Both the position numbers and the translations under genes were made by a program. Source: Gracilaria domingensis (taxonomy: Eukaryota; Rhodophyta; Florideophyceae; Gracilariales; Gracilariaceae). From it: a stretch of DNA of 64,000 nucleotides. Shown here one piece after another: positions 1 to 64,000 of the stretch. The first letter of the stretch is position 1; each line of letters begins with the position of its first letter. The notes beneath the pieces are model-generated. The model was not told the origin of the DNA. It ran no database searches and worked only from the letters and a program-made list of their open reading frames with translations. The stretch is taken from contig VCMS01000185.1 of assembly GCA_022539475.1 (NCBI GenBank), positions 69,111 to 133,110 of the forward strand, given 5' to 3'.

Positions 1-178
1 AAACAATAAAGTCTTGCGTCAAGTCAGTTAGAAAAGCAGCATCTGGCATAAACAGAACGGCAATCTGTTTCGACGTGAGTGCCGGGATTGACATTAAACT
101 CATGGCCATGTCAGACGACAGTGGAGTTTCGATCAGATCTACCGATGTAGTCATGTTATCATACTGCCATTGGACTGT

Positions 179-568
179 TCATGTCCCTTGTTCTGTAGCG
201 ACAATCTGTGACTCGTCTCCAAGTGCAATGGGAACCGAGCATGATTTGATTCCGTGGAAATCCTTATGGTCAGGGTTGAGATGGGTCGTTGTACCCGAGT
301 CATGCATGACGAGCTCATCCGAACTTGGGCGCGCCAGCATTGCATGGGCGACAGAAGCTCTAGTTCGATGGTTGCTTCCAGAATTTGCAGATTTGTTGGA
401 CTTCTGCCTGCTATTGGGTGTCTGGTAGCGAGATCCACAACTGTTACTGCTATCATTTCTTGTATCCTTCTCCGAATCGCTCAGGTTGAGACGATTCTTG
501 GGATTCTTCGGATTTAGAAAACAGTTGGAAGTGGTATGGTTTCGTCTCTTACAGACACCACACTTCAA
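179..568 (-). pseudogene. Copia family B zinc knuckle and start of aspartic protease
   Basis: The minus-strand frame begins KCGVCKRRNHTTSNC, a CX2CX4HX4C zinc knuckle of the Gag nucleocapsid. After a Ser/Asn-rich linker comes ELVMHDSGTTTHL, the D-S-G active-site region of a retroviral-type aspartic protease. The frame is lost near the left part of the window, where integrase would be expected to follow. Being downstream of gag on the same strand, it is the continuation of the polyprotein. Confidence 0.75.
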
Positions 569-1178
569 TTTGCTGCATGGGCTTGTTCGGTTCTGCTAGT
601 GGGCAGATCACGATGCTCATCGAGTAGGCGCGATGCAACCAAATCCCAAGTAAGATTCTCAGATATTACAGTCATAATGGCAGCACACACTGCATATAGC
701 TGTGGTGCTTTCACGGTTCCCACAAGAAGTGCAACAGACAGTTTTTCAGGTAGCTTCGTGTCCATGCTGTTGATTTGTTCAACTAAGCTGGCCATCTTGT
801 CAACATGTTTACCAAGATTTTTGAAGACGTCAGTGTATCGTAGTATCACAAGCTCACAAATCTTGGATACACGAGAAGCGGTTGAGGAAGAGGTATATTG
901 ATTGTCTAGCCGTATCAGGATTTTTTGGAGCTACCAATTTCCGTTTGGACCACTCTTAATGCTTCATTCGACAGTGCAGACAAGATCATACCACTTGCCT
1001 TCTTCTGGGCCTGAATGAACTCTTCACGCTTTTCATCATCAGCACTGAAAGGATTACGCGAAATCAGAAGAGCGTTTCCGACTCCTTCGGCGTCACATGT
1101 AGCTTCGATACGAATGCGCCGAAGCTTGTAGTCATCCTTCTCTTCGAAGGGTTTGATGCGAATTTTGTTACTTTCCAT
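565..1178 (-). pseudogene. gag: Copia family B gag, frameshifted
   Basis: Two minus-strand reading frames (1178-915 and 849-565) correspond to one continuous Gag in the copy at 14864. The first ends SSKKS-stop where the intact copy continues, so a frameshift near 940 separates them. Gag packages the element RNA in virus-like particles. The start ATG follows the LTR by about 140 bp, as in the other copy. The second part contains the conserved block VDKMASLVEQINSMD. Family B Gag resembles the UBN2-type Gag of Copia elements, judged by pattern only. Confidence 0.75.
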
Positions 1179-1303
1179 TGTGAAAAGAGAATTTTGTCAA
1201 ACGGAAGGGATAACGGAAAGAAAGGAAAAGGATTAAAGGGAGAGTGAAGGAAAGAAGGAATGCGAAGAAACTGAGATGTAAGTAATTAGCGATGCGTAAA
1301 GGC

Positions 1304-1319
1304 GAGCGGGATCATAACG
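1304..1319 (-). other. Primer-binding site of Copia family B (half-tRNA type)
   Basis: Directly after the LTR, the minus strand reads CGTTATGATCCCGCTC. It is a mutated form of GGTTATGGGCCC, the complement of the anticodon arm of eukaryotic initiator tRNA-Met. Drosophila copia is known to prime from an internal tRNA-iMet fragment at this arm. Other copies of the site are at 14727 and 15653. Confidence 0.6.
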
Positions 1320-1540
1320 TGTCAGTACAGTTGAACTTCAGAGAAGAGCTCGGGTGAAACAAGGTAAGAAGAATTTGTTTCATCCGGTCTTTATAGACAT
1401 TGAGAAAGTCTCGTAAGCATAGTAGTGAACTCAGAGACTGGTAGGTTACGACAATAATTTCAAATTCAAACTCAAATACAAATACAAATACAAATGCGAG
1501 TAGGAATTCAAATACGAATACATGTGATCTAGTGCTCACA
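1320..1540 (-). repeat. 5' LTR of Copia family B
   Basis: Read on the minus strand it begins TGTGAGCACTAGATC and ends CTGTACTGACA, i.e. TG...CA termini. It aligns along its whole length with the LTRs at 14512-14726 and 15671-15885. An AAATAC/AAATTC-rich tract lies near the start in all copies. Confidence 0.9.
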
Positions 1541-1561
1541 ATCACGATGTTTATCTCTTCT

Positions 1562-2422
1562 AGATCACTACAACTGTACAACCGGTATGTTGACACTGTA
1601 GACGGTCGATGGCCGATGAAGAAGGTTTTGCACCATAACTTGGAGTTTACGAATTATAAGCACTGCCGATATGTCATTGACGTCATTTTTCAACAATCAA
1701 ATCTCCCAAGTGAAACTTTATCAGAGGCAAAGAAATATTTTAGCGGCAAACAGAAGCTATATGGGCTAAAAACCGAAGTTTCCGTTTTACCCCATGGGTT
1801 TGCGATTAACGTTTCTTATCACGCTTTTGGGTCAACCTCAGATTTGAATATATTCTACTCAAATATTCAAACTCACAAAGTAGCCTTGGAGAACGGGGCG
1901 ATGAAGGTAGTAATTTTATTATTGATGCTGGAAATATGCACGATAAATATCCTGAACAGTGGAAATTATTGATGAACAAGGTCTATCAGGGTGTGGCAGA
2001 GCACGTAAGAGCAGTTATGTCCAAAAAGAAGCCGATAAGAGGACATTAACACAGGAAGAACAGCGCACAAATCGAAAAATTAGTTTTGACCGTATTATTG
2101 TAGAGAACTATTTTGGGCGACTGACAAAACTATGGAACGTAATTGGCTCAAAATATCGCTAGGGTGAAAACTTTTATGATGATATTTTTCTTTTTGTCTG
2201 TCGATGACGAATGCCCATGTTGGATGGCATCCATTTAGAACAGCGGATGGGGAATTTTATAATATGGTTAAGAATCGCCTGAACGCTATTGGGGAGGATA
2301 TGGTTAGAAAGCGAAAGCTGACACAGAAGAAATACAGGGAGAAGCGCAGGCGCCGAGTGGAAGCGCAGTACAAACAAATTTGGTCCAATGAAGATACCGT
2401 TGAACCAAGCAATATTGCTTGA
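1562..2422 (+). pseudogene. DDE-type transposase remnant (DDE_Tnp_4 / Harbinger-like)
   Basis: Three plus-strand segments read as one transposase. YFSGKQKLYGLKTEVSVLPH (about 1725-1800) and the GSTSDLNIF block match the catalytic core of DDE superfamily endonucleases common in oomycetes and algae. A frameshift near 2045 leads to RIIVENYFGRLTKLWNVIGSKYR (the E-containing block), followed by an in-frame TAG (2161). After a second shift comes a C-terminal part (2204-2422) with NAHVGWHPFRTADGE and a basic RKRKLTQKKYREKRRRR tail. Family assignment rests on motif pattern. No terminal inverted repeats were found. It abuts the Copia LTR at 1540. Confidence 0.6.
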
Positions 2423-2466
2423 TATACGTTAACTAGTGATCTATGTGCAAGAACTCCGTCTTTTGC

Positions 2467-2472
2467 AATAAA
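2467..2472 (+). terminator. AATAAA polyadenylation signal after the transposase remnant
   Basis: AATAAA followed by a T-rich stretch, about 45 bp after the last stop codon of the transposase remnant. Confidence 0.4.
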
Positions 2473-2680
2473 AGTTTATTCTTCCTTTGCATTCTTCTTT
2501 ACGACTAAAATTTTGTTTTGATACAAGTGGCCTATATTCCTACAACTAGATGATTTAAAAGGATAACGATAACCTTTCAGGATGTACTTAGTATTTGAAA
2601 GAGAGATATAATGCCATTGAAACCATCGCGGATCTAAGTTGAGAATCTTTTTTTAGATCACTGCTTCACAAATTCATTGC

Positions 2681-2685
2681 ATATC
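2681..2685. repeat. Left target-site duplication ATATC
   Basis: Identical to 11049-11053 on the other side of Copia family A; 5 bp is the usual length for this superfamily. Confidence 0.9.
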
Positions 2686-2954
2686 TGAAGTGGTCTGCAT
2701 GCTTTGCGCAGAGCTCGGGGCGTCGCATGGGAGGAGAGGATCGTGGGAAGAGGGCAACGGTCACAAGCGAGAGATGACAGAGGCCTGTCTCTCTGCTTGT
2801 TCCTCGGGGCTGCTATCTGGTTAGCCCGTTGTTTACTGAGTCCGACGTCCAGTCGCAAGCGCTCGGATTGAGCTCGCGCTGAGCAGCGCGAGCTGCTCGA
2901 GCTCGAGGCGACAGCGCAGAAAGGGGCGCTTTTATGACCAGAGTAGTCCTTACA
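2686..2954 (-). repeat. 3' LTR of Copia family A
   Basis: Read on the minus strand it starts TGTAAGGACTACTCTGG, and a CATAAAAGCGCC segment close to the start may be the TATA region. It ends GCAGACCACTTCA. It aligns with 10780-11048 at equal length and shows many base substitutions, so the element is not young. Confidence 0.92.
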
Positions 2955-2962
2955 ACCCCCCG
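2955..2962 (-). other. Polypurine tract of Copia family A
   Basis: CGGGGGGT on the minus strand sits immediately before the 3' LTR, where plus-strand DNA synthesis is primed in LTR retrotransposons. Confidence 0.75.
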
Positions 2963-3318
2963 TTTGTTGTGAAGGGGCTCTCAAAGCAGGCGGATCGAGT
3001 AGCTAAGAGACCGGAAGAAAAAAAGGAAAGATGGTGCGGAAGCGATGTGGTAACAGCGTCGTTATGGAGCGTCGTTTAAAGCGGCCGCAGGTCGCAACGG
3101 GTAGAACTGGCAGGCACTGACTCTGCTTCTGTGCACGGCCAAATCATCGCGTTTCGAGGAGTGCACAGCGGCGCCGACTTCGTCGACCGACACAACCGTG
3201 GCTCTGCCAGCGACAACACTAAGCGCCTAAGGCCTGCAAGAGGCTGTAGTCTTTGCTTCTCGGCTTCAGAGCTCGCTGATCTGAAGATCACGCAGGGCCC
3301 TGTCCGAAAAGAACCCGA
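2963..3318. other. Copia family A 3' region before the antisense frame
   Basis: 356 bp with no long frame. By position it would hold the promoter of the plus-strand reading frame; no clear TATA box seen. Confidence 0.3.
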
Positions 3319-4722
3319 GTGAAAGGTTCACTTGTTACGGGCCTGATCTACGAGCGGACATCCAGAGGCAACGCCAACATGCAGCGCTGGCTGGTTAGGC
3401 GTGTTTCACAGCGTAGTGTGGGACTTTGGCGGGAGTGTGCGTTCGAGCGTGATAGCAATGGCCCCAAGTGCAACGAGGCTACTGCGCGCAGCGAACGGAG
3501 GGTCCGGTGGCGCCGCGATCTATATGATCCAAAGCGTAGGAGCCGAAACAGAGACAGTGGTCAAAAGGAAGGTGTTTGTGAGACGATTATGAAGGGGTGG
3601 AAGAAGGAGAGGACTCGTCGGCTGAATGTAACGGCGCGACGCGTATTGAATGAATCTGCTGCATAAAGCGAGGGCTGGCACATAGATGCAGTTAGAACAA
3701 TCTCGTGGGCAGATGAGAATAGACGTGAACGGTACCGCGTTGAGCACTTTTGTTGCGGGGAGCATCGCGTGATGCGACGAGAAGAGCTGCAGGTTTTTGC
3801 CACTAAGCCATTGGCAAAATGGTGCCGTGCGCGGCCACGCCGGGCGTTGCGTTTGGATGTAGCCGAGCGATTGGGGTTGTTAGAAGAAGACTGTCAGAGC
3901 AAAGAGTGTGCTGTAGATGCTGTCATGTTTGTGGAAAAAGAGAGTGTACTGTGCACTCAAAATGGTGTGAAATCTTACAGAGGGCCAGCATACTATGCGC
4001 TTAATCATAGAGAGCCGGTGTGGGGGTGGCATCCGGTTCAATTGCATACGCTTGAGGGTGCTGGGCTGTGAAATGCGCTGATACAGCAGGGTGTATGGCA
4101 CAGAATAACCGGCGTCGGGCTGCGATATGATTCGCTGATCGACTCGCAGCGTATTGTGCCAGACGTTGCTCTCGGTGCTGTAGAAGCATTAGAAAGTTAT
4201 TGTACGCGCTTTCCCTTGGTTCCTGTGCGCGTGTTCACCCCAGGCACTCGAGAGGCAAATGAACTTCTGCGTAAATTCAAACTTCGCAAGGAGCGGATGC
4301 TCGTCTGTAAAAAAAGTGATTTGTGCTTGAAGACTGGCAAATGAGATTTCCGTCCTTGTAGATGAAAAGTATGCTTCTGATCTGTTATTGAAGTCGGCGC
4401 TTCCGGAAATGCTGTCCTTTACTGACGCTGCGAGATGGTGTATTTTTCATGCAAAGCGTGTTGTTCTGCGGAAGGTGACGCTGGGAAGCGACTATATGCA
4501 CAAAACTTTGCCCTAGATTATGACCCAAAAGGGTAGTACTTATATTGTTGGGCTGCGAGGTCGAAATTTCGATCACGTCGTATGCATTGACATGCAGCGG
4601 TGACAAATTCTTAACCGCGTCAAACAGTATCCGCTGAGAATGTGCGAGCTCTCTTTGAAAGCGTGCGTTGGAGATGTCAAATTGTTTGGGAAGATTACCG
4701 AAATTCGAGAGGTGAGGGAGAT
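3319..4722 (+). pseudogene. Decayed opposite-strand reading frame in the Copia family A 3' region
   Basis: One plus-strand frame runs from 3319 to 4344 with only two in-frame stops (3664, 4069). The next frame continues from 4343 to 4722 with two more (4514, about 4604). Together that is about 468 codons ending about 100 bp from the convergent RNase H stop. The reading has ordinary composition (e.g. RFPLVPVRVFTPGTREANEL, IVGLRGRNFDHVVCID). I do not recognise the protein. It lies between pol and the polypurine tract, so it belongs to the element. It may be an antisense accessory gene or a captured gene; chance is possible but the length argues against it. Confidence 0.5.
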
Positions 4723-4825
4723 GTAGCCCAGTTGTAAAAAAGGGAAGAATGGGTCTTTGAAGAGGGCGAAAAGATCGGCCAGAAGGAGATAAAACATTAG
4801 CATGACAAGGAAAGACTTGTAGCTT

Positions 4826-5413
4826 TTATAGTGTTCTAGTTAAAGGAATGAAATCGCTAGGTAACACTCCACTTCGCAGCATAGAGTTCAGGCGCTTGAA
4901 AGCATGAGGATTAATCTTTGTTAAAGCGTCCGCCGGGTTCTTGGGGTTGGGTATCCAATCCAAAGAGTTTATCTTGCCCGCCTCAAAAGAATCGCGCAAG
5001 CGCGCAACTGTGGGGGGCATGCAGGAATCCTTCTCTTCACGAAGCGTCGATATTGTAGTGTATAAGCCGTAAGAGTCGACGTACATATTGAAGGTTGCTC
5101 GAGGTAGCAGCCCAGATAGAAAAAGTGTTGGGAGCGTTTCTGCCAGGTGGATGGAGCGATCAGCGGTGTTCGCAGCGGCAAGCATCTCGGCTTCAGCGGA
5201 GGAGAACGAGACTCGGGCTTGCTTAGAGCTGTGCCAATCCACAAAGTGGCAGAATAGCTCTTCTCCTTCTTTGAACGACAGTGCGCAGATAAATCCGGTC
5301 TGTCCGTAGGAGGTGGTGCCAGATGCGGCGTCACTGAATGCCAAGACGCGAACGTTGAACTTGTTGGCAGTCATTGGACTCCTGGGAGCTTGGTAGTGAA
5401 GTTCGGGCTTCAA
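4826..5413 (-). pseudogene. Copia family A RNase H domain
   Basis: Intact 195-codon minus-strand frame at the end of pol. VLAFSDAASGTTSYGQTG carries the first catalytic Asp, RVSFSSAEAEMLAAANTADR the SSAEAE motif, and MYVDSYGLYTTIST the third acidic residue. The C terminus reads DWIPNPKNPADALTK, equivalent to the NPADxxTK end seen in most Copia polyproteins. RNase H removes the RNA strand during cDNA synthesis. The domain lacks its own start and depends on the broken RT frame upstream. Confidence 0.85.
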
Positions 5414-5599
5414 GGACCGGATATCGGCAAATGCCTGATTAAGCTAGCGGAGGTGCGCGACTTCCAGTCGCGGAACAGACTGCTGCATTTTGCTGGCCAC
5501 CAGAGATGCTTGGTGGAGGATGCCGTGACCAAGGAAGTTTAGTTTGCCGGTTAGGCTCTGGTATTCTCGAAGTTGCTTTGGTGTGCATGGCTCGTTATC

Positions 5600-7008
5600 C
5601 TACTTCCTCCTCATTTTGCTGATTTCTAGTGGGGGTATAGAGTTGAGAAACTCTTTCATGGAGAGGGAGATGCTGAAATCTTCGTGTTTTCGGATGAAAA
5701 GACGATTGAAGGCTATTTCCTTAGCTTCCGAGAATCTTCCGACTTCGAATTTTGCGGACAGCTTGTCACGAAAAGCTTTCATTTCCTCTCGTGGGCCCGC
5801 GAGGAGCATGTCGTATACAACCTTCGCAAGTAGCAGCGCTTTTTTTCCTGACTTCCAGAGGACAGATAGTTGTGGGACTCCTGGGACTGTTACGAACCCT
5901 TGGTCAAGCGGCCATTTCTCTACGCAGAGCTGCCACAAGCTGCCCTATTCTAATAACCCGTACGATGAGGTAGCACTTTTCACACTTCATCGACATATTG
6001 CGTCCAGCCACGCGCGGCTCGGACATAGATGTCCCTCTGGAGTTCACCAGCTTGGAGATATGCTGATTTTACATTGAGTGCCCCTATCGGTAGGTAGAAG
6101 AGGGCCGCGAGGAAGAGCAGGAGTCGTATGGTCGGGAATTGCGCAGTAGATGAGTCCGAGCGGAGGTCATCCTTGTCCTGATCCTTGTTGCTTTGTGAGA
6201 CAAGGCGGCATTTCAGCTTCAAGTTGTTGCTCTCTCCATCCTGCTTGATGACAAAGAAGGGGTGGGAGGAAATGAGGTTAGCCCTTCTTGGAAGGTTGCG
6301 CGTCGAAACAGGAATTAACGCTCCTCGCTCCTTAGAGCAACGCTTTTTCTTTGCGATTGACTCGTCAAGCAGCCAGCTTGGTGCGCACTGAAGCTTGTGT
6401 TCCGAGAGAGGCTCGTTTCCGAGGCGTTTGTGGAGGTCCTTTAGAATCTCTTGATTTGTGGACTTCAAGCAGGCTGCATGCGGTGGAGAGGTCGTGTCAG
6501 AAGCGTATTCCCCAATGTCCTTAGAGGGCATGTTGACGGGGCGCATCACATCGGTTTTGGCAAGATAGAAAACACTAAACGGGTGCTGGTCCCATTCTGC
6601 GAAAGCCTCTTGCAGTTCCGTCTGTTCGTCCGGTGGCGGCTTCTCCGTGACATGAACGAGAGGATTCGACGACGATGGAGGAGCTTCTGCCTCTTCTGTT
6701 GCCTCGGGTGGAAGGACGTCTTGATGTTCTCCAGGAAGTCGAAACCATCCAAGTTCCATTAGCTTCACTTCAGCAAGCAATGGGGAGTGGGGCTGAAGCC
6801 TCAGGTCTTCATGAGCTACGTTGTACGAGAACCCTTTGAGATTTGCCGTGCTCGAGACGATCGCGTAGTGGTCATAAAATTCCTTGACGAAACCTGGATA
6901 CCACTGTCCCCTCTTTGCAGCTTTGATGAAGTAATACACTGGCGTGCCGGGCTTAAGCAGCGTGCTTTCAAGTGGTTTCCCATCCTTTGTGCAGAGGAAG
7001 ACGTGCAA
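5600..7008 (-). pseudogene. Copia family A reverse transcriptase, catalytic residues mutated
   Basis: Two minus-strand frames, 7008-5980 and 5938-5600. The first ends with IGALNVKSAYLQAGELQRDI, where the usual LDVKxAYLQ motif has Asn in place of the catalytic Asp. The second has LLLAKVVYDMLLAG at the site of the VDD motif, with Tyr replacing an Asp. The frame breaks near 5960. RT would copy the element RNA in the particle. The VVDDxLLAG form of the motif is typical of a Copia lineage distinct from family B (YVDD). With both Asp changes this copy cannot be active. Confidence 0.8.
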
Positions 7009-7019
7009 GGCTTGCCTGG

Positions 7020-7670
7020 CAGTCTTTTTGTGGTAGGCTTTGATACGTTCTTGGGTTACTTCGGCCTTGGAAAGGCCAGATATCGCCGGTCTGTAGCCTC
7101 GTGCCAGTTCAAAGCTCGAAAAAACCGAGATCCATGGAGTATGTTATTGAGAAAGCCCGCCCTGGAGATTACTTCCTGGTCAGAGAGAGCCTCGTCCCAC
7201 CTGTGTTTGGTATATTTGCGGTCTTTGAGGAGGCGCTGGATCAATTAACGTTGGGCTTCATTGGAAGACTCGATGACGCCGATCTTACTGTGGCGTCTTG
7301 CAGACCTTGGCGAGAATAATATGTTATGAGAAGCGCACATCGGTCGAACTTGTTCACAGTCGAATTCGGGATCCCTCGAGAGTTCTGCGGGAGGACCATG
7401 TGCTGAAATCCAATACGTGACAAAGTTTGCTGTAGCCTCCTCCATGCCACGTGAAAAAAAGAACCGGGCGACAGAGTATCCTGTTGCAGCATCTTTCATG
7501 TGCGGTATGGGAAAATTACCGAGTTCTGCAACGGACATGAAGGGGAGCTGAAGGTGCTCGTTGAACTCTTTAACCAATTTTTGAGAACGATACTTTGCGC
7601 GAGATGAGAGGGGGCCCCGTACTGCTACATGAGGTGCAGGACTTAAAGGCCCTTTGGAGTAAGGACTCAA
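7020..7670 (-). pseudogene. Copia family A integrase core
   Basis: Minus-strand rve-type integrase. HMKDAATGYSVARFF carries the first catalytic Asp, PAELSRDPEFDCEQV the second, and RRHSKIGVIESSNEAQR the Glu. The C-terminal part continues in other frames through KYTKHRWDEAL and SFELARGYRPAISGLSKAEV to the start of the RT region. Integrase inserts the cDNA into the genome. Frameshifts near 7245 and 7060 break it. Its position upstream of RT places the element in Copia rather than Gypsy. Confidence 0.75.
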
Positions 7671-7672
7671 GT

Positions 7673-8249
7673 GTCGTTGTCAGGAGGCCTGCTCTTGAAT
7701 ATATCTTTCGCATGTCTCTTGGCTGAAAGTGAGTGTAGAGGTGGAACCCCTTCGCGAACAACTCCTCGTTCCGGATTAGGCTACCTTGCTCCTTATTGCC
7801 TCTCGAAGTTGCAAGGAGCGATTTCACGGAATCAGTGCAGGAGGGCACCAGAAGTAGCCGAGTGCGCTTCGTGAGGTCCGATCCGGTGTGATAGGTGCGA
7901 AGGAAAACCACCTTTTCGTGGTTCCCGGCCACGCCTGGAGCGATGTAGAGATTGTTAGACCTGTTGATCAGGTCGCAGCGCGAGAGAATATCGTTTCCCA
8001 TGAGAATGGGGCCGCTCTCCTCTACAACGTAAAATGGGAGCATAAAATTGGTTCCATCCCCGTCCTGGATGTGAAATTTCCAAGCGTCAAAAGTCAGTTT
8101 GGCATCTGCACACTCTTCCCAGAATCCGTGTAGGAAAGGCGGGATTTTCAGCTCGTCCAATACGAGTTCGTCCCCCATGGACGTGCAGAGATGTACTATT
8201 TTGCACAAGCCTTCGACGGCTTTTGGACAGCCAGGGTCGACAATAGGGT
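7673..8249 (-). pseudogene. Copia family A aspartic protease and integrase zinc region
   Basis: A minus-strand frame starting around NPIVDPGCPKAV, where D-P-G-C stands at the position of the D-T/S-G active site. It continues through ILMGNDILSRCDL, typical of the C-terminal half of Copia proteases, and into a degenerate linker and integrase N-terminal segment. The protease cuts the Gag-Pol polyprotein in the particle. The Pro in the active-site triad may be inactivating or a family variant. It follows gag and precedes the integrase core on the same strand. Confidence 0.65.
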
Positions 8250-8643
8250 TAGGATCAGGGATGGAAGGGAAAAGGTCTGCGTATGCTCCTTCCCCAGCAG
8301 TTAGGGATGACTGCGTCGGGAGTGGTTGGAGCCTTTCCGGAAACCCTTATCATCCTTGTCGCTTCCTTTGTTCTTGTGTGCTGAGTCCTTCTCAGCTTTC
8401 AGACGCTTCGTCTCATGGGAATGTTTCTGGCAGTCTAGGCTTCCTCTGAAGTGCGTTGTGGAGCCACAATCGTAGCAATATCCTAGATTGAGATCAGACT
8501 TGCGTTTGTTGAACTTTCGGCCTCTGGAGGAGCTTCCGGACTGGTTACGCTTGTTCCCATTGTTCGGCGGCGAAGCTTCCGCCTGCGAATCTGTGCGCTT
8601 TTGGAACGCGGCCACTGCTTGGTTGACTTTCTGGCTGACCATA

Positions 8644-9076
8644 CCCAGAGAAGTATACAGATGCTCGAATGATACCCCGTAGATTTGAAATCCGGATGTC
8701 TTTCAGATATCATCTGGATATCTTACGTATATCCATGACATCCCTGTGACATCCAGTAGACATTACAGATGATGTACGAAATGATACACTTTTGATGCCT
8801 TTGAGACATGCGTCAACTACTTTGAAAGATATAATAGTAGATATGACGAATGATTTCGAAAACCTAAGTTGCTTCTCTTAGAATTGCTCGCACATCATTC
8901 GGATATCCAGAAATCAGACGAATATCATTAGTGTGGATATTGTCAGCATTGTCGTGTATCCTATGTACATCGGCCGTATATCCAACTTCGAAAATCAGAT
9001 GAATATCCGAGAAATCACTCGGATTTCCAAAGCGTATCTAAGAAATATCAAGCGGATATCAAAGTGTTTCTCTGGG
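8644..9076. mobile_element. Foldback MITE inserted in Copia family A gag
   Basis: 433 bp absent from the related copy near 41.8 kb. The ends are inverted repeats CCCAGAGAA (8644) and TTCTCTGGG (9076), and the inner halves are also loosely complementary. The flanks CATA and CAAA may be an imperfect 4-bp target duplication. The interior is rich in GGATATC-type words. No coding capacity; it would depend on a transposase elsewhere. Confidence 0.65.
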
Positions 9077-9274
9077 CAAATTATCGATATAAGCCTTAGT
9101 GTACGATTTTTGTCGGTCCTCTTGGGAGATTCAGGTTGCGGATCACCGTCACAGCGTCGTCAAGGTTCAGCTTGCACCTGGGACCTGCTGAGAACATGTC
9201 CCGCACTTCGTTTACTTCAACGGAGCCATCATTGATTTATTCGAATGTTGATGTGTACTCTTCGAGAAGCGCGT

Positions 9275-10170
9275 TGTGTAGCAATCCCAGAAAGGGAAAA
9301 GCCACCGAGGGAGTTCGTATCCCCGCTCTCAAGAGAGGTCCGCACAGCGACAGCGCACTCCGTGTTCTCCGTTGTGGGTGTAAATCCACGAGTACTTCAG
9401 GCTATACCACAGCGTTGAGAAAGAACGCCCGACCGGGAAAAGGGCCAGGAAAGGCCGACACAGTAGTGTAGATCGTGGTGACCAATGACGGTATTTGTAG
9501 CCAAATGTAAACATCTAAAGGTGGAACGACCAAATAGAAATAGGCGGTAATGAACCAAAGCAATGGCAAAAAACAAAAGAAAAAACAGAAACAAACCCAA
9601 GTACTGGTGCGGAGAGAAAATACCGGTCGGTAAACAAATATGTGTGCACTCCACGAGTCTTAAGAAAAACAAAAGAAAAGCGACGCCAATGATGGTATGC
9701 ACTGCGTGCACTCTCCTGGTTGGAGCCAGGGGATAACTACACCGTGCTGCGGTCACTCGCTGCGCGAGGAGTTGGAGTCGTCGCGCAGGCGAAATAGTTA
9801 GAGCCGCACACCGGGTTACCTTTACTAGGTTGGTGATGGCGGTGAGCCATCACCTAAGTAGTATAATTAGCGGCCCTGTAGGGGGTTATTAAAAATATCT
9901 AAATAATAGATTAATCTGAGCACCTCATGTGCACCTCCCGTCCCGGGCGGTCCTGACAGTGACGGACCAAAACACACGGGGTATTTCTAAAAATTATGAA
10001 AAGATTCAAGCCTCCCTGACAACCGAATAGTGGTACACCTGTACACCTTCCCATACGGGATCCGCATCATCCGTGCATCTCATAACTTCACTTTCCAATG
10101 TTCCAGGATCACCATAGTGGTTATCATAACCATCCCACGGGATTCTACCGATTTGTCGGTTTGCTCTACA
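9275..10170 (-). mobile_element. 896-bp LTR-like insertion in Copia family A gag
   Basis: Flanked by a perfect 5-bp duplication CGCGT (9270-9274 and 10171-10175). Removing it and one duplicate restores the gag sequence seen near 41.6 kb. Ends are TG...CA, with short inverted termini TGTGTAGCAA and TTGCTCTACA. On the minus strand it begins TGTAGAGCAA, has GGTGTAGTTATCCCC and a GGTGATGG/CCATCACC hairpin. All three features recur in the plus-strand sequence from 46739. Best read as a solo LTR; a TIR element with 5-bp duplication is the alternative. Confidence 0.7.
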
Positions 10171-10766
10171 CGCGTGTGTGCCTTCGATCACATCTGTAGC
10201 CTTCCGACGAACAGTGCCATCGTTGTCGGTGGACTGCGGTAGAGCATCATCAGCGCTGTAGTGTGCCGTATGCTTGTCCAGGAATTTGAGCATAGCTTCA
10301 TGGGACTCTTTGGTGATTGTGACTTCTTGCTTGAATTCTTTCTTCTGCCTTGCCTCAGCTAAGACGACGAGTTGAAGTTTAGCGTTAGTCAACGTCTCCC
10401 CGCTATTGTTCAGGAGCTTAATGGCTAACAATTCACTCACCTGAGACAAAGTTGAAAGGCCAGCACACTGCGATAAGTTTCACGATTTCTTTTACTGCTT
10501 CGATCTTGTCCTCCTGCTTCACGTCAATGAGTTTTTTTGCTTGCGCTTATTCAACTATGGATTTCTGCTCGCGAGGAAGACCGAGATCGTACAAGTTCCT
10601 AGCTAGAGTACCGTAGACAGTTTGTACGGTTTAACCGAACTTTTTTCCGGGGCTGTTTGTACAGTTTCAACCCAACGAGAAACATCTCTACGGTACTACT
10701 GCAGATTCCCTTAGGGATTGAACATAGGAGGATCCGTAGGTGCGCATAATTTCACAGAACCTTGAG

Positions 10767-10779
10767 CTGAGCCCATAAC
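10767..10779 (-). other. Primer-binding site of Copia family A
   Basis: The minus strand reads GTTATGGGCTCAG, nearly the exact complement of the initiator tRNA-Met anticodon arm (expected GTTATGGGCCCAG in animal-type tRNA). This indicates priming by an internal fragment of tRNA-iMet. The ATG inside the site is the complement of the CAU anticodon and lies in the gag frame. Confidence 0.7.
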
Positions 10780-11048
10780 TGGAAGTGGTCTGCATGCTTT
10801 GCGCAGCGCTCGGGGTGTTGCAAGGGCGGAGAGGAATGCGGAAAGAGGGGAACGGTCACAAGCAAAAGATGACAGAGGCCTGTCTCTCTGCTTGTCCCTC
10901 GGGGCTGCTGTCTGGTCCGCCTCTTGTTTATTGAGTCAGTCGTTCTGTCGCTAGCCCTCAGATTGCGTTCGCGCGGGGCAGCGCGAGCTTCTCGAGCTCG
11001 AGCGAAAAGCCTGGAACTGGCGCTTTAATAACCAGAGTAGTCCTTACA
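10780..11048 (-). repeat. 5' LTR of Copia family A
   Basis: Minus-strand LTR with a TTATTAAAGCGCC segment near its start. Its final bases run directly into the primer-binding site and gag; there is essentially no leader. A minus-strand ATGCAG a few bases before the LTR end corresponds to the first codons of gag in the 40.6-kb copy. Confidence 0.92.
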
Positions 11049-11053
11049 ATATC
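11049..11053. repeat. Right target-site duplication ATATC
   Basis: Matches 2681-2685 and fixes the outer end of the 5' LTR. Confidence 0.9.
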
Positions 11054-12113
11054 TTCATTGACCTGCTACACACTGCAAATTCGGAATAACCCTAGTTTGA
11101 GGAAGTAGATCTTTGAACATGCACCTGTATGTCGCAAGAAACATACGGAAATATTGCTCGGCTCAGATTACCAGGAATGTTTCTAGAGAAAGGTTAAATC
11201 GCAAAGAAAAAGGCTACTTATGTAAATCACTGTTTGTATTATTATCTGACATCATTATCGAAAGCCCGTGAAAAGAAAGAGTGAAAATGCTGCTTCCTTA
11301 TGTCTTCAGTTTTCCGATTTGTACAATAACATCCTTCTTTTCGTGTGTGATTCTTTGACATGACAAAGATTTGCAGCTTCCAAGCTTAGTCTCATGAATA
11401 TATTGCGTAAAGCAGATTTGTCAATGCAAAGCTTTTACAGATCTGGTAAGCAGTTATGAAGGTTTTAGGTTTTCAAATCGGTTGTTTTTCACGTTTCAGG
11501 TGTTAAATTGCAGCTTTGCGTTACTATAAACTTGTAAATGGGAATTCTTATTTAAATTTTATTCTGCGGGCGTATTAAAAATTGTACTTCTCTTTCTCGT
11601 ATATCAAGTCTCAAAAGACCGTCATGTACTGTTTTGCCTATAATGGATATTTATTGCTCTTTCTAGAACTTGTTTACAGAAAGTAACAGCTACTATGCGT
11701 TACGTTCGGCCTCTACGAAGAGTTCGTAGTCAGCTGATATATTTTAAGTTAAGGTTACAATCCAATTCTATCTCAACGTGTCTTTTAAGATGTAGATTGA
11801 TGCGCAATGAAAACCACTGGTGCGTCATGTATGTTGAGATTGATTCTAGATCCTCACCAGACACAAGTTATTGACCTCGGATGTGTCCCATTTTTTGGAA
11901 ATTGATATTTTTTCAACAGTATGAACACGTATGTGAAATCTGGTGTTTAGGAACGTTCTCTTCGTCGTAATGTGCGATGTACCGAATTAAAATCATTTTC
12001 TCTATATATATGTGAGAGTCACACCGAAGCAAGAGATTGTTCAGATCGCCGCTCAGCCTCTATTCAGTTCTCGGAGTTGCAATCTTATTTTCGTCCTCCT
12101 CTGAAGACTAATC
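11054..12113. other. AT-rich intergenic DNA
   Basis: No convincing gene or repeat seen. Frames are short and have unusual composition. Confidence 0.5.
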
Positions 12114-12793
12114 ATGCCTTTCAAGCGACCAGTACCACGCCTTACCGAAAACTCAGAAGCGGTAAACGTCTTCGAACAATGTTCCAAAATAGTGAGTTGA
12201 AGGGCGAAGTGTACCATATCAATATTTTTTAACCATTTAAGCTCCCAACATTTCACTTACGGTTTCAAAGAATTCGTGATGAAATGATGAGCTTCTTTTG
12301 TACGTACTCCAACAGTTTTTGAGTGACAAAATCGTTTTGTAGCCGACCTTTCTACACAGAATAATGCTTCCCAGGTTTTACGAAGAACAACGGAAGACAT
12401 TGATACTGTTGCAGCTGTTACTGGTAGTAGTAGAGAAATACAGGGGAAGCAGATCAAGCAGTGGCTGTCAATGAAGGAATGGAGAACAATATTGTAGAAG
12501 ACCCGAAGAAATTTAAACCCATTATACGAACGTCTCTACGGCAACACGAGAAAACTACGGTCCATTATCTTTCACTTTCCGTTTTATGTCCCCCCTGTAT
12601 CCAACAGGAACATCTCGTTTCTCGGGTTCTCGAAGATGGGACTGTGTTTGAACTCACTTTGGAATGGCCGGATCTAATTGTCGATATGTGCATGTTGCAC
12701 AAGAAGGGCACGTGCTACTCGCCTCCCCGCGGTGTGCCTGGGTATAAACGCTTCGGCGATCGAGGCAAAATGAGTCGGGAGACGGGTATCTAA
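12114..12793 (+). pseudogene. Unrecognised gene or gene remnant, possibly spliced
   Basis: An ATG at 12114 opens a 26-codon stretch (MPFKRPVPRLTENSEAVNVF...) that ends at a good splice donor, GTGAGT at 12192. Possible acceptors (TTTTGTAG at 12351, CTACACAG at 12359) lead into NNASQVLRRTTEDIDTVAAV. From 12461 another frame gives a 110-codon stretch including VLEDGTVFELTLEWPDL and DMCMLHKK, which has the composition of real protein. The frames do not join cleanly, so this is either a degraded gene or one with introns I cannot define. The LINE begins just downstream. Function unknown. Confidence 0.3.
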
Positions 12794-12817
12794 CGGAGGC
12801 CAACAGTCAATGCGGAA

Positions 12818-12993
12818 TTGACAAAATCAAGAAAGGCGACGAAGATACGCATAATGCAGCTAAATTCGATAGATAATCTCGGCGTCGCAAAGAGGACGGA
12901 ACTTTATCACATTGCTAATCCGGACAACGTTGATCTCATCTGCCTGCAAGAGACGTTCTTAAAGAAAGAGGATCGTACTCCCACCATCGAAGG
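12818..12993 (+). pseudogene. LINE endonuclease, N-terminal part
   Basis: KIRIMQLNSIDNLGVAKRTE and VDLICLQETFLKKED are the first two conserved blocks of the endonuclease/exonuclease/phosphatase fold (the N and the E of CLQET bind metal). The domain nicks genomic DNA to prime reverse transcription. It stops at the Copia insertion after TIEG and resumes at 15886. Joining across the insertion with one copy of the 5-bp duplication keeps the reading frame. Confidence 0.75.
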
Positions 12994-13153
12994 TGACATT
13001 ACAGTTGAACTTCACAGAAGAGCTCGGGTGAAACTAAGTAAAAAGACTTTGTTTCAGCCGGTCTTTATAGACGTTAAGAAAGTCTCGTAAGCATAGTAGT
13101 GAACTTAGAGACTGGTAGGTCACGACAATAAATTCAAATGCAAACTCAAATAC
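12994..13153 (-). repeat. Truncated Copia family B LTR, left end
   Basis: Aligns with the first 160 bp (plus-strand order) of 15671-15885. The last 55 bp are missing where pol sequence is joined. Confidence 0.9.
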
Positions 13154-14516
13154 ATGTGGTAACTTCCAAACGACCTGCGACAAAATCAGCCTCTACACCC
13201 CTGTCCTCAATTTCGAGCTGTTTCGTCTCCTTCTGTTCTACGCACAGTCGCAAGGGTGGGACCGTCAACAAGTGGACATCACGGGTGCCTTTCTTCACGC
13301 CACAATACCGACTGACAACCCCATCTGGATTCGCCTACCAACTATACCTGGCATTCCGGAAGCTGATGGTCGTGTTGTACAGTTGGTCAAGTCACTCTAT
13401 GGCACACGAGAGGCTCCCCGTCTGTGGTTTGAGAACCTCTCTGCATACCTACTGTCTATTGGACTCACTCAGGCTACGTCGCATCCATACCTGTTCACGT
13501 ACACGTGCTCTGATGGCACGCTGATCCTGTTGGCCTATGTCGATGACATTTGTATTCTTGGCCGGGCTAAACTAACAGCGTGGATGAAACGTCAGCTCTC
13601 GGCGAATTATGAAGTTAGTGACCTTCAGAATGCTGACTTGTATCTCGGAGTCTCGATTGAAGACACAGTGTCTGGAATTCGTCTGCACCAGCAGCCACTC
13701 ATCGAGAATATAATTCAACAGACCAACATGAGTGATGCTAATGCAGCCGCCGCCCCTCTACCCGATGGACATCCACTCTATGAAGCCCGAGTCGTACCAA
13801 GCCCAGATGAAGAGTCTATCATGGCCACCGTTCCATACCGGCAAACGCTTGGTTCCTTGCTATTCTTGAGCACTCGCACGCGTCCTGACATCGCCACTGC
13901 TGTGTCTATGCTAGGAAATTTTGCATCACAACCGCGACCGGAACACTGGCAGGCTATGAAGCATCTTGTTCGTTATTTGAAGGGAACGCGCTCCCATGGC
14001 ATATTCATACCGCCGGATGTTGGCTCTAATGTCGTTGCTTGGACTGATGCTGATTGGGCGAGCGATCTTGACAAGCGCCGATCCAAGGGGGGATATGTAC
14101 TCTGTATGGACACTGTTCCAATAATTTGGAGCTCTAAACTCCAGAAGTTTACAGCACTCTCAACATCCGAAGCAGAGTTCTTTGCTATGTCTGAATGTAT
14201 TCGCGAACTGAGTTGGGTGCGCAACGTACTCCAAGAAATTGGTGCACCAGTAGCGTATGAGATCTCCGTCCATCAAGACAATCTGGGAGCTATCTGCTGG
14301 TCCAAGGAGTACTTGGGTTTGCGTCGGGTGAAGCACATCGATCTACGCTATCACTACGTTCTTGATGCCTTGAAAAACCATTTTGTGAAGGTACAGCACA
14401 TACCATCTCCTCAGAACAGGGCCGACGTCTTCACAAAGTCTCTGACTGGCTTACTTCTTGTCAGTCACCGCGATGCTCTGTGCAAATCTCCTATTCAAGG
14501 TCGAGGGGGGGTGTGA
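13154..14516 (+). CDS. Copia family B RT and RNase H fragment
   Basis: An open plus-strand frame without its N-terminal part. It begins in RT with ISLYTPVLNFELFRLLLFY and QQVDITGAFLHA (first catalytic Asp). LLAYVDDICILG at about 13530-13565 is the YVDD active site. RNase H follows: VAWTDADWASD, TALSTSEAEFFAM, HQDNLGAIC and LRRVKHIDLRYHYVLD. It ends RADVFTKSL and a short tail running into the polypurine tract and LTR. No stops, unlike most neighbours, so this lineage was recently active. Integrase and protease are absent, and the 5' end is fused to an inverted LTR. Confidence 0.9.
14503..14511 (+). other. Polypurine tract of Copia family B
   Basis: GAGGGGGGG directly before the LTR that starts TGTGAGCACG at 14512. 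Confidence 0.8.
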
Positions 14517-14726
14517 GCACGAGAGCACATCCATTCGTATTTGAATTTCTACTTGAATTTGTATTTGTATTTGAGTTTGCATTTGAATTTATTGTCGTGA
14601 CCTACCAGTCTCTAAGTTCACTACTATGCTTACGAGACTTTCTTAATGTCTGTAAAGACCGGCTGAAACAGAGTCTTTTTACTTAGTTTCACCCGAGCTC
14701 TTCTGTGAAGTTCAACTGTACTGTCA
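14512..14726 (+). repeat. Complete Copia family B LTR, plus orientation
   Basis: 215 bp, TGTGAGCACG...CTGTACTGTCA. It serves as 3' LTR of the pol fragment to its left and as 5' LTR of the gag fragment to its right, as expected for a one-LTR circle or tandem junction. Confidence 0.92.
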
Positions 14727-14740
14727 GGTTATGGTCCCGC
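14727..14740 (+). other. Primer-binding site of Copia family B
   Basis: GGTTATGGTCCCGC directly after the LTR, complementary (with mismatches) to the initiator tRNA-Met anticodon arm. Confidence 0.7.
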
Positions 14741-14863
14741 TCGCTTTTGCGCATCGTTAATTACTTCTATCTCAGTTTCTTCGCATTCCTTCCTTTATTC
14801 TCCCTTTAATTCTTTCTCTTTCTTTCCTTAATCCCTTTCGTTTGACGAAACTCTCTTTTCACA

Positions 14864-15520
14864 ATGGAAACTGAAATAATTCGCATCAAACCCTTCGAAG
14901 AGAAGGATGACTACAAGCTTCGGCGCATTCGTATCGAAGCTACATGTGACGCCGAAGGAGTCGGAAACGCTCTTCTAATTTCGCGTAATCCTTTCAGCGC
15001 TGATGATGAATATCGTGAAGAGTTTATTCGAGCACAGAAGAAGGCAAGTAGCATAATTGTGTCTGCACTGTCGAATGAAGCATTAAGAGTGGTCCGAACA
15101 GAAATTAGTAACCCCAACAAAATGCTAAAAGGGCTAGACAACCGATATGCCTCGACCTCAACTGCTTCTTGTATATCCAAGATTTGTGAGCTTGCGACAC
15201 TACGATACTCTGATGTCTCCAAAATTCTTGGTAAGAATGCTGACAAGATGGCCAGCTTAGTTGAACAACTCAACAGCATGGACATGAAGCTACCTGAAGA
15301 ACTCTCTGTTGCACTTCTTATGGCATCTGTAAAAGCACCACAGCTACATGCAGTGTGTGCTGCTATTAAGATTGTACCATCCGAGAATCTTACTTGGGAT
15401 TTGATTACATCGCGTCTACTCGATGATCTGCGCACTAGCAGAACCGAAAAAGCCCATGCAGCAAATCGAAGTGTGGTATCTGTAAGAGACGAAACCATAC
15501 CACTTCCAACTGTTTTCTAA
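14864..15520 (+). CDS. gag: Copia family B Gag
   Basis: 218-codon frame starting METEIIRIKPFEEKDDYKL, about 120 bp after the primer-binding site. Main blocks are RIRIEATCDAEGVGNAL, SALSNEALRVVRTEI and MASLVEQLNSMDMKLPEELS. It ends before the zinc knuckle because of a frameshift: the expected KCGVCKRRNH-type block is present as CKRRNHTTSNC-like DNA near 15475-15520 in another frame. Gag forms the particle and binds RNA. It matches the decayed copy at 565-1178. The gag sequence stops at 15621 where an LTR end is fused. Confidence 0.85.
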   Translation: METEIIRIKPFEEKDDYKLRRIRIEATCDAEGVGNALLISRNPFSADDEYREEFIRAQKKASSIIVSALSNEALRVVRTEISNPNKMLKGLDNRYASTSTASCISKICELATLRYSDVSKILGKNADKMASLVEQLNSMDMKLPEELSVALLMASVKAPQLHAVCAAIKIVPSENLTWDLITSRLLDDLRTSRTEKAHAANRSVVSVRDETIPLPTVF

Positions 15521-15621
15521 ATCCGAAGAACCCCAAGAATCGTCTCAACCTGAGCGATTGGGAGAAGGATACCAAAAAAGATAGCAGTAACCGTTCTGAA
15601 TCTCGCGACCAGACACCCAAT

Positions 15622-15652
15622 AGCTCTTCTGTGAAGTTCAACTGTACTGTCA
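15622..15652 (+). repeat. LTR 3'-end fragment, plus orientation
   Basis: The last 31 bp of the family B LTR are joined to gag sequence. Intact gag would continue ...AATAGCAGG where this reads ...AATAGCTCTTC, so the junction has a short AGC microhomology. Confidence 0.85.
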
Positions 15653-15670
15653 GGTTATGGGCCCTTAACC
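15653..15670. repeat. Two primer-binding sites fused head to head
   Basis: GGTTATGGGCCCTTAACC is an 18-bp near-perfect palindrome formed by two half-tRNA primer sites. It lies exactly between an LTR end on each side. Confidence 0.85.
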
Positions 15671-15885
15671 TGACACTACAGTTGAACTTCACAGAAGAGC
15701 TCAGGTGAAACTAAGTAAGAAGACGTTGTTACAACCGGTCTTTATAGACATTAAGAAAGTCTCGTAAGCATAGTAGTGAACTTAGAGACTGGTAGGTCAC
15801 GACAATAAATTCAAATGCAAACTCAAATACAAATACAAATGCAAGTAGAAATTCAAATACGAATGGATGTGCTCTCGTGCTCACA
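15671..15885 (-). repeat. Complete Copia family B LTR, minus orientation
   Basis: 215 bp, inverted relative to 14512-14726. It ends at the target duplication GAAGA. Confidence 0.92.
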
Positions 15886-16380
15886 GAAGATTACTGAATG
15901 CTGGGGCGTTGCGATCGAGCAGCTGGATTCACGGAAGCAGGAGGTTGGGGTGGCGGAATGGCCGTATATCAAAAAGTAGGGTTCAACGCTGATCTCGTCC
16001 AGGACGAAAGCGTTGCGCCTGGCATTGACACGGTTACCATTTCAGTTCGAACAGGAAAAGACCGATCACAGTCTCGAACATATACTTTCCCCCCCATTGC
16101 GACACTCAAATCGGTACAAACGGGTGCCAAAGGAACACATCATCGTAGCAGAATGTAACGTCTGCCGGTCATGGTACCCGAAAAGTTTGGAATTATCTGG
16201 AATCGATCTGGAGATCTATATGAAACGAACGGACCGGATAGTCATGAACGGAGATGGAGTACCAACACGTACGGAGCCGTCCACAGGGACTCAAAGCGGT
16301 ATTGACATTGCAGCTGTGCCATCCAAATGGCTCCCGTACAGCACATGGTTTGCAGACGACATTCCTTTCTCAGACTAACA
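15886..16380 (+). pseudogene. LINE endonuclease, C-terminal part
   Basis: Continues the endonuclease after the Copia insertion. An in-frame TGA precedes MLGRCDRAAGFTEAGGWGGG, the Gly-rich block before MAVYQKVGF. A frame change near 16100 follows. It would form the second half of the endonuclease fold. Confidence 0.65.
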
Positions 16381-18432
16381 CGTCTGTACCTTAATAATCG
16401 ACATTCCACCTGTTGCCACGAGGAAAGAGCTTCGATGGAGCATCAAAAAGGCCAACTGGGACCGTGTCAGAAAAGAGGTTGACAATGAGCTCCGTAAAAA
16501 CCCCGTGCAGGCCGAGTGGACTGTAGAAAAAGAGAACAGGGTGTTTACGGAAGCCGTACTATCTGCTGCCAAGATAGTAGTATCAAAAGGCAGACGGAAA
16601 AGGCGAGCACCGTGGTGGTGCAAGGAGGCAACGAAAGCAATCCGTAGAAGGAAGGAAGCCTTGAACGCTTGGAACAAAAACCCGAGCGAGGAAGCCATAG
16701 CACACCTCCGAGAAGCAAGGGTCGAAACCAGCACTGTCATTGAACGCTTAAAGCGACAATCGTGGCGCGAGCTAGTGTCAAAGTTGAAACCACAATCCAA
16801 GGATTGGAAACTATGGAAGATACTTCGCGCCATGGACGACAATCGAACAACAACTTCGTCTATGTGCTCTCCAAATGGCGAATCATGGCCCGACCTTAAC
16901 CGGGGCTACTGGTTGACCAAAACGGAGCTCAGGAAGGTTCGAAAGCTAGGCCGAAGCACAGAACGAACGACGGAATACAGAAAACATCCGAGACGGTACA
17001 ACAAGAAAGTTGAAGATGCCGAACCAATTGTCTTCCTTGCGACAAACCTTGCCAATGCTCTAGCCGAGATGGGCGAAGCAAAGCAGCAGGGTTGGATGAT
17101 ATGGAGATAGCGTTTATGACTCTCTGGCCGCCATACTCATTACAAAGACTGCTAGCGCTGATTAACCGGACGCTCAATCGTAGCAAATGCCCAACGTAAT
17201 GGGGGCTGTCTACCCTTATTCCCATTCCGAAACCTGGAGCACGTGGAAAGTTCAGACCAATTTCACTCACTCCAGTAATCTCCAGAATTGCTGAGAGGAT
17301 GGTGAACCTAGTGCTGATGGAGTGGCTGGAGCCAAAACTCCCACCGCACAAAGCCGGGTTTCGAATGGTGAGCAACACAGAGGAAGACGTACCCGCGATC
17401 TCCGAGAGCATCAGAAATGCATGGGATGAGAAGAAACAAACACTCTCAGCCTTTTGCGACTTTTCCAAGGCCTAAGATTGCGTTTCACACCACCTTTTGA
17501 TGATCAAATTAAGCGTGATGGAATGCTCCCTGCTCCTGTGGCATTGGATTCGCGGTTTTGTTATGGATAGAAAATGGAAATGTAGATGGAGCTCGAACAC
17601 AACAGCGACCAGGCTAGTCTGACAAGGACTACCGCAGGGAGGCACACTCTCTTCTGGACTGCGGATCGCCTATATCTATGATATGCCGGCAAGAATTCAG
17701 AGAGCAGAGAGCTCCACTGAGCTCAACCTGTTTGCTGATGACACTGTCATGTGGGTGTCTGAAACCTCTGCATCCGAATGCAGACATGTTAGAAACTCCA
17801 ACGCGCACTAGACACGCTATCCGCCTACTGCCGCAAAAACGACATAACTATGAATCCAACAACACGGTCGTGGTACCATTCACGCTCAAGAAATGGAAAA
17901 CAAACGCCAGCGAATATAAGCTGAAAATAGACGGGTATGATATCGAACCCAGCGAATGCCCACGGTTCCTAGGCGTCCTTCTAGACTCTCGTCTGAGCTT
18001 TAGAGCACATATACACAACATTGTACAGAAATATTGACACCGAAACACAGTCATGCGATCACTGTGTGGCAGGTCATGGGGATCGGAGCGGAGAACAGTT
18101 GGAATAGTGCGAAAGGGTTTCGATGAACCAATCGCGTCATATGCGGCTACAACAGTAGTCCACAACGCACCGCAGTCAGTAATTCAATCTTTGGAACGTG
18201 TCAGAAACGAAGCCGTACGAATCCAGACTGGGTGCATTGCATCAACACCAATCACTCGATTACGGGAACTGGCCAAGCTGCCACGATGAAGACAATCAGT
18301 GAACAGAAGGCTGCCCTGTTGTATGAAAGAACGATGCGCAATGACGCTGTAACGCCAATGAAGAAGGCACTACTGACAACGGCCACCAGCAGAGTGCGCA
18401 AGAAACACCCAACGTTGAAAAGTCTCGCATAA
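16381..18432 (+). pseudogene. LINE reverse transcriptase
   Basis: Basic linker region 16505-17110 (RRKRRAPWWCKEATKAIRRR is typical of the segment before LINE RT). The RT core follows: PIPKPGARGKFRPISLTPV (about 17217-17275), HKAGFRMVSNTEED, DFSKA-stop-DCV near 17465, GLPQGGTLS near 17630, and the catalytic LFADDTVMW at 17728-17754. Stops and frameshifts interrupt it several times. The thumb continues to about 18430. The enzyme would copy the element RNA at the nicked target. Confidence 0.8.
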
Positions 18433-18599
18433 AAACATCTCGCAGAGCATAGTCTGCTCCAACTACCGCGCACCCCACGTCCAACGGAGATCGGACTCAT
18501 CAATCTCACAAAGATAAATTTCTTCCCTGAAACATGCACCAAGGACGACCCCCTAGATGTACAAAAAAGAGAGTCAAAATACCTCATCAAAAACCTCCC

Positions 18600-19260
18600 A
18601 AAAGGAGACTATGACATCTGGTGCGATCGGTCAGTGGACCCGTACTCAAAAAGAGACAACCGTAGCGGACGGGCAGCCGTTGAATGGGATTCTGAATGGA
18701 AATGTGGAATAGTGTACTAGTATGAGGAACAAACAAGCAATGAAATAGTACATCATCTCATCAAGGGCAGACAAAAGCGCCCATCCTTATGGATACATTA
18801 CGACAACGACTTTGAAATGGCATACGAACTGAGTGCGGACGGCGAAATGATAACTGACGATGAAGAAGATGAACTCGAAATACGACTGTTGAACCCCAGA
18901 AATGTGGGGGCAACGGAATTTGAAATTTGGTGCGCAGATGAAACGGTAAAAAGCCAAAGGCGTCCTTGGCGGAGTGGTTAACGTCTGCTCTTACACAATT
19001 GAAGTTCTCGAGATGCTGGCAGCTCTGAAAGATATTTTTCCACAGTTCACAGGAATAATAAGAAGCTTCTAAGACTCCCAATCACTTATCCTCACATTGC
19101 AAGGAGGTTTTAGAAAGCAAGCGCATAATGTACAGAAACTAGCTCTTGCGCTACATGCATTGCAAAGTATATATAGTCCGGATCTCTGGTCACTGCGGCG
19201 TTCTTCAAAACGAACGCATGGACTTCTTCGCTAAATTGGGACTTTAGCTGCAATTGAGCA
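18600..19260 (+). pseudogene. LINE RNase H domain
   Basis: Fragments in shifting frames follow RNase H order. DIWCDRSVD (expected CDGSVD) is near 18611 and EVLEMLAALKDIFPQF near 19005. Then come DSQSLILTLQGGFRKQ near 19075 and ISGHCGVLQNERMDFFAKLG at 19177-19240, the HxGxxxNExxDxxAK end of the domain. It would remove RNA after reverse transcription. Confidence 0.7.
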
Positions 19261-19444
19261 AGCAGATTGCGGTGAAAATAGACTTATTAGACGCTAAAGC
19301 CCAGCGGGTGACAAGGACGAGATTCAAACTTCTTCTCATGAACTGGGAGCGGCGGTAAATTCACATATGGGTAATAAACCGTGGCGTTACCATGTGACAA
19401 ATCACTACGAGAATTTATGTAAGGCACATGTGGAGGCGTTTCTA

Positions 19445-19480
19445 GGGGGTGTGTCCTGGGACTCCCTAGGACACACCCCC
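19445..19480. repeat. Strong GC-rich palindrome
   Basis: GGGGGTGTGTCCTGGG, loop ACT, then CCCTAGGACACACCCCC: arms of 16 and 17 bases that pair with a single bulged base. It sits where LINE similarity ends, so it may mark the end of an inserted element. Confidence 0.7.
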
Positions 19481-19659
19481 CCGATTTTTCCCCTGATCTC
19501 ATCGAGAGATAAGAAAAGTGCGGCGTGGAAGCTGCACTTTCCTCTCCCCGCCTCTAACAACCCTCAAAGCGCGCGCCGCCCCGCGCGGCGGCGCGCCAGA
19601 GAAGACGATGTTCTTTGCCGTGCCGTCACGCCGCCGAGGCGCGACGGCCGTGCAAATTG

Positions 19660-19830
19660 CGGCTGCGCCGCCGGATGAAGAAGCGCCGAGGCTGCCGCGC
19701 CGCCGCAGGGAGAAGCATCGCCGCCGTCGCGTCGCTGCATGAAGAAGCGTCGCCGCCGCCGCGCCGCTGCATGAAGAACCGCCGCCGCCGCGCCGCCGCA
19801 AGAAGAAGCGCCGCCGCCGCGCTTGGGCGC
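19660..19830. repeat. GC-rich minisatellite, about 30-bp units
   Basis: At least four degenerate units of the form GAAGAAGCGTCGCCGCCGCC followed by GCGCCGCTGCAT. The units are rich in GCC triplets, and open frames on both strands through them are low complexity and probably not genes. Confidence 0.7.
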
Positions 19831-19849
19831 CCCGCATCATGACCTTAGC

Positions 19850-21466
19850 GGGTGCCGCGCACCTCCGCTGCGCGTCGCGTGCTGGCCGTGCAAAGCCATG
19901 GCACGCCCGCCGTCTGCCGTGACGCTACTCGCACGTTGCGCCCGGCCACACGCTCGGACCTTGAGATGGCATTCGGTAGCACGGACGAACAAATTAACAC
20001 CACATTGTGACAATACCCAAGACATATCCCCACATGACTGAAGCACCAGATCACCAACGGCCAACCATCGACCTGCATAATAGAGGATCGTAAGTCGACA
20101 TCACTACATGCTATGGATGGTGAGCAGCACTAGGGTATTTATTACTAGACGGTGAGCAAGTTACAAATTAGGGTGTACGAACCACAAGAATTGTAAATAT
20201 AAACCCCAGAGCTCGAGGCTTCGCAGCCAACGTGACTCGGGCAGACCACTTCTCCCCTCACGACGACCTCCCAACCCTCTCTAATCCCTCTCCCTCTCTG
20301 TCGTCGACCCTCCCCTTTGGCATCCTCACTTCCTTTTATCACGGTCTGTGCTTCCCTGCCATCAATCTTCTCCCCCTCCCCCTGTGGGACATTTTCGTGG
20401 CCCATATATGGACGAAATAGGACCGTCATAAGTCTAACATGATATGTGTATATTTAGCTCAAAATATGGCTGAGAACTGGCCCGAAAAGTGCCGTTTAGA
20501 TGAGTCCAGTAGATGGCCGCATAGGAGAGGGCAGAAGATGGACGGAATGTACACCAGATAGATCCTCAAAAAGGAGCGTAATGCGGCACAATATATGAAC
20601 AAATTATGGTCCAGATGCCGTCCATTCTTGGGACAATGACTGCACGAGAAGAGTGCGAGAGATGTACTGAGAACATCTCCCAAAATTGACCCAGGACGGC
20701 ACGTTTTGTGACCAAAGCCTAGCCAGTACGTTAGTCCGAAAACAGTATAATTTCTGCGCTAGAGATGTCCAAGAGAAGGGTTCCGAACCTATCCCAAGAA
20801 GATCTCACACATGGCTTTCTTATAGTCTCCAAGCAGGCAAAATATGTTTATGAACGAGACAGGAAACGGATATTTCTTGTCCAAGATGAGCGCTTAAGCT
20901 CGGCTTTTAGTAGTAAGATAATGTTCTGAAACACGTCTAAGAAAGATTGAACTTAGTACAAACTTTATACCAATGTGACTACCCTATAAGAGCAGGAACA
21001 GTACAAAGAAGTACTTTGAACAGTGCAAAATGAGATACGAATAACGACCGATCAGGAGTTCTATGTTAGTCATTTGAAATACAAATCTGCCCATCGAGCA
21101 TCGATGCATGGAATGTTCGGAATTATCGTAGTACCAAGAGCAGCACGATCTACACCATGTAGCTTTGAGGTAGCAGTACTTCTGTTGAACGAAGAGATTG
21201 AGAAATCATGAGAATGTGGTTGGTTAGAACATTTCGAATACGTACAGATCGTCGGGTAACAAAGTATGATTCTCTTACTCACGAAAGAATTGCTCAACGA
21301 TGTGTCGGAGTGTTCAACGATGAGAAGTGGAAATCCTAACATGAACTTTCTCAATGTTGACGGGATCCAGTGCGGTCTGCGCTGGAACTTGCATGACGTG
21401 GGTTTCTAAACTTTGTGGGACGACCTTCTTGTGATCGCTGAGCTCGACGGCGTTGGTTTGGTGGGC
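19850..21466. other. Mostly featureless stretch with one short frame
   Basis: Contains an open frame 20765-20929 (54 codons, MSKRRVPNLSQEDLTHGFLI...) and short frames 21023-21211 and 21214-21339 of uncertain meaning. They could be exons or remnants of one gene (basic, no recognised motif). Nothing else supported. Confidence 0.3.
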
Positions 21467-22978
21467 TCACATCATAGATGCAGCTTTCTTCCTCGGAAAC
21501 CTCGACATCCGGCGCTTCATCCACTTTCCCCGCCGGCGTCGGGCAGGTTCCTTTGATGACGGCTGACGGGAGCTTCTTCCGCCATGCCCGCGACCACGTT
21601 TAGCAGAAAGAGACGGAATAGACGCCCCGGCCTCATTTCCTTGACCTACCTTCTTTCGAATAGTAGCAGATATATCATTGTAACCTCCGGATGAAGCGTC
21701 GCTAAGCCCTTCTTCATCACGTATAGATAAAGGACCATTGGAAACGGAATACTGATCTGAACGCACTCGCATAGCTGCCACGTCTTTTCAACTTTGCGAA
21801 CGCACCCCATTAGATGCGATTAGAGCACGAGTGATTGTCCCACCACTTGCAGCAAAAGGCCTGTATGAGAGATTTCCTTCAGATGGAACACGTTGAAATG
21901 TATCACCTGAGACATTTGGCTCATGAGAAGCGCGGTGATTGCTCGCTGGATCAGTGGACTCACCAGTACTACCGTGCTGATCAGTTTCATTGGAAGACTT
22001 TTCCTGCAACGCGACATGGCGAGTTCCATTCCTATGCAGCCGTTGTTCACAATCCACTTCGTAACCCGCGTTTTCATCTTCGGCTTGAACCCTAGATCCA
22101 GCCCTTAGATTTTCTTCGTTGCAGTTAACGGAAGGTGTGACTGTTGGCGGATTCAATCCAGGTTGCTGTTCCTGTTCATTTGGATTCGAAGCTCTCTCAC
22201 TGAAACGTGCTGGCATCACTGCTGCCAGGTTTGTGCTCGGAACGGTACCAATGTGATTCCTGCTCCCAACATCACCCAATCTTCTCTTTGCCGCGCGCTT
22301 CTGTATATCAGTCTTCGCCTTCTTATCTCGCTGTATAGCCTCCTTAATGAACCCTGTGATAATCAATTGATTCTGAGCTGCGGCCAAAACGGGGAATGTG
22401 TCTACGAGGTTTCGCTTCGGCTGAAAGATTTGTGGGACGAACTCACGCTTGATGGACCTAAAATTGCGCTTTCCACGTTCCGACCCAAGACGGTGGTACA
22501 TAAACTGACGGATTCTGTTCTTTATCGCATTCACCATCTCAGGACAGATAAGATAATTGTCATGGATTGCGCGGTTGCCAGTCATTTTCTCCGGATATAG
22601 GCGGTTGAACACCACCCTCGCGGAAGATAGTGTAACATTCGGAAACCCAGGCCTATCATTTTCCTTCATTTCGCGTTTCTTGGATGCCCCTAGAATCCTA
22701 AACGAGTTTGCAGGAAGTACTTTGAAATTGGCAATTGGTGTTGGAACTCCAGAAAGAGCACTTGCTTCACGTGCGACGCGAGCAGTGACAGAGTGAGAAA
22801 GTCTCTGTGCATGAGATTGGACTTCTTGCTCCAAGGAGTATGCATTTCTCTGGCCTTCGGCCACACTGTCTCTCGGGCTCACTGAAGTGTGTTCACCGGC
22901 GAGAGTGCTGTCCGGCGTTCGGCTCGTCTGGACACTGCGACGATTTTCATCGTAGCGACGCTGTTCTTCTTCCTACAA
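21467..22978 (-). CDS. Unrecognised basic protein gene, likely with an upstream exon
   Basis: A minus-strand frame is open from 22978 (just after TTTGTAG, which could be a 3' splice site) to a TGA at 21788-21790. It then continues in the same frame to 21467. There is no early ATG: the first residues read EEEQRRYDENRR. The middle (SKKREMKENDRPGFPNVTL, NAIKNRIRQFMYHRLGSERG) is basic and probably folded. The C-terminal half is polar and disordered, ending in an Arg/Lys-rich tail (ARRRRGKWMKRRMSRFPRKK) that could be a nuclear signal. The in-frame TGA could be a mutation, a short intron, or the true end. It lies between LINE fragments and may belong to an inserted element. No family recognised. 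Confidence 0.45.
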
Positions 22979-24083
22979 ACATTGAACGTGCGCTGCGTTT
23001 GCTAGCTACTTCGTCTGCGTTTCTGTTCCTGGTTGTTGTGTTCGACGTCAACGTTGAGATAAGTTGTGTTGTTACAGTCTGTTGTACGGCTGCTGCGTTT
23101 ATCGCTGAGATACCGTACTATGTTTTGCTGTTTAGGCTGGTAATATCGGGTATTTGTTGTGTTCTTCTCCTTGGGTTTGTCATCACCCGCTTCGTTTTGT
23201 TTGCTTACGGAAATGGCGTTCTCAGTACAGGATGCCTTAAATAGAGTGGCAGCGGATTTTTTGAAAAAACTTATCTGGCTTTTTCAGACAAACTTTTAGA
23301 GAATGTTAAACCTTACTGTAAGAGAACGTTGATTTGTCGACAACATGTTGACGTTATGCTCAGACTATACGCTTGCACTATGAACTAGATTCAATCTTTG
23401 TTTGAAGTAACCGAAGATATGTTTGGGTCCCGCGGTGAAAAAAGTGATCATATTTATCAGGATTCATAACTACTACAATAGAATGTGAGTCATTCTGCAA
23501 ATTGAGTGCATCCATTGAAAGCAAAAGCATCGAAAAATGGCAAAAGTAGGCCACTTTCAAAGAAAGTTGCTATTTACACTTTGTTGTAGAAACTATGGTT
23601 GTTTGTTGTAAAAAAAAATGTTTATATGTAGTTCCTCTCCGCAGACGGTACAAGAAAACTATTCAATTTTAGGCAGGCTGAGCCCTTTCATATCTTCTTA
23701 GAGATGGAATTACGTTTTATGAATGTATAGTCCAGCTCTATTAGTGTGAACTTGATTTCTTAAAATTTTTTGAACCGACAAAAATTACGAAAGTTACAAC
23801 TTACACCCGTTTTTCAAATATTTTCAATTTGCGCACTGGATGCCTTGCTTTGATTATAGACGAGCATTGCTGGACTTTATGCCCCTGGATGTTTAATTGC
23901 AATGCCTTTAAATGAGCCCTAAATTGTAGTAAAACCGAAAAAGGCGAATTTACCGCTGTTCCCTGGCCTGAATGTCAGAGATAATCTGAGAGAGTGTCAA
24001 GCTCTTACTTGGCTAATATTATAGCGGGCAAGAATTAGTCTATAGTTCTACGTAATAGTTAAATTATTTAGTAGCTTAGCAGA
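22979..24083. other. AT-rich DNA between the unrecognised gene and the LINE 3' end
   Basis: No gene supported. A plus-strand frame ending at 23244 encodes a hydrophobic stretch but overlaps the 5' part of the minus-strand gene and has no other support. Confidence 0.4.
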
Positions 24084-24565
24084 TTGTTTCCTAAATTGGA
24101 AACAATAAAACATATAAAAGACGCTGAGACAGAACCTCCTGAGGGTTCGTCCGGCAGCTCCCAGGTTCACTCGAACCACACTGCGCACATCAGCGCTATC
24201 ACTGAATCGCCAAAGAACGAAGCCTGTATACGAAAAGCGGAGGTCCCATTGGCACAGTTTTATACCGGACACGTTCCATCGTTACATCCCGTGGTATCCT
24301 ACCTTATCGGAAAGATTGAACGGTGTGCATGTGGCACAAACGTCATACAGGACGCGGAACATGTAGTGCTGCGCTGTCCGCTGACAAACGCTTCATATCG
24401 AGAAACACTACCTTCAACAGCTGCAAGGCAAAATCTTAGTCTCCCGGAGCTGATTAGACAATATCGGCAAAGAATGTTGGCCTTCTTAAAGAGGGAAAAC
24501 TTCCTGTAGAAGTTTTACTATAACTTAGGAATTAGAGGTTGTTGTCCACATTAAAGAAGAAGAAG
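24084..24565 (+). pseudogene. LINE 3' end: C-terminal zinc finger and A-rich tail
   Basis: A plus-strand frame of 141 codons ends at 24509. ERCACGTNVIQDAEHVVLRC is a CxCx9Hx4C zinc finger of the kind at the C terminus of many I/R1/Jockey ORF2 proteins, followed by LPELIRQYRQRMLAFLKR. The noncoding tail ends in AAAGAAGAAGAAG at 24553-24565, a typical simple-repeat LINE end. It is probably the 3' end of the LINE at 12818-19440, displaced by about 4.6 kb of inserted DNA. It may instead be a separate truncated copy. Confidence 0.65.
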
Positions 24566-24840
24566 TTACACAAGAATTCAATACATCGACGACAACCTGT
24601 ACTACCCTACTACGCATATGAGAAGCCCTCTTCGATTACCTCTCGAACACGTTAGAAACGTTTCGGGCTGCCAACGTTTATAACAACTCCTACGAAGCAG
24701 AACCCGAAGGACTCTGCCTACTCCTACGCTTGTGTTCAAAATCCAGCCTGCTTCCTTCTTGCCTTCTCCCGTCCGCGTCCTTTTCCTCGTCCTTTCGATT
24801 CTTGCGGTACACGAACTTCTGTCTCTCTATTCACTTGCCG

Positions 24841-26361
24841 CTATTGCTGGGATCCTACACAAGTTAACCTGTGTTCCTCCAAGTCAGCAATCTTCCGAAA
24901 ACGGCGACCGCAGCCAGGACATGTCAGTCGTCTTCTCTGCTCATGGATTTTGTTGTGCTGCCTGACTTGCGACATATTGAAATGCGAATAACCACAGCCC
25001 GGCTCAGAGCAGCGGTGGTATGATTTGCACACCCGTATGTGCTCGGCCATATCAACCACGCTTTTGCCGCAACCTTTGCAGGTTGTTCTTCTATCATGAG
25101 ACCGTATTCTACTTGCAGAAGCCTGTATCCTACTCGCAGAAGCCTGCAACCCACTCGCAGAAGCGTGGGATCCGCTGGCAGAAGCGCGTAATCCACTCGA
25201 AGAAGCTTGTAATCCACTCGCCGATGCCTGTCCTCCGCTCGGTGGATGACCGGCATGCGGATGCGCCTCTTCATTTCCCGGGGTCACAATTTTCGTGCAA
25301 CCTTTCATATGTCTTGTCAGACCGGCTTTGAGTACAAAACATCTGCCACAGGCCCAGCATTCCCATTCGTGTGTCTCCTTCGGCTTGTGAAACTTTTCAT
25401 GCCTCTTGAGACGGGACAGAAAATAGTGTGAATATCCGCAGCCTGGCACAGAGCAGTGTAGTCTACAGGTCCTTCTGTGCTCGTTCAGATCATGCACCCA
25501 TCGATCGCAAATTCTACAACGTGTCCTTGACGGCTGTCCTCTCCCCGCAGGACCCGAAGGGAGAGCATCTCGGAAGCCTGATGAGCTCAGGCCTGCGACT
25601 AGAGCTACAGAGTCGGATGAGCTAGGGCCTGCAGCTGCTGTGCCGAAATCAGATGACCCGGCAACTGGAACTGAAGCTCTAGGGCTAGGTGCAAATGAGC
25701 TAAGATCTGCAAAAGCTTCCGCCGCTCGCAAAGCTTGCTGCTCAAGCGCATCAGCCGCTGGTCCCCCTTGTCTTCCGCTTTCTTCTTCTCCAATCGTTCG
25801 AACCGCATTCCTGTCGTCCCCAGCCTGTCGAGAGGAGGCACAAGATCTACGCCCTTGGCCCCCTGACCCGGATGATGGATAAAACAGATCCTCAATCGGA
25901 TCGGGTTCAGAAAGAGATGAGATCACAGCAGTGCTACTCCTTGGACGCCATCCAGACTGCCCAGAAGAGGTACCAGATCTATATCCTTCGCCATCTGCTC
26001 TCAATCTAGACGACGGACTTTCTAAAGCCTGGTTCAAAGGCCTTGCTCGAAACAAATTGGAGTGGGATTCGCTTTCAGGCTGCGGAGCCGAACCACTTGG
26101 TGGACTTACGCTGCTATACAACCCAGACTGGACTAGATCACTAAATAAATCGTTAATATCTGTACTTCTTTCGATATCCTCGGTTGTATATCGTTGAAGA
26201 TCATATTCTTGTCGTGAACTTGAACTTGAGGTTTCCCGCTGATTGTTCCTCCTTGACTTTTTCTTTCGACCTAGATTCTTGTCTATTGCACGTACTAATC
26301 GTCTTCTATTGTCTTCGCCGTCCCCTGCCCCACCGGAAGAAGCATGCGAGTACGAACTCAT
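24841..26361 (-). CDS. C2H2/C2HC zinc-finger protein, 506 residues
   Basis: Intact minus-strand frame; the ATG at 26361 gives MSSYSHASSGGAG, matching the start of the gene at 38884. Residues 29-44 are basic (LGRKKKSRRNN, likely nuclear signal). Residues 50-275 are Ser/Gly-rich and disordered. Two sets of three zinc fingers follow (about 282-355 and 428-501). Each set has a CX2C...HX4C finger, a CX4C...HX3H finger containing PGCGYSH, and a second CX2C...HX4C finger. Between them (377-420) lie about seven copies of a seven-residue ASASGLQ-type repeat. A nucleic-acid-binding nuclear role is likely; the target is unknown. The order suggests an internal duplication of the finger triad. Confidence 0.85.
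   Translation of the reverse strand: MSSYSHASSGGAGDGEDNRRRLVRAIDKNLGRKKKSRRNNQRETSSSSSRQEYDLQRYTTEDIERSTDINDLFSDLVQSGLYSSVSPPSGSAPQPESESHSNLFRARPLNQALESPSSRLRADGEGYRSGTSSGQSGWRPRSSTAVISSLSEPDPIEDLFYPSSGSGGQGRRSCASSRQAGDDRNAVRTIGEEESGRQGGPAADALEQQALRAAEAFADLSSFAPSPRASVPVAGSSDFGTAAAGPSSSDSVALVAGLSSSGFRDALPSGPAGRGQPSRTRCRICDRWVHDLNEHRRTCRLHCSVPGCGYSHYFLSRLKRHEKFHKPKETHEWECWACGRCFVLKAGLTRHMKGCTKIVTPGNEEAHPHAGHPPSGGQASASGLQASSSGLRASASGSHASASGLQASASRIQASASRIRSHDRRTTCKGCGKSVVDMAEHIRVCKSYHRCSEPGCGYSHFNMSQVRQHNKIHEQRRRLTCPGCGRRFRKIADLEEHRLTCVGSQQ
25085..25235. repeat. 21-bp coding minisatellite in the zinc-finger gene
   Basis: About seven units of a 21-bp repeat built on ACTCGCAGAAGCCTG on the plus strand. 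They encode the ASASGLQ heptads between the two finger sets. Likely to vary in copy number between strains. Confidence 0.7.
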
Positions 26362-26812
26362 TTGTATTTCAGGAGTGGAAAGGGTTTTCAAACGTTTTGT
26401 TTCTCAGTCTCTTGCGTTCTTTGTGTGTTTCTCTGTTTCTTTCTCTAAACCAGGATGTGCAAGTTTCAGGAAGGGGTTCATGTAGTTATAGTCCCACAAA
26501 CTGCCTCTCCTGCTATCATGCAGAGCATTGCGTTTAGAAAAGGCCGCGTTTTGGTTTGGCAGAGGGACTGGACATATTCTTCATTTCCTTTTTCATATAA
26601 TGTGAAATAGTGAATTACATTGACTTCTATATATATGAGTACAAAATGTGAAAAAAGAAGAAGAACGGACTTCTGGGAATGACATGAGAAGGTGGACTAT
26701 CTGATTCTAATTAATTTTCCAGAGTTTACTTGTTAGTAATAGACGCGGTAACTCGGAACACAAATTCTATCAACATACTATGTTGACATCATTTCTTACG
26801 ATACCTACATGA

Positions 26813-27211
26813 TTACCATCGTACTGCATTTTGTTGGTCTCTACATAAAGGTTGTACCGTCCACTGCAGCGCCACGAGCTTCATACGTGCGATGAGCCCA
26901 ATGAAGGCTAACAGATTTGTGAGAGACTCGGTGACGGGGATGTGAAGTTTAGGGGGTGTCTCCATTTGAGTGTCAAAGTACTGTAAACCTGGAAAGTCTG
27001 AATGTGTATGCACGCATGGAAATGGAAGATCGTAATGGCTGAGAAAGTTATCTACGAACCACAGGCTCATGCCCGACTGCTCGTGGTGAGTGATGTTTCT
27101 CAGGTTCTTTTGGGAGAAAGTGGGCGGGAGGAGTTGAAGAGAATGCTGGTACACGTGTAGCGTCTGTACGTACAATTTCAAAATTTTGATGGATTTGGCC
27201 AAGCTATGCAA
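26813..27211 (-). CDS. Unrecognised 132-codon frame
   Basis: Minus-strand frame with an ATG and fairly normal composition (SLWFVDNFLSHYDLPFPCVH, ESLTNLLAFIGLIARMKLVA). No motif or signal peptide recognised and no supporting neighbour. It may be a small gene, an exon or chance. Confidence 0.2.
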   Translation of the reverse strand: MHSLAKSIKILKLYVQTLHVYQHSLQLLPPTFSQKNLRNITHHEQSGMSLWFVDNFLSHYDLPFPCVHTHSDFPGLQYFDTQMETPPKLHIPVTESLTNLLAFIGLIARMKLVALQWTVQPLCRDQQNAVRW

Positions 27212-27266
27212 AAGTAGTGAATTTATTCATGTTTCAAACAGCGGGCGTGGCGCCAGATTCTCTACT

Positions 27267-27336
27267 AGAGCAAATGATCAGATCTATTTTCTCTCGATAG
27301 AAAATAGATCATGATGCCGCCTCTAGAATTTGCTCT
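27267..27336. repeat. Nested inverted repeat
   Basis: Outer arms AGAGCAAAT (27267-27275) and ATTTGCTCT (27328-27336). Inner arms GATCTATTTTCT (27281-27292) and AGAAAATAGATC (27299-27310) with a 6-base loop. Both pairs are perfect. Possibly the remains of a small foldback element. Confidence 0.7.
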
Positions 27337-27639
27337 GATAAATCATCTTCTGCGTGTCCTCGAAAAATTAGCATACGCGTTGTTGGCGCGAAGGGATGGT
27401 TTCGGCTTTCGTTCAAAGGCATGGAGAGTGAAGCTGAAGAGCGAGCGGGAAAGCGGCGAAGGCTCGGTGCAGGGCCATCGCTTATGCGCGCGAGACTCGA
27501 ACAGTAGCCCAACAAAGATTACAATAATTAACAATGCGATTAAAATTATTGCCTATCAATAGGTTTTATGATACAAAATTTAGAAATTTAAACATAAATT
27601 ACCAAGAATGTGGAAGTGCCCCATTGTGGTGTACCGAGA

Positions 27640-27835
27640 AGGGAGCAAAGCAGAGCCGGGGTTCGAACCCAGGACCCCGAGCTCACACAAAAAGCACAGG
27701 AAGGTGGTTACCGACTGAGCTATGGCCGCTCCATTGCGGGTGGCCCTTATCTTTGCACTGCGGAGGTGTTATGGTGACCCTCTGTGACTGCCATCTGCAG
27801 CTGACAGCACTACACCCATGTATAGAGCTTTGCTA
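27640..27835 (-). repeat. tRNA-related repeat, copy 1
   Basis: On the minus strand, AGCGGCCATAGCTCAGTCGG has an A-box and GGGTTCGAACCCC a B-box about 45 bp later, as in RNA polymerase III promoters. A foldable mature tRNA is not possible because the acceptor and anticodon arms do not pair properly. Similarity to 33249-33440 extends about 100 bp upstream of the tRNA part (shared CTGCAGAT, AACACCTCC words). It therefore looks like a dispersed tRNA-derived repeat and not a tRNA gene. Confidence 0.5.
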
Positions 27836-28087
27836 TCAGAAAATATGTGTGTAACACAGAAGACCTACAAGCCATCGTGACGCTTGATCACCGCCCGTGG
27901 CTTGTAGCTCACGTGTTGCGAGCCAGCACAAGACAATAGACAGCTTGTAGGATAGTCGTAGATGCCTCTAGACTTCTACAAGATCTGTATTAAAGGAGCG
28001 TCAGCCGGCCTTCCCCTCCATCGAGGAAGGCCAGACTTCAGTCAACCATCTCTTCATTACAATGTGGGGAACTGATAATAGACGAAG

Positions 28088-28633
28088 TTAATGATCTAAA
28101 CACAATCCATAGTTATACGCAACAGAACGCAAATAGGAGATAGGCTCTTGTACCCACGGATGCTGATATGGTGTATCATCTAGACCATATCCTTGTTCCC
28201 TACAATCTGTGTCCCGCAACATTGTTAAACCTGCGATAGTCTTCTTCAACGCATCAACATACTGGTCGCGAGTAGGACCATGGGGCCAAGCTGTAATCTT
28301 ATGCCGTTCATGTTCTGCTGCACAAATCTGATGCCCATTTTGAGAAAGGTCATCTAGGTAAGGATAGTGCGTCATCGCCGGCGCCCAACGATTCAGTTTG
28401 AAAACATAATGTTCCGCGCAAAACTGGCCATAATTGTAACTTGTATGAATCGGAAAGTAGACTATGTGAGTAGCATTCACTTCAACGATACTTTGATTCG
28501 GATAGCGAGTCGGATAGCATGTCGTGTATTGATGGAGCCGCCGTCCTATGATCTCAGAAGAAAACGGTGCGTCGATTGAACAGCTTGACGCAGAAGTCAA
28601 GAGAAACCAAAAGAAAACGGTTATCACAAACAT
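28088..28633 (-). CDS. Secreted protein of unknown function, 181 residues
   Basis: Intact minus-strand frame with a convincing ATG (ACATGTTTG). Residues 1-19 (MFVITVFFWFLLTSASSCS) are a signal peptide with cleavage near Ser-Cys. The mature part has several Cys (residues about 38, 73, 107, 143, 178) and aromatic-rich blocks such as HTSYNYGQFCAEHYVFKLNR and QYVDALKKTIAGLTMLRDTD. I do not recognise the family. It is probably extracellular or cell-wall located and disulphide-bonded. It shares the 28-33 kb cluster with two other secreted-protein genes. Confidence 0.65.
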   Translation of the reverse strand: MFVITVFFWFLLTSASSCSIDAPFSSEIIGRRLHQYTTCYPTRYPNQSIVEVNATHIVYFPIHTSYNYGQFCAEHYVFKLNRWAPAMTHYPYLDDLSQNGHQICAAEHERHKITAWPHGPTRDQYVDALKKTIAGLTMLRDTDCREQGYGLDDTPYQHPWVQEPISYLRSVAYNYGLCLDH

Positions 28634-29110
28634 GTTGAAGGTTGGCGTTGTTTCAAATTTCTTCCTTTACGAAGAACGATGCATGCACATCCGTGGTGGT
28701 TCCGCTGGGTTTTATCCTATTTTCCCACGCGGGTTCAAGAGGAACGTGTGTGCACAAACTAGACAGACACAGTCAAGCGGAGCCCCATGCACAACCACAC
28801 AATCCGCATGTCACATTTTGTCTGGAGATCTCACCGTTATCCTTGTATGAATTGTGGACGATGGACTCGCTTTCGGTTTGATATATCATTGTCATCTTCG
28901 TCGGCTCCAGCCATACCCATTACCTGCTTGTTCACAGGAAGGGATAAGGGCTCTTGACATCATCATTTTTGGTAAGATGGGCTCAGTAGGTGTAGCGGGG
29001 GTTTACGCTGACGTTGATTTCGGCAAAGTAGCAATTTCCCACACGTCTCGACATGAAACGATGAGCTTCTGTTTTTTGCTGTTAAACTTAAAGCTGAAGA
29101 ACCGGGCTTT

Positions 29111-29602
29111 GTGTTCTCCTCAAGTATCATTGTCATCGTCTTCCTGGTTAGCAAGTTCCACCCAATTCAACTACGATCTGCGTACCATACGATGGCCACT
29201 TCGGAAGGTTCGACCGAGATGATTGAACACAAATTAGCTCAAAGATTTGCTTCGCATTCAACGCCGTGTGGAATCGGATTCACAAAAATTCGCAACGAAC
29301 GGGATTCACATGTGCGCGGCAATACAGCGTGCATTGTCGCGCTGCTGTACACATGTATTGTACACTCGTACATGCACCCATTTTGTCAAAGCAAGGCGAG
29401 CAAGGTCTTGGTGTCACAAGCAAATCAAGACCATGCTCGTATGCTCGCACTTGTGCAAGGAAGGTGTATCAGTATAATTGTTGCCGTGCACGAGTTGCCG
29501 AGAACGAAGGAAATTCCACTCTTCGTAGTTGCGGACAACGAGCAGATTGCTTTTGGTCCTACTAGAGGCAAGCTTTGGAAGCTTTTCGGTACCAAAGGAT
29601 AG
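29111..29602 (+). CDS. Doubtful 163-codon frame
   Basis: Plus-strand frame without an ATG at its start (first ATG at residue 28, MATSEGSTEMIEHKLAQR). Composition is acceptable but there is no recognisable motif. It lies between two minus-strand secreted-protein genes. Could be an exon, a remnant or chance. Confidence 0.2.
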   Translation: MFSSSIIVIVFLVSKFHPIQLRSAYHTMATSEGSTEMIEHKLAQRFASHSTPCGIGFTKIRNERDSHVRGNTACIVALLYTCIVHSYMHPFCQSKASKVLVSQANQDHARMLALVQGRCISIIVAVHELPRTKEIPLFVVADNEQIAFGPTRGKLWKLFGTKG

Positions 29603-29692
29603 TAAAGATACCTTTCGAACAACAGAATCGATCAAGTACGCAACGTTTATTTCGGTTGAAACAACGAGATTCTATCGCGACTTCTGGTCAAT

Positions 29693-30250
29693 TTACGCTC
29701 GGCAATAATGAGAATGACAGCGTAGACCGCTTCTGCAAACCAAATAAGGAAAACCGCATACTCCACCCTCAGGTTGGGGAGCGATGCACCTGCTAGTTCC
29801 CTGATGATAGACACATTGCAACCCGCTTGCACACCTAGTTACAGAAGAAGTACAATCCCCTCCAGCTCCCATTGTAGTGGTTGCTGTGCACGTTCCCATT
29901 ACGCAGCTGCTCGAATCGCGGCAAAGGATGTTATGGCTACAAGTTTCTCCGTTGTTTACATACTTCACGCATCGGCCATAATAAAAATTACTTCCACCCC
30001 TTTCAAGACACTGATATTCTGGGTCACAGACCGCAAAGTGGTCTATGTTGCAGTCGTCTCCCAGTTGACCCATACTGGTGCAGAGCAGCAGAGGACGCCC
30101 ATCAGGTCGAAAATTGTAGCAGACCTGTCCAGGACGGCAGTCACGGTTTCTGAGACAATTCCCTTCAGGTTGATCAGAGGGTATGTAGTAAGCGACGGCA
30201 ATGGACGCGAAAAACATCCAAGTGGCGATCAACATTGCTGATGTATGCAT
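29693..30250 (-). CDS. Secreted Cys-repeat protein, 185 residues
   Basis: Intact minus-strand frame, ATG at 30250. A signal peptide (about 1-20, MLIATWMFFASIAVA core) is followed by five short units of the pattern G-x2-C-x5-8-C-x4-5-C-x4-13-C: NCLRNRDCRPGQVC, DCNIDHFAVCDPEYQC, TCSHNILCRDSSSC, DCTSSVTRCASGLQC and VCGFPYLVCRSGLRC. The spacing resembles Dickkopf/colipase-like disulphide modules, but that is pattern likeness only. Expected to be extracellular. Related in style to the 31546 gene (NGDxC...DC units), suggesting a local family. Confidence 0.75.
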   Translation of the reverse strand: MHTSAMLIATWMFFASIAVAYYIPSDQPEGNCLRNRDCRPGQVCYNFRPDGRPLLLCTSMGQLGDDCNIDHFAVCDPEYQCLERGGSNFYYGRCVKYVNNGETCSHNILCRDSSSCVMGTCTATTTMGAGGDCTSSVTRCASGLQCVYHQGTSRCIAPQPEGGVCGFPYLVCRSGLRCHSHYCRA

Positions 30251-30910
30251 TGGTAATTCTTATTCTTGTAAACTGTTTTGTTGTCGAGAAGCTTAACTCC
30301 CGAGCGAGTATCGCCGCAAAAATGCAGTCCAATGCCTCTATATATTTGGTAAGATCATATCCGAAAGGGGCATCGATCGAAAGACAGCAATAAGATTGAT
30401 CGTCGCGCGCATGGGTACACAGCCGGAAGCCACTAAGGCCACATGCAAACATCGTTCTGATTCAACGATGATTCCAGTGACTTACTCCTTTCCAAGCGTT
30501 TACATGGATGCATGAAGATAAAACGACGCCAAGAAGAGCATTCTGGCCAGACAAAGAACCTCATTGTCACTTTTTCGTTCTATGACACGAATGTGAACGT
30601 GATGAAAATGCGGCGGATTTGGTTGAATTTGTCTCTGTTTGATGGGTTCTTTTGGTGAACTTTTTGCATGACAACACTCGTTTCTCTCTTCGTCAAGATC
30701 GAGTCCTTGACCTCATCATTGAAAAAACAAACACAAATAGTGTTCCGAGGGCTCCCGGTCCTGTTCATATCCAGAAGCATCGTCAATGTTTTCTTGGAAT
30801 TGAGCCTCTGCTGAATCGAACAACGGCCAAGTGTCATTGGCTGACCACGCGAGCCCAAAATTCAGGAAAAATGGCGATTTTCATTTCTTTACCTTAACTC
30901 TTGAAACTTT

Positions 30911-31222
30911 TCAAAAACACAACATTTTTGTTCCATTCCCTTCCGTTCCATTTTGGAGATCTTTTCCAAAAAGTTTTGATGCATTTTTGCATGTCATGCG
31001 TTGGGTGAATGACGATGTCGAAACAGAAAGATAGTGCTTGCTGGCACGTAAGAACTGTTCCCACGTGGCTAAGTTATCGTGAGTATTCTGGTGTTTCTGA
31101 TGAGGTTTCCTCGTATCCATCTTTCTCAGTACCGTCGTCTCTGCAATATACGACGGGACTGCTCGCGAAAGAGCATTGAAATCCAGAAGCATACCCAGAG
31201 AAAGTTGTTCTGAGGAGGACAT
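30911..31222 (-). CDS. Unrecognised 103-codon frame
   Basis: Minus-strand frame starting MSSSEQLSLGMLLDFNALSR, divergent from the gene at 31546 with a 320-bp gap. No motif recognised. Composition is plausible. Could be a small gene or a first exon. Confidence 0.25.
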   Translation of the reverse strand: MSSSEQLSLGMLLDFNALSRAVPSYIAETTVLRKMDTRKPHQKHQNTHDNLATWEQFLRASKHYLSVSTSSFTQRMTCKNASKLFGKDLQNGTEGNGTKMLCF

Positions 31223-31545
31223 TTTGGTGCCTGGTTTTCATACCGACGTTCAATGAAGGTCTACGAAAAACTTTATCTCTTTTTCTTAGCGGCTTTCCTA
31301 AAGCGGCGGCGGTTTCATGGTAGTAGAGTTCGGCTTAAATCACGAATGGTGTAGGCTTTGCCTTGTTGATTCGGTGTGATTGGTCGAGGTACGGTATTTT
31401 ATACATTCTTTTCATTTCGACGAAAGGTTTTCGTAATCAATAAGTACGTGAGAATCTCCCGTCAATGGCGTTTCGCCACAATCTCCCGGTCCTCATCCGT
31501 TTCGAGAAACGCAGCAATGCCCCATCGCCTCTTTGCATTGTAACA

Positions 31546-32865
31546 ATGACGGCAAAAGTCAAGCCATTCGTCACATTTCTTCTTCTCGTTTGCCTCTCGT
31601 CTGAGTATGCATCATGCACAGACACACATTCAAGCACAGCATGGCTGAAGAGTGGTAACTTGTATCCTGTTCATTTCGGAACGTCCAGGTTTCTGTTGTC
31701 GCGCGACCCAATCTCCGATCACCTGTACGGAGCTCCGAGTCTGAACGCCGAACTTCCAAAACGGGAAACTCTGCGCTACGATCATGAGGTAGTACCCTCG
31801 CGCGCTGACATCCATGATAACCACGCCACTCGACTTCTTCACGACACATCCGAGACATTGTATCCTGAATCCATTCGTCCTTCGCTTGCTGCAAGTTTGA
31901 AACAGAAAACTCGGCAAGCTGCGACAGGAACTGGTCTCAATGGGGACTCATGTGAAGCCAGTTCTGATTGTAAGGAACCACGTCGATGTTTGGATAACTT
32001 CGCTCTTGCAAAGGAAGTAGCTGTGCCTTGTCCAGAAACATCCTTGGGTTGTACATGTGTGCGACTTCAAGTTTGTGTATCCACCAACGAATGTCCTGAA
32101 GGGGAAAGCTGCGCATTGTTGGTTCCAGGCATTGCTTTCTGCGTTTCAAACATGCTTATTGACGAAGCTGGTGTTCAGCCGGTACCGGCTCTAGCTGGCG
32201 ATAACGAACCTTCGATATCAGGCCTGAATGGAGATGTCTGTTTTTCGAACTCGGACTGCCGTGGGAGTCGAGAATGTTTGGGTCTGGAACTTACAGAGTT
32301 TGTGCCTTGCAGCTCTCGGTTCTTATCTTGTGTTTGCTTCGATTTCACTAGAATTTTTTGCGTTACAGACGACGATTGTGATGATGGCGAGGGTTGCCAA
32401 CAGGTTGGAGGGAGAAACGGTTGTCTCTCAAAGCGGATTGATTTCACGCAGATTACTCAGCTTCTGAATGGTGATCGTCCGGTAGACCTTAGCTCACTAG
32501 CAAGCGGTGCGACTGAGACCGAGGAAGGAGTGTGCATAGCACTCCATTCACTGCAGCATTTGCGACAGGATGAACTCTTGTATGAAAAGCCAAGACTTGC
32601 AAAAGTACTCTGTGACTCCAGTAACAGCTGTGCAACACCAGGCCATATGGTTTCTTACAATGAAGAGGTGATGATGATGAAAACATATTGCGAACGTCGT
32701 GGCTGCACTCGAAAGGTTATGTACGTCAACAGTCCACGCTTTCGTAGGGCACTGAGGATTGACTCAAACACCAACTCGCTTTCGTTTACGGCGGTAGCTT
32801 CTCGATACGAATTAGTCGCCGAAGAACGAATACTCTCTTTGGGCGTTCGACTGGGATTGTTATGA
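31546..32865 (+). CDS. Secreted Cys-rich protein, 439 residues
   Basis: The frame is open from 31465, but the ATG at 31546 (AACAATGAC context) gives a clear signal peptide MTAKVKPFVTFLLLVCLSSE with cleavage near YASC. After a 120-residue propeptide-like region with few Cys come two repeats of a Cys module, each opening GLNGDSC/GLNGDVC...SDC...R.CL, then ...PC...L.C.C...C....EC/DC..GE.C. A C-terminal domain of about 140 residues with four Cys follows. No enzyme motif is visible. An extracellular or cell-wall role is inferred. The modules are near copies of each other, i.e. internal duplication. Confidence 0.8.
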   Translation: MTAKVKPFVTFLLLVCLSSEYASCTDTHSSTAWLKSGNLYPVHFGTSRFLLSRDPISDHLYGAPSLNAELPKRETLRYDHEVVPSRADIHDNHATRLLHDTSETLYPESIRPSLAASLKQKTRQAATGTGLNGDSCEASSDCKEPRRCLDNFALAKEVAVPCPETSLGCTCVRLQVCVSTNECPEGESCALLVPGIAFCVSNMLIDEAGVQPVPALAGDNEPSISGLNGDVCFSNSDCRGSRECLGLELTEFVPCSSRFLSCVCFDFTRIFCVTDDDCDDGEGCQQVGGRNGCLSKRIDFTQITQLLNGDRPVDLSSLASGATETEEGVCIALHSLQHLRQDELLYEKPRLAKVLCDSSNSCATPGHMVSYNEEVMMMKTYCERRGCTRKVMYVNSPRFRRALRIDSNTNSLSFTAVASRYELVAEERILSLGVRLGLL

Positions 32866-32991
32866 AGCACATGATCAGAGCAAGAGATTGCATCTTCTTC
32901 AACTTTTGAACAGAATATGGGGAAATTTCAAATGAGCCACCGCCTCATCATGGATTGATAATCTGTAGTTAGGGACGAATCCTTTGGTTAC

Positions 32992-32997
32992 AATAAA
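32992..32997 (+). terminator. AATAAA polyadenylation signal
   Basis: AATAAATGCATTTC about 125 bp after the stop of the secreted Cys-rich gene. Confidence 0.5.
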
Positions 32998-33248
32998 TGC
33001 ATTTCAAACTGAGAAACGCTCCATTTTGCATACCATGCCCTCACACTCTGTTGAAAGAATGTGAATGAAACACTCGAACGAGAGTCATGCTTCTTTTACA
33101 GGCTGAAAAATGTATCTGATGCTACAACTACAACGTGACCTTCAAGCTAGTGCTAGTGTCTCTGTAGTTGAGCGTAAAGTTCAGCGCTACCTGCAGTAGC
33201 GAGAAGCTCTTTAAGCCGCGTTCTACGCTTGTGTAGTTAATTGGGGGG

Positions 33249-33440
33249 AGTGGCCGTGCCAGGACTCAAACCTATGTCACGGACTTTTTGGAAAAAGTAC
33301 TCACGGTGCTTACCAGCTGAGCTATGGCCGCTCATGTGCTTACCCAGGGCACATGGCTGGAGGTGTTTGAGGGTTGAAGTACTGATAGTGTCTTCGATCT
33401 GCAGCTCGCTGACACTACAGCTTGCTATAAAAGAGGACAA
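33249..33440 (-). repeat. tRNA-related repeat, copy 2
   Basis: The minus strand has AGCGGCCATAGCTCAGCTGG (A-box) and GGTTTGAGTCC (B-box). The 5' and 3' acceptor strands pair at 6 of 7 positions (AGCGGCC with GGCCACT), but the D and anticodon arms are distorted. Shared upstream sequence with 27640-27835 (GCTGCAGAT, AACACCTCC) shows that both are copies of one repeat about 190 bp long. Confidence 0.5.
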
Positions 33441-33625
33441 ATCACAGGCCTGTATTTGAAACTGACTGACTTGATAGAACAATAAATCAGCGCTTTGAGA
33501 AGAAATCTTCCCAAACAAAAAGAGCGCAAAGCTCCTTGGCTCGAACGCTTGAAATTTCTTTTTTTGTTGAAAAAAGAAAACAAGAATCGAACTTTTTATG
33601 TTTTAAAAATAGGTTTTTTTACGTT

Positions 33626-33996
33626 ATGGATTTTCCGGACGAGGAAGTAGATTTATTGGAAAATTTGGGAACTGTGACTGGATCTTTGCTCGTCCTGCCC
33701 GCTGCCAGTTCTGTACTTATGGAAGTCGTCGGAGCGGCAGCGGGCAGTTGATTCCGACCAGCATCGATCCATCACAACCTTCTGCGACTTTGACGAAGGG
33801 TCTTCAAGAGATCTGTCTTTTTTCCCACCCACCCTCGCCTGTAGCTTTTTTCAGGGACATGACGCATCTTCTAGATGCTCGTGTAGCTAGATTACTTTGT
33901 GATCGAGCTGGTGTTTTTCAGTCTTTACTGAAACACTCTCACCTACACCAAAACAGTAAAGATCGCTCATGGAGTTGTACCCAAGTGAAACAATAA
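33626..33996 (+). pseudogene. Broken small gene, possibly transposase N terminus
   Basis: ATG at 33626 opens MDFPDEEVDLLENLGTVTGS and runs to a TGA near 33751. The next frame continues smoothly as TSIDPSQPSATLTKGLQEIC, FFRDMTHLLDARVARLLCDR and NSKDRSWS to 33996. A single shift in the AAAGS region joins them. The FFRDMTHL...R.L block resembles N-terminal parts of DDE_4 transposases, but this is weak. AATAAA follows at about 34001. Confidence 0.35.
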
Positions 33997-34009
33997 GATA
34001 AATAAAATC

Positions 34010-34034
34010 TGAATGTTCTGTTACAGAACATTCA
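34010..34034. terminator. Perfect hairpin with flanking AATAAA/TTTATT
   Basis: TGAATGTTCTG, loop TTA, CAGAACATTCA. It is bracketed by AATAAA on the left and TTTATT on the right, giving a symmetric 3'-end-like structure usable on both strands. Confidence 0.4.
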
Positions 34035-34844
34035 CACTTTATTTAGCAGCATAGCTGCTGCATTTGCATGGTACTGTAGCTATCTCCACAAAGGAACTGT
34101 GGCATTGTTCTCCAAAAGTATGGGAGCTTTGGAGAGAAATTTAAAACTTTTTGAGGTTCTAACTCTGAAAAATAAAGCCTTTGTAGTTTTTCGAGAAACA
34201 GTTGGAACAAGAGCTACATTACAAAAAAGCGGAAGAGAATGTTAAAAGAATTGTCTTGGTTTACTTTTGTAAGCTCTCAGGCACTTTTGCAAAGATACCG
34301 TAGAACGAATAAAATTTCAAAAGTATTACACTCTCTGCCAGATAATATAGAGCTAAACTTATAACAGAGCTAAACTTCTGAAAACGTAATGGTTTTTTTA
34401 AAGGAAAAGTAGATTTTAGAAACTATGGATCAGTGATGTTTAATATTAAGAGCAAGCTTTGTGTACTTCCAAAACGTTGGTTATGGATACTCAATCGTTT
34501 GTAAAGTGCTGTTAGTGGAATGTAGAGGAAGCCTACTGCCAGAATCAAGGGTTAGCAGATGTTTTTTTTATTTGAATTTTAATTTGTTGGAAGAAGTTGA
34601 TTCTTTCTAAAGGGTGTCTCCGAAAACCATTCAGAATGCGAAGTGTGACACGGCGCATTTTTTTAATTAAAAATATGCTTGTATCGTTGCTTGTTTGAGA
34701 GCTAAAGCACTCTCGACAATGCTTAACTCCAAGTGCAGTTTACTACGAATATTATTTCATTTTGATTATATTCCTTTTTCCCGCACTTGAGCTTTGCAAT
34801 TTTTGCAATAATATTATGCCCAAGAAAACATTAAATGCTTTAAG
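34035..34844. other. AT-rich noncoding DNA
   Basis: No gene, repeat or regulatory element that I can support. Confidence 0.5.
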
Positions 34845-34913
34845 GTAAGGAAAAGAGAATTTTAGCGATCTTTGTGTATCAAAAATATCGTTAAAATTCT
34901 CTTTTCTTTTTAG
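34845..34913 (+). other. Intron-like 69-bp segment that folds on itself
   Basis: Begins GTAAGG after AAG and ends in a pyrimidine-rich CTTTTCTTTTTAG, as in a spliceosomal intron. Inside it AAAAGAGAATTTTAGCGAT (34851-34869) pairs with 34887-34905 at 18 of 19 positions across a 17-base loop. Flanking frames are short, so the host transcript is not identified. Confidence 0.35.
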
Positions 34914-36305
34914 AAAGATTGCTATCTTTTCAAAATCGAGCTTGGCAAAGCTTGGCACAAGAGTCTTTCGCTGAGAAGATTTCTTGTCAAAGAGCTGATT
35001 GTCACCTTGTTGTCAGCAAACACGAACACACGCTGTCTCTAGCGACGGAGGCCTTTCGCAAGAACAGCTGCAGCAAAGACCAATTTTTCGCTGAGGTCGA
35101 GCTCAAGCCGCAAGTTACTCGTTCCGTGAGACATTGCGATGCTGTGTGTTTGTAGAGCAGGGAGCGGTGCGAACGAGGACCATGGCAGCACTTTAGGGAA
35201 ACAGTTTCGACTCGATTCTCACTCGCTGTTTCACGCCGGCTCGCGTGTGGTATGCTATCTCGCTTGGGTTTTCATACGACTGCGGTGTTCGCGACTGCAG
35301 GCCGTGAGAGCCACTGGAAGTGTGCGTGTTAGCGTGCGACTGAGCAGGTCAAGATCGACTCGCCCATTATGCGTTATATAATTCCGCCAATGTCGACGCT
35401 CCTGGGGAGGAAGCATGTCATATGGTGGTCACACATCAAAGTGTTCATTCTGTCACTCACGGGACACACGTTGTGTGGATTTTCCTGTTCGAGGTTCATG
35501 GACGATCTCATTCTCCTGTGCCTGGCCAGACCCCGTTGTGTTCTCTCAAAACTCACTCTAGTCCTCTCTTTGCGGCAAAGAAATGGACTTTTCGGCTCTG
35601 CTGCACGTGGCGTCAATGCCAAGCTTGTTAGGAGCAGCGCATTTGTTGCACTTCTGTAATAAAGTTTGGCTGCCCTTCTCAACGCGTGCTGGAGTTCGAA
35701 ATGAGTGCTGCAGTCGTGAGGATTTATTGTTCGTAGGAGATGTGGGCAATCTAACTGGCCAAGCTCCGTTTCATTCTGTTTCTAAACTACGCTTGATGGA
35801 GTTCATCAACACTTGTCCATCTCGTGTGCGTACTTTTCATTGCCCTCTGATCTATTTATTGTCAACACTATAGCGGCGTAATTGCTCACTAAAGCGCCTG
35901 CTGATGATGATCAACCACTATCCACGTAGAATAATAATGTGTTGGAAAAACTACTTCGTTTCAATCACATATGCCGCACTATAATCGTTTGGACATGTTC
36001 TCTTGTACATGGTACCGACTCGAAACTGCCGGCGTAAAAAGGCGTTGGCGATACGATGGCGAAACTTTGGTATGTTCCGTGGCCGCGGGTCTCCCGTGCC
36101 GTTCTTGTCGGGGCGTGGGACCAATTAGGGGTACCGAGGGCAAAAAGATTGAAGCCGTGCAACTGACTGAATGCAAATCGGTTCCACATCATATCATCAT
36201 CATATGAAAGCGCGAAAAAGGGTGGTATGCACGAGGGCGTATGATGCGGAAGCTGAGTGAATTACGTGGCTGCAGAGGGCCACGGTGACTTTCCCGGCGC
36301 ACGAC
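34914..36305. other. Intergenic DNA, nothing supported
   Basis: Several overlapping short frames on both strands (for example 35369-35659 and its opposite) with no motif or consistent coding signal. Confidence 0.4.
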
Positions 36306-36806
36306 TCACTTTGGCGAATCGTTTGTGTAGTTTGAGAAGTCCGACATGACGTCTCCCAAACTGGCCAACGTCTTCGCCGGCGGTACGGTGGGCCGCGCAG
36401 GCCGTACGCGCTGCTTTAGCAACACCTTTGGCGATTGCGACGCAGACTGGCCAGACGAGTGTTTTGAGCGAAGATGGCGACATCGAAAGCGCTTCCTGGG
36501 AGGCATTACAGGCGGCGTGTACGTGACCAAGTCCATATCGAGCGATGGTTGCTTCGGAGCAGCACGGGGTGGAACGGGCTTCTTCTTAGCCGGCTTTGGG
36601 GGCGGAGCTGGGGCGGAAAGGACGCGATAGCGCTCATTGCGAAGGTTGAGCGTCTCCTGGGCGCCGTCGTCGTAGAGAACGACATGCTGCGCGTCGGGCA
36701 GGCAGCGAGAGACAACTCCTTTGTAGAAGACGTCGTCCATCGGCCAGAACACCTCGATGCGAGCGCCGACCGCGGGCCGCGCGGCGGCGGCTGCAACGGT
36801 GGACAT
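36306..36806 (-). CDS. Tudor-type domain protein, 166 residues
   Basis: Minus-strand frame; the ATG at 36806 (MSTVAAAAARPAVGAR) is preferred because the longer upstream frame is GC-rich promoter-like DNA. Residues about 14-63 (VGARIEVFWPMDDVFYKGVV through VLYDDGAQETLNLRNERYRV) form a Tudor-like barrel of the kind found in plant PDS5-type and 53BP1-type proteins. WP, FYKG and YDDG are the conserved marks, and the aromatic residues could bind methylated Lys or Arg. The rest is Pro/Lys/Arg-rich (PPPKPAKKKPVPPRAAPK), probably disordered and nuclear. A chromatin-reader role is likely. The upstream 400 bp is strongly GC and CpG rich. Confidence 0.75.
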   Translation of the reverse strand: MSTVAAAAARPAVGARIEVFWPMDDVFYKGVVSRCLPDAQHVVLYDDGAQETLNLRNERYRVLSAPAPPPKPAKKKPVPPRAAPKQPSLDMDLVTYTPPVMPPRKRFRCRHLRSKHSSGQSASQSPKVLLKQRVRPARPTVPPAKTLASLGDVMSDFSNYTNDSPK

Positions 36807-37260
36807 GCGGAGAGTTGGGCGCCGGTCTGGTGGGGCGACGGCGGAGGGGACGGAGCGTGACGGGGGTGGCAGTGTGCGCGGGAGGTGGAGGGTGCGGACG
36901 TGTGAGGGCGGCGGGGCGCCGAAACGGCGGCGACTAGGAGCGCGTTTTATGTACCTGAGGCGGGCGCGCGTGGCGGGCGCGCACGTGGGGCGGTACGAGG
37001 CGCGCGCTGATTGGGCGCCGCCCGACGGCGGGCGCAAGGCGACTGTGGCTGGCAAGGCGCGCGCGCCGCTGACTTGGCTGTTTGCTGCGCCACTCGCGTC
37101 CCGCTCGGTCTCTGAGCCGTTCCAGCCGTTGGCGCCGACGGCGCCGCGGCTCGAGGGCGCTCTCCGCCCCATCCAGCGTCCGCGTGTCGGAGCGGAGAGC
37201 AGCTGCTGACGGCAAGTTGCGCGTGCGTCAGCTTCTCTGCCTCTTTCTCACTCGCAGCTG
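36807..37260. promoter_or_regulatory. CpG-rich promoter region of the Tudor-type gene
   Basis: Very GC-rich block with many CG dinucleotides and a TACATAAAACG TATA-like element near 36945 on the minus strand, about 140 bp before the ATG. No other gene is visible here. Confidence 0.35.
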
Positions 37261-37915
37261 GGCCGTCGCGCTCCAGTCCGTTGGTCCAGCTATGGGGCGC
37301 GAAGCGCGTTCCGTGCCTTTTCTGGTGCATGGACTGCGTATGCTGGAGGGCCCACGACGATGAAAGATCGAGAGGGGCGGCGGGGCTCGAATCTACCACT
37401 ATCATGATGCTCTTTCTTCTTCTACGCAGTGTGCTTATGAGTCATAATCATAATGCGTGCCAAAGCCCGTGAACTGCAAATTAAGGTGAATTCTTCTTGA
37501 ATTGAGAAAAGAGACCTGCACACGAATGAGAAGTACCGTAGGCATGTTCGCATTGTATTAGATTTGTTATTCAGACGGTACGATCCTGAGTATAAACAGG
37601 CTCCGTCGCTGTTTGTCATTTTCCCTCCTCTCTGCGGGCCCAGCAGTCTCGAAAGAGTTCATCTTCAACAACGGTACAGGGAAATGTTGCTCACGAGAGT
37701 CGTCCCCTTGAGAACATTGCCTCGCAATAAAGTATTGCATTGTCCCGCTACAAGGGTATTGCGAAACCTGACACGTGCTTCCGCAACACAACATTTGGGG
37801 TTAAAACCCGTATTTTAACTTTTTTAAAAAACAGAAAAGAAAACTGCTCTAAAGTATTCCGAAAATTGTATCGCGGTATTTTTTACATAAGTTTTTCTAT
37901 TCTCTCCTTAAACTA
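37261..37915. other. Intergenic DNA
   Basis: No supported gene; contains the likely 3' untranslated region of the zinc-finger gene on its left. Confidence 0.4.
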
Positions 37916-38884
37916 CTAACTGTGGAACCGTTGGGAAAGACTTCGTCTGCAGCGTTTGACGTGATCGATGTACTGAGACAGCGGCACCGTCTTGCGGCAC
38001 TCCAGGCACTTGCCCTGCTGCCGATGACCCATCCGATGAATCCTATAATCTTCTGGATCAACGCATCGGAAGCGGCATTCAAAGCAATGACGGAAACCAT
38101 CCTTATCATGAACTTGCCTCACGTGGGCGGAAAGATTCATCCAACTTGCGTACTTCCGGTTGCAGTGAGGACATGAAGGTGTAGACTCAGATGCGGAGAC
38201 TATGACTCCCGCTGTAGACGAACTTGCAGTCGTGGTCCCTGACGCGGGTGCGTTGCGATAACCATGACGCTCGCGTAAGTGGCTCCTCATCGCTGACAAA
38301 GAAGATGTTGAGAAGCTGCAGTACGCGCAATGACGAAACTCCAGGAAGTCATGCTTCCTATACACATGCAATTCACGACTTTGATGCCGGTCAAACACTC
38401 TGTTACAGTGTCCGCACGGATATGAACCGGAAGATGGCCCAGAACTTGCACCAGCGCCAACTGTACGAGGCAACGCAGACGAACTGGCACCCGTGCCGGC
38501 TGTATATGGAGGTAACGCCTGTGAGCTCGAATCGGCCCTAGATGTGGGAGGAGGTACCGACGAAGTAGCTGCGTCTAGATGCCTGTCTTCAAGCAACTGG
38601 TCGAGAAGTGATGGCGGTGGCAGCGAAATCTCTGCATCAGGAGGCGAAGTCCCCATTTCTGGCTGACACATCGCTTCAATCCACGAAAGTGAATCGGTAG
38701 AGGCCGATGATAGGCCACCGTGGCTACCGCTCTGATATGCCTGCTGTATCCTTTCAGCACGTTCTCTCTCCTTACGCTTGTTCGCCCTTTTCTCCGCACC
38801 TTTTTTGTTCAATCCGAGACTACTTCTGTCAGACGGCGGCCTCCCGCCGTCGCCTCCTGAGGCACTGTGGTGGTAGGAGCTCAT
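37916..38884 (-). CDS. C2H2 zinc-finger protein, 322 residues
   Basis: Intact minus-strand frame, ATG at 38884. It starts MSSYHHSASGGDG, like the zinc-finger gene at 26361, so the two are related. Residues 27-46 (KKGAEKRANKRKERERAERI) are highly basic, a likely nuclear signal. After a Ser/Pro-rich region come fingers at about 157-178 (CGHCNRVF...HVYRKH), 186-207 (CAYC...HLRERH), 238-259 (CPHCNRKY...HVRQVH), 267-287 (CFEC...HRMGH) and 293-312 (CLECRKTV...HVKRC). Probably a DNA- or RNA-binding nuclear protein. It lacks the internal heptad repeat and triad duplication of its relative. Confidence 0.85.
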   Translation of the reverse strand: MSSYHHSASGGDGGRPPSDRSSLGLNKKGAEKRANKRKERERAERIQQAYQSGSHGGLSSASTDSLSWIEAMCQPEMGTSPPDAEISLPPPSLLDQLLEDRHLDAATSSVPPPTSRADSSSQALPPYTAGTGASSSALPRTVGAGASSGPSSGSYPCGHCNRVFDRHQSRELHVYRKHDFLEFRHCAYCSFSTSSLSAMRSHLRERHGYRNAPASGTTTASSSTAGVIVSASESTPSCPHCNRKYASWMNLSAHVRQVHDKDGFRHCFECRFRCVDPEDYRIHRMGHRQQGKCLECRKTVPLSQYIDHVKRCRRSLSQRFHS

Positions 38885-39538
38885 GTGTCTGTCGGGAAAA
38901 AGTATGAGGCTTTCTGTTTCAGTAAGAGAGCTTGAATGCTTTCACACGGATGAATCTTTACGCAGCAGGACGGACAAGGACCTTTTTTTTTTATGCTCCT
39001 CCTTTCTGGTGTTTTGAAGGCGTCTACAGGTGGTTTGGGGGCTCATGTACCCTCTACGCAAGGAACAAGCTGAGGCATGAACGATCATGGACGTTGTTCA
39101 TATATATTTGTAACATGGATTTGCTCAGAGTAGCAATGTATGAGTTGCACGCTTGAACGGTCTCGAAGCGAGTACGAACTGCAACCGCTGTGGGCGTGGC
39201 AGACTGTCGTCCCACTGCTGTTTTCGAATTTGCGAGGCGGATTTATTCCATTTCAAATCGATTCTGTTGAAGTTCTTTCAAAGCATCCAACAATGAACTG
39301 AGCGCCGTGGTTCTAGAAAATGACTACGAGACATGAATTTTAGCGAGAAGAATGCAGACAACACCACGAGGGTGTTAGTTGCAAAGAGTATTGTCCTTGC
39401 GGTGGATGTCAGCGTCAAAGTTTTCAAGCGTTGCAAATCTTCGTCCGACGCAGCTTCACGCTGCTCGCGTCAATTTCCGTTGTTATCCCTTCATGATGCT
39501 CACGCAGTAACGCCACCGCAGCCACCGCAACAGTCTTA

Positions 39539-39552
39539 CCCCCCCCCCCCCC
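39539..39552 (+). repeat. Poly-C tract
   Basis: Fourteen consecutive C bases, prone to length change and sequencing error. Confidence 0.9.
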
Positions 39553-40600
39553 GGTACAGCTACAATGGCCCGGTGCCAGTTTATTGTAAGAACGGCCCCC
39601 AGGTTTTGGGCCATTATAACTCTTATAACAGTCCAAAACCGTAGGAAAATGCAGACACAAGACTTATCCCTTGTCAGAAGGACATGGAATAGATAGAAAA
39701 TTCCTGAAAAACGCTACTCTAAACCTCGCGCCATTCCTTTGCTGTTTTACGCAGGAACAAGAAAACCAATGCATCTTGTAGCGCTTTCTTCCCTCTTTCA
39801 ATCGCTGTCCTTGATGTTAATGAGAAGCAAATAGTTATAAAGTTATGCGCGCTTTCAAAAAAGCATCCAAACGCTCCAGTCATTCGGCTTTTGAAACCGA
39901 TTCTCTTTCAATTTTTTGGAATAGCACCTATTCCAGCTGGAAGAAGTGCTCTTCCATGTGCACAATAAAGCAGTTTTTGCACTGGGAGATGCAGGAAAAA
40001 GCAACACTTGCACTCTTTACAGTAAGCGCTAAATATAAAATAGTTTTGTCGCATACAATTTAATGGCGTGTCTACATTATTTGGCATTGCTGTAACAGTA
40101 CAAAAATGCATTAGAATAAAATAGTTCCGCCTCGTGATCAAATTTAATTACATTGTAAGCTTTGTAAGAATTCTGCGTCACGTGTAGCATTCGTGTCTCA
40201 GATTTTGCGTTTTAATAGAGAAGATTTCGTAAACACTTCATGTTTTCATGAAAAAAGAGACCCAAAGTCTAAACAAAACTATTTATGCGTAACGTTGAAG
40301 AACACAAGGTGTACTAGTAATATAGCAGAAACATTATCTAAATTCTGATAAAGAAAAAGTTTTAATGGCATAATACGAAAAGATATTTCGGCCCAAACAG
40401 ACTGTTTTTCCTGACACACACTACCGTAAACACTTTTTTTTGTTAAACTTTCTTACTACCTTTTTCATGCCTCAATACAGTCGCTCAAAATCTTTAGCGT
40501 TACATTAACATTTAGTCTGTTGTCATAACGGCGACAGAATTTATGCCATAATACGTTTTGCGTTTTTTTCAAAAAGATAACATTTTCAAGTCTTTTTATC
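39553..40600. other. AT-rich intergenic DNA
   Basis: No gene or repeat that I can support. Confidence 0.45.
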
Positions 40601-42190
40601 ACTAGCTCGAGCAGTTCAGGAGCATCTCTAGCGGTTCCCAGGAGCCCTTGGCGCCCTGCGCGGAAGGAGAGGACTAGAATAAACGAGGGCCAGTCGTGAT
40701 CGCAGTAACGAACGGCCCGGGGAACAACCACAGGCAACACTGAGATTCTGATTTTTTGTGGTGTGTTCTTTCTCTCTGCTGACTGTGCTTTCCCTAGGTT
40801 CCTTTTGTCGCCCGTGACTATGCCTAACGAGTGCCTCGAGCGTTCCCCTTTTCATGCAGAGAATTCCAGTTATTGCTCAAGCTCAGGGTTCTTTCATACC
40901 ATTTGCACCTACGCATCCTCCGATATTCAATCCCGAAGAGAATCTCCAGGAGTACCGTAGAAATGTTTCTCATTGGGTCGAAATTATACAACCTGCGGCA
41001 AAAAAGCGCACGGACCAACTCTACAAGACAGTCTGTGCTACCCTAGCTAGACACTTGTACGATCATAGTCTTCTTTGTTAGCGTAAATCTATTGTCGATA
41101 AGGCACAAGCGAAACAACCCATTGACTTGAAGCAAGAAGACGAGATCAAATCAATCCAAAAACGTGTGCAGCTCATCGCAGTAGATTCTCCGATCGCCTC
41201 CACTACCAAGCTCATCTCCTCTTTCATCGTAGTTACACAATAAGGGCGTCAACGCAACGAAGAGCTCAATAATTTTGACTCATGCTTTCAAGGCCTTGCA
41301 GCTGATCATCTCATGCATGTTGGCCTCTCAACTTCGTTGCAAGTAACCGAAGTCTTGGCTATCACGCTCCTGATAGACGCAAATCTAAGCGGGGAGACGT
41401 TGACCAATGCTAAACGTCAACTCGTGGCCTTAGCTGAGGCCCGGCGGTAAAAAGAATCGGAGCAAGAAGTCACAATCACCAAAGAGTCTCACGAAGCAAT
41501 GCTCAAAATTCTTGGATAAGCGCACGGCATACTTTGGCGCTGATGATGCTTTCCCAAAGTCCACCGTCAACACTGGCACCGTTCGTCGGAAGGCTACAGA
41601 TCTGTCCCAAGGCACGCACGCACTTCTCGCAGAGTACACATCAACATTTGAGTATCTCAATGATCGGTCCGTCGAGGTGAACTAGGTTCGGGACATGTTC
41701 TCAGCAGGTCCAAGGTGCAAGCTGAACCTCGACGACGCTGTGACGGTGGTTCGCAACCTGATCTTTTCCCCCAAAAGAACCAAAAAATCGTACACTAAGG
41801 CTGACATCGATAATATGGTCAGCCGAAAGGTCAACCAAGCGCTAGCGGCGTTTCAAAAGCGCACTGAGTCGCATGAAGAAGCTCCACCGCAAAGCACTGT
41901 GAACAGACGCAACCAGTCCGGGAGCTTATCAAGAGGGCATAAATCCAACAAACGCAAGTCCGACCGGAATCCAGGTTATTGCTACGATTGTGGTTCGAAG
42001 ACGCATCTCAAAAAAAAGCCTCGACTGCCAGAGACCTTCGCATGACACAAAGCCTCTCCGAGTCGAGAAGGACACAGCAAACAAGAACAAGGGAAGCCAC
42101 AAAGATAAAGGTTTTCAGAAAGGCTCCAACCCCTCCCAACGCAGTCATCTCTGACTGTTGGGGAACGTCTGTTTTCTCGTTTTGCTAGTT
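40601..42190 (+). mobile_element. Truncated Copia family A copy: LTR-like part and gag
   Basis: Plus-strand relative of 2686-11048. About 40601-40863 shares scattered words with the family A LTR (CTCGAG, AATAAACGAG, GTGAC) and ends TTTTCATGCAG, followed at once by gag and a diverged primer site CAGTTATTGCTCAAG. Similarity ends near 42190, with no pol and no second LTR. No target duplication was found. Useful as the uninterrupted reference for the two insertions in the 8-10 kb gag. Confidence 0.75.
40854..42190 (+). pseudogene. gag: Copia family A gag, truncated copy
   Basis: ATG at 40854 starts MQRIPVIAQAQGSFIPFAPT. The frame is broken by stops near 41081, 41240, 41450 and 41520 and by shifts. 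Recognisable blocks are ADHLMHVGLSTSLQVTEVLA, SGETLTNAKRQLVALAEAR, EVTITKESHEAMLKI, MFSAGPRCKLNLDDAVTVVR and MVSRKVNQALAAFQKR. A partial zinc knuckle GYCYDCGSKTHLKKK follows. The same blocks occur in order in the 8-10 kb gag. Gag would form the particle; this copy is dead. Confidence 0.8.
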
Positions 42191-42963
42191 AGCAGTCCAA
42201 GAATGCTAGTTTAGAAATGCTAGTTTTTCATATGTTAAATTGCACTTTCTGTAGTTCTCATTCGCAGTTAAAACTAGAGAAAATCACGACTACTGAATGA
42301 TTCTGAAGAAGCCTAAATTAAGCTACGTCTTTCGTACTAGACATCTAAAACTTCCAAATATGAAAGATGCCAGAGCCGTAGCTCAAGGGCTCTACTTTTC
42401 GAAGTGCTCTAATTTTTTTGACCCAATTATATGGTCCGCTCTTTGGAACTCTGTTCCAGCCGTTACAGATTCAGAGGCAGTCCTAATTTCTCCCTGTACC
42501 TCATGAAAGGAACTATTCCAGAAAGAAGGATCAACGCAGTTAGTACTCTGGGAAGACCTACACTTCTTCGCGGTGCACTGGGAGGGGATCGAAACAGTAG
42601 TAGCAGTGCTTACATACCCATACCAACTTTCGAGTGTGTGAACCTTACTCAACATGAACCGAAACCTTGCAGAGAATAGTGAACTAACACAGTCAGTACC
42701 CTTAACAGCCAACGAATTTCTCCATACGATGTTATTGCGAACCTTTCAGAATCATTTCCTGCCTCCACTCAAACCCAACGTATACGTCCCTAATAAAAGT
42801 AGACGAAATGTGGCAGAAAGTATTGATCGTGCACGGCTAGGACCCATAACGCCCAAATGAAGTTGATAATTCGTTGGTAATGCCTACGTTTTTGAAGCTC
42901 GCGGTGTGTCTTTCGAAACCGCTTCCAACTTCGCACTGACATAGATCAGTTTTACGAACACAG
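42191..42963. other. Unassigned DNA
   Basis: Short plus-strand frames (for example around 42297-42506 and 42431-42679) with no recognisable motif. It could be further decayed element sequence. Confidence 0.3.
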
Positions 42964-43645
42964 CCGTAAACGATCACATGTAGTTCCAAAACCACACTCA
43001 CGAACCTCTCCGTACGATGACACTACCTCTCTTCTCGACGCTCCAAGTCATACTGTGCACATTCGAATGAAATGCAATGCTGGACGTTAACTAGCATGAT
43101 CAAAACAGGATCTTCAAACATCAAAAAGCAACAGTGGCAAAATATCACAAGCGAGAAATGGACCAGAAATAGGCGACAGTTAGTACCCGCAACGATCCCA
43201 GACAGGTATCAGATCAACAACGTACAACTTTGAGTACTGTAACAAGAATCTCAGAAAGAAATTAGAGGACCAGATCTCCCAGCTCTCACAACCAAATAAG
43301 AATATTACCGTTGACGATCCCATGTAGTTCCAAAAGCACTCATCATGCAAGTCTCTATGTGATGAGATCATCTGCGTTTTCAGCGCTCCAAGTTATACGA
43401 TGCCCACTTCAATGACGTTCCTTGCTGCGAGGAGACCAGTATAACCAAAACAAGATCTTCGAAAATCCAAAAAGACAAGCGCAAAATCGCAGATTCAAGA
43501 CGCAAAACAGAAAAAGGCGACAGTTAGTACCTCCAACGATCCCCGACATTTAGTAGAGCAAAAAAGTACATCTGGGTGTAGCGCGAACCTTGGAAAGAGA
43601 AAAAGAACCAGTTATACCAGTTCTCAAAATCAATTAAGATTGTTG
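42964..43645 (+). repeat. Diverged tandem duplication, two units of about 340 bp
   Basis: Unit 1 (42964-43307) and unit 2 (43308-43645) both start CCGT-GACGATC-CATGTAGTTCC (consensus with gaps). They share CGCTCCAAGT, AAAACARGATCTTC, GGCGACAGTTAGTACC and CAACGATCCC in the same order. Similarity looks well below 80 percent, so the duplication is old. No frame is conserved across the units. Confidence 0.7.
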
Positions 43646-45641
43646 CCGTTTCCAGGTCACAAAACAATTCAACAGACAATCATGAATCTCGAAAGTGAGA
43701 TATGAAACACAGAAGTTAGTTCTGAAGCCAAGAATTGCCAGCAGCTAGAGGCATTGCGAGTAGAAACCACATGTGAGCAAATATAAGACAGCAAGCACAC
43801 ATACAACAGAAAAAAGTACGGACAAAACGATAAACCGAAATTGTGCTTGAACCGCAAACAATATTGGGCCCATTCTGGAAAGCATTTGTTGTATTCTACC
43901 ACTCTGGAGAAGAAAGTAGAATAATCTCCACCTTTCCTTTCGAAAATACATCTTCAACGGTACAATCTTATATGCATCACAATCTAGGAACCTCACTCAC
44001 CTCTTCAGCGATGGCTCCCTACCAGGAATACCCAAGACATCAACATCCCAACTCATTCATATCACGAGCAACTTTAAGTATTGCGAAATGATAGCGGCAG
44101 CCCCAGTCAGCATCAACCCGACCGCACGAGACGAGAATATATTTCCGAACGCTGGACGTGAACGTACCTGTGCGTTCATGAAATGATTTAAGACAACAGA
44201 GAGACCATCACACCTTCAGAGTCAGATCTAAGGTTGGATCGCACTTGAATTACACTGACTATCACGGCCCTTCTCTCTTCTCAAAGCAGAGCACTAAGTG
44301 CTCGCGCCGGCGGCCGATCGTCTGCTCAAAATTTTCTGAATAATGATTTTCATTTTTCGAATTCTCTGCCATTTTTTCGTGCCGAATCTAGTCGTTTATG
44401 TACCCCTTTCTTTGTATGACGGACATTTCAATCTCTCTATAATGCATCAGTGATGTATGCCAATAGTTCTTTCAAGTTGCACTATTTTACTTTTAGCCCT
44501 TCAATTCTCATCTCCGACGTGCTAATCAATAGCTTTTGTCGTCCAGCACATCATCTGCTTCTTGTGCTACGATTTCAAACAGTTCTATGATCTCTCTTTC
44601 ACTGAACCATGAACTTTGTAAGCACATGCTTAAAACTTATGCCTTTCTCACATCTATAAAGCGAAGCGCTTTCCTTCTCTATTCGCGAGTATCACGTTAC
44701 TGCTTCATTCTACCGGAAGCACTCTATTTTTTCTCTAGTTTCCCCTCCAACAATCTTGAGATCGTAGATGAACAACCTTTTCTTAAAGAGCAGCTCGCTC
44801 TATCCAAACCGCATATCCTATCGCATCATATTTCGCCACTATACAGCGAAGATAGACTTCCTTTTCTCCCTGCGTAGGCTCCAGTAACCCTTCTCTGCAC
44901 ATTTATTTGGTGAAAACATTCGTAACATTGATGTTTATATTTTCTTCCACGTCTGCAAAATTCGATATACGCTAGGCAAACAAGCTCATCGACATTCTCG
45001 GAAAGTTCTAAGTGATTTCCTTTAAATCTTTCACAGCTCTATCAAGTTCGCTTATGACAGTTTAAAATACACTGAGAACCATTTAAAGAATTTACATGTA
45101 TAAGCTTTGGGAATGATCAAACGCGGTATGGGGCCAAATTCCAGCGTAAGAAAAGAATTGAAGCCGAAAAAAGGTGTTTATAAACGTATCCGAATATTAC
45201 AAATTTGAACACATTCCTTGTACAACATAATCAGGGCGTCTATGAAGTGTGAAACTTAGAAAAACGCTGAAAAAAGATCTTTCCAACTGAAAGCAAGTTG
45301 CTGGTTCCCTTCTTAAACGCCTTCCATTTCAGAATAAACGTTACCTTACATTTATACCCTTTTCCATGAAAATGAAATACTATAACGATATTAATTTTCC
45401 TTTCAAAGGTTCTTAAACCTTTTCAGCGCCATTGAGGCTTCATCAACTTCCAATATGGTACTCATTCTAATTATCACCGGTTCTAGACATTAGGATCAAG
45501 AATGGAGAGTTTTATGTATATAAACATAAATGAAAAGAAAAAGAAAGTAGTTCAACCAATGCTTGTAAGCTAGTACCGGTTCTGCAACCTTTAGAATTGA
45601 ACTTTTTTTATTTTTCCCTGTTGTAAACTTTTAGCAATATT
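43646..45641. other. Intergenic DNA with one doubtful frame
   Basis: Only a Ser-rich 113-codon plus-strand frame at 44536-44877 stands out, with no motif. A short perfect palindrome GAGCAC-TAA-GTGCTC lies near 44286. Nothing else supported. Confidence 0.35.
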
Positions 45642-46660
45642 TGTAGAGCAACGCAATTTGCGTGGTTATCAGGATGATGCGACTCATATACTCAGGGGAT
45701 GAATATAGGAGGATGCACTCGAAGAGTTATGAGTTGGACCCAATTTTGGCGGTTACTTTTGGAATGGGTTTCCCACAGTTACCTGTAATCAGGATTGCAA
45801 TTGCTGGCCAGTACCGCTAGGTGGATGCGTGTACGACACCACCGTGTGTGTGCATATTACGGGACAATAGATAGTGCAAATGAGGTGCCTGACACTGCGC
45901 TAGCCACGTGTACGGACCCCTGCGGGTGTGCACCACGTGTACATAGTTAGTTTAGACCTACTTAGGTGAGCTCGACCTCGTCGTCGTGAGCACCTTTGTA
46001 AAGTCAACCCGAGCACTTCTAAGTGAACTCTTTGTCGAGTAGCGCTCTCTTGAGTGAACTCTACACGAGTGAGGCTCTGGCGCCAACCGCCTACGTGGGT
46101 TATCACTCTCGCGAGTATAGGCACGTCTGATTACGGTGGTCCTACGCTCTCGGTATCTTTGAGGAACATCTTTCGTTGATTTCAGGACCTGTGGGTCGTA
46201 CCGAGGAGGTATAGGACTAGATTAGGAAGTGATCCGACTCTGTATAGAGTTTTGCCGTGTTTACGGAAACCCGTGCATTACCGTTGGAGGATCTCGCCCC
46301 GCTCCGGGCACAGTGCCGAGGAGGCCCTACCCGTCGCGTGTGGGTGTTGTTTGGTGGTTGTTTTCTGTTGCTTTCCCTCTCGGAACTACACCTGTCGTTG
46401 GTCGTGTTTCATCGTTGCCGATACCACCCCATCTCTGGAGTTTCTCATCGTTTCCTCACGACGTGGCCTAGCACCTCTGTAGGTATAGCCAGTTGCCACT
46501 TCGGCCTTACAACCGAGTTACGGTGGTACAGAGGGCTCTGTCACTGGTCTGCCATCTCTCACGAGAGCGGACCTTCGGACAGTCTGGTGGGTTTCACTCT
46601 TCCGAGTTTTCCCCACAATATTCTCAAGACTAGTACCTTTCAGCGCTCTCGATAAACATT
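45642..46660 (+). mobile_element. LTR-like sequence of the TGTAGAGCAA family
   Basis: Begins TGTAGAGCAACGC, the same 10-bp start as the minus-strand end of the 9275-10170 insertion and as 46739. A terminal hairpin (CGCAATTTGCG) follows, as in the first (CCGACAAATCGG). Later parts have similar T-rich and GTTATC-containing blocks. The right boundary is unclear. It includes two copies of a 32-bp unit with GTGAACTCT (46019-46082). Confidence 0.4.
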
Positions 46661-46738
46661 TATTGCATCTAGGTCATCCAAGTTTAAATACTATTAGAAT
46701 AAACTGGAACTTCTTCTAGTATCCTAACTTGATGAAAA

Positions 46739-47454
46739 TGTAGAGCAAAACTTCTTTTTCGGGGAAAGCCGCTAATAGCGCTTCATAACTGCTAGATCCG
46801 TTGCGACGGTAACACCCTCGGTTATGAGTATCGGTAGGGAGAATTGGCCCATTTTGGGAGCCTATCGGAGAAGGGTATAGTTTCCGGACACGGGTAGTGT
46901 TGCCGCCCCTGGCGGACGCCCCGTGAGTCAAGGGGGTACAGTGAGGCACACGTGGCCAATACGGGCCACGGTGCTAGCAGTGACTAGTAGTCTAGGGTAG
47001 CTTAGTGCCAATATTTAGGCGACGGCGACCGCCGTCGCCCCCACTAAATAAACCCCAACAAGGGGAATCTTGGCTATAACTAGTTCCGCTGGTGAACGGT
47101 TCTACTCTATTGTGGAGAGTATCGCCACTACTCCGGTGTAGTTATCCCCCCTTGCCCGCCAAGGAACCACTGTCCGTACGCTACGGTATTACTTACTGCT
47201 TTTATTGTTTGTTCCTGTGTTGTTACTCTTAAGTTGTTTACCCACCGTTGTGGTGTGTTCCGCCCTGTGTATACAGGTATACCCAGCGCTGTTTTCGCCA
47301 TCCACCCCTGTTTCCTGGGTTTGTGTCCCGCGTACACGGCCCAACTTCCCCGTTCCTTTCCCCTTTTTATCCCCGCTAATTCGGATCTTCCCACTCTGGT
47401 GGTGTGCCCCCGCCTCATCGGGCCCACCACATTCGTGGATCCTCCTGACTCACC
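46739..47454 (+). mobile_element. LTR-like sequence of the TGTAGAGCAA family, left part
   Basis: Starts TGTAGAGCAAAAC. It shares with the 9275-10170 insertion the block GGTGTAGTTATCCCC, a GGCGACGG/CCGTCGCC hairpin followed by CTAAATA, and a CTCTTAAG block, in the same order. It is interrupted at 47455 by the chromovirus. The right end may be CGCTCTACA at 58503. The flanks GAAAA (46734-46738) and GAACA (58504-58508) would be an imperfect duplication. Confidence 0.5.
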
Positions 47455-47995
47455 TGTGATATAGTACGTATCGGGAGAAAACCCGAAGCGGTCTTGAGGC
47501 GACGGAGTTAGCTGCGGCTCGAGGGAGCGACTGTAATGAATCCGTACGGGGAGTAAGGAGGAAGCACCGGGCGGTCAGCGGGGAGAGTGGGCGGTTGGTA
47601 TCACCAAGCACGTTCAGGAGCGTGCAAAAGGGTACGAACGGCCTAATAAACCTTGTAGTACTTAGCTTAACGGCCTGTCGGTAGCGCTACTTGACGAGCA
47701 AGACGTACGGCAAAGGGTGCTTGGTGTTTACAACGTGAGGTCATGGCGAGGTTGGGGTCTACCTAAATATCGGGTAAACCCGCCTCTGTGCAGCCTCTAG
47801 GTAGCAACTTACAGTACTATATTACGCCTGTCACCGTCCGACCGGCACACGTGTCCTACGTACGTTTGGGACCGATATCCGATGCAGGGACAATCACGCG
47901 TACAACTATCCGCTCGGGCTAGCCCGACACGTACGACACGGCACTCCTCTCAATCCACTCCGTCCGTGCGGTCAGCCAGATCGTGCTATACGACA
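47455..47995 (-). repeat. 3' LTR of the chromovirus
   Basis: On the minus strand TGTCGTATAGCACG...CTATATCACA. It aligns with 57824-58346 over its whole length. Confidence 0.92.
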
Positions 47996-48008
47996 GATCC
48001 CCCTCCTT
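47996..48008 (-). other. Polypurine tract of the chromovirus
   Basis: AAGGAGGGGGATC on the minus strand, abutting the 3' LTR; it sets the element orientation independently of the coding sequence. Confidence 0.8.
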
Positions 48009-48013
48009 AGATT

Positions 48014-48033
48014 GCACTCCGTCCTCGGAGTGC
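48014..48033. repeat. Perfect hairpin beside the polypurine tract
   Basis: GCACTCCG, loop TCCT, CGGAGTGC. By position it could be an RNA signal near the end of the element; function unknown. Confidence 0.5.
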
Positions 48034-48826
48034 AGCCCAGTGCTGAGCCCAAGTCCGTTCGGCTGAGAAGAAGCCACCGATCGTTTCTTTCACAGAAAGT
48101 GCCCGCCACGGGCGGGGCGAAGCCATGTGAGAATTACACGCGTGGCGTGGGGGAGCGGCGGAGCTAGTAGAACTGAAACAGACCGCTGGCGACAAGGGCG
48201 CTATGGGTGGCGCGTGGCCCGTTTCCGTTCATGGAACCGCCAATGCGGCGACCGAGGGAAAAGCTCGCGTGAAGGCGGCTGCGCCCGACTATGAGGGACA
48301 CCGACCACCATGGTGGTAGGTACGCGGTCAGAACTGACACTTCCGCGTCCAATTCGCGAAGCGACGGAAGCGCCCGATGGTGTGCAACCGAGCGGTCACG
48401 GGGGCGCACGAATCCTCCTCCTTCGCACGCTACGGCGCGTTCGCGGCCGGTGAGACGCGCTCATGTCCGTTTCGGGTCGGTACCGTGTGGTACGCGCGGT
48501 GCGCGCGCCGCGACGGACACTGTCCCGCCTTGCGACCTTCCGACGATAGTGGCGACGACAGCGAAGGCCGATAGCGAGGTTGTGCGCGTACTGGCTATGC
48601 GACTGCGCTCGCGGCGCGGCGACTACCACGTCGGATGCGTTCCGAGCGGGAATGGGCTTTAGCCGTCACGGAAAGGGGTGGATGTACAGTGATCATGCCC
48701 GCTCGGAAATAAATTGAGGTGTATGAGGCCTCAAAGTGTACGTATCGGTACGAGCGATATCGCTTTTCGCGAGGTCCCGAACGCCGTCCGTCTTAGCCCG
48801 TGCATCTCCGTGTCGTACTTCGCGGC
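48034..48826. promoter_or_regulatory. Upstream region of the antisense gene
   Basis: 793 bp of GC-rich DNA between the polypurine tract and the TATA-like box of the plus-strand gene. Frames here are low complexity. It probably serves as promoter for the plus strand and 3' untranslated region for the minus strand. Confidence 0.4.
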
Positions 48827-48833
48827 TATAAGA
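48827..48833 (+). promoter_or_regulatory. TATA-like box of the antisense gene
   Basis: TATAAGA within GCGGCTATAAGAGCTCC, 38 bp before the ATG at 48865. With the usual 25-30 bp to the start site, the leader would be about 10 nt. Confidence 0.55.
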
Positions 48834-48864
48834 GCTCCCTTCCACCCGTCATCCGTTGCCCCCG

Positions 48865-51204
48865 ATGGGTTCGCAATCAAGCCAGTCGTCCGCCTCGCCG
48901 TCTGCGATGGCGAGTAATCCGAATCAACCGAGTGTGTCCGGTGGCGGCGGTCCGTTTCGGTCTATGCCGCTTCCTGGTCAGCACTTCGACCATCGTAGTC
49001 GTCGTACGAGCCAGGCCCCGCGTCGGTCGAAGCAGGTTCCGATCACGGTCAACGAGTACATTCAGGACAATGCGGAGTACTTCGATGCGCGTCGCTTCGC
49101 AGCCATTCCGGTCTCGCTCCCATTACGTGAGGTGGCGAGCCGTAACCCAAAGCGTACGCGAATGGAAGCTTGGCAGGCACGTTGGAATCACCTTCCTGGA
49201 ATCGTCGGTCGTGCGGACGAAAGGACGTTCGGGATAGCCGATATGCCGTACTTAAGGTGCCCCGAGGAGCGCGAGTATCAACGCCGACTTCAGAGCCTGA
49301 TGCACCGGCTCAATTCCGACGCGAACTTTCCGCCCGAAAACGGTAACCCTCTCGCGTTGGTGATGTTCGAACCGCCGTACGACCAGCTGTACTGGTTAGA
49401 CCGCGAGCATTGGGGGAGCAACGCCGCGACGGAAGCCCGCATCCGGGGTTCACACCGTTTCTTCTACTCCTGGCACAACGTCGAGTACTTCGACGTCGCG
49501 AAGAACGACCGTACGACGGTATACTACGGTATGACCGAGGCGTGGAAGTCTGTGGAGGTCGAACGCAACCTTTCCGTACCGACGCCGTCCGTGGTGGCAT
49601 ATCATTCGCGGGAACTGCTATCCCAAGGAGCGTTGAGCCGTGCGGTCTTGCAGATCCTGTACGCCGAGTGGGCAGTTTTCGCTTTCATGGCGTTCCTCCA
49701 GGCGGCCAGCGACGGTGTGAAAGTCTTCACCCGTGCGGGCGATCAGCGCCTGTACAACACGGACGATTCGCCGCAGTACGGACGGTTGTTCCCTCTCCCG
49801 TACAAATTGGTATGCATCTTGGCCGAAATGGGGTTGCAGAACATCCTGCGGGGGACCTCTTACCCCCCTGCGGTCGGTGAGAAGCTCCTTCAGTACTCTT
49901 TGGAGACGGACTGGTCGCAAACGCCGGGGTTCCTCTGGTACGATTACTTTGAGGACTCGTTCCCTACTATGCCCGCATCCGGTACGGGCGCGTTGCCGAT
50001 CGACCGAGTGCTATTGCCAACGGGACAGCTTCCGCCTTGGCCATTCGCGGATAGGCCGAACTACTTCCCGCATGGGTACATGGAAGAAGACTTCGAAGCC
50101 GCTCCTCCAGTGCCGAGGCGTGAGAGCGGGGTCCAAGCCGGTCTGCCTCAGTTATCCTCTGCGGCCGAGCCGGAGCCTGATCCGGAGATCGTGGAGGTAC
50201 CTGTGCGTACGGAGCGAGAGGTCCAGGTCGGGCTCCCAGGCCGCCAATTGGACGCAATGGGTGTCGAAGTCTCTGGCGAGCGCCTCCAGACGTTGCTCAA
50301 CGCCTTGCGGGCTGTATGCGTTCCGCGTGGGATTCCGGAGCCGACTGACGTGCCGGGCGCCCTGACGGCTGCGCGTACTTGGGTGCGTCGCGCGGCGAAC
50401 TCCGAAGCGTGCCTGCGTGAGCAGGCTCAGGGCATGTTGGACCTACTCGGTTACCTTCGCGAACACAGCCTGCGCGTTCTCGGTTCGTACGAGCAGGGTA
50501 TGCTGGCCGGTTTCGGGGAGGGTACTGCGCCGGACGGACAGGTTATGGAGACGCAGGCTCCGACGTTGGACGAGTTGGTCGGTGAGTCCTATCAAGGGTT
50601 GCACGACCAGGCCACGGTGGAGAATCAGGTCAACCAGATCGTTCAGAACCTGAGACGGGCGCGTGCGTCCATGTTTGACGGGGTCACTCTGAACCCTCCA
50701 GCACCTCCGGTGAGTCCGGAAGGAGCTGGGGGAGACGGTGGTGAGGCTGTCGCCGGTACGGAAGGTGTCGCTGCGACGGGGGACGGTGGCGCTCAAGCGT
50801 CCGGTGCCGGTGCTGTAGCAGTTGGTGACGACGTGGAGCCCGGGGATATCCCAATGGCGGAAGTTGCGTCCGGTGTGGAAGCTCCTAGCGCTCCTGCTCC
50901 GGTGACGCCAGGTACCGGTGCGGGTGCGTCAGGCGTGGTTGCCAGTGACGTTCCGGCGGCGAGCGCGCCTAGTCAGCCGCAGTCATCCGTGAGGGTCGTG
51001 GTAGCCAACGCTCCTTGGCCGGGTACTTCAAGTCCGTTCCAGCCGGTCAGTTCCCGAGGGGGCTCGGCGTCGGCCTACCGTTCGGGCATTCCGACACCTC
51101 GTGGGGGGCGTGGTCGTGGTGGTACGCGTGGCCGTGGTCGTGGCGTATCCAAGACGTTGCCGGCAGTGAAGAGTATCCAGAAGAAGGGACCGGGTGGTGC
51201 GTAG
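48865..51204 (+). CDS. Convergent antisense gene of the chromovirus, 779 residues, RGG-type C terminus
   Basis: Intact plus-strand frame opposite to gag-pol, between the polypurine tract and the end of pol (stop codons about 70 bp apart). ATG at 48865 (MGSQSSQSSASPSAMASNPN). The N-terminal 60 residues are Ser- and Arg-rich. About 60-400 looks globular (ITVNEYIQDNAEYFDARRFA, YSWHNVEYFDVAKNDRT, YRLFPLPYKLVCILAEMG-like). About 460-620 is helical. About 640-730 is Ala/Gly/Pro/Val-rich and acidic. The end (TPRGGRGRGGTRGRGRG) is an RGG box that usually binds RNA. No zinc knuckle, envelope-type signal peptide or enzyme motif. A second structural/RNP protein or a regulator is possible; function unknown. 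No family recognised. Confidence 0.85.
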   Translation: MGSQSSQSSASPSAMASNPNQPSVSGGGGPFRSMPLPGQHFDHRSRRTSQAPRRSKQVPITVNEYIQDNAEYFDARRFAAIPVSLPLREVASRNPKRTRMEAWQARWNHLPGIVGRADERTFGIADMPYLRCPEEREYQRRLQSLMHRLNSDANFPPENGNPLALVMFEPPYDQLYWLDREHWGSNAATEARIRGSHRFFYSWHNVEYFDVAKNDRTTVYYGMTEAWKSVEVERNLSVPTPSVVAYHSRELLSQGALSRAVLQILYAEWAVFAFMAFLQAASDGVKVFTRAGDQRLYNTDDSPQYGRLFPLPYKLVCILAEMGLQNILRGTSYPPAVGEKLLQYSLETDWSQTPGFLWYDYFEDSFPTMPASGTGALPIDRVLLPTGQLPPWPFADRPNYFPHGYMEEDFEAAPPVPRRESGVQAGLPQLSSAAEPEPDPEIVEVPVRTEREVQVGLPGRQLDAMGVEVSGERLQTLLNALRAVCVPRGIPEPTDVPGALTAARTWVRRAANSEACLREQAQGMLDLLGYLREHSLRVLGSYEQGMLAGFGEGTAPDGQVMETQAPTLDELVGESYQGLHDQATVENQVNQIVQNLRRARASMFDGVTLNPPAPPVSPEGAGGDGGEAVAGTEGVAATGDGGAQASGAGAVAVGDDVEPGDIPMAEVASGVEAPSAPAPVTPGTGAGASGVVASDVPAASAPSQPQSSVRVVVANAPWPGTSSPFQPVSSRGGSASAYRSGIPTPRGGRGRGGTRGRGRGVSKTLPAVKSIQKKGPGGA

Positions 51205-51272
51205 ACGGTTCCAATGTCGTGCGTGTCCTTGAGTAAACTTGTGTTGTTGTGTGCATTCTTCCTTTGCGTACG

Positions 51273-53483
51273 TCAGGTTGAATCCGTTGACGTAAAGTGC
51301 CGATATCGGAAAAGGCGGCGTTTCGCTAGATCGAAAAATAAAGGGGGTGAGCCAATGAGCGTACGGTTAGGGCGAATATCCGGCCAACCGTCGCGCGTCA
51401 GTGGTCGTATCCGTGTCGGTTGGAGCCCGTCACGTGCTTGGGGAGTAGGTGGCGTTTGTCCGGCCGACGGACTTCCGTCTGCTTCTCTCCCCCTTCTTAA
51501 GGGTGTTGCCGATGTCGTACGACTTCGGCGACGCCAGTATCGTGCGACAAAGTGCTGCGGGATGTTGGAAGGGGGTTCGTAGGTGTCGGATTCGGCGGTG
51601 TAGCCGTACCAGCGTACGCGGTATTGGACTCCGTCCGGCCTATCGCGGTGCGCTACGACGCGTTCCACGACGCAAGGAACCGTATCGGGTGGCGGTAAAT
51701 CGTCGCGGTCGACGACGTCGTCCGCGAATGGTCCCTCCGGGTCAGCGACGGGTTCCTCCCGTGTACGTTCGGTGGTAACGGGGCTACTCGTAGGCCGTGC
51801 GGACGGGGCGCGTGTGACGCGATCAATGGAGACGGTGTGTTCGATACCGTTTTCATCGATAGTAACGGTAGTGTCCGTTGTGGCTTTGACCTTGAACGGA
51901 CCGGTGGTCTTCGGCAGTAGTTTCCGAAGAGTTCGTTCCTGTTCCGTTAGGTCCTCTTCCGTGCTTTTGTAATTGGGTCGGTCAATGTACACTTCCTCGC
52001 CTTCCGCGAACGTAGGGCGAAACCGGACGGTCCTATCGAAGTCGTCTTTGTAGCGCTGCTGTGCGCGTGTCAGCTTTGTCCGCGCGGTCTGAAGCGTCGC
52101 CTGTAGGAGTTTGAGTGTGTATCGCTTCAACTGGGCTGCGGACGGCTGAGTCGGTGTTGCAGGGTCCAAGGACGTACTGGGTTCGTCGATGAGGACGCTG
52201 GGGGGTGTCCTCGTTAGTGCGACCGCGAACGGGGTGGTTCCGATGGACCTATGGACCTGGAGGTTATATCCGTACGTAAGGGGTTGGACATATGCGTGCC
52301 ACGTCCTTTGGTGGTCTGCTACGTAGTGGCGGAGGCGCTCCACCAGCGTCTTGTTGAACCGTTCGGCCTGCCCGTTTGTCTGGGGGTGATACGCAGTGGT
52401 CGAAACGTGCTTCGTGCCCAGTGCGGAGCAGACGGCCTCGAAAAACTTCGACGTGAACTGCGGTCCGTTGTCGGTTAGTAGGCAGTTCGGGATGCCGTAC
52501 GGGTAAACCCAATGTTCCAAGAACGTTTTGGCTACCACTGGGGCGGTGGTTGACCGCAGCGGTATGGCTCGCGAGAGCTTGCTAAACCGATCGGTCATTA
52601 CCAGGATATACTGGCATCCGTTAAGGGATCTGGTAAAGGGTCCCACTATGTCCATGGCAATAAACTCGAGCGGACCAGCTGCTGGGAAGAGCTTCAGCAG
52701 CTTCTGGGACCGATAACGGGTTCCTTTGACGGCTGGGCATGACCGACAATCCCGTACGGTCTGGAAGACGTCGTTGGCCATGTGGGGCCAATAGAAGTCC
52801 CTCCGTAGTGTTTCGTACATTCTGGTGGCACCAGGGTGTCCGACCAAGCGGGGATAGTGCGCCAGGTAAAGAACGCGTGCCTGCAGGGACTCGGGGACCA
52901 CCTTCTGTAGGGCGCCGTCCAAGCCTGAGCGTCGTATGAGTACTCCGTTTCGGTCGACATCGAACAAGGTAACCCCGTTGCCGACATCTCTCCGTACGGA
53001 TTGGCAGAAAGGGTCCTGCGCCTGAGCTCGTACGAGTTCCTCGAGCGTGATGGGTACGATTTCGGTTTCTTCCGTGGGCAGTGCCAGCACTTCCGGTATT
53101 CCTGGTGATTCCCGTTCGGATCTTGGCCAATCTATGCAGACGTTCGTATATTCTTGTCCGTCTACGGTGATGTTGGCTATAACGAGGCCGTCGTCCGGAC
53201 GGTCGTCGATGACGAAACAGGGGACCTCGTCGTCTAGCGGTGAAGTGTCCTCTCCGTCCGTTTGGATTCGTGAGAGTGCATCTGCCGCTCGGTGTTTGAT
53301 ACCCGGTCGGTGAATGACGTCGAAGTCGTACTCCATCAGGCGTAGGCGCCACCGTGCGAGTCGCCCTGAGGCGTCCGCTAGGTTCAGTATCCACTCAACG
53401 AGTGGTGATCCGTGCGAACAGTGAACTTCTGTCCTTCCAAATACGGTCGGAGGTGCAGGATAGCCCATACTACAGCGAGGCAT
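51273..53483 (-). CDS. pol: Chromovirus end of RNase H, integrase and chromodomain
   Basis: 736-codon minus-strand frame. Residues 26-60 are the end of RNase H (EWILNLADASGRLARWRLRL, HRPG). The integrase zinc domain has H209, H216, C246 and C249. The catalytic core has D278 (AMDIVGPF), D338 (LTDNGPQFTS) and E374 (GQAERFNK), i.e. D-35-E spacing. Residues 604-650 are a chromodomain (VVERVVAHRDRPDGVQYRVR then WYGYTAESDTYEPPSNI), which in this branch directs integration to marked chromatin. The frame is joined to RT by a one-base shift near 53395. Integrase joins cDNA to the target. Confidence 0.92.
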   Translation of the reverse strand: MPRCSMGYPAPPTVFGRTEVHCSHGSPLVEWILNLADASGRLARWRLRLMEYDFDVIHRPGIKHRAADALSRIQTDGEDTSPLDDEVPCFVIDDRPDDGLVIANITVDGQEYTNVCIDWPRSERESPGIPEVLALPTEETEIVPITLEELVRAQAQDPFCQSVRRDVGNGVTLFDVDRNGVLIRRSGLDGALQKVVPESLQARVLYLAHYPRLVGHPGATRMYETLRRDFYWPHMANDVFQTVRDCRSCPAVKGTRYRSQKLLKLFPAAGPLEFIAMDIVGPFTRSLNGCQYILVMTDRFSKLSRAIPLRSTTAPVVAKTFLEHWVYPYGIPNCLLTDNGPQFTSKFFEAVCSALGTKHVSTTAYHPQTNGQAERFNKTLVERLRHYVADHQRTWHAYVQPLTYGYNLQVHRSIGTTPFAVALTRTPPSVLIDEPSTSLDPATPTQPSAAQLKRYTLKLLQATLQTARTKLTRAQQRYKDDFDRTVRFRPTFAEGEEVYIDRPNYKSTEEDLTEQERTLRKLLPKTTGPFKVKATTDTTVTIDENGIEHTVSIDRVTRAPSARPTSSPVTTERTREEPVADPEGPFADDVVDRDDLPPPDTVPCVVERVVAHRDRPDGVQYRVRWYGYTAESDTYEPPSNIPQHFVARYWRRRSRTTSATPLRRGREADGSPSAGQTPPTPQARDGLQPTRIRPLTRDGWPDIRPNRTLIGSPPLFFDLAKRRLFRYRHFTSTDST

Positions 53484-54589
53484 TCCCGTTCGGTCGTTGA
53501 ATACTTTCGCTCGGTCTTGGTTAGCGAGCGGCTCCAGTATCCGATTGGGAGAAGGTCCCCATCGGGTTGCCTCTGGAGGAGGGCACAGCCAACCTGACGG
53601 TCACACGCGTCGGTGTCCAGTACGTATGGATATCCTTGTTTCGGGATAGCCAGTATCGGGGGCCGTACCAGGCGTTGGCGAAGTTCGTCGAATGCCTCGT
53701 ATTCCGTATCGGTCAGGGTTTCGAAGCTAGTAGGCTGCCCCTTTTCCAGTTTCTGATTCAGGGGAGCCGCTATCCGTGCGAAGTTCTGTACGAACCGGCG
53801 GAAGACGTTGCAAAGACCCAGGAACGAGCGGAGTTCCGTTTGCGTAGTGGGCGGCTTCGCCTGCTTGATGGCCTCCTGCGTCTTCGTAGACACCTGTAGC
53901 TTGCCCGGACGGATGATATGGCCGAGGTAGTCGACCGTTCCACTAAAGAAATGACATTTGTCCAGTCGTAGGGTAATTCCTGCGGAACGTAGCATGTCGA
54001 GGATTGTCCGTACGTGTTCGTAGTGTTCTTCTATCGTTCTGGAGTAGATGATCACGTCATCCAGGTAAACCAGTGCGTACTGCCACTTAACACGTGATAG
54101 GATGATGTCCAGAGCCCTCTGGAACGTAGCCGGGGCGTTCTTGAGTCCAAAAGGCATCCGTACGTAGCGGTAGAGGCCCATGTGGGACGTGAAGGCTGTC
54201 TTGTCCCGGTCGGCTTCGTCCACTTCGGTCTGCCAGTATCCGCTATTGGCGTCCAGTGTGGAGAATATCCTTGCGTCTCCTAACGAGTCTATGCACTCGT
54301 CCATTCTTGGCAGAGGGTATGTATCCCGTACGGTCACGGCATTTAAACGGCGGTAGTCGACGCAAAAACGTAGGCTTCCATCTTTCTTCTGTGCAAAGAC
54401 GACCGGACTGGCCCATTCTGCGGACGATGGTTCTATCACCCCTGCTGCCAGCTGTTGGGTTATCTCCTTACGTTCAAGTTCCCGTCGGGCGGGTCCTGCA
54501 CGGTAAGGCATCTGGAATATCGGCTTGGTGCCGGGTTCCAGCTGTATCCGATGCTTTGCGGCGGAGATCTTGCCTAAATGGCCATCCAC
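53384..54589 (-). CDS. pol: Chromovirus reverse transcriptase and RNase H start
   Basis: 401-codon minus-strand frame without its own true start. RT motifs in order: SPVVFAQKKDGSLRFCVDYR (61-80), FSTLDANSGYWQTEVDEADR (catalytic Asp), MPFGLKNAPATFQRALD, and YLDD at 175-178. The connection region follows (LRSFLGLCNVFRRFVQNF). RNase H begins at YVLDTDACDRQVGCALLQ and has STTERECLAVVWAI, then VRTDHH where one base is missing; the next frame continues SPLVEWIL. Copies element RNA to DNA in the particle. All catalytic residues are present, so the break is the main defect. Confidence 0.92.
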   Translation of the reverse strand: MDGHLGKISAAKHRIQLEPGTKPIFQMPYRAGPARRELERKEITQQLAAGVIEPSSAEWASPVVFAQKKDGSLRFCVDYRRLNAVTVRDTYPLPRMDECIDSLGDARIFSTLDANSGYWQTEVDEADRDKTAFTSHMGLYRYVRMPFGLKNAPATFQRALDIILSRVKWQYALVYLDDVIIYSRTIEEHYEHVRTILDMLRSAGITLRLDKCHFFSGTVDYLGHIIRPGKLQVSTKTQEAIKQAKPPTTQTELRSFLGLCNVFRRFVQNFARIAAPLNQKLEKGQPTSFETLTDTEYEAFDELRQRLVRPPILAIPKQGYPYVLDTDACDRQVGCALLQRQPDGDLLPIGYWSRSLTKTERKYSTTERECLAVVWAILHLRPYLEGQKFTVRTDHHSLSGY

Positions 54590-55610
54590 ATGTCCTTGAA
54601 CGGTCGGAGGAGTTCAATGACTGTGTCGCGTTCTTTCTCATACTCGGGCTGATTTGAACGCGTTGGGGCCAATCGGGCTGGTCAGAACGCCGTGGAGGTT
54701 GGTCCAAAGCGGTATCTTCTAAAGCGGTATCCTCCCCCTCCTGAGAGTCGTCGCTCCGCGGCCTAGCTGGGTGAAGGGGGGTGATTAGTGCTATAGGGGA
54801 CGGGAGGGCGAGACCGATGACGGTACGTTTGTGGAGGTGCACCGGTCGGTCCGAGACGTTAGCAACTTGAACGAAGAAGGGAACGTCCGGACGTAGATCC
54901 ATGACGCCGTTCGCGAGCAGTGTTAGCTCTAACGAACTGCCCGTGCGGTGGTGTGATTGTAGAAATACCAGACCGGACGCCTTGGTTGTTACTTGTACCC
55001 TGGTTTCGGACATGGGGGTAACGTAACGGTCGGGCGACGTGTATCTTGTTAGAGGGCACATTCCGCTCCGGTTGGACTGGGTATTTCCGTACGGACGTGG
55101 GCGTGTGGGGACCGTACGCGTGGGACAATATCGAGACAGGCCGTGAATGGGCAGGAGGATCGTCCCGTTTTGGGGGTAAGATTCCAATACGTATCGATCG
55201 ATAAAGGACGTGCCGAGTAGGACGCTTGTGGCGAGGTTCGATACCACAAGGAATTGTACTCGTACGTGAAGGTCTCCAATGCGGACAGCAAGCGGGAGAA
55301 CACCCACGACCTCCATACGGTTGCGTGAAGCGTCCGTAATGCGTGGCTTTACGTCCGTTCGGAGACGAGATTGCCATCGCGGTAGAAGGTGCCGCTCGTG
55401 GATCAGAGAAGGACCGGCTCCGGTATCTAGAACACCCGTGAGCGGATACATTAGGGTAGATGTGAGGCCCACGGAAAGGTGAACTTGTAATTTGCACTCG
55501 CGAATAAAACAGTGTCGTCCATACGTTTCGGGGTGTCGAGAGTCAGGTCTGTTCTGTCCGCACTGGTTGGTTTGGGCTTGTCGCCCGGTGTGGGCGAGGC
55601 TATCCGGCAT
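54590..55610 (-). CDS. pol: Chromovirus aspartic protease and linker
   Basis: Minus-strand frame upstream of RT. TGVLDTGAGPSLIHERHL (D62 in the DTGA active-site loop) and SVLLGTSFIDRYV are the two halves of a retropepsin fold. A long linker to RT follows. Near 54650-54590 the reading passes through two frames (NQPEYEKERDTVIELLRPFK, then GHLGKISAAKH), so at least two one-base shifts lie there. The enzyme processes Gag-Pol. Confidence 0.8.
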
Positions 55611-57775
55611 CGGAGGAGACGACGCCCCTACGCATCCTCCGGCTCGTTTTCCTGTTCCAAAACGGTCTCTTCCACCAGCATGGCTGCCTGCCGAGGCTGG
55701 GCGTAAGAGGTACTACTCGGGCAATATTACGGAAACCGATATTGGATGGCGGTGGCGTGTTTCTCCGTGTGGATATGCCGGTGCCGTAGTACCCTTCGTC
55801 GCGCCGGCGTTGGTAGTTTTGCTCGCGGATTGCGAGGAGTTTAGCTTTAACGTCCGGTGGGAGAAGTTGACAGCAGTTCGGCTCTCGCGAGAGCCAAATC
55901 CTGCACGGACGGTCCCTTGACGCCGCGCCAGGGGGGTTGCTCGATCTTGGCGGGCGTACTGGGGAATGACCGTGCGGAAGTCGCTGGGGTGGTTGCACTG
56001 GTGTGGTGGGTGGTGACGGCATGGAAGACCCCTGGGAAACGATGAGGACATCTTCGCCGTCGTCGTCCGACAGGGAATCGTCGAGGCCGAGGGGGACTCG
56101 ACCTGGTGCACCTTCCTTATCGTACGAGTGGCACGAGGCCGAGCAGACGTAGTCTGCGTGTGTACCCGAACGGACTGGCGGCGTGAGGCGCGGTGAGTAT
56201 CGCCGTACGATTCCGCATAACGGGCGAGCGCGTCGTATCCGATACTGGGATGGGTGGTGAGGTGATTCCGCACCTTTGACCGTATGGCGGGCAAAAGTCC
56301 TTCGACAAATAAGCCCTTCAGTCCCGATCGGTGTATACGTTACCACAGCGGAGGGCTTTCGTCCAGAGCTTCTGGGCGAATTCCGTTCGGACATCCCTGA
56401 CGACTGGGTGTAAAACGTCACCTCTGCGGAGCGTGGGATGACTTCATTCTCGGTTGGCGTAAGGTGGTCAGTAAGAAATTACACCTCTTAGTACGTTGGA
56501 TGCGCTTTCTGCGAGCCTGTCAACGCGTCCCGAACTCCCGATGAGCGGGATTGGACAGAGCGTGGTTGCGGGCCGGTTAGGTAGAATGAAGCAGCCACAG
56601 GTGCCGCTCTCTGTCAGTCCGTTACTGGTTTGCACAGCGGTTTTGAACGCTGCCAGAAATTGAGAAGAAATGGGATCCGTTGGAAAATGAATTCATTCTC
56701 ATCTGGACGTTAATTTCTTTTGATAGCGCTGCGATCTTGCGTGCCTACTTCGAGTCGTACTATGCTGCGCGAATGACGTACGTACGGTGTTCCACAACCT
56801 TGGTGAACTTGACGTTCAGAGATCGGAGGCGCTTAAGCGTCAACTTGTCCGATGGGAACGTCGCCGTCGGACTTGCCGTTTTCTTCGGGGGCTTTGAGAG
56901 TCCCAGAGTCATCCGAGTCGGTCTGCTCATCCTCTGATGATGAGCGCGAGGACGCGGAGTCAGTATCTGAATGTCGTCGCCTCTGCGGCGGACGATTCTT
57001 CGTATACGTACGGAATGTCCGAATGGAATGCTGCTCGTTTATCTGCTCGTTGCGTGATTCCTCCGTCGTCTGAGGAATCGGCTCGAGCGTTCGTTTTACG
57101 GTCATCCTGGGGGGGTACTGGTGGGAGATAGCAGGTCGGATCCCTCTGCGGATCCTTCTCATTTGCCGGTCCTGTCTCTCCGCGACTGAGTGCGATTGTC
57201 GTTTGGTCCGTTGTCAAACTTTGGGTTTGGGTGGTAGCATTAGGCTAAAGCGGCCAAGTGGTTACTCAGGATTCTCTTCATTCAGCTTTCGTACGTTGAT
57301 CCAGCGCATCGTTCGTGCGGTGTATGATGGTGTGATGGTCAGCGACGCACAATTCGGGATACGGTCCTTGGATATATTTGACCGGCATGGTAATGACCTC
57401 GATCTCCGTGCGAAGTCTCAGGGGATACGGGGCTATTTCGGCCCATTAGTTGTGGGTGTCCTGGTCCGGTCTGAGGATAGCGGGATGCGCCGTCCAGGGT
57501 GGTACAATCTCAGTTATCAAAGGGGGGCCGGAGTTCTTTACTCCCTCTTTTCTTCCTTCGGTCCGATTTTGTTTTGCAGTTGCCTTCACGGATTGACCGT
57601 TCGGCTCTTCTGAGGGGTCATCGTAGGCGTCCGGTAGCTCGGGTGTGCTCGGCGGCACGGCTGGTCGAAGCGGGGCGAGGGCGGCATAAGTGACTCGAGC
57701 ATTGTTTCTGCCGCCATGCCGTTCTTCTTGATCTCCGTGTGGGAGTTTCGAGCTCATCTTCGAGTATCGTTTCAT
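55600..57775 (-). pseudogene. gag: Chromovirus gag, several frames
   Basis: Likely start ATG at 57775 (MKRYSKMSSKLPHGDQEERH), 48 bp after the 5' LTR. The first frame runs to a TAA near 57446, beyond which the same frame continues (WAEIAPYPLRLRTEIEVITM). Next come the acidic Ser-rich region near 57162-56833 and a capsid-like end near 56320-56200: LFVEGLLPAIRSKVRNHL then YDALARYAESYGD, the pattern at the end of Ty3/gypsy capsids. A Pro-rich C terminus follows to about 55600. No CCHC knuckle seen. At least three frame changes. Packages element RNA. Confidence 0.65.
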
Positions 57776-57823
57776 TGGTGCTGTAAACTCGTTGCGCTCG
57801 AATTCCACTTCTTGTGGAGACCG

Positions 57824-58346
57824 TGTGATATAGTACGTATCGGGAGAAAACCCGAAGCGGTCTTGAGGGACGGAGTTAGTGCGGTCGAGGGAGCGACTGT
57901 AATGATTCGTACGGGGAGTAAGGAGGAAGCACCGGGCGGTCAGCGGGGAGAGTGGGCGGTTGGTATCACCAAGCACGTTAGGAGCGTGCAAAAGGGTACG
58001 AACGGCCTAATAACCTTGTAGTAGTCTAGACTTAACGGGGCCTGTCGTGCGCTACTTGACGAGCAATGACGTACGGGCAAAGGTCTTGTGTTACACGTGA
58101 GGTCATGGGAGGTTGGGTCTACTAACGTATGTAACCGCTCTGTGGCAGCCTCAGTTATCAACTTACAGGTATAACTGTACGTCCTGCAGCGTCCGACGAC
58201 CGGCACCGTGCTCTTACGTAGTTTTGGACCGATTATACTGATGCGGGGACAATCGCGTTAAACTATCGCCTGGCCAGCCGACAGTACGGACACGCATCTT
58301 CAATCCAACCTCCGTCGTGCGGTCACCAGATCGTGCTATAACGACA
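57824..58346 (-). repeat. 5' LTR of the chromovirus
   Basis: Same sequence as 47455-47995 but 18 bp shorter. Most differences are single-base gaps, strongly biased to loss in this copy. Confidence 0.92.
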
Positions 58347-58503
58347 TACTCGCTGCAAGTCAGGAAGAGTTCGCCGGAGTTAAGGCGGCACGTGTGCCCT
58401 CAGGAGGGCTTATCTGCTGGCCACTTTAGGGAGAAGCTGAAAACTTGAGAGGCAGCGCCGCGCGTGGTTTTTGTCTCTTTCCGCGCAGTGTTTTCGCTCT
58501 ACA
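58347..58503 (+). mobile_element. Possible right part of the interrupted LTR-like sequence
   Basis: Ends TTTTCGCTCTACA, the inverse of the TGTAGAGC start at 46739, followed by GAACA. Assigned only because of the end motif and near-duplication; the interior was not aligned. Confidence 0.35.
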
Positions 58504-59630
58504 GAACATATGAGAATTAATTATATATTTTCTTTTTTACTATGCTTGGGATAGTCATAAAACAATGTTAAACCCGAAAAGAATAAATAACATATACTGC
58601 TTAAGAAGTTTTGAATCTTGCTAACAGATCTTGCATCTGTTGAATCTTCTTTTGGTCATAATAATATACTTAATAATGTAATAAATTTAAAGAAGGATGT
58701 TTTTAGATTGCTTTACAACGAGATGAATAATATCATACTAAGTCTTATTAGAAACGTTTGTTTTTGTAGTTTATATTCCTTAAACGGTCATACATGAAGC
58801 TTTGAAATTTATTTTTAGGTTATAGAATAATTGAGGGTGTGAGACGGATTTTATTTGGAGCTTCAATTTTTATTTTTTTCATGCAGTTCTCGAAGTGAAT
58901 CAACGAATACGGCTAGTTTCTGAAAAAATATATCAGATTGCATAATAATGAGCTGGCGTTTCAATGGTATGGACATCTACGAGTAAAGTTCTTACTATTG
59001 CGGCTGATACTAGAATGTGTATTGAATTTTAATATTGAACGAAAGAAATTAAACTGAAATATAGAGAGTTAGTTTTTTCACGAGATTGCGGGCCAATTAT
59101 GGTACAGCAACGTGTTTGGCTTTCGTGCGGGCTCAGGATGGTGGGCGCAACGAATAATGCGAACTTTATTTTTTTCTCTGCAAACTTATTCACATTACGG
59201 ATACTGAATTGATTACTATGACTGCTAGATTTACTGAGTTTTATATTTAACTGTATTACTTTTGCTTACTCGCGCACTGTTGCTTATTAAAGATGCGCGG
59301 TGTTCAAACGCGTAGACAGACTGCGGTCAGCGATATCATAGCGAGATGTGGTCATTGATCTCGGTATGGAGGCCGGCTGACGTTCTGCACCCTCAAGCAT
59401 GACCGATAGAAACATACAAAAGTTTAATCGTGGGTTTCTTACAGTGGAAGCAGAGTGGAAGGTCAGTGTCTTGCGCATGACCGCAGCCGTACAGTGTGGT
59501 ACGCATGCACTGTGTTCAGACGGCGGATCGGTGGGACGGCGAATCAGCACAAGTTTATAGCCGAGATATTGACATGATATCGGCTATGAATCCGCTGACC
59601 GCGGTCGGTTGAAAGGGGTTATGAATAGCT
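58504..59630. other. AT-rich intergenic DNA
   Basis: No gene supported in this AT-rich stretch; base composition drops sharply after the chromovirus and LTR-like end. Confidence 0.5.
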
Positions 59631-59636
59631 GAACGT

Positions 59637-60416
59637 TTGTGTGGGTCAATAATACAGGAGTGTGCAGAGCCCAGCGATACGACCATTTTCTTCCAATGTG
59701 AGCAGTGTAACAAACGTGTCAAGACACTGTCAGAGCCATCGGACAGAAATTTGAGCATTGCGTCTCTCGTTCAACAGTATATTGGTGTCCAAAACCTCAT
59801 GCTTTGGAGTATGTGGGTTAAGGAATATCATGGTCGCGGATGCTATTTGCAGTTTTGATGAAGCGGACGTGGCATGGACTAATTCGTTTGTTTAATAAGT
59901 GTGAAAAAGCGTTTGTGAGAGTCTTTCTGAGCGTGTGACAAAATGAAGATCCTCCTCGCTTCCAACTTCGGTGCGCGGCGTTAAGAACGACAGAGCTATC
60001 GCAGTCAGCAATTCTGCTCAGTCGTTACTCGACTCGGCGCACCCAACCGCTTTGAGCAATATTTCGGAGATTATAAGACGAGTATTAAATATCTTCTGAG
60101 TAGCCGGAGCAGTACGTTGCTACTCGTCGAACGTTTTCGCAGAGTGGCGCAGGGAGCAAAGGTGGTGTGCTGGGCTTCCAGCTCAGTATTACGGGTACAG
60201 GATCTTATTGAGGCCGATATGGCAAGGCGATCGACAGTTCTGTGTTTGAGTACGTCTGCAGACAGGCACTTTGGCGGTTTCGAGGGTGGTGATGAAAGAG
60301 CGATCATGGCGAAAGATCATGACGCTTTGAAGCAGAATTGCAGGAGGCTGTGTTATGAGTTCTACAGTCTTAGCGTTCGAATGGTGTTTTTTGGCTGTAA
60401 AGACAGCCGGTTGTGA
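59637..60416 (+). pseudogene. Unrecognised plus-strand coding remnants
   Basis: Two stretches read like real protein. 59637-59858 has FFQCEQCNKRVKTLSEPSDR with a CX2C pair. 59994-60416 (140 codons, no ATG at its start) has FEQYFGDYKTSIKYLLSSRS, LLLVERFRRVAQGAKVVCWA and a Gly/His-rich FGGFEGGDE. The second opens after GAACGACAG, which could be a splice acceptor. They may be exons of one gene or decayed element sequence. No family recognised. Confidence 0.3.
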
Positions 60417-61952
60417 TGATAGTAGATTTGTATTCAGGTAATGATTGATGAACTGGGTTGTTGTTGTCGATTCTGTTGAGGAATTTGTTAAATTGAGCAT
60501 TTTTATAATTTGTGGCTTAACTTTGGTCGAATCGGTGCTAGGATAGATAAGTAAGTGCCGTTGTTTTTGTCATTTCGTACGATTAAGAGCGTTGGAGCTA
60601 TATCATGGTCTTAATTGGCTTAATGAAACTTTGGACGGAACGCGTGAATGATTCTGGAAGTTGTTTCCCAGATTAGCCGCTCGGGAAGGGTAGATTAGTG
60701 CTACTTTAGGCTTCCAGCTTTACTGAGACAAAACCCAATATCAGACGCGTGGAATACTACGTCAAAGGCAACATTTATTAGCTCTGCCGTCGTCTGCCAA
60801 TTCCACAGTCGCCGTCAATGAAAACGGTTTATGTTAAAAAAAGTATGCGTTACGTCAATAGCTCACAAAGTAGTGCGCAATTATAGTGCTACATATTCCT
60901 GAGAAAGGTTTTCTACGCCTAATTTGATTAAGCATCTTGTAGATTTAAGCAAAGGTCAGTCTAGATGATACTTTATTTCTTCTACACTACTTTCGGGCAG
61001 AACTTTCCCGAGAAGTACCTCGCAATTTTTTTTTCACTATAATGTAATATCCAAATTTGTTTCAGTCTTCAAGAAGGTCTATATATAGGTAGAAGACGTT
61101 GTAGATATGAGCAAAGAGCAATTGTTCATTTTTTAATTTACAAAGGATATAATAGAAGTTTTGGTATTTTTGTGTTTCTACTACACGAGAATTTTAGTCT
61201 TTTCAGAGATATATACGGCTCTGTGTCTCGAAAAGTTAAGAACTGCAATATATATTTGGTAGAACGGTTTAAGGTTGGGTTTAAAGAATTGCGATTTCCT
61301 AGAAATGGACCAAGAAGTTTTAGAAGAATCTCATGTTTAAAGAAGATAAGAATTTTTGAGTTTAGCAAGTGAGAACCTTCTGCCAAGAGCCGTGAGTGCC
61401 AACTTTAAAAATTTTCTTTATACAGCATGATATGCGAAAAGCAACGCGCAGAAGTAAGGCAAACGGTGCACATTATTTGAAAAGATATTTTATTTAATCT
61501 TTGCAAAATGTTTCGTTGTATTGGCAACTCTTGAATAATCTCAACTGAGCAATAAGAGGGCGTACCCAAGGAAGGAGTGTGGAGAAGAAGAGAGTCTCTT
61601 AAGTTCCGCCGGTCGTCCACTTCGTAAATTGCTGAGATAAAATAATTTCGTTCTTAATTGCATTTTCTGGACAGCGTTAGATCTCTGATGCCGCATTCCT
61701 TCGAGCGGTCGCGCGCGCTACTCGTGCGGTACGCGTGCCCAGGTGGCAAGCTGCCTGGTTGCGGATGGACAGACGTGGCACGCAGTGGGCGCGACACACG
61801 TGTAATCATTAATTTTTTGCGCATAATTTTTTGCGCCATGGTAGAGCGGCGCGCGCCACCTCGTGCGTCATGTGAGGGCGAAGCGGCGCTATGGAATGCC
61901 CTAAAGCCCCAACTCGCGCGTTCTGGCGCAGCGCTTCCATGATGCGCCCGTC
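60417..61952. other. Intergenic DNA
   Basis: AT-rich to about 61640, then a short GC-rich block. A duplicated TTTTTTGCGC word occurs near 61813 and 61830. No gene supported. Confidence 0.4.
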
Positions 61953-63000
61953 GTGCGCAGTAACAAAATCCCCGCGATGCGAAAGGCGCTCGATTGGAGG
62001 GGGACGGCGATGTCCTGGCCTCGTCTCTGCCCTAAGCAGTTCCGCGGCCGCCTCTTGAGCTCAAAGTGTTTGGATCGTGTGCTGCTGGTGCGGCCACTTG
62101 CTCGACAGCCAGCATTTTCCCGCCAAGATGCGGTCGCGCGCGGCTCAAGAGACGCCCAAGGCACCGCAGCCTGGCCCTTTTACGCGAGAGAGTTTGGCCT
62201 GCGTGCCTCCAGTGAGCATTCTCCTCGCCTAGAAGCAGTGTTGGCGGCGCAGCTTCAGCGCGTGACGGAGCTAGTTAAGGGATGATCATTCAACGGAGAT
62301 CACCAACGGCCTGATTGCGCGTGATCTGCATGGAGTGTGGACGTGCAATTATTGTTGTGTTATAGGCCAGGGGCGCGGCCATGCGGATTGTAGAAGTAAA
62401 GGGGCGGGTTCTTTCAACAGCAACGGCAACCAAGATGTACGCGTGATAGAAGCAGTCTTTTCTGTCGAGATGCAGCGCTTGTTGTGTGCTACATCACATT
62501 TATTTCTTCTATGGGAGGGCATACATTCGACGTCTGAGTCGATACACCCCTGCCTAGACCTGAAGGCCGTTATGGAAAGCTTTGACCGATCTTATGATTG
62601 GGAGCATTTTTTGTAGCATTGCTGTTTGCCTGGCAGAGGAAGGCGACGCATTTGACTGGATCTACGTTGGCTGGTTTTGATATTTGTTCTAACTCTGCGC
62701 CAGGAGGGTTTTACGACGCGCGTGTTCTGCATGATGGCTCACGACAGATTTTGTATGAGCAGGGTTCTAACCGTCGATGACGTGATGTAAATGTCTGGTA
62801 CTCCTTTACCGCTGTCGCGAGGGGGTGAGACTATGTGTGGAAAAAATATGTGTTCGAGCATTAGCAGACCAAAAAAACTCGTGACGACATTATTCGAGGA
62901 CTTGTTTATTATCGCAGATATGGTAAAGGGCAATTCCGCCTTGCTTGTCGGTTTCCGTGATGCTTGGGAAGAGTATGAGATCCTGAATGGTTTGCAGTAA
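61953..63000 (+). pseudogene. Unrecognised plus-strand gene remnant in several frames
   Basis: Successive plus-strand frames give protein-like text. 61953-62285 is basic (RLCPKQFRGRLLSSKCLDRV). 62275-62616 has IARDLHGVWTCNYCCVIGQG with closely spaced Cys and His, and CLDLKAVMESFDRSYDWEHF. Around 62605-62690 reads CSIAVCLAEEGDAFDWIYVG, then SNSAPGGFYDARVLHDGSRQ to 62778. 62791-63000 has PKKLVTTLFEDLFIIADMVK. The frame changes suggest a decayed gene or introns. Function unknown. Confidence 0.3.
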
Positions 63001-64000
63001 CCATTAACGTCCAGTGCGAATCGCGATGGAAACGGCTTATAAACGGCGAGCTTCGTGACCGCCATAGTAGGATTATGCCGTGCCAAATGATTCGAGGTTA
63101 TGCCATGTTTAGCACTAGTTTGGTGATAAATTGAAATACCAAGCGATGTTAATACGTGTCTAGCACTAAGTTTCTTCATGTACAGTGGAAACTTCTTCTC
63201 AACAATGGAACTAATGGTCGATACGATCAATCACTAGATGATGTTTTGGCATTGCTAATTTAGGATGGAATCAGTTTGAGAGGTGGTTACAGCGGAAAGT
63301 CGCCGCAAGACCATTCATGATCTGCTTGTATGACGAAGGCGGGAGACGGATCCATTATTGACAATGTGCAGGATCTTGGATTGTTGTGTCGCTGAGTAGA
63401 GATTGCACTTTCTTAAATGCAGAGTTTGATGAGAAGTTTGAGAAAATTTTGGATTGCATAGAAAGGGAAAAGTTTTGAAGCGTGAATCTTTGGCGTTACG
63501 TCTGGTGATGGTATTCCCTCTCTGCAAGATGCGTTGCGCGGATGAGAACGTAGCGAGTGCTAGGGGTGTGAAGAGCGCGATGTTCAACACATTCTGCTAA
63601 GATTAAATGTAATGGCGAGAATATAACCATATTCAGCTTGTCGTTGAATAACCGTCAAGGCCATAGAGGAGGAAGATAAGGCCCAGGGTTAGAGGGGCTC
63701 TCTCAGTGGTGCCGAAGTCCTCGCAGTTATTGTCTGGTATAGAGTTGATGGTGTCAATACATAGGATCTAGTACATCAAGATTGGGATGTTCGTGAATCG
63801 AAAGATTTGAAAGATGAAGCTCAAATCTTGGCGCTTCGTTGCTTGTGCGTCAAGTTCTATGCAATTAGAAATCATGAACCACGGTTTGATTAAAAATCAT
63901 GTCCGGCCTCCTTAACGCTACAGTAATTTTCTGAGCTGTTTCTTTTCGTCATCGCCTGAGGTGCATTTTCTGGTCTTACTTTTCGATGAGCCTTATGGGT
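63001..64000. other. Right edge, possible further remnants
   Basis: Short plus-strand coding-like stretches (for example AEFDEKFEKILDCIEREKF near 63420-63478) but nothing that can be assembled into a gene. Confidence 0.25.

What the first reader, a model, noticed from the sequence alone, without database searches (positions are those of the whole stretch)
48865..51204. Intact 779-codon gene running opposite to gag-pol inside a chromovirus
The element orientation is fixed by pol and the polypurine tract (minus strand), yet the space between pol and the 3' LTR holds a long open plus-strand gene with an ATG and an RGG-box end. Stop codons of the two strands are only about 70 bp apart. Antisense genes in this position are known from a few plant elements (e.g. 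Grande, RIRE2), but I do not recognise this protein and know of none in a chromovirus of this kind. pol has frameshifts while this gene has none, which hints at selection.
Basis: partly seen in the sequence, partly recalled or inferred. Interest (0 to 1): 0.88.

Follow-up and report, generated by a model that had tools for sequence, protein, structure and literature searches.

The report
Conserved antisense gene in algal retrotransposons
A family of jumping genes, probably in a red alga, carries a large gene read from the opposite DNA strand, which many copies keep intact under selection although nobody knows what its protein does.

Summary
A 779-codon plus-strand ORF (48865-51204) lies between pol and the 3' LTR of a minus-strand, chromodomain-bearing Ty3/gypsy element. 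It is neither a one-off nor a chance frame. The same genome holds 74 matching stretches; 13 of 19 rows covering at least 750 residues have no stop. Relatives down to 28% identity occur in all four RT identity groups (100% to about 64%), antisense to pol wherever I could see both. Of 103 RT places, 63 have the gene antisense downstream; none of the other 40 has it in sense. Between subfamilies dN/dS is 0.16-0.30, similar to gag. The gene stays 93-94% identical where 540 bp of adjacent spacer is unrelated; about 150 bp just upstream, with a TATA box, is conserved, suggesting its own promoter. The protein has a conserved helical domain (pTM 0.84, no fold match), a predicted coiled coil and often an RGG tail. 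I read it as an accessory RNA-binding protein. The gene and the selection are shown; the function is inferred. Antisense genes at this position are a known kind (Grande, RIRE2, Retand, Boty).

The parts
48865..51204 (+). antisense gene (aORF), 779 codons plus stop
49030..50064 (+). conserved mostly helical domain, about residues 56-400; 42 columns invariant in 11 aligned sequences; domain model pTM 0.84
50275..50673 (+). long helices, predicted coiled coil, residues 471-603 (low confidence)
51100..51144 (+). RGG box, residues 746-760
   Evidence: sequence
48715..48864 (+). conserved upstream block (87-93% identical to three copies of another subfamily, next to a 540-bp stretch at 43-64%), candidate promoter of the aORF
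48827..48834 (+). TATA box (TATAAGAG) 38 bases before the ATG
51337..51342 (+). AATAAA, candidate poly(A) signal of the antisense transcript, inside the 3' end of pol; AATAAA or ATTAAA within 700 bp of the stop in 6 of 11 copies examined
51273..53483 (-). integrase with C-terminal chromodomain
53384..54589 (-). reverse transcriptase and RNase H
54474..55610 (-). protease region (weak Pfam match, below the curated cut-off in this copy)
   Evidence: above the RVP cut-off in another copy
55600..57162 (-). interrupted gag region; a 602-aa gag frame is open in two other copies (L011, L022)
47455..47995 (-). 3' LTR
57824..58346 (-). 5' LTR (86.5% identical to the 3' LTR; 16 mismatches, 56 gap openings)
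47999..48009 (-). polypurine tract

Best explanation
The ORF is a standing, element-encoded accessory gene of a clade of chromodomain Ty3/gypsy retrotransposons, probably in a red alga (Gracilariaceae). It runs convergent to gag-pol and is most likely transcribed from its own TATA promoter in the 150 bp upstream of the ATG. The protein has a conserved helical globular domain, a predicted coiled-coil region and, in several lineages, an RGG tail. I think it most likely works as an oligomeric RNA- or RNP-binding factor that acts in trans on the element's RNA: regulation, nuclear handling, or protection from silencing. Shown: the gene, its position, its copies, selection on the protein. Inferred: transcription and promoter use, oligomerisation, RNA binding, role. 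I put the gene itself at about 0.95, own promoter at about 0.6, and an RNA/RNP-binding accessory role at about 0.5.
For: Copies: 74 matching stretches, 13 of 19 rows covering at least 750 residues stop-free. A distant lineage gives 24 of 34 full-span rows stop-free. Relatives at 28-44% full-length identity, antisense beside other pol lineages. 63 of 103 RT places have it antisense downstream, none of the other 40 in sense. Selection: dN/dS 0.20-0.30 between subfamilies and 0.164 against L028, with 131/87/315 changes by codon position. Yardsticks: gag 0.28-0.30, RT 0.07-0.14. The ORF is conserved where the neighbouring spacer is not. Upstream block and TATA. Domain model pTM 0.84. RGG-type tails in the window copy, L018, P0001, L027 and L032.
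Against: No transcript or protein evidence. The RGG tail is missing in L026, L029 and L031. The TATA is absent in L018 and in the four more distant copies examined (L026, L029, L031, L032). A TATA only 38 bases before the ATG leaves a very short leader. 40 of 103 RT places showed no aORF nearby; three of these were read and look truncated or decayed, 37 were not read. Among the youngest copies dN/dS is 0.43-1.21 and inside the next subfamily (without L028) 0.19-0.50. Besides the 19 rows, three slightly shorter rows (723-748 residues) all have stops.
Confidence: 0.6

Rival explanations
1. The antisense RNA itself is the functional product (self-limiting dsRNA/silencing or interference with gag-pol), and the protein is incidental.
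For: Convergent transcription from the conserved upstream block would overlap the gag-pol RNA (inference). Antisense RNA roles are discussed for plant elements (PMC7264820, whole text).
Against: Constraint follows codons: against L028, third positions change 2.4 and 3.6 times more often than first and second positions, and dN/dS between subfamilies is 0.16-0.30.
Confidence: 0.08
2. A host gene, or a gene from an unrelated element, was captured by one element and is copied along as a passenger.
For: It lies on the opposite strand and shows no similarity to the element's gag, so it came from somewhere. Capture once, long ago, remains possible as the origin.
Against: It is found in all four RT identity groups, at constant spacing within a lineage (14 places at 2158-2186 bp from RT in the 64% group), and under selection. 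No homologue outside this family was found in Pfam, PDB or a 5.8-billion protein set (word-limited search) except P0001, whose genomic setting is unknown.
Confidence: 0.1
3. It is a structural, gag-like or env-like protein: part of the particle rather than a regulator.
For: Helical domain + coiled coil + basic RG tail is a layout that a nucleocapsid-type protein could have. It is about as constrained as gag.
Against: The element has its own sense gag of 602 aa, without similarity to the aORF. No capsid fold was matched, which is weak evidence. Env-like genes lie in sense orientation (PMC7264820).
Confidence: 0.15
4. Anti-silencing factor: it blocks the alga's small-RNA or chromatin silencing of the element, in trans (a special case of the best explanation).
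For: Would explain long conservation, own promoter and an RNA-binding tail. No direct evidence from any call.
Against: No domain link to any described family.
Confidence: 0.2

Closest known systems
Antisense aORF-3R genes of Grande, RIRE2 and Retand (plant Ty3/gypsy)
   Same: Between pol and 3' LTR, antisense, in most copies of a family, conserved; Grande's is transcribed from its own promoter and its protein is nuclear (PMC7264820 whole text; PMC11963269 passages).
   Different: Plant elements; Retand is a non-chromovirus lineage, and 97% of its clusters carry the TRP28 domain (PF04195), which no scanned member of our family showed.
brtn of the Boty elements (Botrytis)
   Same: Additional antisense gene in a fungal LTR element (cited in PMC7264820 and PMC8365987; original paper not read).
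Antisense proteins of retroviruses (HBZ of HTLV-1, ASP of HIV-1)
   Same: Gene on the strand opposite to gag-pol; HBZ has a role in the virus life cycle (PMC10186651, abstract read).
   Different: Driven from the 3' LTR; other element type; no sequence comparison made.
Mytilus Steamer-like element MchSLE-1 antisense ORF
   Same: Transcripts in both directions and an antisense ORF (PMC10974842, passages).
   Different: 67-aa ORF versus 779 aa; no sequence comparison made.

Membership tests
Antisense additional ORF between pol and 3' LTR (aORF-3R) | between pol and 3' LTR | tested here: met
   LTR 47455-47995, aORF 48865-51204, integrase ORF ends at 51273; LTR upstream of the aORF also in the close copies
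Antisense additional ORF between pol and 3' LTR (aORF-3R) | antisense to gag-pol | tested here: met
   opposite to RT/integrase in 19 of 20 fetched stretches (no RT or integrase seen in the other); antisense downstream at 63 of 103 RT places, none of the other 40 in sense
Antisense additional ORF between pol and 3' LTR (aORF-3R) | present in most copies of the family | tested here: inconclusive
   21 of 24 RT places in the window's own group, 63 of 103 overall, with capped aORF lists
Antisense additional ORF between pol and 3' LTR (aORF-3R) | conservation like that of gag/pol | tested here: met
   dN/dS 0.20-0.30 between subfamilies; gag 0.28-0.30, RT 0.07-0.14
Retand TRP28 antisense proteins | TRP28 domain PF04195 | tested here: not met
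   no match in the window protein or in the 8 members of A1 and 11 of A2
Chromovirus | chromodomain at the C-terminus of integrase | tested here: met
   PF00385 E 2.1e-10; in two other copies (4.1e-10, 1.8e-6)
Chromovirus | RT phylogeny inside the chromovirus clade | not tested
   no named reference set was built; PMC12477816 (passages) reports chromodomain Gypsy lineages outside that clade
Env-like additional ORF | sense orientation with gag-pol | tested here: not met

The most novel reading that the evidence does not exclude
An entire clade of chromodomain retrotransposons, probably of red algae, has a third, convergently transcribed gene as an ancestral standing part, encoding a protein of a fold not yet described that binds the element's RNA and protects it from host silencing in trans.
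Probability: 0.2. Interest if true: 0.82.

Novelty: new variant of a known kind. Interest (0 to 1): 0.62.

Why it matters
Antisense accessory genes of LTR retrotransposons have no known function (PMC7264820). A large case with more than a hundred natural copies or pieces (157 places), codon-level selection, a well-modelled domain and a compact candidate promoter makes the question testable, probably in a lineage far from flowering plants. It also suggests that this gene position may have been filled more than once with unrelated proteins, which would point to a recurring need of such elements.

Tried and rejected

Considered and rejected: chance frame; aORF as a displaced gag (gag exists, and is not similar); pol frameshifts as evidence for selection (true divergence of the 5' LTR is not excluded, and 5' LTRs of other copies were not read). 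PF04195 over the genome: no match, but the control rang nowhere, so it says nothing. Rfam and tRNA scans of the window: none. In one search one slice (L024) ran across a frame break; I dropped its five aORF rows, and used no row with saturated dS. In one search the L019 slice begins before the aligned start and not at an ATG; its row is kept.

Full report
What is there. The window lies in an assembly of 77.9 Mb in 680 contigs. It holds a Ty3/gypsy LTR element on the minus strand, LTRs 57824-58346 and 47455-47995. Protease, RT-RNase H, integrase and a chromodomain read on the minus strand. Between pol and the 3' LTR, a 779-codon ORF reads on the plus strand, 48865-51204. Base-shuffled versions of the internal region never exceeded 355 stop-free codons in 300 trials; 790 observed. 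That rests on one named hit; the assembly itself is unnamed.

It is a multi-copy gene. The protein has 74 matching stretches in the genome, several being pieces of one copy. Of 19 rows covering at least 750 residues, 13 have no stop; the next three rows by length (723-748 residues) all have stops. Some contigs look like duplicates (pairs of rows with identical scores), so copy numbers are inflated. In a distant lineage (query from L032) 24 of 34 rows that span the whole query (one lacking the last residue) have no stop. In the 20 fetched stretches L009-L028 the aORF is opposite to RT/integrase in 19; in L027 no RT or integrase of this element was found in 9.9 kb.

It belongs to the element. 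I compared 103 RT places (2610 candidates, 103 scored) with 157 aORF places (lists also capped: 58 of 389, 60 of 332, 50 of 1094 and 70 of 549 candidates scored). 63 of 103 RT places have an aORF antisense within 8 kb downstream; none of the other 40 has one downstream in sense; two places have one upstream. By group: 21 of 24 (RT identity 93% or more), 6 of 10 (81-88%), 15 of 29 (65-73%), 21 of 40 (about 64%; two of these rows are really 70-71%). Of the 40 without one, three were read in their 3' part (L033, L034, L035): no aORF, and integrase missing or nearly so. The other 37 were not read.

Divergence follows RT in rank. RT identity to the window and aORF identity to the window: L018 98% and 93%; L028 91-93% and 77%; L026 88% and 35%; L029 71% and 33%; L031 and L032 about 64%, and 33% and 28%. 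The lower steps are close together, and this is a rank statement from tables, not a joint tree. Eleven aligned domain sequences (the window's and ten others, three of them 95-97% identical to it) share 42 invariant columns.

Selection acts on the protein. Nei-Gojobori counts with Jukes-Cantor correction: window versus the 90-94% subfamily (L017-L021, five copies) gives dN/dS 0.20-0.30; window versus L028 gives 0.164, with 131, 87 and 315 changes at codon positions 1, 2, 3. Within the youngest subfamily (six pairs with the window) it is 0.43-1.21 on 8-18 differences per pair; among the five of the second subfamily it is 0.19-0.50. Both fit drift of copies after insertion on top of constraint between active lineages. 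Yardsticks: RT gives 0.07-0.14 (L009, whose RT is 100% identical to the window's, against L017-L020 and L028), and gag gives 0.28-0.30 (L022 and L011 against L018, 454 codons). So the antisense protein is about as constrained as gag and less than RT.

The spacer gives a second view. Between the window and three copies of the second subfamily (L017, L018, L020) the aORF is 83-100% identical per 60 bp, while 48175-48714 is at 43-64%, that is, essentially unrelated. The last 150 bp before the ATG is again at 87-93%. A TATA box lies 38-40 bases before the ATG in six of seven close copies; it is missing in L018 and in the four distant copies examined. This points to a promoter of its own in the close subfamilies and leaves it open elsewhere.

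The frameshift argument does not hold. Over 47452-54500 the window and contig C508 show two indel events (one at the edge of the alignment) and no substitution; differences then rise towards the 5' LTR, and C508 has an open pol frame. The window's 5' LTR shows 56 gap openings and 16 mismatches against its own 3' LTR, while that 3' LTR is 96.7-100% identical, without gaps, to the LTR of seven other copies (L009, L010, L012-L016). Local assembly noise is the simplest reading; real divergence is not excluded. Open gag frames (602 aa) and long open pol frames exist in other copies.

What I think it does. The long helices suggest oligomers, the RG tail suggests RNA binding, and the persistence of a gene as constrained as gag suggests a need of the element rather than of the host. 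An accessory RNA/RNP-binding factor acting in trans is my best reading; regulation, nuclear handling and protection from silencing cannot be told apart here.

What is known. [quoted passage not shown] functions unknown, Grande's with its own promoter and a nuclear product. Vicient 2025 (PMC11963269, passages) reports the TRP28 domain in 97% of Retand clusters; ours did not show it. PMC8365987 (passages) confirms brtn as an additional ORF of Botrytis elements. The listings of searches showed no report of such a gene in red algal elements; they cover an open-licence library and most listed papers were not opened. So: a known kind of gene position, filled here with a protein family that I could not assign.

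Noticed in passing
window 48013-48034: A perfect 9-bp inverted repeat with a 4-base loop lies right next to the polypurine tract (by eye); 47995-48114 is 87-90% identical to three copies of another subfamily.
   Followed up: partly
window 48175-48714: About 540 bp between LTR and gene is essentially unrelated between subfamilies that are 93-94% identical in the gene: a swapped or hypervariable module.
   Followed up: partly
window 47450-47454 and 58347-58351: No matching target-site duplication flanks this copy, and the stretch after the 5' LTR shows no obvious tRNA-type primer site (by eye).
   Followed up: no
window 51273 onwards: In the window copy and a few others pol reads about 60 codons further at its C-terminus than in most close copies, where that stretch is in another frame.
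   Followed up: partly
L027 1522-3984: An open aORF with no RT or integrase of this element within 9.9 kb; a weak protease match on the same strand follows, perhaps another element.
   Followed up: no
window 24841-26391 and 37916-38884 (minus): Two ORFs with zinc-finger-like Cys/His repeats and similar stretches near their starts (MSSYSHAS / MSSYHHSAS) (by eye).
   Followed up: no
window 410-1540 and 14512-15624: Inverted copies of about 1.1 kb at 88% identity; an ORF at 13272-14516 between them looks like a copia-type RT (by eye).
   Followed up: no
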